Assembly: GCF_028583425.1 (NCBI RefSeq) | Contig: NC_072805.1 | Coordinates: 19,602,001 to 19,666,000 of the forward strand | Length of the DNA: 64,000 bases | Reading direction: 5' to 3' | DNA from: Eublepharis macularius | Lineage: Eukaryota; Chordata; Lepidosauria; Squamata; Eublepharidae | In this document: positions 1 through 64,000 of the stretch, in pieces | Layout: every line of letters begins with the position of its first letter | Numbering within the stretch: position 1 is the first letter of the stretch | The notes under the pieces: generated by a model | Told to the model about the DNA's origin: nothing | Database searches by the model: none | Seen by the model: only the letters and a program-made list of their open reading frames with translations | Program-made: the position numbers and the translations under genes

Positions 1-236
1 AGAGCCGGCGGAGATCGCTCCTCAGAGGGTTTGTTAATTTCATGTTTGCCATCCCCAAAGGCTCTGCCAATTTTATCTCTCTACCGGGAGATCATTCCTC
101 AGAGCATTTGTTAATTTCATCTTTGCCTCCCAGAAGGCTCTGTCAATTTTTTAAATTAAACTTCCCAGCTAATGTTGCTTCCCCCTACACTCGAGCATCC
201 TCTTGTAAGATGTCTTGTTTAGAGAGACTGAGTCTT
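1..236. repeat. Foldback MITE fragment, family D
   Basis: Shares the GCATCCTCTTGTAAGATGTC end and the 'cctcagagg-tttgttaatttcat' core with copies at 41917 and 45435. The left end is cut by the window. Confidence 0.6.
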
Positions 237-269
237 TTTCTGGGGTTGTGGCTCACGTATTGGTTACCA

Positions 270-492
270 AAATAGAAAAGAGTCCAGTAGCACCTTTAAG
301 ACTAACCAACTTTACTGTTGCATAAGCTTTCGAGAACCACAGCTCTCTTCGTCAGATGCATCTGATGAAGAGAACTGTGATTCTCAAAAGCTTAAGCTAC
401 AGTAAAGTTGGTTAGTGTTAAAGGTGCTACTGGACTCCTTTCTATTTTGCTACTACAGACTAACACGGCTAACTCCTCCGGATCTGTGATAC
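270..492. repeat. Palindromic retroelement-like repeat, family P
   Basis: Two inverted arms meet at cagatgcatctg. A 9-bp target duplication tggttacca lies at 261-269 and 493-501. Other copies: 15108, 22259 and 37928. Confidence 0.7.
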
Positions 493-733
493 TGGTTACC
501 ATCTGCCATACCAATGGAAGGAGGTGACCATGAATAGAAAGCCCTCGGTTGTCTCAGGTACCGTGAAGGCATTTCAGCAAGCATACCATTTTTATTTTGT
601 ATGCATCTCTCACTGACAAAGAAGGGGCACTCGACAGTAGACAGCTTTGGGGCCCAAAGACCTAAGGGGTGTGGTTGTTGTTCACGGCCTCAGAAAGGAG
701 TAGAAAGAAAGAATCACATCTTCTCCTCCACAG

Positions 734-1002
734 GAAGAAGGAGAGACTCAATATTGTCCATATCCACATGAATCTCCTCTGGGCCATCTTCCTCCTTGAT
801 GTCAGCTTCCTCATCGCCGTGCCCCTGTCCTCTACCAACCATGACGTGGCTTGCAAAGCGGGCGCCATGTTCCTGCACTTCGGCCTGCTCGCTTGCCTGA
901 CCTGGATGGGCATAGAGGGTTACAGCCTCTACCGGCTCGTGATCGAGGTTTTCGATTTCTCCACTGCGAACCTCCTCTTCAAGTTATGCCTGGTTGGCTG
1001 GG
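734..1002 (+). CDS. ADGRG1: ADGRG1-like exon, TM2 to TM4 start
   Basis: The acceptor cctccacag precedes 734 and the donor GTAGGT follows 1002. The exon enters in phase 2 and leaves in phase 1. It encodes about 90 residues: TM2, the loop with the conserved Cys (VACKAG), TM3 and the GWG motif of TM4. Confidence 0.88.
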
Positions 1003-1866
1003 GTAGGTGTCTGAGGAGCTTGGGAAGGGCCAACAGAACCACGGAGTAGGGCTCACCCAGTTTGAGGGGAAATGAGTGCATGTTTATGAAGACCGGTAAG
1101 AAGTATAAGCAGGGCTTTTTTTCAGCTGGAACACGGTGGAAAGGAGTTCCGGAACCTCTTGAAAATGGTCACATGGCTGGTGGCCCTGCCCCCTGATCTC
1201 CACACAAAGGGGAGTTTAGTTTGCCCTCCGCGCCGCTTAGCGGTGCTGAGGGCAATCTAAACTCCTCTCCGTCTGGAGATCAGGGGGCGGGGCCACCAGC
1301 CATGTGACCATTTTCTCCAAGGGCAACCCACTGAGTTCCACCACCTCTTTTCCCAGAGAAAAAGCCCTGAGTATAAGGTTCGTGTTGAACGCCCTTAGCC
1401 TGGTTACAGTTGCTGCTGCTCTCTTATATTTATGCTGAGCTGAAGTGTAACAACATGTTTGAAATAGGATTTTCATTTCAGCCCCTGCCCCCACCCAAAT
1501 GAATGCTCAGAGTTTTCTAAGCAGAAACTCTTCTTCAGTGGGAAAGGCGGGTGAGAACAGCCACTGCAAAATAGTTCTGCACTCTTCCAAAGCTATTTAT
1601 CTTTCTCTTGCTCCCTTTCTGAACATGCAATCAGATTTTAAGCTGACTGCAAGATTTATGTCATGTGTATCAATAATGTCTTGGGTTTTTTTTTAATTAG
1701 AAAAATTAAATCCTGTTCCTTGTGCATTATAATCCTAATATTAAAAACATACCAATTACAGTAAAACCCTGTTTATACCCTGCCCAAGAAAATGCCTGCA
1801 AGTGAAACCTGCCAAAAAGCCCTTGCAAATAAACAGCCTCATAACATCTCCAAAAACGTTGTTATT

Positions 1867-1897
<31 letters not shown>

Positions 1898-4800
1898 GCG
1901 TGCTTATATACTCCTCTTCTAGACAGATTAGCGCCCCACTCAGAGTGGTGAACAAGGTCAGTGGTGTTGTTATCCCCACAATACAGCTGGGAAGTTTGGC
2001 CTGAGAGGAGTGGCTTACCCAAGGCCACCTGCTGAGCTCATGGCAGTAGTGAGGTTCAAACCAGCAAAGTGCTGATTCACAACCCAACCACTTAACCCCA
2101 ATACTGCAGCAGCTGCGGCTACAGCTGCTCAGGATGGTGCCTCGCTCATTTCGACAGGGAGCAGCTATAAAGATGGAACAGGCTCTAGCAGATGCCAAGT
2201 TGGCCACCTTAAGCTTTAAGTATTTGCAGGCATGTGGCTTTTGGAATGTAACTCTCTGGTGATTTAGTATTAGTATTGTGTTAGGTGCTACATATCCCTG
2301 AAAACACTATTGGGCTGAATTAGCAACCCTGAGAGCCAAGCTACAAGTGAGGAATGACACTTGCCTGGCAAGTGAACAGACTCACGTGTATTCCTCCCTG
2401 TTCACTTGTGCTCCACTTGATCAAGTGGAGCACAAGTGAATGGCAAGTGAACAGGGAGGAATACACGTAAGTCTGTTCACTTGCCAGGCAAGTGTCATTC
2501 CTCACTTGTAGCTTGGCTCTGAATTAGCAACCCCCCAAAAGAGTACAATTTAGAGAAAAATGGCTCTAGAACCTTTTCTTCTTGGGACATTGTCACCTGC
2601 ATGGTAGTAAACAAGGCTCCTAAAGTATGGCCACTTATCACTTACATTTTACTTTCTGTTTCAAAGGGAAAAAATCACCACCAGCTAGGTAGAAAATAAA
2701 ACCCAAGAAGTCAAGGCGTTTTTGCCATTGGGGTGTTTTTTACCTCATGAATTCATTAGGAAAACACTGTTGCAAGGAACTGTTTTTAAGCTCTCTGGAG
2801 TAATACAAACCTTCATGCCAACCACAAACAAAAACTTTGTGGGACACTTTTGTCCCTAGATACATAGGGTTTTTGGGGGGGGGGGGGGGCGTTGCATCAC
2901 GACGTTTTCTTGGCAGACTTTTTACGGGGTGGTTTTCCATTGCCTTCCCCAGTCATTTACACTTTACCCCCAGGAAACTGGTTACTTGTTTTACTGATCT
3001 TGGAAGGATGGAAGGCTGAGTCAACATTGAGCCGGCTACCTGAACCTGGCTTCCACCAGGATGTGATGCAACATTTCCACACACGCCCCGCCCCGCCCCG
3101 CCACCCATGTGTCAATAATGACTTGGTGCTTGCACAGGGGACTACCTTTACCTTTACATAGGTTTGGGATGGAACTATACCCCGGATGCAGTCTGTGCAA
3201 GTTTTTTCAGCACATGGATATGTGGAAGAGATTATGAACAGTCCTTACTTGGAGTGCTGGTGGCAACTCCATCTGCTGGGGGAAAAAACGGGCAGGGGAA
3301 GAGAGGATGGTGATCAGAAGGGGCCATTGGAGTTACAGGAAAGATGAAGCAGCATAGTTTGTGGGAAGGGAACAGGCGTGGAAGACGGTTTTGAAAGAAG
3401 AGGAAGAAGCCACAATGGACAATGGAGGAAGCTGTTACGGCACTGTAGGAAAACACAAAAATAGCACCCCCTAGTGGACACTGAACGATAATGCAAAAAA
3501 AATTATTTTGTTGCGAATACTAAAATTCTCTGACCTTGATGGCCCAGATTAGCCTGATCTTGTCTCAGAAGCTGAGCAGTGAAAGTTTCTTGCTGTGAAG
3601 ACCTTACAGGGTGACCATAAGTCAGCTGCAAGTTGATGGCATTTTACACTCACTCACTCACTCACTCTAAAAGCAACAACTCTGTCATCTACCTATTTAA
3701 CTGTCCATCCAACTAGTTTGATGCCCAGCATTATTTATTTATTAAGGAGTTCCTCTGCTGTTTTTTCTCCCCAAAGGGGTTTACAGAAATTTCCAAAACA
3801 TAGAGCCAGTGTGGTGTAGTGGTTAGAGTGCCGGACTAGGATCCCGAAGACCCAGGTTCGAATATCCACTCTGTCCTTGAAACTCACTCCGTGACCTTGG
3901 GCCAGTCATTCACTCTCAGCCTAAATTATCGCATGGCTGTTTGTTAGGATAAAACAGCATCAAGGAGAATGATGGAAGCCATTTTGGGTCCACACTGGGG
4001 AGAAAGGCGGGGTATAAATGAAATAAATAAGTCAAACAAAATACTAGATTAATATAATTTAAATGAGCATGACCGTAAGCGAGGCAAACACGTGCTGGGT
4101 GGGTCTTCCTTCCATTGGACCAGCTGTTGTAGTCTTCAGCTTGAAAGCCTCATGCCGAGAGCCCTTGGGAACTCGCCCCTCTGCCTAGGATTACCTGCAC
4201 ACAGGAAGGAAACAGAATCTCTCCTAGATGTTATGCAGCTGGCAAGATTTCCCCAAACCTCTTCTCTCTCTTCCACGTTGCCACTTCAGTGCATTTGGTG
4301 TTTTGAAAGACATTTCTCTGTATGAGAACAATCAAATGCTAGTCAAAGTAGACCACACGATGCGAAATGGACCAACGGGCTCACTTGGTACAAGGCAGCT
4401 TGGAATGTTCAGTCCCGTTGTCCAATTGCTGCAGAAGTCTTTTAAGAACATACAAAGCTGCCTCGTATCGTGTTATGCCATTGGTGCATTTAGCTAAGCG
4501 CTCCATTCTAGGATAGGCAGAGGTGTTCCACAGATCTTTGGACTGAAAGACGTGTAGAATTGTGCCATTGGTGCATTTAGCTAGTTATGCCATTGGTGCA
4601 TTTAGCTAAGCGCTCCATTCTAGGATAGGCAGAGGTGTTCCACAGATCTTTGGACTGAAAGACGTGTAGAATTGTACTCTGCTGCTAAATCATAATCTTA
4701 ATTGTGAATAACACAGAAGACACAGAGGCAAGAAGGGACGGGTTGTCCCTAGAACGAGCACTAGGCAGGCTTTTGGTATAAACATGGAAGCTGTAGCAGA

Positions 4801-7800
4801 ACCATAATGTACTAGGATAAAGGCAGAAAGGCAGAATCTAGCAAGACAGTGCAGAGATCTGGGATAAAAACACTAACTAGTTCGGTGTAGGAGTTAAGAG
4901 CTGCAGGGCTCCAATCTGGAGAACTGAGTTTGATTCCCCACTCCTCCACTTGAAGCCAGCTGGGTGGCCTTGGGTCAGTAGAGTTCCCAGGTTTCTGCCA
5001 TTGGCAGGCAAACTCCTGAAGGTTTGCCTCCTTGCCTGCCGACCCGCCAGTAGTTGGCAGGAGGTGACAAGCTCCCAGAGGTTGCTCACCACCGGCAAGC
5101 ACCTCAGGAATATGCGCCATGCGCACACTCCCCAGGGGTGCAACAACAACACCCCCTGAAGTGACATTGCCATGCCAACTGCGGGAGTGTTCCTGTGCTT
5201 TGTTTGGGGCCGATTTGGGGCCCGAATGGGCCAAATTGGCCCTGCACAGAATGCAGGAGCGCTCCTGTGGCTGTGATAATGTCACTTCTGGAAATGATGA
5301 CATCGCGCAGGTGCCAGAGCACTTGCATAAAGAGGACTTCGTTGCCAGCACGAGGTACATGCCAGGTCCCCCCCTCCTGGCGGGAGGGTATAGGGACCTG
5401 GCAACCCTATGGCTCAGTAACAGTTCTCTCAGAGCTCTCTCAACCCCACTCACCTCACAGGGTGATTGTTGTGAGGATAATAACTAGACATGGGCCCAAA
5501 CCAAAAAAATTACCGCACCAGAGGATCGTGGTTCAGCTCAGACCACAATCCTGAATTCCCGAACAGCAACGACGATCTCCCATTCCTGAACCTGAACCAT
5601 GGCTTGTGGATAGTGGAGGCCACAGCGGAGGGGCGCCTTGCTGTTCCCAGCGATACAGGAACAGTGGGTGATGCCGGCGGCATCTGTGTTTGTGTTTGGC
5701 CATCTGCGTTTGGCCATCAGAGCTGCCTATCAGGGTTTGCAGGATGAGATTGGAGTGCCCATGGCTACAGAACACCCCCTCCCCCCTCCCTCCCCTGGGT
5801 GTCTTCTCCCAACTTGTAACTGCTTTGCTGCTCTGTGGTTGGAAGGAAGCCCTGCTGATCAAGGAAAGCTGGGCTTCCATTCGGGTTTCCAGGGTGACAG
5901 AAGGAGGGCAAACACAGCTCAGGCATTCCTCTGACTCCGTTGCCAGGGGAATAGATTGCTGGCGCCTGAGTGTCTGGATTCCTGAATCGAGCCCGAACGC
6001 CACGATCCAGGCCTCTCCCAGTTGCTGGATTGTTGGCCATGGATGGTCACAATCCACCGGGTCACGATCGTGCGATCACCATTTTCGTGGGTTTTTTACG
6101 TTCGTAACGTGGATTGTGCCCATCTCTAATAATAACAACATACTCTGTAAACTGCTCTGAGTGGGTGTTAAGTTGGCCTCTTCTCTTCCTGCAGGGCTTC
6201 CCATATTCCTTGTGACTGTGGTCTTTGTGGCTGATCAATCAACCTACGGACCCTACTCCATTAAAGTGTATGAGACCTCGGAGAAATACACCAATGCAAC
6301 CATGTAAGTTACTGGTTGGGGCCCATGGGGAGGGTTGCTATGCCATCGCTTCCCTGCAGTGAACTCAGTTCAGGGTTTAGCTTATCTTTGCTCCATATTC
6401 TTCCCTAAATCTGTCCTGTGAAACTCCATTCTGGAAAATAATCCCCCTTGACCCTACTTTGTTCCTGCTAGAATATTAGCTCTTCAGTGGATGAGGCCTA
6501 GGTAAAGAGAATGAATTCTGCACGGATCCTACTGAGGTCAACAGGATTACTCATCATGCTGCATAGACCAGTCTGGACTCAGGCAGTCTCAAAATCGGGC
6601 AGATGAGCGATAAAATCTGTGGCATGTTTTATGTTATCCTCCAGATCTGTAGGCCCAACTGTTCTTCTCTCCCCTGAATCGAGCCACACTCTTTCCCAAC
6701 ATGAGATTGTCAGTCCCAACAAAATGGAAGTTCTAATGGGGGAGGAAAGGTTTGACTCAAGAACTCGATGGGGTTGTCCCCCCTCCTCATGCATCCAGGC
6801 CTCCTGTCAGATAAACAAGTAGTAGCGGTGGCCAGAAGTCACCCGGTGCCGGAAGTCACCCGGTGGCCACCCGGTGATCTAGCAGCCCTTCCAGGACAGG
6901 AAAACCCTGGTGAGTGACCTTGTGCCAGTCACTGTCAGTGTAACCTACCTTACAGGGTTGTTGTGAGGATAAAAATGGAAGAGTGATGTCATTTTTTAAT
7001 TTAATTTAATTTTTATTTGTGCAAAACAAACAAAAAAAGGAAAAACAATGCTGGCAAATCTATACATAAGTTTCTATAAAAGGCCTCCAAATATCTAAAA
7101 GTCCATACACAATTGCAAGTGCCGTCAATATGTGGTATGTTCAAATCTTGGTCCTCAATCCGATGAGTTATAGGAAGTGGGCTTTCACCTTTCCAGTACT
7201 GTAGTATGAGTCTTTTAGCGACTGTAGGGACACAGAGGAGACTGATGTTATAAGCCAATTTGTGTCCCCATTATGGAAAAAAGCAAGATATAAATATCTA
7301 AATAACCATTTATGTTAAGTTGGACATCCATTAAGAAATCTCTAGTCTAGATTTCCTGCATCAAGCAGTAGGTTGGACTAGATGGCCTTTGTGGCACCCT
7401 TCCAACTCTATTTTATTTTGTACATTTTTACAGTGAGCCTAGGAAAGCCGTTAATTTATTATCACCTCTCCCCTGTTTTATCCTCACAACAATCCTGCGA
7501 GGGAGGTTAGGCTAAAAGAAAATGACGGGCCACTGGTCACTCTGCCAATCTTTCATGGCGGAGTGGAGATTTTGAATCAAGGTCTCACAGATTCTCATCC
7601 AACTCACGACACCCTCCTGGTCTGTGTCTCTCTCTCTGATCATAGTTTCCGTGTTGCGTCTATAAGAAAAAAACAATGCAAAATCCAAAAACCGTGCACA
7701 AAAGGACATCTCAGGAGAAGGATTTCTTTGAAGATGAGAAATCTGGGATGTGTGGAGGGAGGCACTTCTCATCACAGATTCACACCCTTAATTTTTTCCC

Positions 7801-9963
7801 CCTTTCTAGCTGTTGGATAACAAAGAGGCATATTAACAGCATCCTGAATTTGGGATTTCTAAGCTTGGTGATCCTCTTCAACAGCATCATGCTGGCTGCT
7901 ATGGTGCGAAAAATCCTCAAACTCAAACACCGGGATTACCACAGGTGGCAATATGCGGTGATGCTCCTGGGGCTGAGTTGTGCGCTGGGCATCCCCTGGG
8001 GCTTGGCCTTTTTCTCGTTCACGTTTGGAACCTTCCAACTTGCTGCGCTCTACCTCTTCACCATCCTCAACTCCTTCCAAGGTTAGTGAGCTTGGGTCCC
8101 TTCCCTTCTTCCCCTGCCACTTTCGCATCCTTTCCCCCTTGAATTTTCAGCTTGCAACTTTCCCAGTATCGGAGTGTGAGAATAAGGAAGGGAGGATCTA
8201 TAAATTGCTTTCTTTTGCCTGTTGACATTCCTGGGTTCGGTTCCAGGCTCCCCATGTGGAGCTTTTCACAAAATGTCTAAAATAGAATTGATTAAGAACT
8301 CTTTTTTAAATAAAAGAAAAAGGATTAGAGAAGGAGGATTAACAGAGGGCACTGCCTGAAAAATGCAGGCCGTTCCCTCTGTCCCCTTGTACTGTTGGAT
8401 GCAGGGCTCATTTTGAGGGGGAACATGCAGGAATGCAGTTCTGGCAGTTCTCCAAAAAGGTCACATGTCAGGTGGCCCCGCCCACCTGATTTTTGGCCAT
8501 TGGGGAGCCGTTTCACCCAATTTGGGCCCAAAATGGCCAGAATCAGGACCCAAACAGCCAGGATTGGTCCCGAAACAGCCAGGATTGGGCCTCTGATGGG
8601 TGGTGGATCACTCTACCGCTCAGCAGCGGCCTGATCCTGACCATTTTGGGCTCCTTTTCGGCCATTTTCAGCCCCTTTTTGCCATTTTGGGCCCAATTTC
8701 GGCCCTGAATGGCCAGGATTGGGTCCAAAACAGCCAAGATAGGTGATGCCAGGGGGTGGGGCACATGCAAATCAGTTATGCTAATGATACGCTTCTGATG
8801 CTGGCAAGGGGCGTGGCATATGCAAATGAGTTGTGCTAATGAGTTCCTGCAGCTCTTTTTCTACGAAATGACCCCTGTTACAAGAGGGGGGGGCACAAGA
8901 CTCTCAGGGGAGGAGTTCAAGGAGACATGCTGGATTACCTGCCCTATCACCAGCTTTCCTGCCCACCCCCATCTGTACCTCCCCAGTTTCTCTGCGATGA
9001 GCTCCTCAACAGACTTCCCCAGTATATTTTTTTCGAAGTTTCAGATTTTTCTGCAAACCTGTTTGGTTCCTCAAGTTTGCAGAAACATCTGGTCTGCAGC
9101 AAGTAACAAATTATGTGGCTTCATTTTAAAATAAGCGAATGTAGTCTCTTTAGTGATGATATAAGGAAAAGGGCATATCTTTGCCACAGAAGGGGCTAGG
9201 GACGTAATTTTTTTTTAGAAATGAAAGCTGGAAAATGCACAGAACCCATTGCAATGGTATAACAATATTTTAGTGCCATCATTTAAAAAAAATGCAATCG
9301 CTGTGGTGGTCTGTGGGGGGGGGCACAGTGGGGGGACTGGCCAGGGAAACCCGCCATGTGGATCCCCATTGTCCTTCTCCTTTATCAGTAGCTGCACCAG
9401 CAGTTGGGAAAACCACACAAGCCCATCCCAGTGTGGAAACCATTCAAATTAGTTGGGGGGGGGACACTTCTCAAGAAGCTAAGCCTCCCTCCACCCAGGG
9501 CCAAGCTACAAGTGATGAATGACACTTGAACAGCAAGTGAACGGCAAGTGATCATGTAGTGATCAAGTGGAGCACAAGTGAACAGGGAGGAATACATGTG
9601 AGTCTGTTCACTTGCCGTTCAAGTGTCATTCGTCACTTGTAGCTTGGCTCCCAGTCGGTTTCTCGTACATCTTAGGCCTTGGACAGTCTGGGACTGTCAA
9701 AGTAGAGAAGTGACTAAACTGCGCTCCACCAGTAGGTGGCTGTGGGGTGTATCCAAACCCAGTACATTGGGGTCCCCCCAGCCTTTTCATCATTCCCTTT
9801 GACTGCTGCTTATCATCCAACTCCCCCTTTCCCTTCTCTTTCCACAGGATTCCTCATCTTCCTTTGGTACTTGGCAAAGAGAGTGCAGGCTCGCCGGACT
9901 GCCTCAGAGCAGTTCATCTCTACGAACAGCGCAAAGCTACATTCCAGCAGCAGCGTTCTGTGA
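734..9963 (+). CDS. ADGRG1: Adhesion GPCR, ADGRG1/GPR56-like (3' part of gene)
   Basis: Four exons join in frame: 734-1002, 6195-6303, 7810-8081 and 9848-9963. They encode the seven-TM region from just before TM2 to the stop. Visible landmarks are HMNLLWAIFLLD (TM2), FLHFGLLACLTWMGIEGYSLYRLV (TM3, split here: FLHFGLLACL then TWMGIEGYSLYRLV), GWGLPIFLV (TM4), CWI in extracellular loop 2, LLGLSCALGIPWGLAFFSF (TM6), and SFQGFLIFLWY (TM7), followed by a Ser-rich tail ending SSSSVL. From memory of the family, the TM2-TM3 block, the YGP loop, the GTFQL-LYLF stretch and the Ser-rich end resemble human GPR56 more than GPR97 or GPR114. The family self-cleaves at a GAIN domain and couples to G12/13; that domain, TM1 and the N-terminus lie before the window. 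A tandem paralogue (ADGRG3/ADGRG5) is not excluded. Confidence 0.85.
1110..1369. mobile_element. hAT MITE, family H1
   Basis: Inverted ends CAGGGCTTTTTTTC / AAAAAGCCCTG enclose a self-complementary body. The 8-bp duplication agtataag is exact (1102-1109, 1370-1377). Confidence 0.85.
1867..1897. repeat. (TAG)n microsatellite
   Basis: About ten tandem TAG/GTA units. Confidence 0.95.
1898..2095 (-). mobile_element. tRNA-derived SINE
   Basis: The reverse strand carries a B-box-like 'ggtttgaacc' and a 'taagtggttgggt' A-box-like region. It resembles 34895-35118. Confidence 0.55.
2330..2518. mobile_element. PIF/Harbinger-like foldback MITE
   Basis: Near-perfect palindrome with ends AGCCAAGCTACAAGTGA / TCACTTGTAGCTTGGCT. 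CTGAG/CTGAA flanks it; a 15-bp direct repeat ctgaattagcaaccc also lies at 2315-2329 and 2519-2533. Confidence 0.7.
2873..3160. mobile_element. tRNA-derived SINE pieces in opposite orientation
   Basis: 2885-3075 is the reverse complement of the SINE body seen at 36465. 3095-3160 is its 3' end in forward orientation (gtcaataatgacttggtgct). A poly-G run lies at 2875-2889. Confidence 0.55.
3527..3670 (+). mobile_element. 5S rRNA-derived SINE
   Basis: 'gcccagattagcctgatctt' and 'cagaagctgagcag' follow the 5S internal promoter pattern. The body ends 'ccataagtcagctgcaagtt' and a CACT run. Confidence 0.6.
3801..4040 (+). mobile_element. tRNA-derived SINE
   Basis: A box 'tggtgtagtggttagagtg' and B box 'ggttcgaatatcc', with an A-rich tail 'aaataaataag'. 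Confidence 0.7.
4472..4674. repeat. 112-bp tandem duplication
   Basis: Unit 4472-4583 is followed by a second copy from 4584 that looks identical over about 90 bp. Confidence 0.9.
4979..5409. mobile_element. hAT MITE (TAGGGTTGCCA type)
   Basis: Ends TAGAGTTCCCAGG / CCTGGCAACCCTA. Flanks tgggtcag/tggctcag match at 7 of 8. Confidence 0.75.
5485..6128. mobile_element. hAT MITE (TAGAGATGGGC type)
   Basis: Ends TAGACATGGGC / GCCCATCTCTA. Exact 8-bp duplication ataataac at 5477-5484 and 6129-6136. Confidence 0.85.
6195..6303 (+). CDS. ADGRG1: ADGRG1-like exon, TM4 and ECL2
   Basis: The acceptor cttcctgcag precedes the exon and the donor GTAAGT follows it. It encodes LPIFLVTVVFVADQSTYGPY and the rest of extracellular loop 2, with an N-glycosylation sequon NAT at its end. 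Phase 1 in, phase 2 out. Confidence 0.88.
7013..7258 (-). mobile_element. L1-type LINE ORF2 C-terminal fragment
   Basis: The reverse strand reads VAKRLILQYWKGESPLPITH, like the AKRLI-WK end of L1 ORF2. Only the last 80 or so codons remain. Confidence 0.6.
7430..7620 (-). mobile_element. tRNA-derived SINE
   Basis: Reverse of a SINE body: 'cctgttttatcctcacaaca' and 'ggcggagtggagattttgaatcaa' (B-box-like on the minus strand). Confidence 0.5.
7810..8081 (+). CDS. ADGRG1: ADGRG1-like exon, TM5 to TM7
   Basis: The acceptor ccctttctag precedes the exon and the donor GTTAGT follows it. It opens with the ECL2 cysteine (CWI) that normally bonds to TM3. It then encodes TM5, a basic third intracellular loop (RKILKLKHRDYHRW), TM6 and most of TM7. 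Confidence 0.88.
8402..8877 (+). mobile_element. hAT MITE, family H2
   Basis: Starts CAGGGCTCATTTTGAGG and ends CTACGAAATGACCCCTG. No matching duplication is seen at this copy. Confidence 0.7.
9499..9649. mobile_element. PIF/Harbinger-like foldback MITE
   Basis: Ends GGCCAAGCTACAAGTGA / TCACTTGTAGCTTGGCT. Exact flanks cccag. Confidence 0.75.
9848..9963 (+). CDS. ADGRG1: ADGRG1-like last coding exon
   Basis: The acceptor tctttccacag precedes the exon. It encodes the end of TM7 (GFLIFLWYLAKR) and a 27-residue cytoplasmic tail rich in Ser and Thr, then TGA at 9961-9963. Confidence 0.88.
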
Positions 9964-10215
9964 CCTGGCGGGGGGGGGGGGGGTTGTTGAGTTCGAGGCT
10001 GTGCCCGTGACCCTCTGGAACGTCACAGAAGAGTCCTGTATATATGTATTATTGCACCTATGGGGCGGGGCAGGCACTTGCATCCGGAAATAATATATTT
10101 GTGAGGTCTTGATTTCTAATGTAAATAGGTGTCTCTTGGTTTTGTAAATGGTGTGCGTGAAAGTTTCTAAATACTTAAAAACCACTTATTAAATCCGCTG
10201 CACATTTTTTTTTAA
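9964..10215 (+). other. ADGRG1: 3' UTR of the ADGRG1-like gene
   Basis: The UTR runs from the stop to shortly after an ATTAAA signal at 10188-10193. A poly-G run lies at about 9970-9983. The exact cleavage point is not visible. Confidence 0.5.
10188..10193 (+). terminator. ATTAAA polyadenylation signal
   Basis: ATTAAA lies 225 bp past the receptor stop and a T-rich stretch follows at 10205-10214. No earlier AATAAA or ATTAAA is seen in the UTR. Confidence 0.5.
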
Positions 10216-10870
10216 GGGCCTCCTTCAGGATCGCCATAGCTGCCTTCTTGCTTGCGCCTGAGTTCAGTCTTTGCGAGGGGGTGCCACTGTTGCATGAAAT
10301 GCCAAATTGGGGAGTGTGTTCCACCCACGGCTTGCCCTTGAAGTTTCCAGCTGGTGCAAGGTCCTCCCGCATGTTCCCAGCTATAGTGTGTTTCGGCAAC
10401 GTTCCAGCCTGCCCACTTCCTTCTACACTCACTTCAAAGAAACGGCAGAGCAATTTTTCTGTGGGAGCAAAGTGTACCGAACAAAATAAGATTTCATTTG
10501 GTTCCAGTACGAAATTCCCAGAGGTTGTTTTGCCAGGGTGTGGTAATGCATCAGCTTAACCTAGCAGAGAACCCTACGCCCCTGTCTCTTTGAGCATATT
10601 CAGGGCTATGTACTGTTGAGGGGGAAATGATTCTACTACTCATTCTCTCACACCTTGTTCGCTCCAAAATAACTCTCTACAGAGATTATTATGGCTCCGG
10701 GGGGGTGGGGGGGAAGGCTGGTGGCGGTCGAGTCCCTCCCTCTGCACCACTGTCGTTTGACAAATCAAGTTCCCACGGGCTTTAACAGAGATGTTTCTCT
10801 TAACTGCTGTGTGACCATGGGAAGATGTGGTTAAGTCTGAGGAATCCGGACCCCCCCCCTTTCAAAAACT

Positions 10871-11217
10871 CAGGGCTTTTTTTCTGGGAAAAGAGGTAGT
10901 GGAACTCAATGGGTTGCCCTCAGAGAAAATGATCACATGGCCGGTGGCCCCGCCCCCTGATCTCCAGACAGAGGGGAGTTGAGATTGCCCTCCAGGCCGA
11001 GTGGCGCAGAGGGCAATCTAAGCTCCCCTCTGTCTGGAGAACAGGGGGGCGGAGCCACCAGCCATGTGACCATTTTCAAGAGGTTCCGGAACTCCACGGA
11101 GGGCAATCTAAACTCCCCTCTGTCTGGAGATCAGGGGGCGGGGCCACCAGCCATGTGACCATTTTCAAGAGGTTCCGGAACTCTGTTCCCCCGCGTTCCT
11201 GCTGAAAAAAAGCCCTG
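10871..11217. mobile_element. hAT MITE, family H1 (long form)
   Basis: CAGGGCTTTTTTTC ends. Exact duplication caaaaact (10863-10870, 11218-11225). The inner 'ccctctgtctggagatcagg' block occurs three times. Confidence 0.85.
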
Positions 11218-11690
11218 CAAAAACTTATCATGTAGTTTGGCCCTGAGGATATGGTGTAGCAAAGAGCTGGGAGAAGAGGGCTGTGAGATAGGGAAAGGCC
11301 TTCAGTGCCTTCCATAAAAGAGCTCTGGTAGCAGAACAGTCAGGGTGAAAACAGACACGATGTGCGCACCTCTCCCTAACAAGTCAAACTGCAGGCTTCA
11401 GTAGCTCTGAGCCTTCAACCTCTGCTCTGCTTTTTCTGGTCTGAACCAGGCTCCCTGTTGGCTGGTCTGTTTCCTAAAAGCGGGGAAATGTTTTCAAAGG
11501 GCACAGCTTTACCCTCTCCTTTAAAATGCGGATAGCACTAGCATGCCATTTGAGACAGCAACCAAGTAAAGGATAAAAAGTTAAGCCCCCTGCTGCCCAA
11601 CCACACACACCGTAATGCCAACTGGAGTTGCTTCACTGTTCAGCTTTTAATTTACAGACGGAGGCAAGAAAGTTATTGCTGTCAGTTTCT

Positions 11691-11983
11691 CAGGGCTTTT
11701 TTTCTGGGAAAAGAGATGGTGGAACTCAAGACCGCACAATGACGCCACTTTGGGTCAGCTGGAACAAGGGGGGAGTTTTTTAAAGTTCAAATCGCCCTCG
11801 GCGAAAATGGTCACATGGCCGGTGGCCCCGCCCCCTGATCTTCAGACAGAGGGGAGTTTAGATTGCCCTCCGTGCTAAACACCCCTCTGTCTGGAGATCA
11901 GGGGGTGGGGCCACCGGCCATGTGACCATTTTCAAGAGGAGCCGGAACTCCGTTCCACTGCATTCCTGCTGGAAAAAACACTG
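11691..11983. mobile_element. hAT MITE, family H1
   Basis: CAGGGC start; exact duplication cagtttct (11683-11690, 11984-11991). The last bases read cactg rather than ccctg. Confidence 0.85.
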
Positions 11984-11991
11984 CAGTTTCT

Positions 11992-12672
11992 GGTCTTAGA
12001 AACAAAGTAGGGCTGCACTGCAATAAGGTCTCATTGTATCTCTTGGTCTGGGAGATGAGACTCAAAAGAAGAGCACGTAGCTGTGGTTCAGCTGTATTGC
12101 TGAGGTCAGTTGCATTTCCTCTCCGCTATAGCTGGTCCTTCAGCATAATGAAGTTACACTAGGACTAGAAGCCTTTTGACATGAGACAGGAACGAGGTGT
12201 TCCGTCCTTAACATACCAAGAGTACAAAAACACTGGTCTTTTACTGTGCATTGTGCAAAGCTACGAGATGGCAGAGTCCTTTCTACTATTGCAGACAACA
12301 TGGGCAATCAAGGCAGCGTTTGTTTGCCATTTGTGCCCCCGAGGAATGCCAGTGGGACAGGATGAGAATGCCATTATGCGCTGCTGTATTTCCGTTGTTA
12401 CTCAACAGCAATAAGGCAAAGCCCCACCTCCTACTTATGCCCTGTGGCTGAACTACAGGAGTATGTGTTGCCTGTACAGCATCCCAGGTTCACATCACTG
12501 CCACTGCAATGTAAAGACTGCAGGGCTAGGAAAGACCTCTCTACCTAACAGCCTGGAAAACCACTAGCAAGGAGGCTTTGTTAGGTGGACTGTTGGGCTA
12601 AAACCTGTGAAATAAAGAGCTGCCGCTGTCTATCAAATGGCATAATTCTTGTCAGCACAATGCTGTAAAGAC
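11992..12672. other. Stretch without a recognised gene
   Basis: No exon-like coding signal, RNA gene or known repeat was seen here. Confidence 0.4.
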
Positions 12673-13085
12673 TAGGGCTCATTTCGAGGGGGAACGCGCC
12701 GGAACACAGTTCCGGCAGTTCCCCAAAGAGGTCACATGTCAGGTGACCCTGCCCACCTGACTCTCGGCCATTTTGGGCCCGTTTCGGCCTGGATCGGGTC
12801 TCTGACTGATGGTGGATCACTCTCCCACTCAGCAGCGGCCCGATCCTGACCATTTTGGGCCCCTTTTTGGCCATTTTCAACCCCTTTTTGCCATTTTGGG
12901 CTCAATTTTGGCCCTGAATGGCCAGGATTGGGTTCAAAACAGCCAGGATAGGTGATGTCAGGGGGTGTGGCATATGCAAATCAGTTTGCCAATGACACGC
13001 TTCTGGTGATGTCAAGAGGCGTGGCATATGCTAATGAGTTAGGCTAATAAGTTCCTCCAGCTCTTTTTCTACAACATGACCCCTG
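12673..13085 (+). mobile_element. hAT MITE, family H2
   Basis: Exact 8-bp duplication gtaaagac at 12665-12672 and 13086-13093. Confidence 0.85.
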
Positions 13086-13866
13086 GTAAAGACCACATCC
13101 ACAGCCCAGTCTCACAGCGCAACTAGTTGGCCACTGTGTGAAGCAGGATGCTGGACTAGATGGACCGCTGGTTTGGTGCTGCAGGGCACCTCTTACCTTC
13201 CTAGAAGTGGAATTCTGTGAATAGAGCAGTTGTGTTATACAGAATGTGTCTGCTTGCAAAGAATGATCTGAAGGAGAGATACTTCTTTCCTATGTCACTG
13301 TCTCCTTTCCAGGCAGACAGGTGAAACTTTTTCCTCTAGCCAAGTCATTGTTTCAAGAATGCAAACAGACCATGCCTTTGGTGTGCATGCCATTGCAGAC
13401 TCTGTGTAAAATGGCCAAGCGATGACTGGGGTTGTGTTACTTGGGTTTTTTGCATATTGCACACAAGGATGGCGGGGGGGGGGGGACTGTATAGGACCAG
13501 ACATTTCTTCTGCAGCTTCTCTACTACAGGTTCTAACAACATCCCAAGATGATCTCTACAAAATGATTGAGCTGGAGTTTCAGATTTCTAAGCAGAGGAG
13601 GTTTCCAGGTCCAAAGAAGCCATGCTTCTTTGTTCACATAGAGACACATCCGGTTTTTACAATAAAGGGCACATGGTAGTATGTACTGCATCTTTTCGTG
13701 ACCTCTACCACTTCAGGCACCTTCTTCCCAGCTCGGTTTCCTTCTAGCATCAGAGCAGCTATGAGAACAAAGACCTAGCCGCCCATATGTTTAGTTTATC
13801 CGTAACTGAACAAGCAGTCTCAGCAGGTAGACACAGACACACACACACTTCCTTGCAATTCTCGGA

Positions 13867-13872
13867 TTTATT
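13867..13872 (-). terminator. AATAAA signal just past the ZPD stop
   Basis: AATAAA on the minus strand lies 23 bp beyond the ZPD stop, implying a 3' UTR of only about 45 bases. Very short UTRs are common among ZP genes. Confidence 0.6.
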
Positions 13873-13895
13873 TGAAACTGCTGCAGCCAGCTTGC

Positions 13896-13987
13896 TCATT
13901 TCTTCATGGCTTTGGCTACAGCAATCAAAATTATGGCAATACCGATGCCTGCTGAAACTACTGCACTGGGGATCCATAGCTGTAGTT
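13896..13987 (-). CDS. ZPD: ZPD exon 8, transmembrane tail
   Basis: Encodes WIPSAVVSAGIGIAIILIAV, a hydrophobic helix, then KAMKK and the stop at 13896-13898. Confidence 0.83.
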
Positions 13988-16900
13988 CTAGAGAGAGAAA
14001 AAGATGGACATCTGTGTAGTTTTCAAGGGAGGGGCACCCAGAGACAGGACCCCAGGCTATTTCATACATGGTAGGTAGCATCCGAACTGGGGGAAAGTGT
14101 ACATACCCCACAGAGACTCTTGGCGTTTCTTAGACACAGTGTTCTGTGCTTCCAAGGATGTCGGGGCCTGGAGGCGAATGGGTCCGTAGGAGACTATCTT
14201 GCTGTAGTCATCATCCATTGCTCTTTTGCGTTTCGACTTAGTAGGACATTGCTGCAAGCAACAGCAAAAAAGTATCAACGCTCGTTTCCGTTGGGCAGTG
14301 CATAAAGGAGGCATCATCTTAACAGTAGTTTTCCCTGTATCATCCACTTCTTGGAAAAAATACAGCGGCCAGCTACAGGAAATCTAAAGGTGGGCAAGTC
14401 TGTGCTTTGGAAGACCATTGATTTGTTTTAGAAACTTTATGAGAATAAAACTTGACTCCAGTCGCACCTTAAATTCCAACAAAATTTTCCAAGGTGTATA
14501 TTATGTTTCAGGCTACCACCCACCCCAAAATATAAGATTATGAATAGCAACACAAGCCAGGACATAAAAGTATAAAATATTCAGCAGCCTAAAACAGCAC
14601 CCAGGTTAGAAGCATACCATAAAAATAGCTTTATTTATTTATTTAATTCGATTTATATTCCGTCCTCCCCGCATTAGCAGGCTCGGGGTAGAAAGATGGA
14701 AATATTTTAAAAGATGGAACCCCTTAGTTAAAAGCATGGGTTTTAAAAAAATGTTTTGACCTAGTAGATAAAGGACAGTAACTTAAGCATTCCAAAGATA
14801 AGGTGAAACCAACCGCTGCAAAACCCTGGTTTTTGTTGCCACCCCGATCCTATCTACAAGTGAGGACAGGAAAGCAGAGCTTGGAGAAGAATTTTAACTT
14901 GCAGTCTGGGCCAGTACAGAAGGAAGCAGCCCTTCAAATACCTACAGTCTCTCTACACGACATCTTACGCTGGACGCTCAAGTGACTTACTTTCTGTGTG
15001 GTCTTATATTCGAGTGTGCTCTGTCTCCCTAGCAGTGCATGTGTAGCCGCAATGGGAGAACAAGTGTAAGAGCTTTCACTTGAGCATCCCCTTGTAAGAT
15101 GTCTTAGAGAAATAATAAAGAGTCCAGTGGCACCTTTTAAGACTAACCAACTTTATTGTAGCATAACCTTTCGAGAACCACCGCTCTCTTTGTCAGATGC
15201 ATCTGACGAAGAGAGCTGTGGCTCTCAAAAGCTTATGCTACAATAAAGTTGGTTAGTCTTAAAGGTGCCACTGGACTCTTTACTGTTTTGCTGCTACAGA
15301 CTAACACGGCTAACTCCTCTGGATCTTGTGTAGAGAAGCTCTTAGTTTTTGCTTTCCCCCAAAGCTTAGGAAGTGGTAAGATGGACTCAAAGACAGATAC
15401 CTGAGAGTGATTCTTTAACCCTTTCCTCTTATCCCTTTTTGAACACCCCCAAGCTGTTTTCTCCTGCAGGAGGGCTGGATCCACCCAAGGGTGGGTTGGT
15501 GGGAAAGCCATTGCCTGCTCTTCTCCCCACAGGGAGATGGGAAGATGCTGGGGGTGTCTCTGAGGGCTGGCACTCGCTATGGCAGCCCCTGACTCTTTTG
15601 GTTCGGCAGAGCGGCAATAGGCGCGCCTACCCCTCTGGCATCCCAGCCAATTTCCTAGATGAACTTAGTATACAGATCAGCCCTTGGGGAGGGGGGGGGT
15701 AGGAAATACAGGCTCTCTATGAGCCGAGCTACAAGTAACGCCTGACACAGGTTGGACACTTGTCAGCTTCCCTCAAGTTTTGATGGGAAATGTAGGCATC
15801 CTGGTCTTGCAGCTTGGCTCTCCATTTAATTGAAGTTTACAGAGCAACAGTCTATGGGAGGGAGAACATGCAGTCATCCTGGTCTTACAGGCGTTGGGCT
15901 CTTGCTGGGTGCCCCCTTCCTCTCCGCTGTGTGTGTGTGGGGGGGGGGGGGTCTGTAAGCTTCAATTAAATGGAGAGCCAAGCTGTAAGACCAGGATGAC
16001 TACATTTCCCACCAAAACTTGAGGGAAGCTGACATGTAGGCATCCTGGTCTTACAGCTTGGCTCTCCATTTAATTGAAGTTTACAGAAAACCACACACAC
16101 ACACACAGCAGAGGGGAAGGGGGGCGCCCGGCAAGAGCCCAACGCCTGCAATCCCCTCCCAACCGCATGTTCTCCCTCCCATAGACTGTTGCTCTGTAAA
16201 CTTCAATTAAATGGAGAGCCTAGCTGCAAGACCAGGACACCTACATTTCAAAACTTGAGGGAAGCTGACAAGTATCCCACCTGTGTCAGGCGTCACTTGT
16301 AGCTTGGCTCTATATCCTCCCACTCTTTTTTTGCAGGTGTAACAGCAATTTGCCAACGGTGATTGAGCTGAAAAACAACTTGGGGGGAGGGAAACTGATT
16401 GACTGATTGATTCCCCAGTCCATTCACACGCAAAGTCTTTCTCCCTTCTAATTATTTTTAAAAAGACGAAGAATGTCTTAGAACTTTGCATCATGTGTCA
16501 TTTGAGCTGCAGATCCACACCGCCCCCTCACAACAAGACAGAAGTCGCAAGAGACCGTACCTTAGCACATGGCTCCTGGTTTTCTGGAACACACAGGCGC
16601 ACGTTGCAGTGGAGGAACACCTCCGTGAAGTTTTTGAACTGGAACATCTGAAAACTGAACTTTGCCACAGTGCTGGTGCCAATGAGATTGAGGAAGGTCA
16701 CGGTCTTGTCGTGGGGACACCTGGAAGGGGCCAAAGTTCATCACCGGTCCAGTCAGTGCTGAAAATGCATTGTTCACAACACAGACCCAGAGCAGCAAGA
16801 CAGGACAGGCTTTGGTTTAAATATTAAAACTTAATGCTGCATAGCCTGAAGCATACAATATGAGTGGTATCCCTTTAGACAAAATGGCCACTGTTTTCAC

Positions 16901-19900
16901 CCCTGGTTGCAGAATACATATCGAAAAGCATAACCAGGGCTTTTTTTCTGGGAAAAGAGGTGGTGGAACTCAATGGTGGAACTCAGGACTGCACAATGAC
17001 GTCACTTTGGGTCAGCTGGAACAAGGGGGGAGTTGTTTAAAGTTTAAATCGCCCTCGGCGAAAATGGTCACATGGCCAGTGGCCCTGCCCCCTGATCTCC
17101 AGACAGGGGGGAGTTTAGATTGCCCTCTGCACCGCTCCAGCAGTGAGGAGGGCAATCAACTCCCCTCTGTCTGGAAATCAGGGGGCGGGGCCACCAGCCA
17201 TGTGACCATTTTCAAGAGGTTCCAGAACTCCGTTCCACCGCGTTCCAGCTGAAAAAAAGCCCTGGAAAAGCATAACATTGACTACAAGCCTGACCATTTA
17301 CAGAGTCTGTACACGTGGGTACAAAGCATGAAAGGCATTTGCAAGATTAAAAGATTTTGCCCACAAAATGGGCGGGTGGAACTTTTTACCCTGTCTCATT
17401 AAAATGGGATGGTGTTGCCAGGTTGAGATTAAAAAATGGCTTCAGCAGCTGGTTTCAGCTGGGTCACCATCCCTACATTTAAGCCTTTTCTAATCTTTTC
17501 TCCTCAGTGCTGAAAATCAACACTCACTAAAAGTTCCTTGGGGAAAAAAGATCAAGGCAATTTGACAAACGAAATTCAGCAAGCGTATTTTCGGCTATAC
17601 CCCGTATCTAAAAACCACTTGACTTTACCATAATGAAGAGGACAGGAAATACGCAAACACAGACACAATACACTTTCTTGTCAGTCCTTTCCCAGTTTGC
17701 TTCCCCCCTTTCTAAACATCTTGCACTGTTTTTCTCCCTCTGCCAAGAACAACCTTCCATTCTCTGTTAAGTGTTTTGTTGATGTTTTAGATCTCCTTCA
17801 ACAATTTCCTTTCTGGAAATTTCTTGGCCTGTTCCTCCCACAGGCACCTGCAGAGTGCTAACCCAACGCCACAAACCACCCATGGGGAAGAAATTTTATT
17901 TAGTGCCTGCCAGAGCTGTGAATCATTTATTTTTCTTACTTCATCTATACTCTGCCTTTCTCCCTAGGGGGCTTCCAAAGTGACTTACATCCTTCCCCTT
18001 GCCTCCATTTTGTTTTCATAAGAACCCTGTGAGGTAGGGTCTGGCTGAGAATGTACGACTGGCCCAAGGTCATCCAAGCTTCCATGGCAAAGTGGGGATT
18101 CAAACCTGACAGTCTAACCGTTACACTGTGTGGTGAACACCACAAAATGGCAGAAGATGGCCATTTCCACATGGCTTACCTTGTTCCAGAAAACAGCGAA
18201 ATCTCACACGAAGACGCTGTTATTGCACGAAATCGCAAGAGAAGACGCGATAACAGTGTCTTCTCATGCGATTTCGCTGTTTTCCGAAACAAGGTAAGCT
18301 GTGTGGAAAAGGCCAATGCCCCCCCAAAACAGATGTTACCATAAGCCTCTTCCATAGCCCAAACTCTACTCATACGCTGATGTGCTGGCATTAGAATCTG
18401 AGGTAAACCCAAAACAAGACATTTTATTTTTGTTATTATATTTGCCAAAGACTAAAATACATTGATTTTTACATTTCCACCCCCCTTTTGTGGATGAATA
18501 GGTCCGCTGTACACTGAAAGCAGTAGCTATGGTGGATTGTCCCCAAATATGTTGAGCCTGGGCATACTGACCGAATTATAACAACAGGTAGTGGGTATTA
18601 CCACAAAAATACTTTGTGTCTGTGTGTCTGCACACAGCCAACCACAAAATGGCAATCATGGAGACTAGGGAAAGTCACAAAAAGTTGTAAAGCTCCAAGC
18701 CAAGCGTCCTCCTACAATGGAGGCAGTTTCTGACTGGTGATCCCTGACAGCAAAGCTACAAGTGATGAATTACACGTGCCTGGCAAGTGAACAGACTCAG
18801 GGCCAAGCTACAAGTGACGAATGACACTTGAACGGCAAGTGTATTTCTCCCTGTTCACTTGCCCCCCACTCGATCCACTTGCCATTCAAGTGTCATTCGT
18901 CACTTGTAGCTTGGCCCTGAGATGTATTCCTCCTTGTTCACTTGCCATTCACTTGCGCTCCACTTGATCAGGTGGAGTGCAAGTGAATGGCAAGTGAACC
19001 GGGAGGAATACATGTGAGTCTGTTCACTTGCCATGCAAGTGTAATTTGTCACTTGTAGCTTGACTCTGAGAACACAAAGATGACACCTGGTTTCTTCTGA
19101 AGCATCTTCTGCTCCAGTGAGGTAGAGGAAAGCCAGGGTTGTATCTTTCCTTCGGAGTGAAAACATTTGGGGGGAAAGGAAGTGGGTGCTGGGAAACACA
19201 TTAGCAGGCAAGATGGTAAAGATCGCTGAACTCTTGAATGCAAATTACTCCTCTAGGACCAGCAGAAGAAGCCACTTGGCCCAGTGAGGGCCACACCTGG
19301 TCTCCCACCATCACCAAAACCCATCACAGATAATCATGGGTCAGTGGTCACACCAGTGCCTGAAACCAGAAGCTGCCCAACCTGGGGAAAAAAAAGGCTG
19401 CTGCACTCACCCTTTCATAATCAGATGGTGCTTTAGGCTGTGGCTTGGGTCCCTCACAGGAGTGCCCCAGCAGTCCTCCATGCTCAGGAAGAAGTACTTC
19501 ACCAGCTGCTGCCCTTCAATTTGCAGAAGGACGTAAAGGGTATCCGTCAGCAGGAGGGAAAGCAACTGCTGCGGGGAATAGGCTCGATCGTAGCTGGAAC
19601 TGTCATACAGCTTCATGGTCACTGTGAAGTCCCCTTCCTTCACTGCAAACTGCGCAAGCCTAGGAGAGAAGGAGCCACGGGATCAACCGGGAATGCACAA
19701 GGACAGGAAGGTGGCCTCCATATCCATGACCCAATTCTATGCAATTATCCACATGCATCTGGTCATTTTAAGTGGAGATGCTAGGAGTTGAACCTGGGGC
19801 TTTCTGTATGCAAAGCTCTATCACAGAGCCATGTCCCTTCCCATGATGAACTTAACATGTGGCTATGAGTAGGTAGCAAATCCCCACCCATCACCCCCTG

Positions 19901-22900
19901 AAGACAATCTGTTATTGTAGCGATGCCTAGTCCCTCCTGCAACTAGGAGAGAGTGAGGGGTGGCAGGTACTTACCCATGTGTGCCCGCATCAGTCGCCTA
20001 TGATGTCACTTCTGGGGCAACCTGGAAGTGATGGCATCATGCCAGGGCTGATTCCTTAACACTTGGCCTAAAACCGAGTGTTTTCACTATGCTTGGGGTC
20101 AAGTTTTAAAGAGTTGACCCTGGCATGATGCTGTCACTTCTGGGACACACTGGAAATGATGTCATTGTCCGAGGACATGTACATGCCCATTTCACTTCCC
20201 TGACTCCTGACCTGCCTCCTCCCACCAATTAGCTGGTAGAGGTTTCAGTCGGTGGGAGATTGCCTGCCATTGGCAGGTACCTGGCAAGGCTATGTTATTG
20301 CAAACACTGAGTAAGTTGGCTTCCTCAAGGTGGCAGGTCATGTTGTTTCTGTATTGCTGGTGCAGTTGCCAGTACAGCACAACGGCAATGGAGCTTCATT
20401 GTGACAGATTTTCTTACAGTTTCTCCACCTCAGTCCCCCAACAGCAGCTCTCCCCTTTCCCCAGTGCCACTGATGCTTTTCCATTTTTTTAAAAAAACAT
20501 TCAATTAAATATTGTTTTATTTATATCACATTACAGCAATCTGTGTGCCAAGTTTTTTGAAATTCCAGATTTCTTATTTTTTTTTAAGTCTTTAGCACTT
20601 TTCGTTGTGAAGGTATGCCTTTCCCCTTATATATCCGCAATGAAAGGGGCTAGAGATATACTTAAAAACAAACTGGAAATTCAGAGAACCTGTATGCAGA
20701 TTGTTACAACATCATATCAATATAACAATATTGAATTGCCAGTCAGGAAAAACAAAAAGCACCCCAGTGGTAGGGTATGAAATAGTTACTGCAGGGACAG
20801 TGTCAGGGAAAATGGCTGTCATATGGGTGGGATAACTGAACTTTCCCACCCACTTGGCAACCATCCAGGCTTTACGGCAATCTTTCCCAAAACTTTGGAG
20901 CAAAGCAAGTTTGAGAAAGATTGGAGAAAAGCTGGGAAAGCCCCAGGAAATACACAAACATACCACAATGCTGTGACAAATCAGGAAAAAATCCCACTAC
21001 TCAACAGTAGAGATGGACACAAACCACAATATGAACCAAAGTTCATCATGAACCAGGCTGGTTTGTGGTTTGCAAACCAGTGGTTCGTCAGAGCCCATTC
21101 CTGATGAACTGCCACGAACCTTTAGGGCAGTTCATTTGCTTTGTTTTTTGGTTCATCACTGCAGACAGCCTGGTGCCAATCAAACAGTTTCCTAGGCAAC
21201 GGGGGTTGGGCTTTCTGCAGACCGTATGCTGACCTGGAAGTGGTGATTTGTTGTCCTGGAAGTGATGTTTTCACGAACCAAAAACGAACTGGTTCGTGAA
21301 CAGGGGCAAGTTTGTGAAAGTTCGTGGTTCGTGAAACATAATGAACCACGAACCGCATGGTTCTTTTTTTCCTGGTTCATGCCCATCTCTATTCAACAGC
21401 ACTGAACCAGGGACAGGTAATCCATGTGAAAGTGGCTCCATCAAATACTTTCCTCTTCAAAGATCCCTACATCTGAGTTAACATAAAGAAGGGGGAGGGG
21501 GGTGTACAAAGCAACAGCTACCCTTTTCCTAGTCCAATTTGTAACTTGGAAAGACAGAGGATGAAGAACATACGTGTCCACAGCTCTGAGTGGGTGGAGC
21601 AAACCAACAACACGTGTGTAGGCATAGTTGCAGGAGAAGCGCACATTAAGAACCACAGTCCTTGTGATCACACCGTCCTCCTCTCTGTCCGTCTGAATCT
21701 CATTGACGTAAGACACATGAGAGCCATTGACCTGGAAGCGAGCCAGAAAATTGGATTCGTCTTTTAAGACATGTACATGTAAGTTGCAACAGGTTCTTCA
21801 TCCCTGGTACATCATGGATGCCTGTTTTCACACAGTATACCCCAGCTACACATTTTTTAATAAGGTGAAGAGTTAACGAAGAATAATATTTTAACAAAAA
21901 TGGAAAAGCTACAGTGGCAACATAGAGAAACAAGCAATGAGTTTATGATGTCACCCGTTCCTGCCAATAGGTGTCTTCTCTACAGGGATCTTCCATGAAA
22001 GCTTCAACACTTGGAGGGTATTTCACAAGTATGACAATCCCTTTCCTGTGGGTCAGACTTAGACTTTCTCTACACAAGACATCTTACACAGGAACACTCA
22101 AGTGACGTACTTACTGTATGGTCTTATATTCAAGTGTGCTCTGTCTCCCTAGCGGTGCATGCGTATCCACAATGGGAGAACAAGTGTAAGAGCTTTCACT
22201 TGATCCTACTCATGTAGGAGCAAGATGTCTTGTGTACAGAGACTCTCCGTTTAACAGTGGATCCAGAGGAGTCAGCCGTGTTAGTCTGTAGTTGCAAAAT
22301 AGTAAAGAGTCCAGTAGCACCTTTAAGACAAACCAACTTTATTGTAGCATAAGCTTTCAAGAACCACAGCTCTCTTCATCAGATATCTGACGAAGAGAGC
22401 TGTGGTTCTCAAAAGCTTATGCTACAATAAAGTTGGTTAGTCTTAAAGGTGCTATTGGACTCTTTTCAGTTTAACAGTAACATCTATCTAGCATCCATTT
22501 AGCAATGCATTTCGGTGCGGCCCGTCAGAGGATAATCCCTCCATCCCCCAGCTATCAGGAATATCTTTCCCAAAACTTTAGAGCAAAGCAAGTTTGAGAA
22601 AAATTGGAGAAAAGCTGGGGAAGTCCCAGGAGGTACACGAAGATACCACCATGCTGTGAGGGAGGCTGTTTCAGAACATTACCTGAATCTGAGATCCACA
22701 TGCCGTGTGATTCTCCTTAGTCAGCTTTGCTCCAAAGAACACGGCACCGCCTTCCTCTAGCTCAGAGACTTTGCAGTTGCTGTTCTTCAGGTGGACCAGG
22801 GCCAAGGGGATCTTGACCATTTCAAAGACTTCCTTTCTCACCATCATCCTCATGAACTCTTCCTTGCATTGCAGATCCACCACCATTTCTGGTGGGAGAC

Positions 22901-24349
22901 AAGAAGTTTGCAATAACTGAAAACAAAAGGGCTAGCTATTGATCGCCAATTTTTTCCTAGGGAAGAGAGAGTGTGAGTGTATGTGTGTGGGCTATGTTAA
23001 ACACAGAATGCTGTTTAAAAAACCAAACTTAAGCCCTCTCAGCAATTACTTTAAGAGGTACCTTTGATCTATCAAGTTCAGTTCTTTGTAGCAAAATCTC
23101 ATTTGTTCTCAGCCCCAACCCTACGGAATCGTCTTCTGGATGAGATCCATATATCTGTTCCTGAATGAATCCTCATTTTGTTTGTTGACAGCACAGAGGG
23201 AAAGACTTTAATTACTGCTTTTCTTTTTTGCAGGAAAAGTGAGTGCATGTTAATTTTCTTTTTATTGTCATTGTGAAATTATAGTCACAGAAACATACGA
23301 TTAGATGAATGGCCAATATCTTTTAACTGCAAAGGGGAAAGCTGTAGCCTGCTAGTCTTTTGCAAACTTTAGAAGTTTGCTGTTTTGCAGAGGGAATGCC
23401 TAGCAAGATGCTCTTCGAGTACGATGCTGGACTAAGAGACTCCAGAACCCTGGGGCAACTGGATTTTATGGCTGTCATTTCTTAGGCTGGATTGCAATTG
23501 GATTTTAATTGTGGTGCTGTGACACTCAAATTAAGCAAGGAGGTAGAACATATATTTTTAAGCAGAAGCAGGTGGTCAAAATCCCTCAGGTGGGGAGTGT
23601 GTGTTAGAGCCTGTCTCCATTCAAGTGGGGCAATGGTAAGTTCCCCAAAGGGCCTGGCAACTGCCCCATGTGAACTTGACTGCCCTAGAATCCCTCCATG
23701 CTGCAGAGAATTCTGGGACAGTAAAATCATGGCACAGAGTTCTCCAAAATTTGATTGCTGTTGAGTTAATACAGAACTCCTTCAGGAGACTGGGAAAGCC
23801 CGCGTGTAGGCCTCGGAGATGCTGTCGCAATGCAGACCCGCTCTACCTTTGCAGAATGCTCCTGTGAATCCCGGCTTACAGGCACAACTTGGGCTGCCTT
23901 CGACGACACTACAGACACCCTGGTACCAGCATGGGCTTGGAAAGCAAGGTCCCGGGGTCCTCGGAGTCTGCAGGACCCCTTCTTCTGTCGTGCTCTGAGT
24001 CTCCATCAACTGACCTAGAGCAGAAAGAATCAGGCCATTGCTCAAAAGCAGAGAAAATCGCTTGCTTTCATCCCTCACCCAAACCACAAGTTGTGTTTGC
24101 TCTTCCCTCACCACCACTGGACAAATCCAGAAGATGCTATTTGGGATTGAGCGATTTCCCCTGCCCTGTGTCTGTACCCCTTTCATTGTGTCCCCCAGCA
24201 GTTGTTCAAGTTGCCTTGTTGGAGCCCCCCCCCACCCTTTGCCCCTGTATAGCAGCTTCCTGAACTCCAGGAGAGCAACTGGAAAACTCACCAGGACAAT
24301 TTCTCACACCTGCCAGTAACAACACCAGAATCAGCAGCGAGGAGTTCAT
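13896..24349 (-). CDS. ZPD: ZP-domain egg-coat protein with EGF-like domain, probably ZPD
   Basis: Eight exons on the minus strand join with matching phases: 24292-24349, 23847-24014, 22683-22888, 21574-21731, 19411-19659, 16561-16720, 14107-14251 and 13896-13987. The product is 411 residues. In order it has a signal peptide (1-20), an EGF-like domain (about residues 40-75, six Cys), ZP-N (about 77-190, four Cys), ZP-C (about 198-345), a basic furin-type site KSKRKR, and a C-terminal TM helix with a short KAMKK tail. ZP modules polymerise into extracellular filaments once the C-terminal propeptide is cut. Length, architecture and a place beside DRC7 fit ZPD of birds and amphibians (recalled, not searched); chicken ZPD is recalled to lie on the chromosome matching human 16q. 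Uromodulin/OIT3-type relatives also pair EGF with ZP, so the symbol is less certain than the family. All reading frames are intact. Confidence 0.85.
14107..14251 (-). CDS. ZPD: ZPD exon 7, cleavage site
   Basis: Opens with QCPTKSKRKRAMDDD. The KRKR run is the consensus cleavage site that frees mature ZP proteins from their membrane anchor. The linker up to the TM segment follows. Confidence 0.83.
14946..15345. repeat. Family D foldback MITE split by a family P repeat
   Basis: The left part begins AGTCTCTCTACACGACATC and reaches about 15107. The right end 'cttgtgtagagaagct' resumes after about 15325. Confidence 0.55.
15108..15327. repeat. Palindromic repeat, family P
   Basis: Inverted arms meet at cagatgcatctgacg; the right arm ends 'ggctaactcctctggatc'. 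Confidence 0.65.
15722..16309. mobile_element. Long PIF/Harbinger-like palindrome
   Basis: A 588-bp foldback with the AGCCNAGCTACAAGTNACG end and arms carrying extra sequence ('gcaacagtctatgggaggga' and its inverse). Flanks ctatg/ctata. A poly-G and CA/GT run lies inside. Confidence 0.7.
16561..16720 (-). CDS. ZPD: ZPD exon 6, ZP-C core
   Basis: Encodes GCPHDKTVTFLN, then FSFQMFQFKNFTEVFLHC and VRLCVPENQEPCAK. The F-F-aromatic pattern before the HC motif and the following clustered cysteines are diagnostic of ZP-C. Confidence 0.87.
16935..17264. mobile_element. hAT MITE, family H1, in a ZPD intron
   Basis: Complete CAGGGC ends. The flanking direct repeat gaaaagcataac is 12 bp (16923-16934, 17265-17276), longer than the usual 8. 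Confidence 0.8.
17935..18140 (-). mobile_element. tRNA-derived SINE
   Basis: Reverse B box 'ggggattcaaacctgaca' and reverse A box 'aaccgttacactgtgtgg'. Confidence 0.6.
18159..18314. mobile_element. CpG-rich foldback MITE, family C
   Basis: Ends GGCCATTTCCACATGGCTTACC-type and inverse (GGTAAGCTGTGTGGAAAAGGCC-type). Flanks gat/aat. Confidence 0.6.
18749..19065. mobile_element. PIF/Harbinger-like MITE with a nested copy
   Basis: The outer copy has ends AGCAAAGCTACAAGTGA / TCACTTGTAGCTTGACT and flanks ctgac/ctgag. The inner copy 18801-18916 is flanked by ctcag/ctgag. Confidence 0.7.
19411..19659 (-). CDS. ZPD: ZPD exon 5, start of ZP-C
   Basis: Encodes LAQFAVKEGDFTVTMKLYD and on to LYVLLQIEGQQLVKYFFLSMEDCWGTP, the typical ZP-C beta-strand with the 'EDCWATP'-like motif. 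Donor GTGAGT. Confidence 0.87.
20888..20980 (+). repeat. Dispersed repeat, also at 22565-22660
   Basis: 'aagcaagtttgagaaa' and 'ttggagaaaagctggg' recur in order at both sites with scattered differences. Not classified. Confidence 0.6.
21008..21391. mobile_element. hAT MITE (TAGAGATGGGC type)
   Basis: Ends TAGAGATGGACACAAACC / GGTTCATGCCCATCTCTA. Flanks ctcaacag/ttcaacag. Many inverted 'ggttcgtg' motifs inside. Confidence 0.75.
21574..21731 (-). CDS. ZPD: ZPD exon 4, second half of ZP-N
   Basis: Encodes VNGSHVSYVNEIQT, then TVVLNVRFSCNYAY with the fourth ZP-N Cys. The acceptor is cttccag and the donor GTATGT. One sequon, NGS. Confidence 0.85.
22067..22246. repeat. Family D foldback MITE
   Basis: TCTACACAAGACATCTTACA at the left is inverted at the right (aagatgtcttgtgtacagag). 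Confidence 0.6.
22259..22468. repeat. Palindromic repeat, family P
   Basis: Exact 10-bp duplication gtttaacagt at 22249-22258 and 22469-22478. Arms meet at cagatatctgacg. Confidence 0.7.
22683..22888 (-). CDS. ZPD: ZPD exon 3, first half of ZP-N
   Basis: The acceptor ttgtctcccaccag is chosen over the one 28 bp upstream because only it keeps the frame from the phase-1 exon 2. The exon encodes VVDLQCKEEFMRMMVRKE and on to a sequon NHT and GSQIQ, with three of the four ZP-N cysteines. Confidence 0.83.
23847..24014 (-). CDS. ZPD: ZPD exon 2, EGF-like domain
   Basis: A 55-residue exon flanked by phase-1 introns. It contains CFPSPCWYQGVC then CACKPGFTGAFC, the six-Cys EGF pattern with the typical CxCxxGFxGxxC end. 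Symmetric phase-1 borders are usual for shuffled EGF exons. Confidence 0.85.
24292..24349 (-). CDS. ZPD: ZPD exon 1, signal peptide
   Basis: The ATG at 24347-24349 starts a hydrophobic signal peptide (MNSSLLILVLLLAGVRNC). The donor GTGAGT follows. The bases before ATG read like a splice acceptor (tgttgtttcag ending at 24359), so an upstream noncoding exon is possible. Confidence 0.8.
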
Positions 24350-24854
24350 GGCCACTTTCTGAAACAACAACGTGGTGTATAATAATGAGCCCATTAGAAA
24401 GGACCCAACAGGCATTATCAGGACGGGTATCTTTGTGTATTTAGCACTGATTATGTTGAACCGTCAAAGAGGCAGGATAACGATGTTTTACATAAACAGA
24501 AGTATTAAAGAAAGAAACAAAGTATGTGCCAACTAATTTAACATCACAGCAGAAAGTGTTTTTACTGGAGTACAGTTGATTCCCAGAAAAAAGTTCATCT
24601 TGCAAATAAACGAGCCAATCAGGCCCTGTTTCTAGGTCCAGCCAGAAGAAAATCAGAGGGGAGCAGGACATTGTCAAGGGGTACCTTGCCCAGCACAAGT
24701 CTCAGACTTGTGCTGGAGGCTTGCCAACCTCATCTAAGTAGGGCCAAGAGTTCTCCCAGAAGTAAAGCCAAACTCCAGAGTACAGAAATCAGTTCCTCTG
24801 GAGAAACCATTGAACCCAGGACAAAAGGAAGCCCTCAAGAGAATGGAGGTTCTA

Positions 24855-25305
24855 GGTAGGGTTGGCAATTTGGGGTTGGGAAATTCCTGGAGTTTGTGGG
24901 AGGGGGGCTTAGAAGGGTGGAATAAGGGGAGGTAGGGGATCTCAGCAAGGATGTGTGATGCCTTAGAGATAAGGTTGCCATCTCCGGGTTGGGAAATTCC
25001 TGGAGATTTTGGGGGGTGAAGACTGGAGAGGGTGGGTTTGGGGAGATGAGAGAGACTTCAGTCTAGTATAATGCCACAGAGTCCACCCTCCAAAGCAGCC
25101 ATTTTCTCCAGGAGCAGTTATCTCTACAGCCTGGAGATCAGTTGTCATTCCAGGAGATCAACAGCTACCACCTGGAATTTGGCAACCTTACATAGAGCCC
25201 ACCCTCCAAAGCAGCCATTTTCTGCAGGGCTACTGATCCCTGAAGTCTGGAGATCAATTATAACTCTGGGAGAACTCCAGCTCCCATCTGGAGGTTGGCA
25301 ACCCT
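24855..25305. mobile_element. hAT MITE nested in a related hAT MITE
   Basis: Outer ends TAGGGTTGGCAA / GGCAACCCTA. A second copy, about 24971-25192 (TAAGGTTGCCA ends), sits inside it. Confidence 0.6.
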
Positions 25306-25319
25306 AGCTCTAGGACTTC

Positions 25320-28300
25320 CATTTCTCCTATAGTAATTATAGGGATGAGAAGAAATTGATTGATAGTTGTTTGTAAAGACCATAAAGGCAGGCTGGTTGG
25401 GGAGAGAGAGGGACTGGACTGCTGTTGTTTGGTGTCCTCCTATGGGTCTTCAGAGAGTCCTTTTTTTTTCTCCTTACAACTGAGAAAAACCTGAAAACAA
25501 TTCTGAGAGGTTTTTTTTTTAAGGGTGAATGACACGAGGCAGGAAAATTAAATTCAAAATCTGAATTTGGGTAGGAGGAAGTAATCTCACAGGAAGGGGA
25601 GGAGCTGGATGTAACATCTCAGCTCTGTTGACCTCCCTCCCCAAACTCCATTATCCCCAGGCACTGGTTCCAAATCTCTACAAATTTTCACAAACTGGCA
25701 ACCCTAAAATGGCCATCTTGCAAAAATTTCATCTGACCTTGAAACCCTGTTTGCAACTTCTTTCCTGTACAGTGCAAACCTAAATATAGTAAGTTCATGA
25801 CAGAGGAAAGATTCAAACCAAACACTTCAGTCTCAGAAGGAGCCAGCATAAGCAGGTCTACTCAGAAGTAAGTTCCATTTTATTTAGTGTGGCTTATTTC
25901 CAGGACCAGTTTCTTACGAAAACGTTAGTGACATTGCAGGAGAAGAGGAGCTTTGGTATTAAAATATTTACAGGAGTGTTGCTTTAGACCGGCTCAGGAA
26001 GGATGTGCTCTTCAGTGCCAAAGTTAACTAGCTGGAAAAGCATATAGCCTTGGAGGCATTTAAATATTTTTTTTGCAGAATTAGGAAATAAAGCAATTAA
26101 AGTTGAAACAGTGGAGTGTGTGGGTCATCATTTAAGAACGAGAAGGGGAAATTGTGATGTTTATTTCTGACTGCATATGTGTTACTTGGGTGCGTAGTGA
26201 ATATCTATGGAGAAGTAGACTGTGCCACAACCCCATATTTAATATATTTTGAATGCATCGGGGAGAGATAAACACCCCATCTTCTACAGACATATTCTGC
26301 ACAGCTAGGACCGAATTCACATATGCTGTTTAAAAGACATTTCAGCCGTTCTCCTGCTGTTAGTGTGCATATGTGAAAAGCATAAAGATTATTTTAGTTT
26401 TGCTTTCTGAATCAATTTGTAGCATAAATGAAAATTGATTTACAATTGCATTTCAACTTTCCTGTGCGATAGAACACACGTGTGATTTCAGTCTAGAAGC
26501 TATGCTGAATGCACTTGCAGCAAGAGGTGCAGGGGGGGGGAGGCTAGTAACTGCACCCACAATATGCATTTTTATGTGAATCCAAGTAACATTCATACAG
26601 TCAGCATCCCACAGAAGAACACGCGCAAATATTCCTTATTTTGGGTAGTTTCTCACTTTGAAAAACCATCCTAGGAGAATTTATGCTACAGAATTAAAGT
26701 TACTTTGCCTTTCAAAGCCTTCACAGGCTGAAGAAGGGTGATAGAATATTCAAACAATTTGTTCTGTAGTTAATCAAAGGAAGAATTGACAACCTAATGC
26801 ACATCCACACATGAATCAAAACACAGGTTGCTCTGTTTAGTTATATAATTCATCATTTTTCAGCCTGCTGTTTTCAAAGTTAGGGTTGTCGGAAAAAATT
26901 GACCTGAGCTTTCAGTGCAAATTGAGTTCCCAACTTTTTTCAGACTAGGATCCAATACCTTTAAGAGCTAGATCATAGCAAGTAATTTAACAGATCATTT
27001 TTTTTCTTATTTCCATTTCCTGCAGGCAGTTATTAAAAGCACGGAGTCCTGCCAGAAAGTAGGTGGTGGCCAAGTTCAAATTCAGAACATGTTTAAAACA
27101 ATTAAGTTCGTTATTTAGTCAGTTTCCCAAACTGGAAACATTACACTGTTATCCACTTTGATTCTTGGTGAGAAAGGCAAACTATAAATAACTTAAATAA
27201 ATAAATACAGTAGCAGTGGCGTAACAAAATAACTATTGGCTTGTCAGGTTAAACCCAGTTCCCTGACCTGCAGCTGACTTGCTTGGTATTTGGAATTATA
27301 TTTATATTGGTTTCAAATATTGCATTGCAAACAAGAAGGCAAATATATTGTTTCGCTGACCAAAGTGCCTTAGATGCAGAGATAATAGCGTAGGCAGGAT
27401 TTGCTTGGGAGTTAAATCACTAAACAGCTGAAAGCTAAGAAGACACAAAGCAAAAACAACGATAGAACAATTCAGAACAACATTGACATTTCCAGCACTT
27501 CTCCAAACTTTTGCGGATGCCACCCTATGCATGTTCCCTGGAAGTCTGACTTTTTGAATAAAGCTGGACTTACTTCTGAGTAAACATGCAAAGGATCTGC
27601 AGTTTCTGTGGCTTCTCTGCCCAGTCCCCTACTCACCATAACCAGCTTGCAACCTCTCAGTTCACACCTGGGAGTCAACCAACCCTTTTGCCTTTCCCCC
27701 AATCTACTACTTATATTATCTCCCGACAGCTGCTCTTTCCTAACCCACCCAGCTTTCCCAGTGATTGTTTCTAGTCCTCAAGGTCTTGTTGCTGTCAGGT
27801 TCAAGGTCTTTTTATTGCTGCAATCCCAGAGAAATGCTGTTGTGTTATTACTGCCAATTTCAGTTCTTCGTTTGCAGCAGTCCAAGGAACTAAACAATTA
27901 CCAGATTTTCTTTAAAAACCCAATATTTTTTGCTGTTTTTGATTATAGGGGAAATCCTTATCTTCCCTTCCTTGGAACGTTGGCCATCCCTTATACTTTT
28001 AAGAGCAGTCTGATCGTCTTTCTTCTTCCAGAAGACACTCAAAAGAACCGTTAAAAGCAAACATTGTAAATGTTTAATATATTCAACTGTTCTCTTGATA
28101 GGCCAGGTGCTGCTGAGGACTGGAGATTGAAACATTTTCTTGCAACACATGCCAAACAAATCCTTTGCATTTTATGAACCAACAAAAAATGAAAGCACCT
28201 TCAGAAATGGATCCAAACAGTAACAATAATACCTTTTTGATAGGAAGTAATAAAGAAGCTAATTTCCATGTTTCGGGCTAAAAAAAATTACTAACAAAAA

Positions 28301-28550
28301 TGCAGCAGGGAAGGAGGGGAAAGACCTTACTGGTAAAGGGCCAGCTGGAAGCCCACCAGAAATATGTAACAGGGATTCAGAAGAAGAGTTAAATTAGTGA
28401 TCAACAGATCCTTTTCAGGTGATCTGTTTTATAACAGATGTGTGTAGCTGTTACTTATTTCTTGGAGGGCTTTCTCGGTGTCTCGTCCTCAAGACAGTGC
28501 TTGCGTTGAAAAGAGGTTTCATTTTCCCGCTTGAATTGTAATATATCTTA
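25320..28550. other. Repeat-poor intergenic DNA
   Basis: AT-rich. No splice-bounded coding segment, RNA gene or structured repeat was recognised, apart from a SINE tail at 27160-27207. Confidence 0.45.
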
Positions 28551-28558
28551 CTGTGGGG

Positions 28559-28780
28559 CAGGGCTTTTTTTCAGCTGGAACGCGGTGGAACGGAGTTCCG
28601 GAACCTCTTGAAAATGGTCACATGGCTGGTGGCCCCGCCCCCTGATCTCCAGACAGAGGGGAGTTTAGGTTGCCCTCCTCTGTCTGGAGATCAGGGGGCG
28701 GGGCCACCGGCCATGTGACCATTTTCTCCGAGGGCAACCCACTGAGTTCCACCACCTCTTTCCCCAGAAAAAAAGCCCTG
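28559..28780. mobile_element. hAT MITE, family H1
   Basis: Exact 8-bp duplication ctgtgggg at 28551-28558 and 28781-28788; the ends are clean inverted repeats. Confidence 0.9.
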
Positions 28781-29220
28781 CTGTGGGGGAAATGCAGTTA
28801 TCCCTCCGTCTAGCCCTGCCTCTGTTAACCAGTTGCATGAAAGATGCTGTTTCCGTGGGCCTCTGTTGGATAGATGGCACTCATGATACCATCTTGAAGA
28901 GAAAGGCCTTTCCTCAAAGGCTTGAGAGTTTCTGCTCTGCAAACACATCCCTGTTCATCAGAATCTACCGCAAAATATGGCCAAGCTTTTCCTCTGACGC
29001 GCTGGGATCCACCCCTGCTCTACCAGGCCCTTTAGATCTGCCCCCCCCCCCACACACACCGTGCTTCACCCACTGGATCTCAGGGCCTGATTCTCAGGAG
29101 ACCCACTACTCTCCAGCACAAGAGTGCCAATCCAGTGTCCTGAGAGCCATTCAGTTGTGGTCCTCCTTCGTTCCTCATACCTGCCTATTCCTAAATAGGC
29201 CAAGGCACCGGGAGGACAGT

Positions 29221-29608
29221 TAGGCTTGCCAGCCTCCAGGTGGTGGCTGGAGATCTCCCAGAATTACAACTGATCTCCAGGCCACAAAGATCAGTTCCCC
29301 TGGAGAAAATGGCTGCTTTGGAGGGTAGACTCTATAGCATTATGCCCCATTAAGGATCCTCCTCAAACTCCACTCTTTCCAGTCTCCACCCCCAAACTCT
29401 CCAGGAATTGGCAACCCTAGTTGCCAACCTCTAGGTGAGACCTGGAAATCTAGAATGACAGCTGTTGTCCAGATATCAGATCCCTTGGAGAAAATGGCAG
29501 GTTCAGAGGGCAGACTGTACGGCATCATCCCCTCCCCAAACTCCACTCTCTCCAATCTCCATCCCGAAATCTCCAAGGATTTCCCAACATGGAGTTGGCA
29601 ACTCTAGC
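29221..29608. mobile_element. Two adjacent hAT MITEs (TAGGGTTGCCA type)
   Basis: Copies at about 29221-29429 and 29430-29608 abut head to tail; both carry 'ctccaggtggtggctgg'-like or related blocks. Confidence 0.6.
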
Positions 29609-31019
29609 CGGTTTCTTCCTGTTCTCTCACTTTCTTTTCTCCTCTATCTGTGCTGAGTCCAAATGACGGAGACTTGCTGGCAAACTGGGGAGGAGGGCAG
29701 AGGTAAGAATAAGGGTGGGAGGTACAGTAGCTGCGACCTTGCATTTCATTAAATAAACTTCCAGAGGCAATTGTTTCTGACAGGCAGAAATTCAGCAGGT
29801 GAAGTCGTCTGCAGAAATGCAGGCCCACATTCTAGAGCTGGCTGGATTTTTGTCAGAGTGTTGCCCATGTTGCTTACAGCGGTGACATTTGAGCTGGGCT
29901 ATTGTTTGCTATTCCTGCCTCCAGGTGCAAAATTTGGGCACAGCCAGAGGCACGAGCCCTTGGGTATGAATGAGCCCTTGGCCACTGGTTCAGTTCCCTG
30001 TAGCCCTGGATGAGTTGGCAGGTTGAATCCAGGACTGGCCGTAGATATATTTAAGGGGTTTGTGTTTGTATATTTTTCTTCTATTGTCCTTTTATTGTAT
30101 TTTTCATTATTGTGATAAGCGTATTTGGATCCTTTGAGGAGCTTTGTGAGTGGGACTGCCTGAAGCACTGAAAGTCTAAAGGACATCTTTTTCTGCTATT
30201 CTCCAGCTTAGGGTAAGCCACCAGGCATCAACTGGCGCCCCTCTTTTTGCAATTGTAGCTCCCACCCAATAGAACAGCCTCCCCCAGGTGGTGAGGGGGG
30301 AGCCACCTCTAGAACATTTTAGGAGGCACGGCAAGGCCATTTAACTTGTCAGGGCTTTGAATGGAAGCTGCACATTTTTTTTAGGGGGAGGGGAGGTTAT
30401 TTGGGGTTTTATTTTATTTTAAATGTTTTGTTTAACTTTCTTTTTATTTAAATGCAGGTTTGTCACAAGCAGTGCTTTTTTTCTGGGGGTACGCAGGGGT
30501 ACGCATACCCCTAAACATTTTGTGAATCTAACGGGAGAAAGTAAAATTTTTAAAATGTTGGAATTCCCGCTAAACCAACTCCAAACGTATTATTATGGAT
30601 ATTTATGTGATTTGTTAAGTTTTATTTAGCGTATGTTAGCAACAAAGATGTTTAGTTATATTTAAACTCACTAGGAGTGCTGTTCGTCTTACAAAAAATG
30701 GAACATCTTTGAGCATCGAACACGCCACCGAGATCGCTGGCATAATAGGTGATCGTTAGGGTGCAGACAAATACAAACACGTCTTCTCTAAGCCACTTGG
30801 AGCTCTGGTAGTTGGAATCTAGCATGGGGATTGGTCAGTCTTGTTGCTACCCCCAATGGCGGCGACCAATTTGTGTATTTGTGTATGTTTTGCACAAAGA
30901 GTGCAAAGAGTTTATCTATACCGAAACTCTTTGGTTGTTCGCACGTGTCACTATAGAGGCCCTCCTTTGATGGTTGTTGGGGGTTTTCCGGGCTGTATTG
31001 CCGTGGTCTTGGCATTGTC

Positions 31020-31066
31020 GTTCCTGACGTTTCGCCAGCAGCTGTGGCTGGCATCTTCAGAGGTGT
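31020..31066 (-). ncRNA. Hammerhead ribozyme motif, opposite arm
   Basis: The same core on the minus strand: ctgaaga, gccagc hairpin, gaaacgtc. Confidence 0.65.
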
Positions 31067-32445
31067 AGCACCAAAAGACAGAGATCTCTCAGTGTCACAG
31101 TGTGGAAAAGATGTAGGTCATTTGTATCTACTCAGGAGGGGTGGGGTTGAGCTGAGTCATTCTGTAAGAGTTTCCCAGGGTGTGGAATGCTAATGGCGGG
31201 AGGCTTCACTGTAACCTGAGGAGGTTCTTTTGCATATGGATTGGTGCTTGATGTGCTAATCTTCTCTGCAGGGCTATTGTCGGGTGTGGAGTGTTTTGTT
31301 GGCCTGGTGTTTTTCAGAACTGGAGCCCATACTCTGTTCATTCTTAAGGTTTCTTCTTTCCTGTTGAAGTTTTGCTTATGCTTGTGAATTTCAATGGCTT
31401 CCCTGTGCAGTCTGACAAAGTAGTTGGAAGTGTTGTCCAGTATTTTGGTGTCCTGGAATAAGATACTGTGCCCTGTTTGAGTTAGGCTATGTTCAGCCAC
31501 TGCTGATTTTTCAGGCTGTCCAAGTCTGCAGTGTCTTTCATGTTCTTTTATTCTTGTCTGGATGCTACGCTTTGTGGTCCCGATGTAAACTTGTCCACAG
31601 CTGCAGGGTATACGGTATACTCCTGCAGAGGTGAGGGGGTCTCTGCTGTCTTTTGCTGATCGTAGCATCTGTTGTATTTTTCGGGTGGGTCTGAATACTG
31701 CTTGAAGGTTATGCTTTTCCATAAGCTTTCCCATCTGATCAGTAATTCCTTTGATATATGGCAAAAACACTTTTCCTGTAGGTGACTGTTTTTCCTTGGT
31801 TGTTTGATTCATCCTGGGTTTGATTGCTCTTCGGATTTCATTTCTGGAGTAGCCATTTGCCTGAAGTGCGTGGTTTAGATGATTAATTTCCTCCTACCGT
31901 ATACCCTGCAGCTGTGGACAAGTTTACATCGGGACCACAAAGCGTAGCATCCAGACAAGAATAAAAGAACATGAAAGACACTGCAGACTTGGACAGCCTG
32001 AAAAATCAGCAGTGGCTGAACATAGCCTAACTCAAACAGGGCACAGTATCTTATTCCAGGACACCAAAATACTGGACAACACTTCCAACTACTTTGTCAG
32101 ACTGCACAGGGAAGCCATTGAAATTCACAAGCATAAGCAAAACTTCAACAGGAAAGAAGAAACCTTAAGAATGAACAGAGCATGGGCTCCAGTTCTGAAA
32201 AACACCAGGCCAACAAAACACTCCACACCCGACAATAGCCCTGCAGAGAAGATTAGCACATCAAGCACCAATCCATATGCAAAAGAACCTCCTCAGGTTA
32301 CAGTGAAGCCTCCCGCCATTAGCATTCCACACCCTGGGAAACTCTTACAGAATGACTCAGCTCAACCCCACCCCTCCTGAGTAGATACAAATGACCTACA
32401 TCTTTTCCACACTGTGACACTGAGAGATCTCTGTCTTTTGGTGCT

Positions 32446-32492
32446 ACACCTCTGAAGATGCCAGCCACAGCTGCTGGCGAAACGTCAGGAAC
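32446..32492 (+). ncRNA. Hammerhead ribozyme motif in Penelope-like arm
   Basis: Core CTGAAGA (32452-32458), hairpin GCCAGC/GCTGGC, GAAA (32479-32482), then a very short stem III and cleavage triplet GTC (32484-32486). CCT/AGG close stem I. Minimal type I hammerheads are known in Penelope-like elements. Confidence 0.65.
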
Positions 32493-32879
32493 GACAATGC
32501 CAAGACCACGGCAATACAGCCCGGAAAACCCCCAACAACCATCGTTCTCCGGCCGTGAAAGCCTTCGACAATACGCCCTCCTTTGAGTTTGTTTAAGCCT
32601 TCAGTGTATGTAAATTCATGGTTTTTGAAAGGACGACATCCGGCGACGGACACCAAAAGCAAGCAGAGGAACTGGGAAGATGTTAGGGAACACAACCTCA
32701 TGCCAATCTGGAAGTTATTGTGAGCTGTTCTAGGTAATTTTGTCCATTGACTGCATTTATTTTTCCCGATTTGAACTATAAAATGGTGATTTTCTTGAGT
32801 CAAACTGAGAGTACCCCTAAATGCTTTTTTTTAGAAAAAAAGCACTGGTCACAAGTTACAACTATAAGGAAAAACTAAA

Positions 32880-33235
32880 TCTTATATTTACAATTCAAGG
32901 ACCAGCCTCATTACCTCAGCATGCTAGTAGTCCCAAAATTGAGACTGTCATACATGGTTGCACGTAGCAATGCATTGCCAACAGCCCCGATGAAGGACCG
33001 CTTCCTCAGGATACCATCAGATCAACGTTTCTGCAACTGCCCTTTAGCTGAAGTTTTCGTGCTATCCCACACCTTCTTTCACTGTCCAAAGCACAAGCTA
33101 GCCAGAGAGAGATTCTTTAAAAAATGGCTACTGAGGCATTCGAACATTTCTGACTCCTCAAAATTAAGACCATTACTGAGTTGCCTTTGTACAAACTGCA
33201 TTGAAATGTGGCAACCTTTTCTTTAACTACTATTT
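32880..33235 (+). mobile_element. LINE ORF2 C-terminal fragment
   Basis: Reads IPSDQRFCNCPLAEVFVLSH then FFHCPKHKLARERFF, the Cys/His-rich tail of a non-LTR retrotransposon. Related to 39660-40540 and 56235-56600. Confidence 0.6.
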
Positions 33236-33251
33236 TTAATTCTTAAACTTT

Positions 33252-33481
33252 GGCCGATTCCGCACAGCTTACCTGAAGCCAGGACGTTGCGGAACATGCC
33301 GGCAAAACCGCGAAAGATCGTGTTTTCTCGAGCGAGTTTTGCGCGATGTCGCTTGGCAGCGCTGAGGGCAATCTAAACTCCCCTCTGTCTGGAGATCAGG
33401 GGGTGGGGCCACCAGCCATGTGACCATATTTAAGAGGTGCTGGAACTCCATTCCACCATGTTCCCACTGAAAAAAAGCCCT
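33252..33481. repeat. Fused family C and H1 remnants
   Basis: A family C left end (33252-33352) runs straight into the right half of an H1 hAT MITE ending AAAAAAAGCCCTG. Both are truncated at the junction. Confidence 0.65.
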
Positions 33482-33539
33482 GGTAGTGGCACTGGCAAAG
33501 GAAGAACAGCTCTGGACTTCTTGCCTGTAACAGATGAAA

Positions 33540-33640
33540 ACACAGACTACAACTCCCAGAAGCCTCAGCCTCTAGAAGACGGTTGCCAAGGAGATGGAGA
33601 TCAACAGATGCTGGAGAATAGAGAGCAAAAGGCAGGGAAG
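33540..33640 (+). promoter_or_regulatory. DRC7: Candidate DRC7 promoter and noncoding exon 1
   Basis: ACTACAACTCCCA at 33546-33558 matches the ZNF143/SBS-type motif ACTAYRNNNCCCR exactly. GTTGCCAAGGAGAT at 33582-33595 resembles an RFX X-box, with one mismatch in the second half-site. A GTGAGA donor follows 33640. Motile-cilium genes are often driven by RFX factors, which fits DRC7. The first coding exon has an acceptor before its ATG, so an upstream 5'UTR exon is expected; this is inference. Confidence 0.45.
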
Positions 33641-34121
33641 GTGAGACAGAGGGAAGGGCAAGCTGATGGGGGGGGTGGGGGCGGCTTGTGTGGCCCTGAA
33701 AGGGAAACAGGAGATATGGATTGATGTGAGTCATTGTTGATAGTCCCGTTCTCCACAAAGGGAAGGGGGAAACACTATGCGCCACTCCATGTGTGACGAA
33801 CACCCTTCCCATTTCAGATGCTGAATGTTCCCAGCAGTTATGTTCTCAAAGATCAGTTGGTGGTGTGCATCGAAGGGGCCAGCTAAATGTGAAATAGCAA
33901 AATAGACAGGCTGTGGGGCAAAATAGACAGGATGTTGGTCTCTCTACATATGCAGGGGACTCCCTAGAAAAATATGACTGTAAATAAATCAGAAGGGGGG
34001 GGGAGTTAAAAAACAGGCAACAGCCAGATGAGGACTAAACATGTTCTAGAAGGCAGGAAACATTGCAAGCAGTTGGGAGTCAGTGGGGAGGGGCAGGGGA
34101 GAGGAAATTGGCCTGCCTAAG

Positions 34122-34321
34122 AGCTAAGCTACAAGTGACGCCTGACACAGGTTGGACACTTGTCAGCTTCCCTCAAGTTTTGATGGGAAATGTAGGCATC
34201 CTGGTCTTGCAGCTGTAATGGAGAGCCAAGCTGTAAAACCAGGACGCCTACATTTCCCATCAAAACTTGAGGGAAGCTGACAAGTGTCCAACCTGTGTCA
34301 GGCGTCACTTGTAGCTTGGCT
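34122..34321. mobile_element. PIF/Harbinger-like foldback MITE
   Basis: AGCTAAGCTACAAGTGACG start and inverse end. Exact flanks ctaag (34117-34121, 34322-34326). Confidence 0.8.
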
Positions 34322-34894
34322 CTAAGTCCCTGAGAGCTTATGGAGTCATTGAGAGGGACATTCTGGAAGGAAGATTTGAAATCCCCCCCCACACACACAC
34401 ACACTGTCCATGCTGCCATTCCTCTTGAGATCCCAGCTTGCCCCTCTAATAATAAACTGGGTGTTTTTTGTCAATTTAAAAGCAACAAAACACAGACAAG
34501 GAATAATAATCCACTTCCCTAGATCCGTCTAGCCTCCCACCCTGTCTCCTATCAGCGGGGGACAATATCGGTTGCTTGCCCCCTTATAGGAATGGTAACA
34601 AATCGTATGCCAACTTACGTGCCCACCCCTCCCTTCTCCTGATGAATCGTAGAGAAGGGTGAATTATCCATTCTGGGATAATAGGAATTATGAGCAGAGT
34701 TTTATGTCGCTGAATTGATTTTATAATCCGTGATTTTATTGTATTTTATTATGATCCGCGATTTTATTGTATTTTTTTGTAAAAGACAAGGTATTGTGTT
34801 TTTAACAGTTATTGTAATCTGCCCTGAGCCTGTTTGTGGGGAGGGTGGACTATAAATGTAACAAAAAAATAAGTAAACAAATAAATAAGAATAA

Positions 34895-35118
34895 TACTGC
34901 ACTTATATACTGCTCTTCTAGACAGATTAGTGCCTCACCCAGAATGGTACGGTAAACAAGTTAGTGTTGTTATTATCCCCACAATACAGCTAGGGACCTG
35001 GGGCTGTGAGGAGAGGTTTACTCAAGGCCACTTACTGAGCTTATGGCAGTAGTGGGATTTGAAGCAGTAGAGTTCTGATTCAGCAGCCAAACCACTTAAC
35101 TGCTGTGCTACAGCAGCT
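34895..35118 (-). mobile_element. tRNA-derived SINE
   Basis: Reverse B box 'gggatttgaagcagtag' and reverse head 'aaccacttaactgctgtgct'. Like 1898-2095. Confidence 0.55.
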
Positions 35119-35149
35119 CATGTGGAAGAGGGTCTCTGCATACTCCATG

Positions 35150-35372
35150 GCAGGGTTGCCAACTCTGGGTAGGAAATTCCTGGAGATTTGGGGGTGGAGC
35201 TCAGGGATGGTGGGATTTGGGGAATGGAGGGACATCTGTGGGGTACAAATTCATAGAGTCTACCCACCAAAGCAACCGTTATCTCTAGGGGGACTGATCT
35301 GTGTTTTCTGGAGAGATTAATTTAATTCTGGGAGATCTCCAGGCCTCCTCCTGGAGACTGGAAACCACACTC
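35150..35372. mobile_element. hAT MITE (TAGGGTTGCCA type)
   Basis: 'agggttgccaactctgggta' at the left, 'cctcctggagactggaaacc' at the right. Confidence 0.55.
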
Positions 35373-35886
35373 TAGGAACTTTACAGAAATGCAGGATAAC
35401 TGGGATTTGCAAATTAAGCCCAACCCCACCAGCTTGTCTAGAAAGCATAAACTGTTGAGAGTCGTTTAAAGAGAGATAGGGAATTTCATCTGCTCATGTC
35501 TTTGATTGCTTTTGGAATCCCAGAGGGAGAGATCAGTACGTATGTGAATTTCCAGAGTTTATCATTCCCCCCTCCCCATGACAATTCCTTGCCAGTCTGC
35601 CTTGTGCGTTTGAATAATAACTGTCTGTTCCTTTTGATATAAAAATTATGTGAAAAAAAGAAAATGGGAGACTAGTGATGAAATGGCTCAAACTTAAGTA
35701 TGTGCCTGTGGATGCGTAAGTGTGAAAGTCCCATATTGCCAGTCCTGTCCTGTGTTGTCATTCTACATCCAGAATGTAGTGCAAAGGAACAGCTCCGTCG
35801 TGGCACTTCCTGGCAGGGCTCAATTGGGAAAAGAGGTAGGCACATTTCTCGGACTTGCTCTTCCTGCATAACTGCACATTTCAGTG

Positions 35887-35982
35887 ACTTACAGTGCAAT
35901 CCTAAGCAGAGTTACTCCAGTCTAAGCCCATTGATTTCAATAGGCTTCGACTGGAGTAACTCTGTTTAGGATTACACCGTTA
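35887..35982. repeat. Short hairpin MITE, mariner-like
   Basis: TTACAGTGCAATCCTAAGCA opens and its inverse closes (ggattacaccgttaa). A second copy lies at 44268-44341. Confidence 0.5.
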
Positions 35983-36464
35983 ACCTTCCTGCATAATTTT
36001 CATTCCTTCCTCCCAAACAATCTCAGATAAAGGGAATATTTGAGGCTCCATTGTCACTGGTTACCTTGGTGGAGTGCAAAAACAAACTCTGTGGGGCAGG
36101 CTGACCAAAAATAACGTTGCTGTTGTTTATTGAAAGTGTGGGAATCTCCTCTCTAACAGCAACCATGATGGATAAGGCCATGAAGATATGGAGAGGGAGT
36201 CTTCGTTCATGACTCAAAGGCTGGTTCAGTCCACTCACTGGACCTGCTCTGCACCTCCCCTCTGCCATCTGCAGGCCACATGGACCTGCCAGTCTTTTGG
36301 AGAGATGAGGTACCTTCTCTTTCCCTTCTGCAACAGGCAGCTGCCCTGCTTCTGAGTGGCAGAGATGGTTGTGACTGTTTCTTCTTTTGGCAGATGGGGA
36401 GAAAGAGCCACTCAGTTGCCCAAGAGGCTAATTGCAGGAACACTATGCCCCCCGCTTCCTAAGG

Positions 36465-36715
36465 AGCCCCATGGCACAGAGTGATAAGCTGCAGTACTGC
36501 AGCCCAAGCTCTGCTCACGACTTGAGTTTGATCCTGGCGGAAGCCGGGTTCAGGTAGCCGGCTCAAGGTTGACTCAGCCTTCCATCCTTCCGAAGTCGGT
36601 AAAATGAGTACCCAGTTTCCTGGGGGTAAAGTGTAGATGACTGGGGAAGGCAATGGCAAGCCGCCACCCCCCCCCAAGACATCTCCCCATAATGACTCGA
36701 TGCTTGCACCTTCCC
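36465..36715 (+). mobile_element. tRNA-derived SINE
   Basis: 'ggcacagagtgataagctgc' head, 'gagtttgatcctggcgg' B-box region, 'ggttcaggtagccggctcaa' body. Another copy at 61915-62190. Confidence 0.7.
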
Positions 36716-37534
36716 CCCTTCCCACAGATCCTTTTTCTCTTGACATTGTTGACTGTTGGAGGGCAGGGGTACAGCCCATCATTAAGTTAGGAGGGTGGCC
36801 TCTATCATTCCCACTGCCCAGGATTGGGCAGCAGCGGAAGTCCTCCAGGAACTGTAAGCCCTGAGCAACTACCCAAGGGTTCAGCCCACTGAAGCCATAC
36901 TGGCCAGTAAGAGGAATCTTTGGTGTGATCTACAGGCACACATTCACTAAACAGATGCGGTGAAATGTGCTGCTCGGAAGCAACAGCCTTTGCCCTGATT
37001 TGAATCCATAGCACCTTAAGGATCAACAAGATTTCCAGAGTATAAGCTTTTGAGAGTCGAAGCTCCCTTCGTCAGATGCCTTTGTCCCCTTATCTTGCTT
37101 CCACACAGAGGTTTCCTTCTGCATTCCGCACCCCGGACTGCAACGCCGGGTGCTTCCACACCACATCAACATTCTTCTTCCAGGGATTCCTTGACTCTGC
37201 ACTGCAATTTTCCGAGCTTTGGTGCAGCTTTCCTAAAAGAGTTTCGCCTCCCGCTTTCCATTCCTTTCCCTTGCTTGTGTGCTTTTTGCTGTCCTTTAAA
37301 AAAAAATTAGATAGTAGGTATATCTCTGTAATGTTTTAACACTTCAGCCGTATACAAACTACTGATGTTTTAGAAACAAACAGGAAAAAGCCCTGCAGAG
37401 GCGGAGGAGGACTGGGAGAGGAAAGAACAGGGGATTGCCCTGTGTGGAGGCTCCATTGCCACAGCCTTATGTGAGCAGCAGCAATGAGATCAAAATGGAG
37501 AATCACACAAACACACATGTGGAAGCAAACTGAG

Positions 37535-37650
37535 GGCCAAGCTACAAGTGACGAATGACACTTGAACAGCAAGTGTATTTCTCCCTGTTCACTTGCCCTC
37601 CACTCAATCCACTTGCCATTCAAGTGCCATTTGTCACTTGTAGCTTGGCC
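37535..37650. mobile_element. PIF/Harbinger-like foldback MITE
   Basis: GGCCAAGCTACAAGTGACG start and inverse end. Exact flanks ctgag (37530-37534, 37651-37655). Confidence 0.8.
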
Positions 37651-37927
37651 CTGAGGCTGCCTCCACGCATCTCTGGATATAACACAGCTGTTGCACTGTA
37701 TCTGTCCAGGCTACAGTGTCCCTCCGTAGACCACTATATTTTAATTCATTTTTTCTTTTGTTTAATTTATTGATAGTCTACCTTTCTCACAAAGTCTCAT
37801 TGTAGATTACAGAGTACAGAAGGAAGGGGGAAATATACAGTATAGAACATCCAATGACCAATGCAATAGGACCCAGAGTTCAAATTAAATGACAATGCCA
37901 GCAACAAGGTAATCTTAAAGTAGAAGA

Positions 37928-38139
37928 ATGGTAAAGAAAGAGTCCAGTAGCACCTTTAAGACTAACCAACTTTATTGTAACATAAGCTTTCGAGATCCAC
38001 AGCTCTCTTCGTCAGATACATCTGACGAAGAGAGCTGTAGTTCTCGAAAGCTTATGCTACAATAAAGTTGATTAGTCTTAAAAGTGCTACTGGACTCTAC
38101 TATTTTGCTACTACAGATTAACACAACTAACTCCTCTGG
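37928..38139. repeat. Palindromic repeat, family P
   Basis: Arms meet at cagatacatctgacg. Direct repeat atcttaaagtagaaga flanks it (37912-37927, 38140-38155). Confidence 0.7.
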
Positions 38140-38487
38140 ATCTTAAAGTAGAAGACATCTTGATGTTGCTTAATTCAAAAGCACAAAAATCTTCGCTGCC
38201 TCCTGAGCTTATCTCTGCGATACATTATCAACATTTTTCAATTCTGGGAGAGGGTGGTGGTGGTAGTTGTAATTATATCAATATTCTGATGCTTTTGAAA
38301 CCTTGTCTTTTGTCGAAGCTGCAAGTCTTCCACTGATTATTGTTTTGCAAAACTCTGACTTGTCCCCTAACGTGACTTTTAGTTTTTTGAAGGGAATGAC
38401 AGTAAACTTTTTCTAAAAGAAGTAATTGCTTTGAATTGCTCTTTGTTCTTAAACCACCCTGTTCCTCTACAGCTCCACAGCAGCAGA

Positions 38488-38663
38488 ATGGAAAGCAGCA
38501 GCAGAATAGAAAGCAAGGAGCAGAAAATCCTTGAGAAACTGGAGGAAGAAGAGGAAGAAGAGGAAGAGGAAGAAGAACTTAGTTCCTTTAATCTCAAGGA
38601 AGAGGTCCACGACTTGGAGGACAAATTGTCACAGATCCAAGTCCACATTCCTGAAGTTGTCTA
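38488..38663 (+). CDS. DRC7: DRC7 first coding exon
   Basis: The ATG has a good context (A at -3, G at +4). An acceptor cctctacag ends at 38472, so the exon starts upstream of the ATG. It encodes a 13-Glu acidic run and a coiled-coil stretch, [17 protein letters not shown]. Donor GTAAGG, phase 2 out. Confidence 0.88.
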
Positions 38664-41600
38664 GTAAGGCATGCATGCCCGTGTGTGTGAATGTATAAAT
38701 GGCTGCACTATTCTTGGCCCGCCGCCTTTTCTAGTTTAGCTCTGGTTTCAGAAGACCAGAGCCGATCAAAAGATCTTGCAGTGCTATCAAAGGCTGCTTC
38801 CACATGGATGTTTTACTTCACCTTAGTTTTGTTACAGAGTGCTGCATTGGGGAACAGCTGTACAATGTTGTCCTCTAATAATATAGTTTCTGAGCACCCC
38901 CCTCCTGCCTTTGCTGTGATCTTCCTCAAATTTGATTTGGTATGACTTTTGGGGGGAGGACTTCAGCAAAGCACCTTTGAAAGTCATGTGGACAGGAAGC
39001 TGTGCACCTTGCAGTTCCCAAACATCACTTTCCTTGCCCTGCCCCCTATGGTTCCCATCCCCCATGTCACCAAAGTGCTTTTGAAAAAAAAAACTGGGAA
39101 GAAAAAGTAAGCATCTCTAGCCCTTTTCATTGTGAAGTTATTGGGGGGAAAGTGCAGGCTGCACATTATTGTAGTCTACAAAAGACTTTATTGATGGTGG
39201 GAGAGAGAAAAGAGGAGTTTGGCACTGCTACAAGTGAAAGGCAGGGGTAGCCTGTTTAGGTATCTGAAAGCAGACATGACAGAGCAGGTGTGAGCCTGGC
39301 TTCCTTTGTAGTTTACATGACATGTCTACAATATGTTGTTGAGTGTGTTGAGTTAGTTTTTTTCTGGTCCTTCTTGATGCATGTGGCCTCTGCTTTCTGG
39401 TGTTTTTTAACATTTGCCCTAACCTGGATAGCCCAGGTGAGCCTGATCTTGGTCTGTAATTGGATGGGAGACCTCCAGTCAAGACCAGAGTTGCAGGGGC
39501 AGGCAATGGCAAACCACCTCTGTTAGTCTCTTGCCATGAAACCCCCACCAGGGGTCGCCATAAGTCAACTCTGACTTGAGGGCGCTCTCCACCACCACCT
39601 TAACATGGATTTGTAATAGTTTTTGGTTTATTAAAAAGATAACCATTTTAAAAATGGTTGCAAAACTTCTCCAGGGACTCTGTGGGTGTACATATCCTTG
39701 TTTATGGCACCTTTTGGGGCATCTCAGATCATGATTTACATTCTCTGGAGAAAATTCAATCCAAATTTCTCCGATCCATCTTACAAATTCCATCCGGGGT
39801 GCCCAATTCCCTACTCCGATTAGAAAAGGGACAAATGAGAATGAAGGCAAGAATTTTTCTGGCCTCGGCTTGCCTATGGCTTAGGATACGTAAGAATCCG
39901 AAAGGCCTTTTCCGTTTAATAACTCGGGATGGCTATCAGCCAAAGTGGCTACATCTAACTGAGAATAAGTTTTAAAAGATGGGTTTCTCTCTTGAAGCTC
40001 TGCTGTCCCAAAGTTTTGATGTTGCAAAATTGCAAATAAAGGGTGTGTGTTACTGAGTATCAGCAAGACATGATACAAAATCCTAAATTTAGGGCATCTG
40101 AGGAATCCAGATACCATATGAATATGGCCCAATATCTAAAAGAATTCCCGTCCTATAGGAGGGCTTTTCCTCTAGCAAGATGTGATGCCATGCCATCCCA
40201 GGTAATGGCAGGGAGATATAAGAAGATACCTTATGATCAAAGGATTTGTGGGGGTCCTCTTGGAGAGGTGGAAACACTGGAACATATGTTTTTTTTTTGC
40301 TGTCCCCTCCATAAAAGGATTAGAGATTCGACAATTCTTCTCCTGTTATCGGGATCGGAGGATAACACATCCTTGGCAAAGTGACTGGTTGACAAAAATC
40401 CAGTTGTCACCAGGATGGCAGCTAAGTTTTGCGCCCAAGTGATTGCGCAACAAAATAGACCACCAAACACCGGAAGGGTTATGAGGGATCTCTCTCACCC
40501 TGATTAAGTTTTAAAGACCTCTGCCTAATACCGCTTTTATATTAGGGGGATATAGTGTCAATAACATTCATTCAGGACTTTATTAAGCTTACCTTTTATA
40601 TTACTATAATGGGACAGGTGGGCCGTTTCCACACGGCTTACCTTTTGCCGGGATGCAGCGTGTTCTCGCACAAAATCACGCGATAACAGCGTGATCTTGA
40701 GCAAAATCGCGCGATAACAGCGTGATCTCGTGCAAAATCGCACGATAACGGCGGCTTCCTGGTGCGATTTCGCGCGAGAACACGCTGCATCCCGGCAAAA
40801 GGTAAGCTGTGTGGAAACCGCCGTGCTTTTATATCTTACTTGAAGTATATGAATTTTATACAATGTATTTTATCTTGCTTTATGTCCTGATTTTATCTAT
40901 ATCGCTGGTCTAATGACCGTTACAATAAAATTCATTCATATATCATCCTTGTGGTGTTACAGATACTAGCCAATCCCTGCTGTCCACAGGTGGCTTTTAC
41001 AGCAGACCTGCAGAAGCAGCTTTTCAAAGGCCACCTTATACAGGGCCGATTCCAGACGGCCCTCTGCAATCCAAAACGTTTTGCGTTGTTGCGCGTCATC
41101 GCGCAGAAAACGCAAAATATCGGGTTTTCTCGTGCGAGTTTTGCGCGATCTTGTGCAAAACTCGCGCAAGAAAACGCGACAACGCGCGACAACGCGCGAC
41201 GTTTCGGATTGCAGAGGGCCGTCTGGAATCGGCCCAGGAAAGGGCACTTCTGTACTGAATGCAGTGAGTGGCCCTTCCGAAGCTGCCCTGCCGCTCTACA
41301 AGATTTGATGTACCTCCATCCGCTATCTTTTTGTCTCCCTCTTGCCCAACCCTTCTGCGTCTTCTGCCCCTAGTGAATTTGACTGGAGTTCCATCGACAC
41401 CTCCAATTTGCCAGAATCCTACAAGACCAATTCCCCCAAGGAGCAGCTGCTACTGCAAGTGGCTGACAATTTTTGGCGGCAATATGCGCACCTCTGCCCT
41501 GACCGCGAGCCGCTCTTCCTGCACCCTGTGAATGAATGCAGTGTGGAAGTAAGTAGAGGGACTGTTGACTTCCCCTGTTTGTATGTTTGTCTGTGGGCAG

Positions 41601-44600
41601 GATCTAACTGGAAGCAGCCTCCTTTTGGTAGGAAGACTCCTTGGGAGAAAACGAAGACTCCTCAAAGTTGAGGAGGCCCATGATCCTCACCAGACCCTCT
41701 CCTCCAAGGGAAGACCTCCTGCAAGAGCCAAAGGAACAAGCAGCCCAGGAACCCCCTGTGTGGACTCATTTGGGGGTGCAGGAACGAAGGAGGCCCAAAG
41801 GAGTGTATGCCTGGCAGCACGAGGCCCCCCACACTCGGGTCTCCTGCAGAGAGAAAGTCTCACTCCAGCTCTTTGCAGGATATAAGTTACAGGAAGGGTC
41901 TCAGCCCCTATCTAAGAGTCTCTGTATGTGAAACCTCTTACACGAGGATGCTCAAGTGTAGGGAGGTGCAATGTTAGCCGGGAAGTATAGTTTAAATGTC
42001 ATCTCTCTACTGGTGAGTAGTTTAAAAAGACAGAGCCAGCAGACATTGTTCCTCAGAGGATTTGTTAATTTCATCTTCGCCTCCAGGAAGGCTCTGTCAA
42101 TTTCACCTCCCCTTCCCAGAGGTGAAGATGAAATTAACAAATCCTCTGAGGAGTGATCTCTGCTGTGTCTGTCTTTTAAAACTGCCCTCCTGTAGAGAGG
42201 TGAAATTTAAACTACGCTTCCCAGCTAACATTGTGTCTCCCTACACTTGAGCATCCTCTTGTAAGAGGTCTCGTGTAGAGAGAATCTTAGTCTGCACCTA
42301 TCCTCTGGTCTTTCCAGGTCTCCCAGCTTTCCAGCGTTGGCCATGCTAATTCTGGGCAGCTCCTCACAGCAACACTCTAGCTCCTGATCTCTGCCACCTA
42401 CCTGACACCCCCCCCCCCGACACATGAACACACACAAAGTCGCCTTACACTGTTTCAGACCATCGGTCCATCGAGGTCAATATGGTCTCCTCAGCTCTCC
42501 AGTGTCTCAGGCAGTGGTCTTTCCCATCACCTGCCTGGTCCTTTTAACTGCAGATGCTGTATGATTGGACCTGGGACCTTCTATGTACCAAAGAGAGGCT
42601 CTTCCACTGAGCCATAACCTCTCCCCAAGACCCAGTCACTTTCCCCCTAATTGGCCAGATAGTCAAGGGGACCTAAAGGCGGGGTAGTGGTGGCCTGGCA
42701 GTGCTAGTCACGGTCGACTTGAAGGTGGAAAGTCAAGCTATTTAAAGTACTTGCTCAAATTATATGCAGATAGTATCACTCAAGGGCCAATATATAGGCT
42801 CCCTCCTGTGTGTTAATGTTTATATATCATGAAAATGTTCTAAGGTTCAGGATAAAGGAAAATTATGGGGCCAACTGTTTACCACCCTAGAGGATTTAAT
42901 GTCCCACTCCCCTGGCTATCTTAGGTGAGGACTGTAATGCTAGGATTGGCTCAGGTACTTTCGGGGCTTTTTTTCTGGGAACAGAGGTGGTAGAACTCAA
43001 TGGTGGAACTCAGGACCGCACAATGACGTCACTTTGGGTCAGCTGGAACAAGGGGGGAGTTTTTTAAAGTTTAAATTGCCCTCGGCGAAAATGGTCACAT
43101 GGCCAATGGCCCCACCCCCCGATCTCCAGACAGAGGGGAGTTTAGATCGCCCTCCGCGCCATGCGATCTAAACACCCCTCTGTCTGGAGATCAGGGGGCG
43201 GGGCCATCGGCCATGTGACCATTTTCAAGAGGTGCCGGAACTCCGTTCCACCACGTTCCTGCTGAAAAAAAGCCCTGGGTACTTTTAACTTCAAACTGAC
43301 TTCAATGCCCAGGTTGCTGACCCAGCTTCGCTATTAGATTGTTATTCGCTAGATTCCCTAATTAGTAAGGCCAGTTTGAAGTTTCTAGAGCTACCGTCCT
43401 CATTTAATTTGTACAATCCACATGGGAGGAAGTATGATAAATCAAGGGGTTCTTAATACATGTCTTCCTGTTACGCTAGCGCGATTGACTATATAGACGT
43501 TTCCCTCACACTATTGGACAAGGGGACATCCCCAGAGAGGGAGACCAGTGTTGCGCCTGGGAAAAACACGCTGGGGAAAGGAGTGGTTTAATCTTGAGAA
43601 CTCCTGGGAGAGAATGCTGTGGATAGACCCTGTGGAAGATAGCCTGAACCTGCCTTCTTGCTCATGGTTTTTAGTTTTTAAGACCCTGAGAAAGAGGCCA
43701 ATAATCCTAGAAATCAAACCAGGGACATATCAACTTTTTTTTCTCTTGCATAGGCAGCCTGGGCCGATTCCACACGGCTTACCTGAAGCCGGGACGTTGC
43801 GGAACACTGCGGATCATGCCGGAAAAAACGCGGAAGATTGCGTTTTCCCATTGCGCGAGTTTTGCGTGAGAAAACGTGATCTTCCACATTTTTTCCAGCA
43901 TGATCCGCAATGTTCCGCAACGTCCTGGCTTCAGGTAAGCCGTGTGGAATCGGCCTTGGTCAGATATCCTCAGTAGGCGCCACACCCTGGTTTAGCTTCC
44001 TTTTCTTCCCTATTTGAGCTTTCCCTCCTTTGAAATGCTGAGTTTGTTTCACTTGCCTCCTTCCTCATGTTCACCCGACACTCACCTTGTTTATGCTGTC
44101 TGTTCATTTATTTGAACAAAAGCCAAGCTTGACTTAGGATGACACACACACACCAATAGCAAATGTGTTGGTGTTCGAAGGTATATACACATCCACTATC
44201 GATTTAAAAAAACCCAAGCCTGTGCTTTCTGGGAGACAAATGCTTGCATTACGGGAAACATAAACAGTGCAGTCCTAAGGAAAGTTACTCCAGTCTAAGC
44301 CCATTGGGTTTAGACTGGAGTAATTTAGGATTGCACTGTAATTGGCTTATCAGCAGTAGAGCGATTGCTCCTTCGCCTCTCCCATCCAGACTCTTATAAA
44401 CCCCCACCTCACCCCTTGCCTCACCCAGATTCTATAGAATAACGTACATTGATGTGGCCATAAGGCCCCATATCGTACCATCATGGGTGGTCTTAGTGAT
44501 TCTGGGCCATGGGCAAAAGTCCAGGATAGGACCCCAGAATCATAGCCCCCCATTGCCACCCCAGGGTCAAGCAAGGAGCTGCCCTCGCCCGGTGTGATGT

Positions 44601-47600
44601 GGATGGAGCCACAGCTGCCTCCGGAAGTCAGCTTCCTGAGCCCCAAATGGGGCAGGTGCAAGTGGCAACAGGAGCTTGTTATTCTTTTTCTCCCCCCCCT
44701 TCTTTGAGTGGGTGGAGCTGCGGGCAGTTGGGTCCCCCTCAAGTGTGGCCCAGGGCAGATGCCCATCTGCTAGGACCACCCCTGCTTTTTTGATTTTTCA
44801 GCAATATTCCTTAAGGCAGCTTCTGGATTTCATTTTCAGACTCTATAAACTGCAGACTTGAGACTTTTCCATTCTGCCCTGAACAACATTCCCCCCCTTC
44901 CCCACACACACCGGCACAATTTTTTGCACTGAACATCCAGCCTGGTGAAGAGTTTGGGGGACCTTGAAAGCTTGCACCTGGTTTTGTGAAATTCTGGTGT
45001 CCTTTAATTAGAAGGTATTATGTTGCTGTTGTGTTTTGGATTCTGTGTCTGTAGTCCAACACAACTGCCTTCCATCTGGACAGATAAATTTGTGTTTAAA
45101 GCTTTCTCTGCTGAAGCCCAAAGACCTTCCTTAACCTACCCAGTAACCCAACAACATTTTCTTGCAGAAATTCGTGAGCACTACAGTTCGCCCAACCCTG
45201 CTCCCCTACTCCGAGCTGTATGACTGGGATAGCTGTGCCCGTTTTGTGTCGGACTACCTAACCATGGAGCCTCTTCCCTCTCCTATTGCACCGGTAAAGT
45301 ATGGGGCCTCATCAAACTCTCATCGACAGCAAAATCCCTTTATTGCTTTTTCTGACTTGAGTAAACTCCTGCTCCCCACAAACGTTGAAAAAGTTCTCTG
45401 AAGGACAGAGAACACAACAGGAAAGTTTCCAAACATGAGACCTCTTACATGAGGACGCTCAAGTGAAGAGAGACACAATGTTAGCCTGGAATCGTAGTTT
45501 AAAAGAACAGATCCAAAGGCTCTGTCAGTTTCACCTCCGTAGAGCGCTCAGAGGTTGCTCCTCAGAGGGTCTGTTTATTTCATCTTCTCTTCTGGAAGGG
45601 GAGGTGAAATTGACAGAGCCTTCCAGGAGGCTAAGATGAAATTAACAAACCCTCTGAGGAACAATCTCTGCCAGCTCTAGAGAGGTGAAACTGACAGAGC
45701 CTTTGTCTTTGTCTTTTGAATTAGGCTTCCTGGCTAACACGGCATCTCCCTTCACTTCAGCATCCTTGTGTAAGAGGTCTTGTGTAGAGAGAGACTCTGT
45801 GTGTTCTAGATTATTATGGGCTTGCCCTGTGCAAGTGCAAGCTCAGCCTCCTGCCCAGAATTAGAAGCGGTCTGTTGACTGTCCAGGAGCCCAAAAACAG
45901 AATTTCGCGGCAGCTTCAACTTCCCTTTCTTGTTTAGTACCAGGACAGCAGACAGGGAAACGAATATTCTGGACTGGGAACAAGAGGCCAACCCTCCCCA
46001 AGTCACCCACGGTCTTCTGCACAAGGCGCCCACCAAAGGCTTCATCTGCAGAAATAAAGGGCCCAGTTTTGTGGCGCTTGATGAAAGTAGTAGGGGGCAA
46101 TCAGGTTGCGACACTGTAAGTGTCTTCTATAGGTCCACAGTTCTAACGGTCTGAACTGATAGCAGAAACTCTTTAACAAGCAACGAGTCATCCCAGCAGG
46201 AGCCACCAGACCTGGAGACTTGTAAACCAGGGAAATGTACTCGCCAAAGTTCAAACTAGACCTTACACCTGTAGTGGTGGATCTAGACTATGAGTCCCTG
46301 AACAACATGCTTGTATGAAGCAAAAAATGAACTTTGGTTGACCTATTAGAGCAGTCCACTTCACATGAAGGGTGGCAGAGGGGTTTTGTGTGTGTGTAGA
46401 TTTTGGGTCACCCATGCAGTCTAGTGTTGTGTATTGGTTAACGTAGAGGCCCCGTTCTGGGGACATTCAAGTTCAAACCCCCTTTCAGCTGTGAAGCTCA
46501 TTGGGTGGGCTTGGGCCAATCGCTTGTCCTCGGCCTAGCCTACCTCAGAGGGTTGTTGGGAGGATAAAATGGAGGAGGGGAGAGCCAGGTATGCCTTTTG
46601 GAGCTCCTTGGAGGAACAGCAGGGTACAAAGTAATAATACTTTTCTCTCCCACCCAAAGCATTTATTTACCCTTATCAGGGCACAGGGTGGTGGATGAGA
46701 TGAGATCCAACATGACAGTTCTAACATTCTTATCCCCAGAGGTCATTTCGTAGAAAAAGAGCTGGAGGAACTCATTAGCATAACTCATTAGTATAACTCA
46801 TTAGCATATGCCACGCCCCTTGCCATCACCAGAAGTGTGTCATTGGCATAACTGATTTGCGTGTGCCACACCCCCTGACATCACCTATCCTGGCTGTTTT
46901 GGACCCAGTCCTAGCCATTCAGGGTTGAAATTGGGCCCAAAATGGCAAAAGGGGGATGAAAATGGCCGAAAAGGGGCCCAAAATGGTCAGGATCAGGACA
47001 CTGCTGAGTGGGAGAGTGATCCACCACCCGTCAGAGGCCCGATCCGGCTGTTTCGGCCCCAATCCAGGCTGAAACGGGCCCATAATAGCCGAGAGTCAGG
47101 TGGACGGGGCCACCTGACACGTGACATCTTTGGGGAACTGCCGGAACTGCGTTCCTGTGCGTTCCCCCTCGAAATGAGCTCTGCTTATCCCCCAGGTTTT
47201 CCTTGCAAGTTGAATTGAGAAAGATTGGAGAGAGTTGTTGGCAGGGAGGTGAATTTAACAGAATTGTTTGTCTTTTCTCTGTAGCCGAGTTACCTGTACT
47301 CCCCAACCACGATCCTTCGGTACCAAAGAGGGAACTGCTTTGACTTCAGCAACCTCCTGTGCTCTTTACTGATTGGCGCAGGTTACGATGCCTACTGTGT
47401 GAATGGTTATGCCACCCGGGAGATATGTATGATGGATGAGACCAGAGAGGAGTGCCCGCTCTTACAGAAGGAAGAAGAGGTCAGAGCTCTGTTGGCTTAG
47501 AGCTGGAACAAAAAAGGGTGGGAGGCAGGGCTCATTTTGAGGGGCAACGCACAGGAACGCAGTTCTTGCAGTTCCCCAAAGAGGTCCCATGTCAGGCGGC

Positions 47601-50600
47601 CCCGCCCAGCTGACTCTCAGCCATTTTGGGCCCGTTTCGGCCTGGATTGAGGACAAAGCGGCCTGGATCGGGCCTCTGATGGGTGGTAGATCACTCTCCC
47701 ACTCAGCAGTGGCCCGATCCTGATGATTTTGGGCGCCTTTTCAGCCATTTTCAGCCCCTTTTTGCCATTTTGGGCCCAATTTCGGCTCTGAATGGCCAGG
47801 ATTGGGTCCAAAACAGCCAGAATAGGTGATGTCAGGGGGTGCGGCATATGCAAATCAGCTATGCTAATGACACACTTCTGGTGATGGCAAGGGGTGTGGC
47901 ATATGCTAATGAGTTATGCTAATGAGTCCCTCCAGCTTTTTTTTCTACAAAATGACCCCTGGTGGGAGGGCTTTGAGTGGCCAGAGTGCAGGGGCTTTCC
48001 TGCCCCTTGACTCAGAGCCAAACTACACGTCATGCCTGACACAGGTTGGACCCTTGTCAGCTTCCCTCAAGTTTTGATGGGAAATGTAGGCAGCTTGGCA
48101 GAATGTTGGACAAGTGAAAGTTGAAAAGTCCATTGGACAGCAGTCGAAGAGCCAAGCTGCAAGACCAGGATGCCTACATTTCCCATCAAAACTTGAGGGA
48201 AGCTGACAAGTGTCCACCCTGTGTCAGGCGTCACTTGTAGCTTGGCTCTCAGAGTTCAGGGGAAACTTGCCTACCCTGTCCTGTTAATTTCTCAGCAGAT
48301 AACAGCCAGGCCCACTAGGGGGCAGCAAAGGATGCTTTATTTTTCAAGAGAGTAATACAGATGCTAAGATATGCAGCGGAATGGATAGTGGCCACCTGTG
48401 GCTGACTCAAATATGAAGTCATCGTTCCAGCACAATAAATACCCAGTGTTTTCATTTTGTTGATCAAATGACACCAGTATTTATAGGGACATCTGCAAGA
48501 GGGCTACTCTTGTGTTTGCAGCTGCTTCTCAACTTGGACAAGGTCCCTGGGCTGAGGCGAAAGGGATTCTATGGGCCACTCTGTACTCCTCTCCTCAAAC
48601 TCTTTACCCCCGAAGTTATGCCATGGGACCAGGGCTACCGAATCAGATCGTTATTTATTACCGTGGTGCCCACAAGGAATTACATGTGGTGGGGAGAGAC
48701 TGGTTTTACACATCAGTCGCTGCTCTGAGATGGGCAACAGTGAAAACATAATAATAACATTCGATTTATATTCTGCCCTTCAAGACAACTTAACATCCAC
48801 TCAGAATGGTTTACACGGTATGTTATAGTTATTCCCACAACAATCACCCTGTGAGGTGGGTGGGGCTGAGAGAGCTGTGAGAAGCTGTGACTGACCCAAG
48901 GTCACATGGCTGGCTTCAAGCGGAAGAGTGGGGAATCCAACTTGGTTCTCCAGATTAGAGTCATAGAATCATAGAGTTGGAAGGGGCCATACAGACCATC
49001 TAGTCCAACCCCCTGCCCAGTGCAGGATCAGCCTAAAGCATCTCTGACAAATATTCATCAGCCTCTTCTTGAAAACTGCCAGTGAGGGTGAACTCACCAC
49101 CTCCCTAGGCAGCTGGTTCCACTTTTGAACTACTCTGACCTTTCCTAATATCCAGCCGGTACCTTTGTGCATGTAGTTTAAGCCCATTGCTTCGGGTCCT
49201 ACCCTCTGCTGCCAACTGGAACAGCTCCTTGCCCTCCTCCAAATGACAGCCTTTCAAATATTTAAAGAGAGTAATCATGTCCCCTCTCAATCTGCTCTTC
49301 TCCAAACTAAACATTCCCAAGGCCCTCAGCCTTTCCTCGTAAGGCTCAGTCTCCAGACCCCTGATCATCCTCGTCGCTCTCCTCTGCACCCTCTCGATTT
49401 TGTCCACATCCTTTTTGAAGTGAGGCCTCCAGAACTGCACACAATACTCCAGGTGCAGCCTGACCAAGGCAGTATAGAGAGGGGCTATGACCTCCTGCGA
49501 TTTCGACGCTATGGCCCCTTTGATACAACCCAAGATTGAATTAGCGTTTTTTGCCACCGCATCACACTGACTGCTCATATTTAGTTTACAGTCCATTCTT
49601 ACCCCAAAATCCCTTTCACATATACTACTGCCCAGAAGTGTATCCCCCATCCAGTATTTGTGCTTCCCATTTTTGTGGCCCAGATGGAATACTGTGCACT
49701 TGTTTCTGTTGAAGTGCATCCTATTCACAGCTGCCCACTTCTCCAGAGTATTCAGGTCTTGTTGAATTTTAATTCTATCTCCTTGGGTGTTTGCTACTAC
49801 TCCCTATTTGGTATCATCAGCAAATTTAATGAGCAGCCCTTCCACTCCTTCCTCCAAATCATTGATAAAAATATTGAAAAGTACCGGGCCCAAAACCGAG
49901 CCCTGCGGCACCCCACTGGACACCTCCCTCTGCTCTTAACCACCTTCCTCTGCTCTTAACCACTACACCAAACTGGCTAATTTTTAATCTCCAAATTCCC
50001 CTTCGTGCAGCTCTGGAGCTAGAGCAACACTAGTTTGTACGGCCACAAGGCTACCCTGTCCTAAATCAAGCCTCATCCAAGCCGGCCAAGTAGACGTTGC
50101 CAGTTGCCTCTGAACCAAATGCAGCCATAACATCTGTGGTAACTGATCAATGTAGTGCATGGTATAGTCTTTAATTGTGGCAGATTTGAGGCACCTATAT
50201 TTGTGGTTACAGGTCACAGTGGAAGCTGTACAAGTGAAGCCCAAGAAGTATGCCATCAAACCTCTGCGGGACCTGCGGAGCAAATTCGAGTTGCAGCAGG
50301 CGGCCAAGGTGGTAGCGAAAGAGCAGGCTGCCGAGGAGAAGAAGCAGAAGGAAGAAGAAGAAAAGACTGTGGTGAGCGAGGGCTCCTGTGTTCTCCTTTG
50401 CCATAACCACGCAAACTGAGACGTTCCAAGAAGAGTGAGGCTTACTCTAAACTATGACCCAAAAGCCCTCCCTTTTTTGATGGCTGTCAGCATTCTTTGT
50501 GAAAATGATTGCCGTTTCACGTTGCATCTCACTCTAAATTGCCCTTACCTGTCTTTGGGGAAGTAATCATTTCGCCAATTCTGATTGGCTATACAGCATT

Positions 50601-53600
50601 GTGACGTCATCATATGCACTAGGTTATCCCTGACTGGATTAAATTACAATTGGGACAAAACTAGGAAGCTTTCATTTTCCCTCAGTGATGCCATCATGCA
50701 GACAACTCTGGTTGGCTGCATAGCACTGCTACATTATCTAACTTACTGTGTGATCCCTGATTGGCTGGGATCAGGTAACCAATCCAGAAAGGAGAAAGAT
50801 TTGGCACCCATGCGGGTGGGGTGGCTTCAAACAAATGGGGAAAAGATGACCGATGGTGCAATCCTATGGAGAGACACTGTAATCTAAGACCATGGATTGA
50901 CTGGAGTCATTGCACAAGATTGTGTGTGGTGGTGTAGAGTGTCCTCAAGTCACAGCTGACTTACGGCGACCCCTGGTGGGGTTTTCATGGCAAGAGAGGT
51001 GGTTTGCCATTGCCTGCCTCTGCAACCCTGGTCTTTGCTGGAAGTCTCCCATCCAATTACTAACCAAGTCCGACCCTGCTTAAAGACTATTCGTCAAGAA
51101 AAGAACTATCTTATCCAAAATTCTATTGTCAACCCCAAGATCGGAACTGGAGACTGTAGGTAAAAGTATTTCTTTTCCACTGGATGTTGCAAACAGTCAC
51201 AAGAGCTGGATTAAGCTTTGCTTTGGATTGGTTTGACAGGCGCTTGTCCTTATCAGATACTGGTTGGATCCGTAGGCTGAATCTGAGGCTTCATTTAACA
51301 TTATTTGTAAATAATCGTGAGATCCTTGGAAGGAAAGGGGAAGATCAAGGAGTTGCAGTTGTATTTCAGATACAGACCTTTTGTCCCCATCTTTCTCTCT
51401 GCTGCAGCAAGCTGAGAAGCCCAATCCAGACAAGCTGTACGGCCTGCGGGTCCATGCCTGGGTTCTGGTTCTTTCAGGCAAGCGCGAGGTGCCAGAGAGC
51501 TTCTACATCGAACCTTTTACAGCAAAAAGCTACGATACCAAGAATGAACTTTTCCTTGGCATTGAAAGTGTCTGGAACCACAAGAACTACTGGGTCAACA
51601 TGCAGGACTGTTGGAACGGCTGCAAGGTACACTTGTGAATGGATGGCTGCAGGGCACTCCCCATAAATAGATGGCCACAGGGTACTTCCCATGAACAAAT
51701 AGCCACAGGGCACTTCTTGTGAATGGTGGCCACAGGGCACTCCCCATAAATAGATGGCCACAGAGTACTTCCCATGAATGAATGACCTCTAGACTCTGCC
51801 CATGAAGGAATGGCTGCAGGGCACTCCCCATAAATAGAAGGCCACAAGACACTCCCCATGACTGAATGGCCTCAAGACTGTCCCCATGAATGGATGGCTA
51901 TAGAGCACTCTCCATGAATGGATGGTCACAGAGTACTTCCCATGAATGAATGGCCACAAGACAGTCCCCATGAATGGATGATAGCAGGGCACTCCCTGTG
52001 AATGCATTGCTATAGGGCCCATGAATGCATTGCTGAGTGTCCACAAAGAGCTCCCCATGAATGTATGGCTGCAAGGTATTCCCGATGGATGGATGGATGG
52101 ATGGATGGATGGATGGATGGATGGATGGATGGATGGATGGATGGATGGATCGATCGATCGATCGATCGATCGATCGATCGATGGACGGACGGAAGGAAGG
52201 AAGGAAGGAAGGAAGCCTGGCTAGGTCTAATGAGCCTAGCATGGAGCAACTCTCTTCCATCTAGCACCATTTCTTCAAGTCCAGATCAATCTACACAGGC
52301 TGGGTCCCACTGACAAATGAGAACTCACAAGGGGTCTTTCACCAATTGCAAGGAGCACTTTCACTGAGTGGGGGGGGGCAAGAGATGTGACAAAGATCAC
52401 ACAGGTCTGGTCACCTGATAGATGCAAATTTCAGACTCATGGTGCTGCCTTTATTTATTTATTTGTTTGTTTGTTTGTTTGTTTGAAAGATTGTTATCTC
52501 ACCTTTCTGCTCTCATAGGGCCACCAAGGCAGCCAGCAAATTAAAACCTGCTAATTCAGATCTCATCTTAAAAACCATTAAAGCCAGCACACAAATATAT
52601 CATTAAAACAATTTCATACCAGAGCTTAAAACGAACACAGAAGTTTAAAACAAGAGTTAAAACATTGGGGAGGGAGGCGAAGATCACCGGGGGAATGCTG
52701 AGCAAAACAAAGAAGGTCTTCGCCTGGTGGGGGAAGATGGCAACAGACGGGGGCAGGCTAATCTCCCTACGGAGAGAATTCCAGAGTTTTGGTGCCACTC
52801 CTGAGAAGGCCCTCTCCCCGGTTGCTGCCGACCTCATCTCAGAAGGTGGGGGGCACCTAAAGCAGGGCTTCTGAAGATGACCTCAGTGGTCAGGTGGGTT
52901 CGGTGAGGCCATATTGGGAAGGGAAAGGTGGTTTAACCCTTCAGTCTCAACTTGTTTTGGTAAGTCAGAACTGGCTCCACCACACTGCTGTTAACCTTTT
53001 AAAGATGGGGGGAGGTATATTTTTAAAGGATTTCCTTTTTCCCCATTTAAAATGCTAACAGCACATCAGTTTTTGAATAGCAAAATCAAGTAACGGTTGA
53101 ATGGTTAACCCTCCCCCTCTCTTCCCTGCATGGCCCCAATGCAAATTGAGGCAGCATGAGCTTGCAGCTTGCGTCTTACACAGCCACGGATGCGTGATCT
53201 TCATGGCATCTATTCTGTCTTCAGAGTGTGCAGAGGGTGTTCCTGGAAGACATGTCTTTAGCTCCAGATGGGAATTTGGGGGGAGTCTCCAGTGTAGCCC
53301 TTTTCATTATGCAATGTGCGCCTGCTAACAAACTTTCTCTGATGTGATCACTGAGTTGTTTGGAACCAGGGCAGACCAACTGGGGGCCTGTAAACATAGT
53401 AAAACACAACCACTGTGCAAGTGACAAAGAGACTGGGGCGGGGGGGGGGCAACAGCCTTCCTCATCTTTTTTCCCTAATCGTTGGATTGGAATGGAGGGA
53501 GCCTGGAAGGAAGAAGGGGGAAAGAGAGAAGGCAAAAGAGGAAGAGGAGTAGGTTTGGTAGCTGTTTCAAATGGACATCATGGCATGGTCTGACAGAGTA

Positions 53601-56600
53601 GCGGGAGCTAGTGTGGGGGAACAGAGTGTCAAGCTAGGCTTGGGAGACGCTGGTTCAAATCCCCACTTGCTGCACTACGTTGGGCCACTCTCTTTCAACA
53701 TGAACTACCTCACAGGATTGTTGCAAAAGAAAATGGAGGAGAGTCACAACACCTTGAGACAGAAGTGAGAAGATGAACTGTAGATAGAGAGGGGACTCAC
53801 TTCTGTATGACTCAAATTAAGTTCAAGATCCTTTCAGAAAATGGCTTAGCTCACTTCTCTTACCTGTGGCCAGGATGGGGTTGTTGATACTGCACATACA
53901 ATTAATGTGCAAGGTATTTACGGTTTGTTTCCCTGTGCCCTGTTTTCATATGCTGATCTGGTTCTATTCTGGGCTGATTGATGCCTTGTAGGATCTCGAG
54001 TTTGACCTTGGAGACCCGGTGCGGTGGGAGTTCATGCTGCTGGGCACCGATAAGCCTCTCCTCTCACTGCCAGAAATGGAGGAGGAGGAAGAACCCGAAG
54101 AGGAAGTGGAAGACTTGGTAAGCCATCATACCCCGTTTTTCGGGAACACGTGAAAACTGGCTTCTACTGAATCGGTCAGCGTTGTCTATTCGGACTGGTA
54201 GCAGCTCTCCAGGGTCTCTGGTTGGAGGCCTTTCACATCACCTGCTACTTGATCTTTTTAATGGGAGATGCCGGGGATCGAACCTGGAACGTTCTGCATA
54301 CCAAGAAGCTGCTCTGCTGCTGAGCCCCAACCCCTCCCGTTCCTCATGTGCTGTCCCAGTGGAGGCCAGCTTTGGACTGGTAATTGGCACGGGAGCCAGA
54401 GGAAACACGAATCTCTGGTTCGGCACGTAGATGTTTTCTCCACAAGGTTTATGCCCTTATGCACGGATCGATTCAGCTGTTCTGCTGCTGAAAAGGGGAG
54501 GAGGGGTCCTCTTTGGTCTCCCGCTCCCAAAGGTTATGCTTTGGACCATGGGACCTGCATGGACACAAGCTGTGTGTGGCACAAGAACATAAGAGAAGCC
54601 ATGTTGGAGAAGCCAGTGGCCCATCCAGTCCAACACTGTGTCACACAGTGGCCAAAAACCAGGTGTCCTCAGGAGGTCTGCCAGTGGGGAAGGGCCTGGG
54701 CCTGGGCCTCACATGGAGGAGAATTGGGCGAGATTGAGTGAAAAGGCAACTTGACCTCCCCAGATGAATGGGGCTTCTGCTCAGATCCAGGAGAAGCTTT
54801 GCCTAGCCCTCTCCGCTTATTCCCCTCAAATCCCATTCTACCATTTTTGCAATCCTTCCCAGTGCTCATTTGAGTTACAAACACCAGTTTGAGGGTTGCT
54901 GAGACTAACAGCCACGGTGTCAGTCTATGGCAGGCAATGCAACAAAGAGGCTTGTAGAGCGTTAAAGACTATAAAATATCCGTGTATGTATGATGTGCTT
55001 GGGAGAGTGTCCTGGTAGCATAAGGTTGGAAGGGACCTCTAGGGTCATCTAGTCCAACCCCGTGCACAATGTTAGAAATTCACAAATACCTTCCCCCCAC
55101 ACACACACATAGTGATCCTTAGTCCATGCCCAGAAGATGGCAAAACACTGTCAGGATCCCTAGCCAAACTGGCCTGGGGAAGATTGCTACCTGACCCCAA
55201 GGTGGTGATTGGTCTTACCCTGGGCATGTAAGAAGGGGCCATGAAAACTAAGCACTGATGTAACCCTTCCTGCCCTCCCTCTCATGATCTGCCTATTTTC
55301 ACAGAATCAGCACTGCTGTCAGACGGCCATCTAGCCTCTGCTTAAAAACCTCCCAAGAAGGAGAGCCCACCACCTCCTGAGGAAGCCTGTTCCACTGAGA
55401 GATTGCTGTAACTGTTTTGACAGGAAATACTTCTACCACCCAACCACTGCCCAAACCAGTATGTTAAGCCAGAACAAGCCTGGCTTTGTGTATGAGAGAA
55501 GTATTAGGGCATCTAGGGGGTTGTAAGCAGAGAAATGGCCTCACACTGAATCCCGGTATGGGGACAAAAGTGCATCAGCCATCTCACATGGCATTGTTCA
55601 ACCTTGGGAGAAAGGCGCGGCAAAACCAAGGTTCGTAAAGTGTTTTCCAGAGTCAGAGAGCAAAAAAGGTAACATTGGCTGGTAGAGGCTGAGCAGGCAG
55701 CCCTTCTTAGCATCCTAACGGGTCCTCTCTCTGGGTCTCGGCAGATTAAGGAAGAGGAATCCAAGGCCTTCGACATGCCAGCATCTTGGGTTCTCCCAAT
55801 CCGAATAACTCCAAAAGGTATGCAGCAACCAACCTACAAATCAGCTGCTATGTGTAGCTCCTAGGTGTTTCAGGTGTACTTCTGGGCAATTTAAGCAAGA
55901 GGCCATTTGAGACTAAGAGCCAAGCTACAAGTGACGCCTGACACAGGTTGGACACTTGTCAGCTTCCCTCAAGTTTTGATGGGAAATGTAGGCATCCTAG
56001 TTTTACAGCTTGGCTCTCCATTACAGCTGCAAGACCAGGATGCCTACATTTCCCATCAAAACTTGAGGGAAGCTGACAAGTGTCCAACCTGTGTCAGGCG
56101 TCACTTGTAGTTTGGCTCTAAGATTTTCTTGTCCTCTCTGTATTCTATACAGGGTCTTGGGACCTGGATGATGGGGAAAAAATCTCCTTGGGGCATCAAG
56201 GAGGTGGGGAAGTTGCAGGGGAAGTTGAAACCAGGGAGCACATGTTTTTCAGGTGCCCCTGGTATCACTTTGCTCATGCCAAATACATTTCACCCCAGGC
56301 TGGTCAGAATCAAACTGTATTACGTACCTGTTATCTGATGAATCCCAGACTATTACTGCCCTGGTAGCCAAATTTTGTGCCGCTTGCTACACAACCAGAA
56401 GAGATTGCGTAAATGCTCTCACGTTTGCTAATGGACGAGGTTCTAAGTCTCTCCTTTAGGTATCTTAACACTTTTGTATGTATTACCTACTCTTTTATCT
56501 GTATATAGTTTATTGTGTAATTTTTAGCTAGTTTTTATCTTTTGTAATAATCTATTTTATGCTCTTTTGACTTTTAGAGGGATGTTATACTGGCACAGTG

Positions 56601-59600
56601 CTGTAAAAATAAACATAATAAAAAAGGAGGTTGGTTTGTAAGGCTTATGGGCCGGGGAAGGAAAGGAACAATAGGCCGGCTGAATATGGGGGGAAAGACA
56701 GGGGGAAGTGGCTGCTGAATGCAAAACTGCAGTACCACCCTTGGCCATTTGCAGTGGTGGTGCCAGAGAGCAGGCTAGAGTGACTTCCCCTGGCAAGCTA
56801 CTATGATGGTACAAAGAGGCCATCATGGGGAACAGTAGAGGGACTTTTGGCTGGGACAGAAGCAGGGCTCATTTTGAGGGGGAACGCACAGGAACGCACT
56901 TTTGGCAGTTCCCCAAAGAGGTCACATGTCAGATGGCTCCACCCACCTGACTCTCGGCCATTTGGGGCCCGTTTCAGCCTGGATTGGGGCCAAAACGGCC
57001 CGGATCGGGCCTCTGACAGGTGGTGGATCACTCTCCAGCTCAGCAGAAGCCCGATCCTGACCATTTTGGGCCCCCAGGTGAGACTTACCTGGGAGATTTG
57101 GATACTTACCTGGGAGACTTACCAGTGGACGTTCTCCCTTTTTGACTTTGAACAGTGAGGTGTGTTCTCCCATTTGATGTGGAATATTAACTTTTGAAAT
57201 ATTTAGTAGTGGGGAGAGAGTACATTATTTGTACATGATTTATTGATTGTTATATGACATGAATTTGTATTGATTATGACCATTATTATGGGAATTTGAA
57301 TTGTGTAATTTATTGATTTCCATATGATACGGATATGTATTAATCATGACCATTGTTATGGGAATTTGAATTGTGTAATAAGGTACATTTAAATTAGCAG
57401 TATTTTGGTAACTTTGAGTATATATTGATTTCCTTCTAGTATAATTCCCACTGATTCCTTCACGTGTAGGGTTATACTCCATTTGTTTTTGTTCTTGGGT
57501 GAAGGTGCCTCATATATTTTGTGCCTTGGTATTACTGGCTTGCTAGGTTGGATGCTGGGATTCTATGGTTTGATGTTGCGTGGGGGGGGGGCGGGAGACG
57601 GCTTGCATTGACCCTGGGTTCTGCCTGGCATCTTTGAATGATACTGGTTCTGTGGCTTGTAACAGTGTCCCTTGTTTCAGTTTGATTCTACTGGAATTCT
57701 CTGGTTTGACATTGGTTTTGGTGGGACTCTCTGGTTTGATATTGGTTATGTTGGACTTTGTTGGTTCTCTATGCATTGGGAGGCTTTTGGACATTGGTTG
57801 CTGTTGTGTGCTTGGCTAAGGCTTCCTGTGTCCTGGAGAAAGCCTTGGATTCTGCCCCCCCACCCCTCAAAATAGGGAACAATGGAGAGTGGCTGGGGGC
57901 AACTTGTTCAGGGGCCTGTAGAATTGGACCCTTTGGTCCAATTCACTTAAAACTTGGGGAGTCTTCAGTGGACAAGCAGCACTAGGAAATTCACAATTTT
58001 GGTGTGGTTTGTTTGAAAAATGGCCCCTCCAGCCCCTTGGAAAGATTTCCCCATAGAGAATAATGGAGCCGAATTTATTCGGAATGCTGAAAATTCAAGT
58101 TAGCAGTGTATTTTGCGTGATTATATGTATATGGGCATGCCATCAAGTTGCAGACGATGTTGACCTCATCAAAGGGTTTTCAAGGCAAATAAGAAGCAGA
58201 GGTGGTTTTCCATTGTTTTCCCCTGCAGAGTAATCCCATTCTTACTTGATGGTCTTCCACCCAAGTACCAACTCTGCTTCCAAGATCAGGCTGTTCCATG
58301 TTGAACCACTACCCCTTTTGCACAGTTAAAAAACTCTGTACCTGGCAAATGGCAATCTTGTTTTCATTTCTGATCTGCAGAATTTGAGATGCGCTGTCCC
58401 CAGGGCAAGAAGGAGATTCTGTACAAGAACGCCAAACTAGAGAAATGGGCACCTTACCTGAACAGCAACGGATTGATCAGCCGTCTGACTCTCTATGAGG
58501 ATCTCGATTGTAAGCACCATGCAAAGACACACTGAACACTCTGAGAAAGATAAACAGCAGTTGCTTCCACACAGACGTTTAGCTTTAGTTTCCACCCCAA
58601 ACTGCAACCTTTTTTTAAAAAAAGCCAGGGCTCATTTTGAGGGGGAATGCGCCAGAACGCAGTTCCGGCAGTTCCCCAAATAGGTCACATGTCAGGTGGC
58701 CCCGCCCACCTGATGGCCATTTTGGGCCTGTTTCAGCCTGGATTGGGGCTGAAACGGCCCAGATCGGGCCTCTGATGGGTGGTGGATCACTCTTCCGCTC
58801 ATCAGTGGCCTGATCCTGACCATTTTGGGCCCCTTTACAGCCATTTTCAGCTCCTTTTTGCCATTTTGGGCCCAATTTCAACCCTGAATGGCCAGGATTG
58901 GGTCCAAAACAGCCAGGATAGGTGATGTCAGGATGTGTGACATATGCAAATCAGTTATGCTAATGACACACTTCCAGTGATGGCAAGGGGCGTGGCATAT
59001 GCTAATGAGTTCTGCTAATGAGTTCCTCCAGCTCTTTTTCTACGAAGTGACCCCTGGTCATGTATGATGCTTAAAAAGACCCTTGAGTCTCTCACTTGAC
59101 TTTCCCATGCATACGACACCCAGAAGTCTGTGGACACGCCTAAAATTGCTCTGGAAACCTCAGGGAGCTCTATAACAAAAGCAAAATAAAGGCATGATGC
59201 TATGAAGGTCCCCAAAATATCCTTTGAACAAAACTAGCATTGGATGAGAACCTTCCACAATGCAGACATGCATAAAAGTGGTGTTCACCGTCTCCACGTT
59301 GTGCTTGAAAAAGTACTTTATTAATCAGATATCCCAGATTATTTGTTTATTTTCAAGATTTTATCCTCACCTTTCTGCCATCATAGGGCCACCAAATTAA
59401 AACATACAAATTAAAATCTCATCTTAAAAACCATTCAAACCAACACATAAATATCTCATTAAAGCAATTTAAAATCAGAGCTTAAAATAAATACAAAAGA
59501 TTTTTAAAAACTAGATTAATCAGAGTTATTTTTTAAAAATGGGATGCCTTTGACAATAAATCCAATGGAATGTAAAAATACTAAATAATATTATGGGTTA

Positions 59601-62600
59601 TTTTTATTATGTAGTATACGGAGGTATACTACTTGGGTCTATAATGATATCTAATGTTGACTCCTAATGGCTTTCATAGATTCTCCCCACCCCCTGCCCA
59701 ATACCTTAACTCATGTGCTTTATTCCAAATTTCCTGGAGGTATGTATTTAAAGATATGGAATGGTTAACATATCATTATTTTAACTGCGGAATCATATAG
59801 CTTCTTTGTTGTTATCGCCTCGCTATGTTATCACGCTTTATAATACCCAATGCTTTGATCATGCAGTTTTTCATTATCCTTTAGTCACGATGGGAGGGGT
59901 GATCTAACTGACTCCAATGCCCTTAAGGCAAACCCCTAATTGAACACACACTTCTTAATATAGAAGTATGAAGTGGCATGAGAGCTAGGGGAAGCGTTTT
60001 ACATATTTTTAAACCTCCTTTAGGATTAGCCGTAACCAGGGCTTTTTTTCAGCTGGAATGTGGTGGAACGGAGTTCCGGAACCCGGCGCGGAGGGCAATC
60101 TCAACTCCCCTCTGTCTGGAGATCAGGGGGCGGGGCCACCAGCCATGTGACCATTTTCTCCGAGGGCAACCCGCTGAGTTCCACCACCTCTTTCCCCAGA
60201 AAAAAAGCCCTGGCTGTAACCCTTAAATTGTAGAAGCACTGGAAAGAAATAGCTATTCACAGGATAGTCTGGGATGAAACTGGGGTGTTGTATTGCTTAT
60301 CAATGATGGGATAAATGCTGTCCAATAAGGCACTCAGGAAATCCACATTATGTACTCAGGTAAGTGATGGAGGTGCTTTCTGGGGAAAGTACCACATTTT
60401 TTCAGGTATATCGTAAAACAGAGAGGCATGCTATGATGGAAAAGCATGATATCCCTAGAAACAGAAGCCCAGCTTTAAGAGAAGGTGCATGTATGATAAA
60501 TGCTCGCCTAGTGAGCAGAAGCAGGGGAGCTTCTAATCTCTTCTGCACTTGCACAGCACAGGAGATGCCCTGGATCTAGCGTTCAACCATCGAGACTAAA
60601 GTTTTCCCTCCCTCCTTACTCCTTTGAGATTCCAAAGTGCTGGACGTGAAGGAATGGTTCAAGAACCGAGAAGACACGATGGAGAGGAGAGAACTGAATA
60701 AGCAAGCAGAAGTGACTACTGAGTACTTTGCCCCCGGACACGTGCAGGGTCTCAAAGGTACTTGCACCTTCACTGCCGGTCGGAGGTGTGTGTGTCTGTG
60801 TGCTATGTGTGACTCTGGAGTTCTCCTGCTTGGACCCAACCTGTGACCTCATAGCCACACATGATTTATGTGTATTCCCATGTGTGCCATTCTCACTTTG
60901 GATCGGCCTGTGTTGTCTGGGCAGGAGGGGCTTCAGCCTTTCCCTTCACCTCGTGCTGTTACCCTGGACCAGGGCTTTTTTTCTGGGAAAAGCGGTGGTA
61001 GAACTCAGTGGGTTGCCCTCGGGGGGGGAAATGGTCACATGGCTGGCCCTACCCCCTGATCTCCAGGGGAGTTTAGATAGCCCTCCGCACTGCTCCAGCG
61101 GTGTGGAGGGCAATCTCAACTCCCTTCTGCCTGGAGATCAGGGGGCGGGGCCACCAGCCATGTGACCATTTTCAAGAGGTTCCGTTACTCCATTCCACCG
61201 CGTTCCAGCTGAAAAAAAGCCCTGCCCTGGACAGAAATGGTTCAGGGAAGGAGCAATTTCACCTGCTATGGAAGACCATGTGGACTTCTGCAACAGGCCA
61301 AATAGCCAGCCCCCCCTAATTGTTTTGTTCATGGATCGGGAGAGTGACCCAGCTCCTTCTGCGTGGATGCCACAGTCTAATTGCTTTCGCTTCCTTTCAG
61401 TATTGTTTCAGCTCTCTATGGGATTTCAGCTTGCTTTCAAAGGTCTGCGAATTCGCATCCATCTATCCTGCTCCGTTGTTTCCTTTTTTTTTTTAGTTTT
61501 ATTTGAAAAGAAAAATAGAGGTAAGAGGAGAAAGTGCATAGAAACGTCAACAAAATGCAAAATGCAAAATTTAAACTACAAGAGAAAAGTATATTCAAAA
61601 TATGTGGCAACACAACTAGCTTATGGTTCTCTTCTCCCTCTCCTCTTATATCTAAAATCTAATATCAGTAGTTTTTAATCAGTCATCTCTTTCATGTTTT
61701 GTTCTCAACATTTTAAAGGTCTCTATATTATGGTTATTATATTTTTATATTAACTACATGGGAATTTTTCTTAGCTTTGGGCTATGTAACCAAAGAAATC
61801 TTTCCACTTTTTCTGGAATTCCGTCATTGGTCTATGGACATATTGGTGCTTATGGACATAAGAAGTTAATTTGGCCGTCAATGCGTATTCATACACTTTA
61901 TCCATCCACTCATAGAGCCCTGTGGCGCAGAGTAGTAAGCAGCAGTACTGCAGCCCAAGCTCTGCTCGCGAGTCGCGACCTGAGTTCGATCCTGGCGGAA
62001 GCCGGGTTCAGGTAGCCGGCTCAAGGTTGACTCAGCCTTCCATCCTTCTGAGGTCAGTTTCCTGGGGGTAAAGTGTAGATGACTGGGGAAGGCCCCATAA
62101 CCACCCCATAAAAAGTCTGCCAAGAAAACGTCGTGATGTGACGTCCCTCCATGGGTCAGTAATGACTCGATGCTCGCACCTTTATCTTACCTATCTATCC
62201 ACTCAGACATATTAGGGCAAGATTCTGCCTTCCATTTTGCTGAATATAGTACTCTCGCAGCTGTCACCGTATACTTGAAAAGTTCTCCATTTTCTTTTGT
62301 AATATTACTCGGTAGAATACTTAGCAGCCTGTTTTTCAGATTCAGCTCAGTTTCTTGAAGGTCCTAGCTGATGATCATATGACTTGCACTGTGTAATCCG
62401 CCTTGAGTCTCAGTGAGAAAGGCGCACTATAAATAATGTAAATAAATAAAAAAAATCCGAAGCGGGGCCAGCACTTGTAGGAAGAGGGGAGGAGACAGTG
62501 ATGGAGTTCATCCCCACATACTCTGTGAATTCCCATCTTGTGGAAATGGAACCTTATTTGCCAACTCCTTCAGCTCCTGGAGACTTCTGAGGGCACTGGC

Positions 62601-62879
62601 CAAGCGCCTTCTAATTTGGCACTTCACCAAGGGTCTCTCTCTGATTTCTCAGCTCACACATACAAGACGATGGAGCCTGAGACAGAACGCACCATGGAAT
62701 TTTACAGTGAGACACGGGTGGACGGCCTTCAGAAACGAGTCGAAACGCCCACAGACATGGAAGAATATTTTGAAGGACGATCAGATTTCCTGTGGTACCG
62801 GCACACTGAATTTGGCAAAAGGACAAAGAAAGCGCCCAATACACAGGTTAACACAGAATCCAATGCCCGGCCAATTTTG
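38488..62879 (+). CDS. DRC7: Dynein regulatory complex subunit 7 (CCDC135), 5' part
   Basis: Eleven coding exons join in frame to 578 residues: 38488-38663, 41374-41548, 45168-45293, 47285-47479, 50213-50371, 51408-51626, 53992-54117, 55745-55817, 58381-58509, 60629-60757 and 62653-62879. The product matches DRC7 throughout: [93 protein letters not shown] and [16 protein letters not shown]7 is part of the nexin-dynein regulatory complex of motile axonemes and is needed for sperm flagellar motility. The transglutaminase-like domain keeps a candidate Cys (GNCFDF, residue 177) and His (RVHAW, residue 293). The N-terminus has an acidic Glu run. The last roughly 300 residues (by comparison with human, about 870) lie beyond the window; no further exon is seen after 62879. 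Confidence 0.95.
39426..39600 (+). mobile_element. 5S rRNA-derived SINE
   Basis: 'gcccaggtgagcctgatctt', 'ttggatgggagacct' and 'caaaccacctctgttagtct' match the 5S-type SINE body. Confidence 0.7.
39660..40945 (+). mobile_element. LINE 3' portion with inserted MITE
   Basis: Reads [20 protein letters not shown], then the Cys-rich [20 protein letters not shown] tail in shifted frames. The 3' UTR ends 'caataaaattcattcat'. A family C MITE occupies 40621-40822. Confidence 0.65.
40621..40822. mobile_element. CpG-rich foldback MITE, family C
   Basis: GGCCGTTTCCACACGGCTTA start with its inverse at the end. Flanks gtg/gtg. The core repeats 'aaatcgcgcgataacagcgt'. Confidence 0.75.
41044..41234. mobile_element. 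CpG-rich foldback MITE, family C
   Basis: GGCCGATTCCAGACGGCCCT start with its inverse at the end. Flanks cag/cag. Confidence 0.75.
41374..41548 (+). CDS. DRC7: DRC7 coding exon 2
   Basis: Encodes [19 protein letters not shown] to HPVNECSVE, closely matching the mammalian N-terminal region. Acceptor tctgcccctag, donor GTAAGT. Confidence 0.93.
41917..42285. repeat. Family D foldback MITE
   Basis: Ends AGTCTCTGTATGTG and GTAGAGAGAAT, with inverted 'ctcttacacgaggatgctca' arms. Flanks ctaag/cttag. Confidence 0.6.
42785..43505 (+). mobile_element. LINE endonuclease-domain fragment, split by a hAT MITE
   Basis: 'ggtgaggactgtaatgctag' encodes a G(D/E)xNAR-IG motif and 'attgactatatagacgtttc' a DYI-V motif, as in APE endonucleases. 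Split by 42962-43277. Confidence 0.5.
42962..43277. mobile_element. hAT MITE, family H1
   Basis: Exact 8-bp duplication ggtacttt at 42954-42961 and 43278-43285. Confidence 0.85.
43762..43955. mobile_element. CpG-rich foldback MITE, family C
   Basis: GGCCGATTCCACACGGCTTA start with its inverse at the end. Flanks ctg/ttg. Confidence 0.75.
45168..45293 (+). CDS. DRC7: DRC7 coding exon 3
   Basis: 42 codons with phase 0 at both ends, encoding [20 protein letters not shown] and [17 protein letters not shown]. Acceptor ttttcttgcag, donor GTAAAG. Confidence 0.93.
45435..45797. repeat. Family D foldback MITE
   Basis: Inverted arms around 'ctcagagggtctgtttatttc' and 'aattaacaaaccctctgagg'. Confidence 0.6.
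46437..46640 (+). mobile_element. tRNA-derived SINE
   Basis: 'ggttaacgtagaggccc' head, 'aagttcaaacccc' B box, 'agagggttgttgggaggata' body. Confidence 0.6.
46737..47183 (-). mobile_element. hAT MITE, family H2, reverse orientation
   Basis: Exact 8-bp duplication cttatccc at 46729-46736 and 47184-47191. Confidence 0.85.
47285..47479 (+). CDS. DRC7: DRC7 coding exon 4, Cys-bearing TGL core
   Basis: 65 codons, phase 0, encoding [14 protein letters not shown] and [11 protein letters not shown], the heart of the transglutaminase-like domain. The donor GTCAGA is weaker than in other exons. Oppositely oriented copies of one MITE family sit about 100 bp before and 46 bp after it. Confidence 0.93.
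47526..47961 (+). mobile_element. hAT MITE, family H2
   Basis: Exact 8-bp duplication gtgggagg at 47518-47525 and 47962-47969. Confidence 0.85.
48016..48247. mobile_element. PIF/Harbinger-like foldback MITE
   Basis: AGCCAAACTACACGTCATGC start, CTTGTAGCTTGGCT end. Exact flanks ctcag (48011-48015, 48248-48252). Confidence 0.8.
48745..48958 (-). mobile_element. Sauria SINE
   Basis: Reverse of the tail 'cttgaagggcagaatataaa' and body; ends at 'ggttctccagattagagtc'. Confidence 0.65.
48961..49925 (-). mobile_element. CR1 LINE 3' end
   Basis: The minus strand encodes [40 protein letters not shown] and [14 protein letters not shown], typical of CR1 ORF2. The start of the unit, 'agaatcatagagttggaagg', is the inverted CR1 3' end. 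Confidence 0.85.
50213..50371 (+). CDS. DRC7: DRC7 coding exon 5, charged linker
   Basis: 53 codons encoding [20 protein letters not shown] and a Lys/Glu-rich helix ([18 protein letters not shown]). Acceptor gtggttacag, donor GTGAGC. Confidence 0.92.
50930..51085 (-). mobile_element. 5S rRNA-derived SINE
   Basis: Reverse of 'ccataagtcagctgtgactt' and 'ggatgggagacttcc'. Confidence 0.65.
51408..51626 (+). CDS. DRC7: DRC7 coding exon 6, His-bearing TGL core
   Basis: 73 codons encoding [20 protein letters not shown], then [20 protein letters not shown]. Acceptor ctctgctgcag, donor GTACAC. A VNTR starts immediately downstream. Confidence 0.94.
51630..52078. repeat. VNTR with units of about 30 bp
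   Basis: Some 15 degenerate units of the form 'atggccacaggg-actcccca-gaatg' start 4 bp past DRC7 exon 51408-51626. Confidence 0.85.
52083..52215. repeat. Compound (GGAT)n(GATC)n(GGAA)n microsatellite
   Basis: About 16 GGAT units, 8 ATCG units, two GGAC and five GGAA units in series. Confidence 0.95.
52440..52880 (-). mobile_element. LINE 3' end (L2/CR1-like)
   Basis: The minus strand reads [20 protein letters not shown], the usual AFSVAAPKLWN-type end of such LINEs. The UTR recurs at 59335-59520. Confidence 0.55.
53594..53770 (+). mobile_element. tRNA-derived SINE
   Basis: 'gtcaagctaggcttgggaga' head, 'ggttcaaatccccact' B box. Confidence 0.6.
53992..54117 (+). CDS. DRC7: DRC7 coding exon 7
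   Basis: 42 codons encoding [20 protein letters not shown] and an acidic stretch [13 protein letters not shown]. Donor GTAAGC. Confidence 0.93.
54178..54345 (-). mobile_element. tRNA-like SINE
   Basis: Reverse of 'aggttcgatccccggcatct' (B box) and 'ctcagcagcagagcagcttc'. A related piece lies at 42450-42640. Confidence 0.5.
55010..55420 (-). mobile_element. CR1-like LINE 3' fragment
   Basis: 'aaggttggaagggacctcta' and 'catctagtccaaccccgtgc', the inverted CR1 3' end, then diverged coding remains. Confidence 0.6.
55745..55817 (+). CDS. DRC7: DRC7 coding exon 8
   Basis: Short 73-bp exon encoding [20 protein letters not shown] and ITPK. Acceptor gtctcggcag, donor GTATGC, phase 1 out. Confidence 0.9.
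55918..56117. mobile_element. PIF/Harbinger-like foldback MITE
   Basis: AGCCAAGCTACAAGTGACG start and inverse end. Exact flanks ctaag (55913-55917, 56118-56122). Very similar to 34122-34321. Confidence 0.85.
56235..56625 (+). mobile_element. LINE 3' end
   Basis: Cys-rich coding tail ('ttcaggtgcccctggtatca') and 'agccaaattttgtgccgctt', matching 40400-40440, then a UTR ending 'aaataaacataataaaaaa'. Confidence 0.6.
56863..57075 (+). mobile_element. hAT MITE, family H2, left part
   Basis: Begins CAGGGCTCATTTTGAGGG and stops after 'accattttgggcccc'; the right half is missing. Confidence 0.75.
57240..57380. repeat. AT-rich tandem duplication
   Basis: Two diverged units of about 75 bp, each containing 'gggaatttgaattgtgtaat'. 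Confidence 0.75.
58128..58315 (-). mobile_element. 5S-type SINE, diverged
   Basis: 'gcatgccatcaagttgcaga' and 'cagaggtggttttccattgt' are the reverse of the SINE body. Confidence 0.5.
58381..58509 (+). CDS. DRC7: DRC7 coding exon 9
   Basis: Encodes [20 protein letters not shown] and [20 protein letters not shown]. Acceptor tgatctgcag, donor GTAAGC. Confidence 0.94.
58626..59056 (+). mobile_element. hAT MITE, family H2
   Basis: Full length from CAGGGCTCATTTTGAGGG to CTACGAAGTGACCCCTG. No clear duplication. Confidence 0.75.
60037..60212. mobile_element. hAT MITE, family H1 (short form)
   Basis: Flanks gccgtaac/gctgtaac, 7 of 8. Confidence 0.8.
60629..60757 (+). CDS. DRC7: DRC7 coding exon 10
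   Basis: The acceptor cctttgag is placed by phase and by length match to mammalian DRC7. It encodes [20 protein letters not shown] and [14 protein letters not shown]. Confidence 0.92.
60970..61224. mobile_element. hAT MITE, family H1
   Basis: Exact 8-bp duplication ccctggac at 60962-60969 and 61225-61232. Confidence 0.85.
61915..62190 (+). mobile_element. tRNA-derived SINE
   Basis: 'ctgtggcgcagagtagtaag' head, 'gagttcgatcctggcggaag' B-box region. Ends 'taatgactcgatgctcgcac'. Confidence 0.75.
62653..62879 (+). CDS. DRC7: DRC7 coding exon 11 (last in window)
   Basis: Encodes [40 protein letters not shown] and ends ESNARPIL before donor GTAAGT. In mammals the next residues continue into the C-terminal coiled-coil half, which is outside the window. 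Confidence 0.93.
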
Positions 62880-63214
62880 GTAAGTTGGCATCCTGGTTAA
62901 GAGGCTGAGGTACAAAGCCAGGAGACCCCCATTCATAGCTTTATCCCTGCCAAGAACTTACTACGTGACCTTCGTCAAGCCTCTTTATCTCTGTTTCAAT
63001 CCTCATACTGCAACAGACAATATTCCAAGGACTGCAGCAAGATAATATATGTAAAGGAGTTTTGAATATTTGACATTATATTAATGCTAATTTATTTTTA
63101 TCTTTAAAAGAGAAAGGTATGTCCAGACCTTCTCATCCTGTTTAATTTCTCATCTGTCTCTCTGTAGCTGATTCGCACGTAACAAGTCCTCGTGGCCACC
63201 AGAAGTGTTTCATC

Positions 63215-63433
63215 TATGGTTGCCAGCTCCAGGTTGGGAAATTCCTGGAGATTTTTGGGTTGGGGCCAGAAGAGAGCGGGGTTTGGGGAGGGGAGGGGCC
63301 TCAACAGGGTATAATTCCATAGAGTCCACCCTCCAAAGTAGCCATTTTCTCCAGGGGAACTGATCTCTGTTGGCTGGAAATAAGTTGTAATTCTGGGAGA
63401 TCTCCAGCCACCACCTGGAGGCTGGCAACCCTA
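63215..63433. mobile_element. hAT MITE (TAGGGTTGCCA type)
   Basis: TATGGTTGCCAGCTCCAGG start and CCTGGAGGCTGGCAACCCTA end. Exact 8-bp duplication gtttcatc (63207-63214, 63434-63441). Confidence 0.85.
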
Positions 63434-63621
63434 GTTTCATCAGATGTATTCTTGGAGTTCTGTGCTTGGAACTTAACTAACAGGCGTGCATGGGCCCATT
63501 TCAAATGAGGACAGTGCCACATGATGAGAGGAGGGCTTAATCCTTCCCCACACACTGTTTTCCTAACCTGAAATAGCCCCAGGAAACCATCTTTTATCCT
63601 GTTGGGGAAATTTACGTATAG

Positions 63622-63623
<2 letters not shown>

Positions 63624-63673
<50 letters not shown>

Positions 63674-63674
63674 T
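63624..63674. repeat. (ATT)n microsatellite
   Basis: About 16 ATT units. Confidence 0.95.
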
Positions 63675-64000
63675 CAATTTATAAACCGCCCACCCTCAGG
63701 GGCTCTGGGCGGTGAACAACAGTTAAAATCAATAAAAACAAGAAAACAATAATTATAAAATCAACATACAATAAGCAATAATAAAATAAATTAACTAAAT
63801 ACATTAAGGTGCAATGGTGGGGAGAACCCTCCCCCACCCCAAAGGTGGGAGGCCGACATGGCACCGCCCCCTTCAACCACCGAACGCCTGGCAGAACAGC
63901 TTTGTCTTACAGGCCTGGTGGAACGATAATATGTCCCGCTGGGCCTGGGTCTCTCCATTGACAGAGCCTTCCACCAGGCTGGGGCCAGGACTGAAAAGGC
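63675..64000 (-). mobile_element. LINE 3' end (L2/CR1-like), cut by the window
   Basis: The minus strand reads AFSVLAPAWWKALSMER-like coding from the right edge, then UTR with 'tttataaaccgcccaccctc' on the plus strand. Confidence 0.5.

Follow-up and report, generated by a model that had tools for sequence, protein, structure and literature searches.

An intact ZPD orthologue between ADGRG1 and DRC7 in the genome of Eublepharis macularius

A stretch of 64,000 nucleotides from Eublepharis macularius (hereafter "the window"; positions C16:19602001-19666000 of the 2.24-Gb genome of 72 contigs searched here) contains the 3' part of ADGRG1, a complete gene of the ZP family, identified below as ZPD, and the 5' and middle part of DRC7 (Table 1). 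The ZP gene occupies the minus strand from 24349 to 13896, where eight exons join into one reading frame; exon borders were set by eye on the sequence and the resulting splice model was then checked by script. The coding sequence of 1236 nt encodes 411 amino acids plus a stop codon and has no internal stops, introns run from GT to AG in 7/7 cases, and the junction phases are, in order, 1,1,0,2,2,0,1. A second AG lies upstream of the acceptor of exon 3, and with it the frame stays closed. The initial annotation had described eight consistently phased exons encoding 411 residues, and the span it gave (13896..24349) is exact for the coding sequence; its "eight junctions", on the other hand, must be read as seven, as there are eight exons.

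Table 1. Positions of genes, exons and a polyadenylation-like signal within the window
Feature	Position	Strand	Remarks
ADGRG1, 3' part	732..9960	+	gene begins before the window
AATAAA, polyadenylation-like signal	13872-13867	-	shortly 3' of the ZPD stop codon
ZPD exon 8	13987-13896	-	transmembrane segment, short basic tail, stop
ZPD exon 7	14251-14107	-	last cysteine of the ZP module, putative basic cleavage site, SKIVSYGPIRL segment
ZPD exon 6	16720-16561	-	second part of ZP-C
ZPD exon 5	19659-19411	-	linker and first part of ZP-C
ZPD exon 4	21731-21574	-	second part of ZP-N and start of interdomain linker
ZPD exon 3	22888-22683	-	first part of ZP-N
ZPD exon 2	24014-23847	-	EGF-like domain, cysteines within residues 43-74
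ZPD exon 1	24349-24292	-	start codon and hydrophobic leader (predicted signal peptide)
DRC7, 5' and middle part	38383..64000	+	first match in ORF 38383-38661

Both neighbors were compared with known proteins as joined open-frame pieces rather than as full splice models. The left neighbor scored 258 bits against ADGRG1, as compared to 153 bits against ADGRG5 and 104 bits against ADGRG3, and the latter two were thus rejected as candidates; matches to the 7TM exons of ADGRG1 were found at about 732-1007, 6188-6313, 7796-8092 and 9781-9960, the last exon ending at about 9960. The right neighbor matched DRC7 with 600 bits (chain 8j07_7), and, as the matches stop at residue 585 of 874, DRC7 extends past the end of the window. 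Since both neighbors are encoded on the plus strand and the ZP gene on the minus strand, ADGRG1 and the ZP gene are arranged tail to tail and the ZP gene and DRC7 head to head; the initially proposed placement between ADGRG1 and DRC7 on the opposite strand is thus borne out.

When the genome was searched with the 7TM part of ADGRG1, no further receptor and no ADGRG3-like gene came up between ADGRG1 and DRC7. In human, ADGRG3 presumably sits between these two genes. The sole other match of this search on C16 was a second ADGRG-type locus approx. 480 kb upstream of ADGRG1 (C16:19122000-19128500; L035/L037), where one exon scored 97 bits against ADGRG1, 85 bits against ADGRG5 and 72 bits against ADGRG3, i.e., values that give no clear assignment. 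The presence of ADGRG1, 3 and 5 has been described as unstable in amphibians and reptiles (PMC8584163, in the part accessible).

Repeats are found within and beyond the ZP gene. Its introns carry, between 15076 and 22472, 21 inverted-repeat pairs with arms of 30-130 nt that are 73-96% complementary. These include a hairpin element present in two related copies, at 15136-15263 and at 22297-22472, and the inverted repeats look like short mobile elements. The open frame at 31883-32377 resembles by eye the GIY-YIG endonuclease region found in Penelope-like elements, and none (0/4) of the four transposon-like open frames of the window, including this one, had a Pfam match. Directly past a DRC7 exon lies a 28/84-nt tandem array (51636-52018), adjacent to a (GATG)n array (52084-52213).

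The predicted protein combines a hydrophobic N-terminus, an EGF-like domain, a ZP module and a membrane anchor. Pfam searches identified a ZP-N domain at residues 83-180 (48.7 bits; cut-off 24.7) and a ZP-C domain at residues 205-331 (98.7 bits; cut-off 24.6). EGF scored 20.8 bits, slightly below the cut-off of 21.5, and the six cysteines of this domain are part of the 16 that the protein has in common with chicken ZPD (see below). A basic stretch, K-S-K-R-K-R, is present at residues 338-343, and the strict R-x-[KR]-R motif is found nowhere in the protein; the SKIVSYGPIRL segment right after the basic stretch aligns, in a PDB match, with the post-cleavage segment of uromodulin. A C-terminal hydrophobic segment was detected in windows 383-410, ahead of the basic tail. 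The layout of EGF-like, ZP-N and ZP-C domains and C-terminal membrane anchor is that of ZPD, and agrees with the order of EGF, ZP, cleavage site and transmembrane segment given in the initial annotation.

When the protein was compared against the PDB, 70 distinct sequences matched at E <= 1, and the best 60 of these 70 were listed. The top match was 28yj chain A (404 bits, E 3.6e-120), and, as this protein was sequenced independently, a chance match is excluded. The next among the matches listed were uromodulin chains (103 bits) and GP2 (93 bits); a ZP2 chain scored 38.6 bits, and no OIT3 entry was present among the best 60 of 70. The PDB name of 28YJ is "Uromodulin", which, taken at face value, would favor a uromodulin/GP2-type epithelial gene of kidney or gut rather than an egg-coat gene. 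Likewise, a ZP module preceded by an EGF-like domain is common to the window protein, ZPD, uromodulin and GP2, and deep trees of ZP genes place ZPD together with uromodulin-like, tectorin and GP2 genes (PMC6262864, in the part accessible). The label is nevertheless no strike against ZPD, because the accessible part of the depositing paper identifies 28YJ as the chicken ZPD egg-coat filament (PMC13124595). Chicken ZPD, a protein of the avian inner perivitelline layer, has the same EGF, ZP-N and ZP-C domains, and is identical to the window protein at 180/307 aligned residues (58.6%), with residues 1-30 and 339-411 of the latter falling outside the match. All 16 aligned cysteines (16/16) are common to the two proteins, including 10 within the ZP module, and sequons occur in matching columns in 2/3 cases; the differences in the compared part amount to ordinary sequence divergence. 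Uromodulin and GP2, in contrast, reach just about 100 bits despite their similar domain order. These two proteins are GPI-anchored and have additional N-terminal domains. ZP1-ZP4 and ZPAX have the ZP module in common with the window protein, in which Pfam found neither a trefoil nor a second ZP-N domain.

A genome search with PF00100 yielded at least 34 ZP-C exon matches, two of them within the window. A tree was built from 16 ZP-C exon sequences (83 columns), including one other ZPD and 12 exons from the E. macularius genome that were hand-picked from the 32 matches outside the window and hand-cut to their open part; omitted were the near copies L007 and L013, L008 with its four stops, L009, L016, L020 and 14 matches without a locus. 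With this short one-exon alignment, 7/13 inner branches were left open; the window gene and chicken ZPD pair at 96/98, separate from uromodulin, GP2 and the 12 other exons of this genome, whereas exons on C2, C14 and C15 fall beside uromodulin and GP2, weakly, at 39/36. Given this pairing and the difference in bit scores, identity with uromodulin or GP2 was rejected, and we regard an epithelial gene of this type as very improbable. Separately, a run of ZP-C exon matches spans approx. 466 kb on C6 (86720736-87186460; L010-L013 and L020), and the three C6 exons in the tree cluster together at 97/95, away from ZPD; this run points to a family of other ZP genes arranged in tandem.

A search of the whole genome with the assembled protein gave 17 exon-level matches, eight of which are the window's own exons. 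The remaining nine score <=29.6 bits; for comparison, the short exon 1 of the window gene itself reaches just 29.2 bits. No second ZPD copy was found in the 2.24-Gb genome among the best 47 candidates scored. The initial annotation had named two results that would speak against ZPD, i.e., best hits to uromodulin/OIT3-type proteins or a ZPD gene elsewhere in the same genome; neither was obtained among the 60 PDB matches listed and the 47 genome candidates scored, respectively. Overall, the ZPD reading is strongly supported by sequence comparison, and the window gene is an intact ZPD orthologue, a member of a known family with nothing unexpected about it. It could also be imagined that a ZPD gene with an intact frame has taken on another role, or has fallen into disuse, in this lineage; against this scenario, which we hardly expect to be true, stand the eight intact exons with their GT-AG introns, the fully conserved aligned cysteines and the level of identity to the chicken protein, which together suggest continued constraint on the gene.

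ZPD is an established egg-coat protein of birds and frogs, and much of its evolutionary history has been published. In the accessible part of Feng et al. 2018 (PMC6262864), ZPD is one of eight egg-coat subfamilies and clusters separately from the others, is reported from three vertebrate lineages in the main survey and shows conserved synteny (Fig. S2A), and a second tree in the same paper places Xenopus ZPD in a clade with "uromodulin-like" genes of reptiles, teleosts and cartilaginous fishes. According to two reviews, in the parts accessible, ZPD was lost in mammals (PMC13361971, PMC8005149); the latter also recounts a 2008 survey that found ZPD in amphibians only, a statement that does not fit the chicken protein. 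Among the literature matches listed, none described ZPD synteny with the neighbors found here; PMC6500517, in its accessible part, has ZPD and GPR56 (=ADGRG1) in separate expression tables, and counts Xenopus zpd with the genes whose ovarian expression increases at meiosis onset. None of the lizard or snake papers listed dealt with ZPD. Conserved ZPD synteny and mammalian loss are thus already in the literature.

ZP proteins in general are made as precursors that are cut and then polymerize. The basic site, the uromodulin-like segment that follows it and the membrane anchor of the window protein fit such a precursor. Avian ZPD has been described as a product of granulosa cells that is loosely bound to the egg coat (PMC8508634), and in chicken, ZPD builds its own filament, in which ZP-N and ZP-C domains interlock (PMC13124595; both in the parts accessible). 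By analogy with the chicken protein, granulosa cells of the ovary would make the E. macularius protein as a membrane-anchored precursor, which would be cut at the basic site ahead of the transmembrane segment; this cut would free a hydrophobic segment that restrains assembly. Head-to-tail interlocking of ZP-N with ZP-C would then yield a homopolymeric, uncrosslinked filament, attached loosely to the egg coat. Any role of the protein in sperm activation would be similarly putative. Taken as a whole, an intact ZPD orthologue, whose product would be made, cut and assembled as in chicken, is almost certainly the best explanation for this locus.

If birds, turtles and frogs had the same gene order, one could locate the ancestral site of ZPD precisely and trace its decay in monotremes, marsupials and placentals, and a local rearrangement of the ADGRG cluster might be tied to the loss; we consider this extended scenario unlikely. 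Knowledge of the egg coat is not altered by the gene described here. As ZPD sequences are filed as "Uromodulin" (28YJ) or, in turkey, go under the name "GP2" (PMC8508634, in the part accessible), a complete ZPD gene model is of use for annotation, and, together with its neighbors, provides a starting point for tracing the loss of ZPD in mammals.
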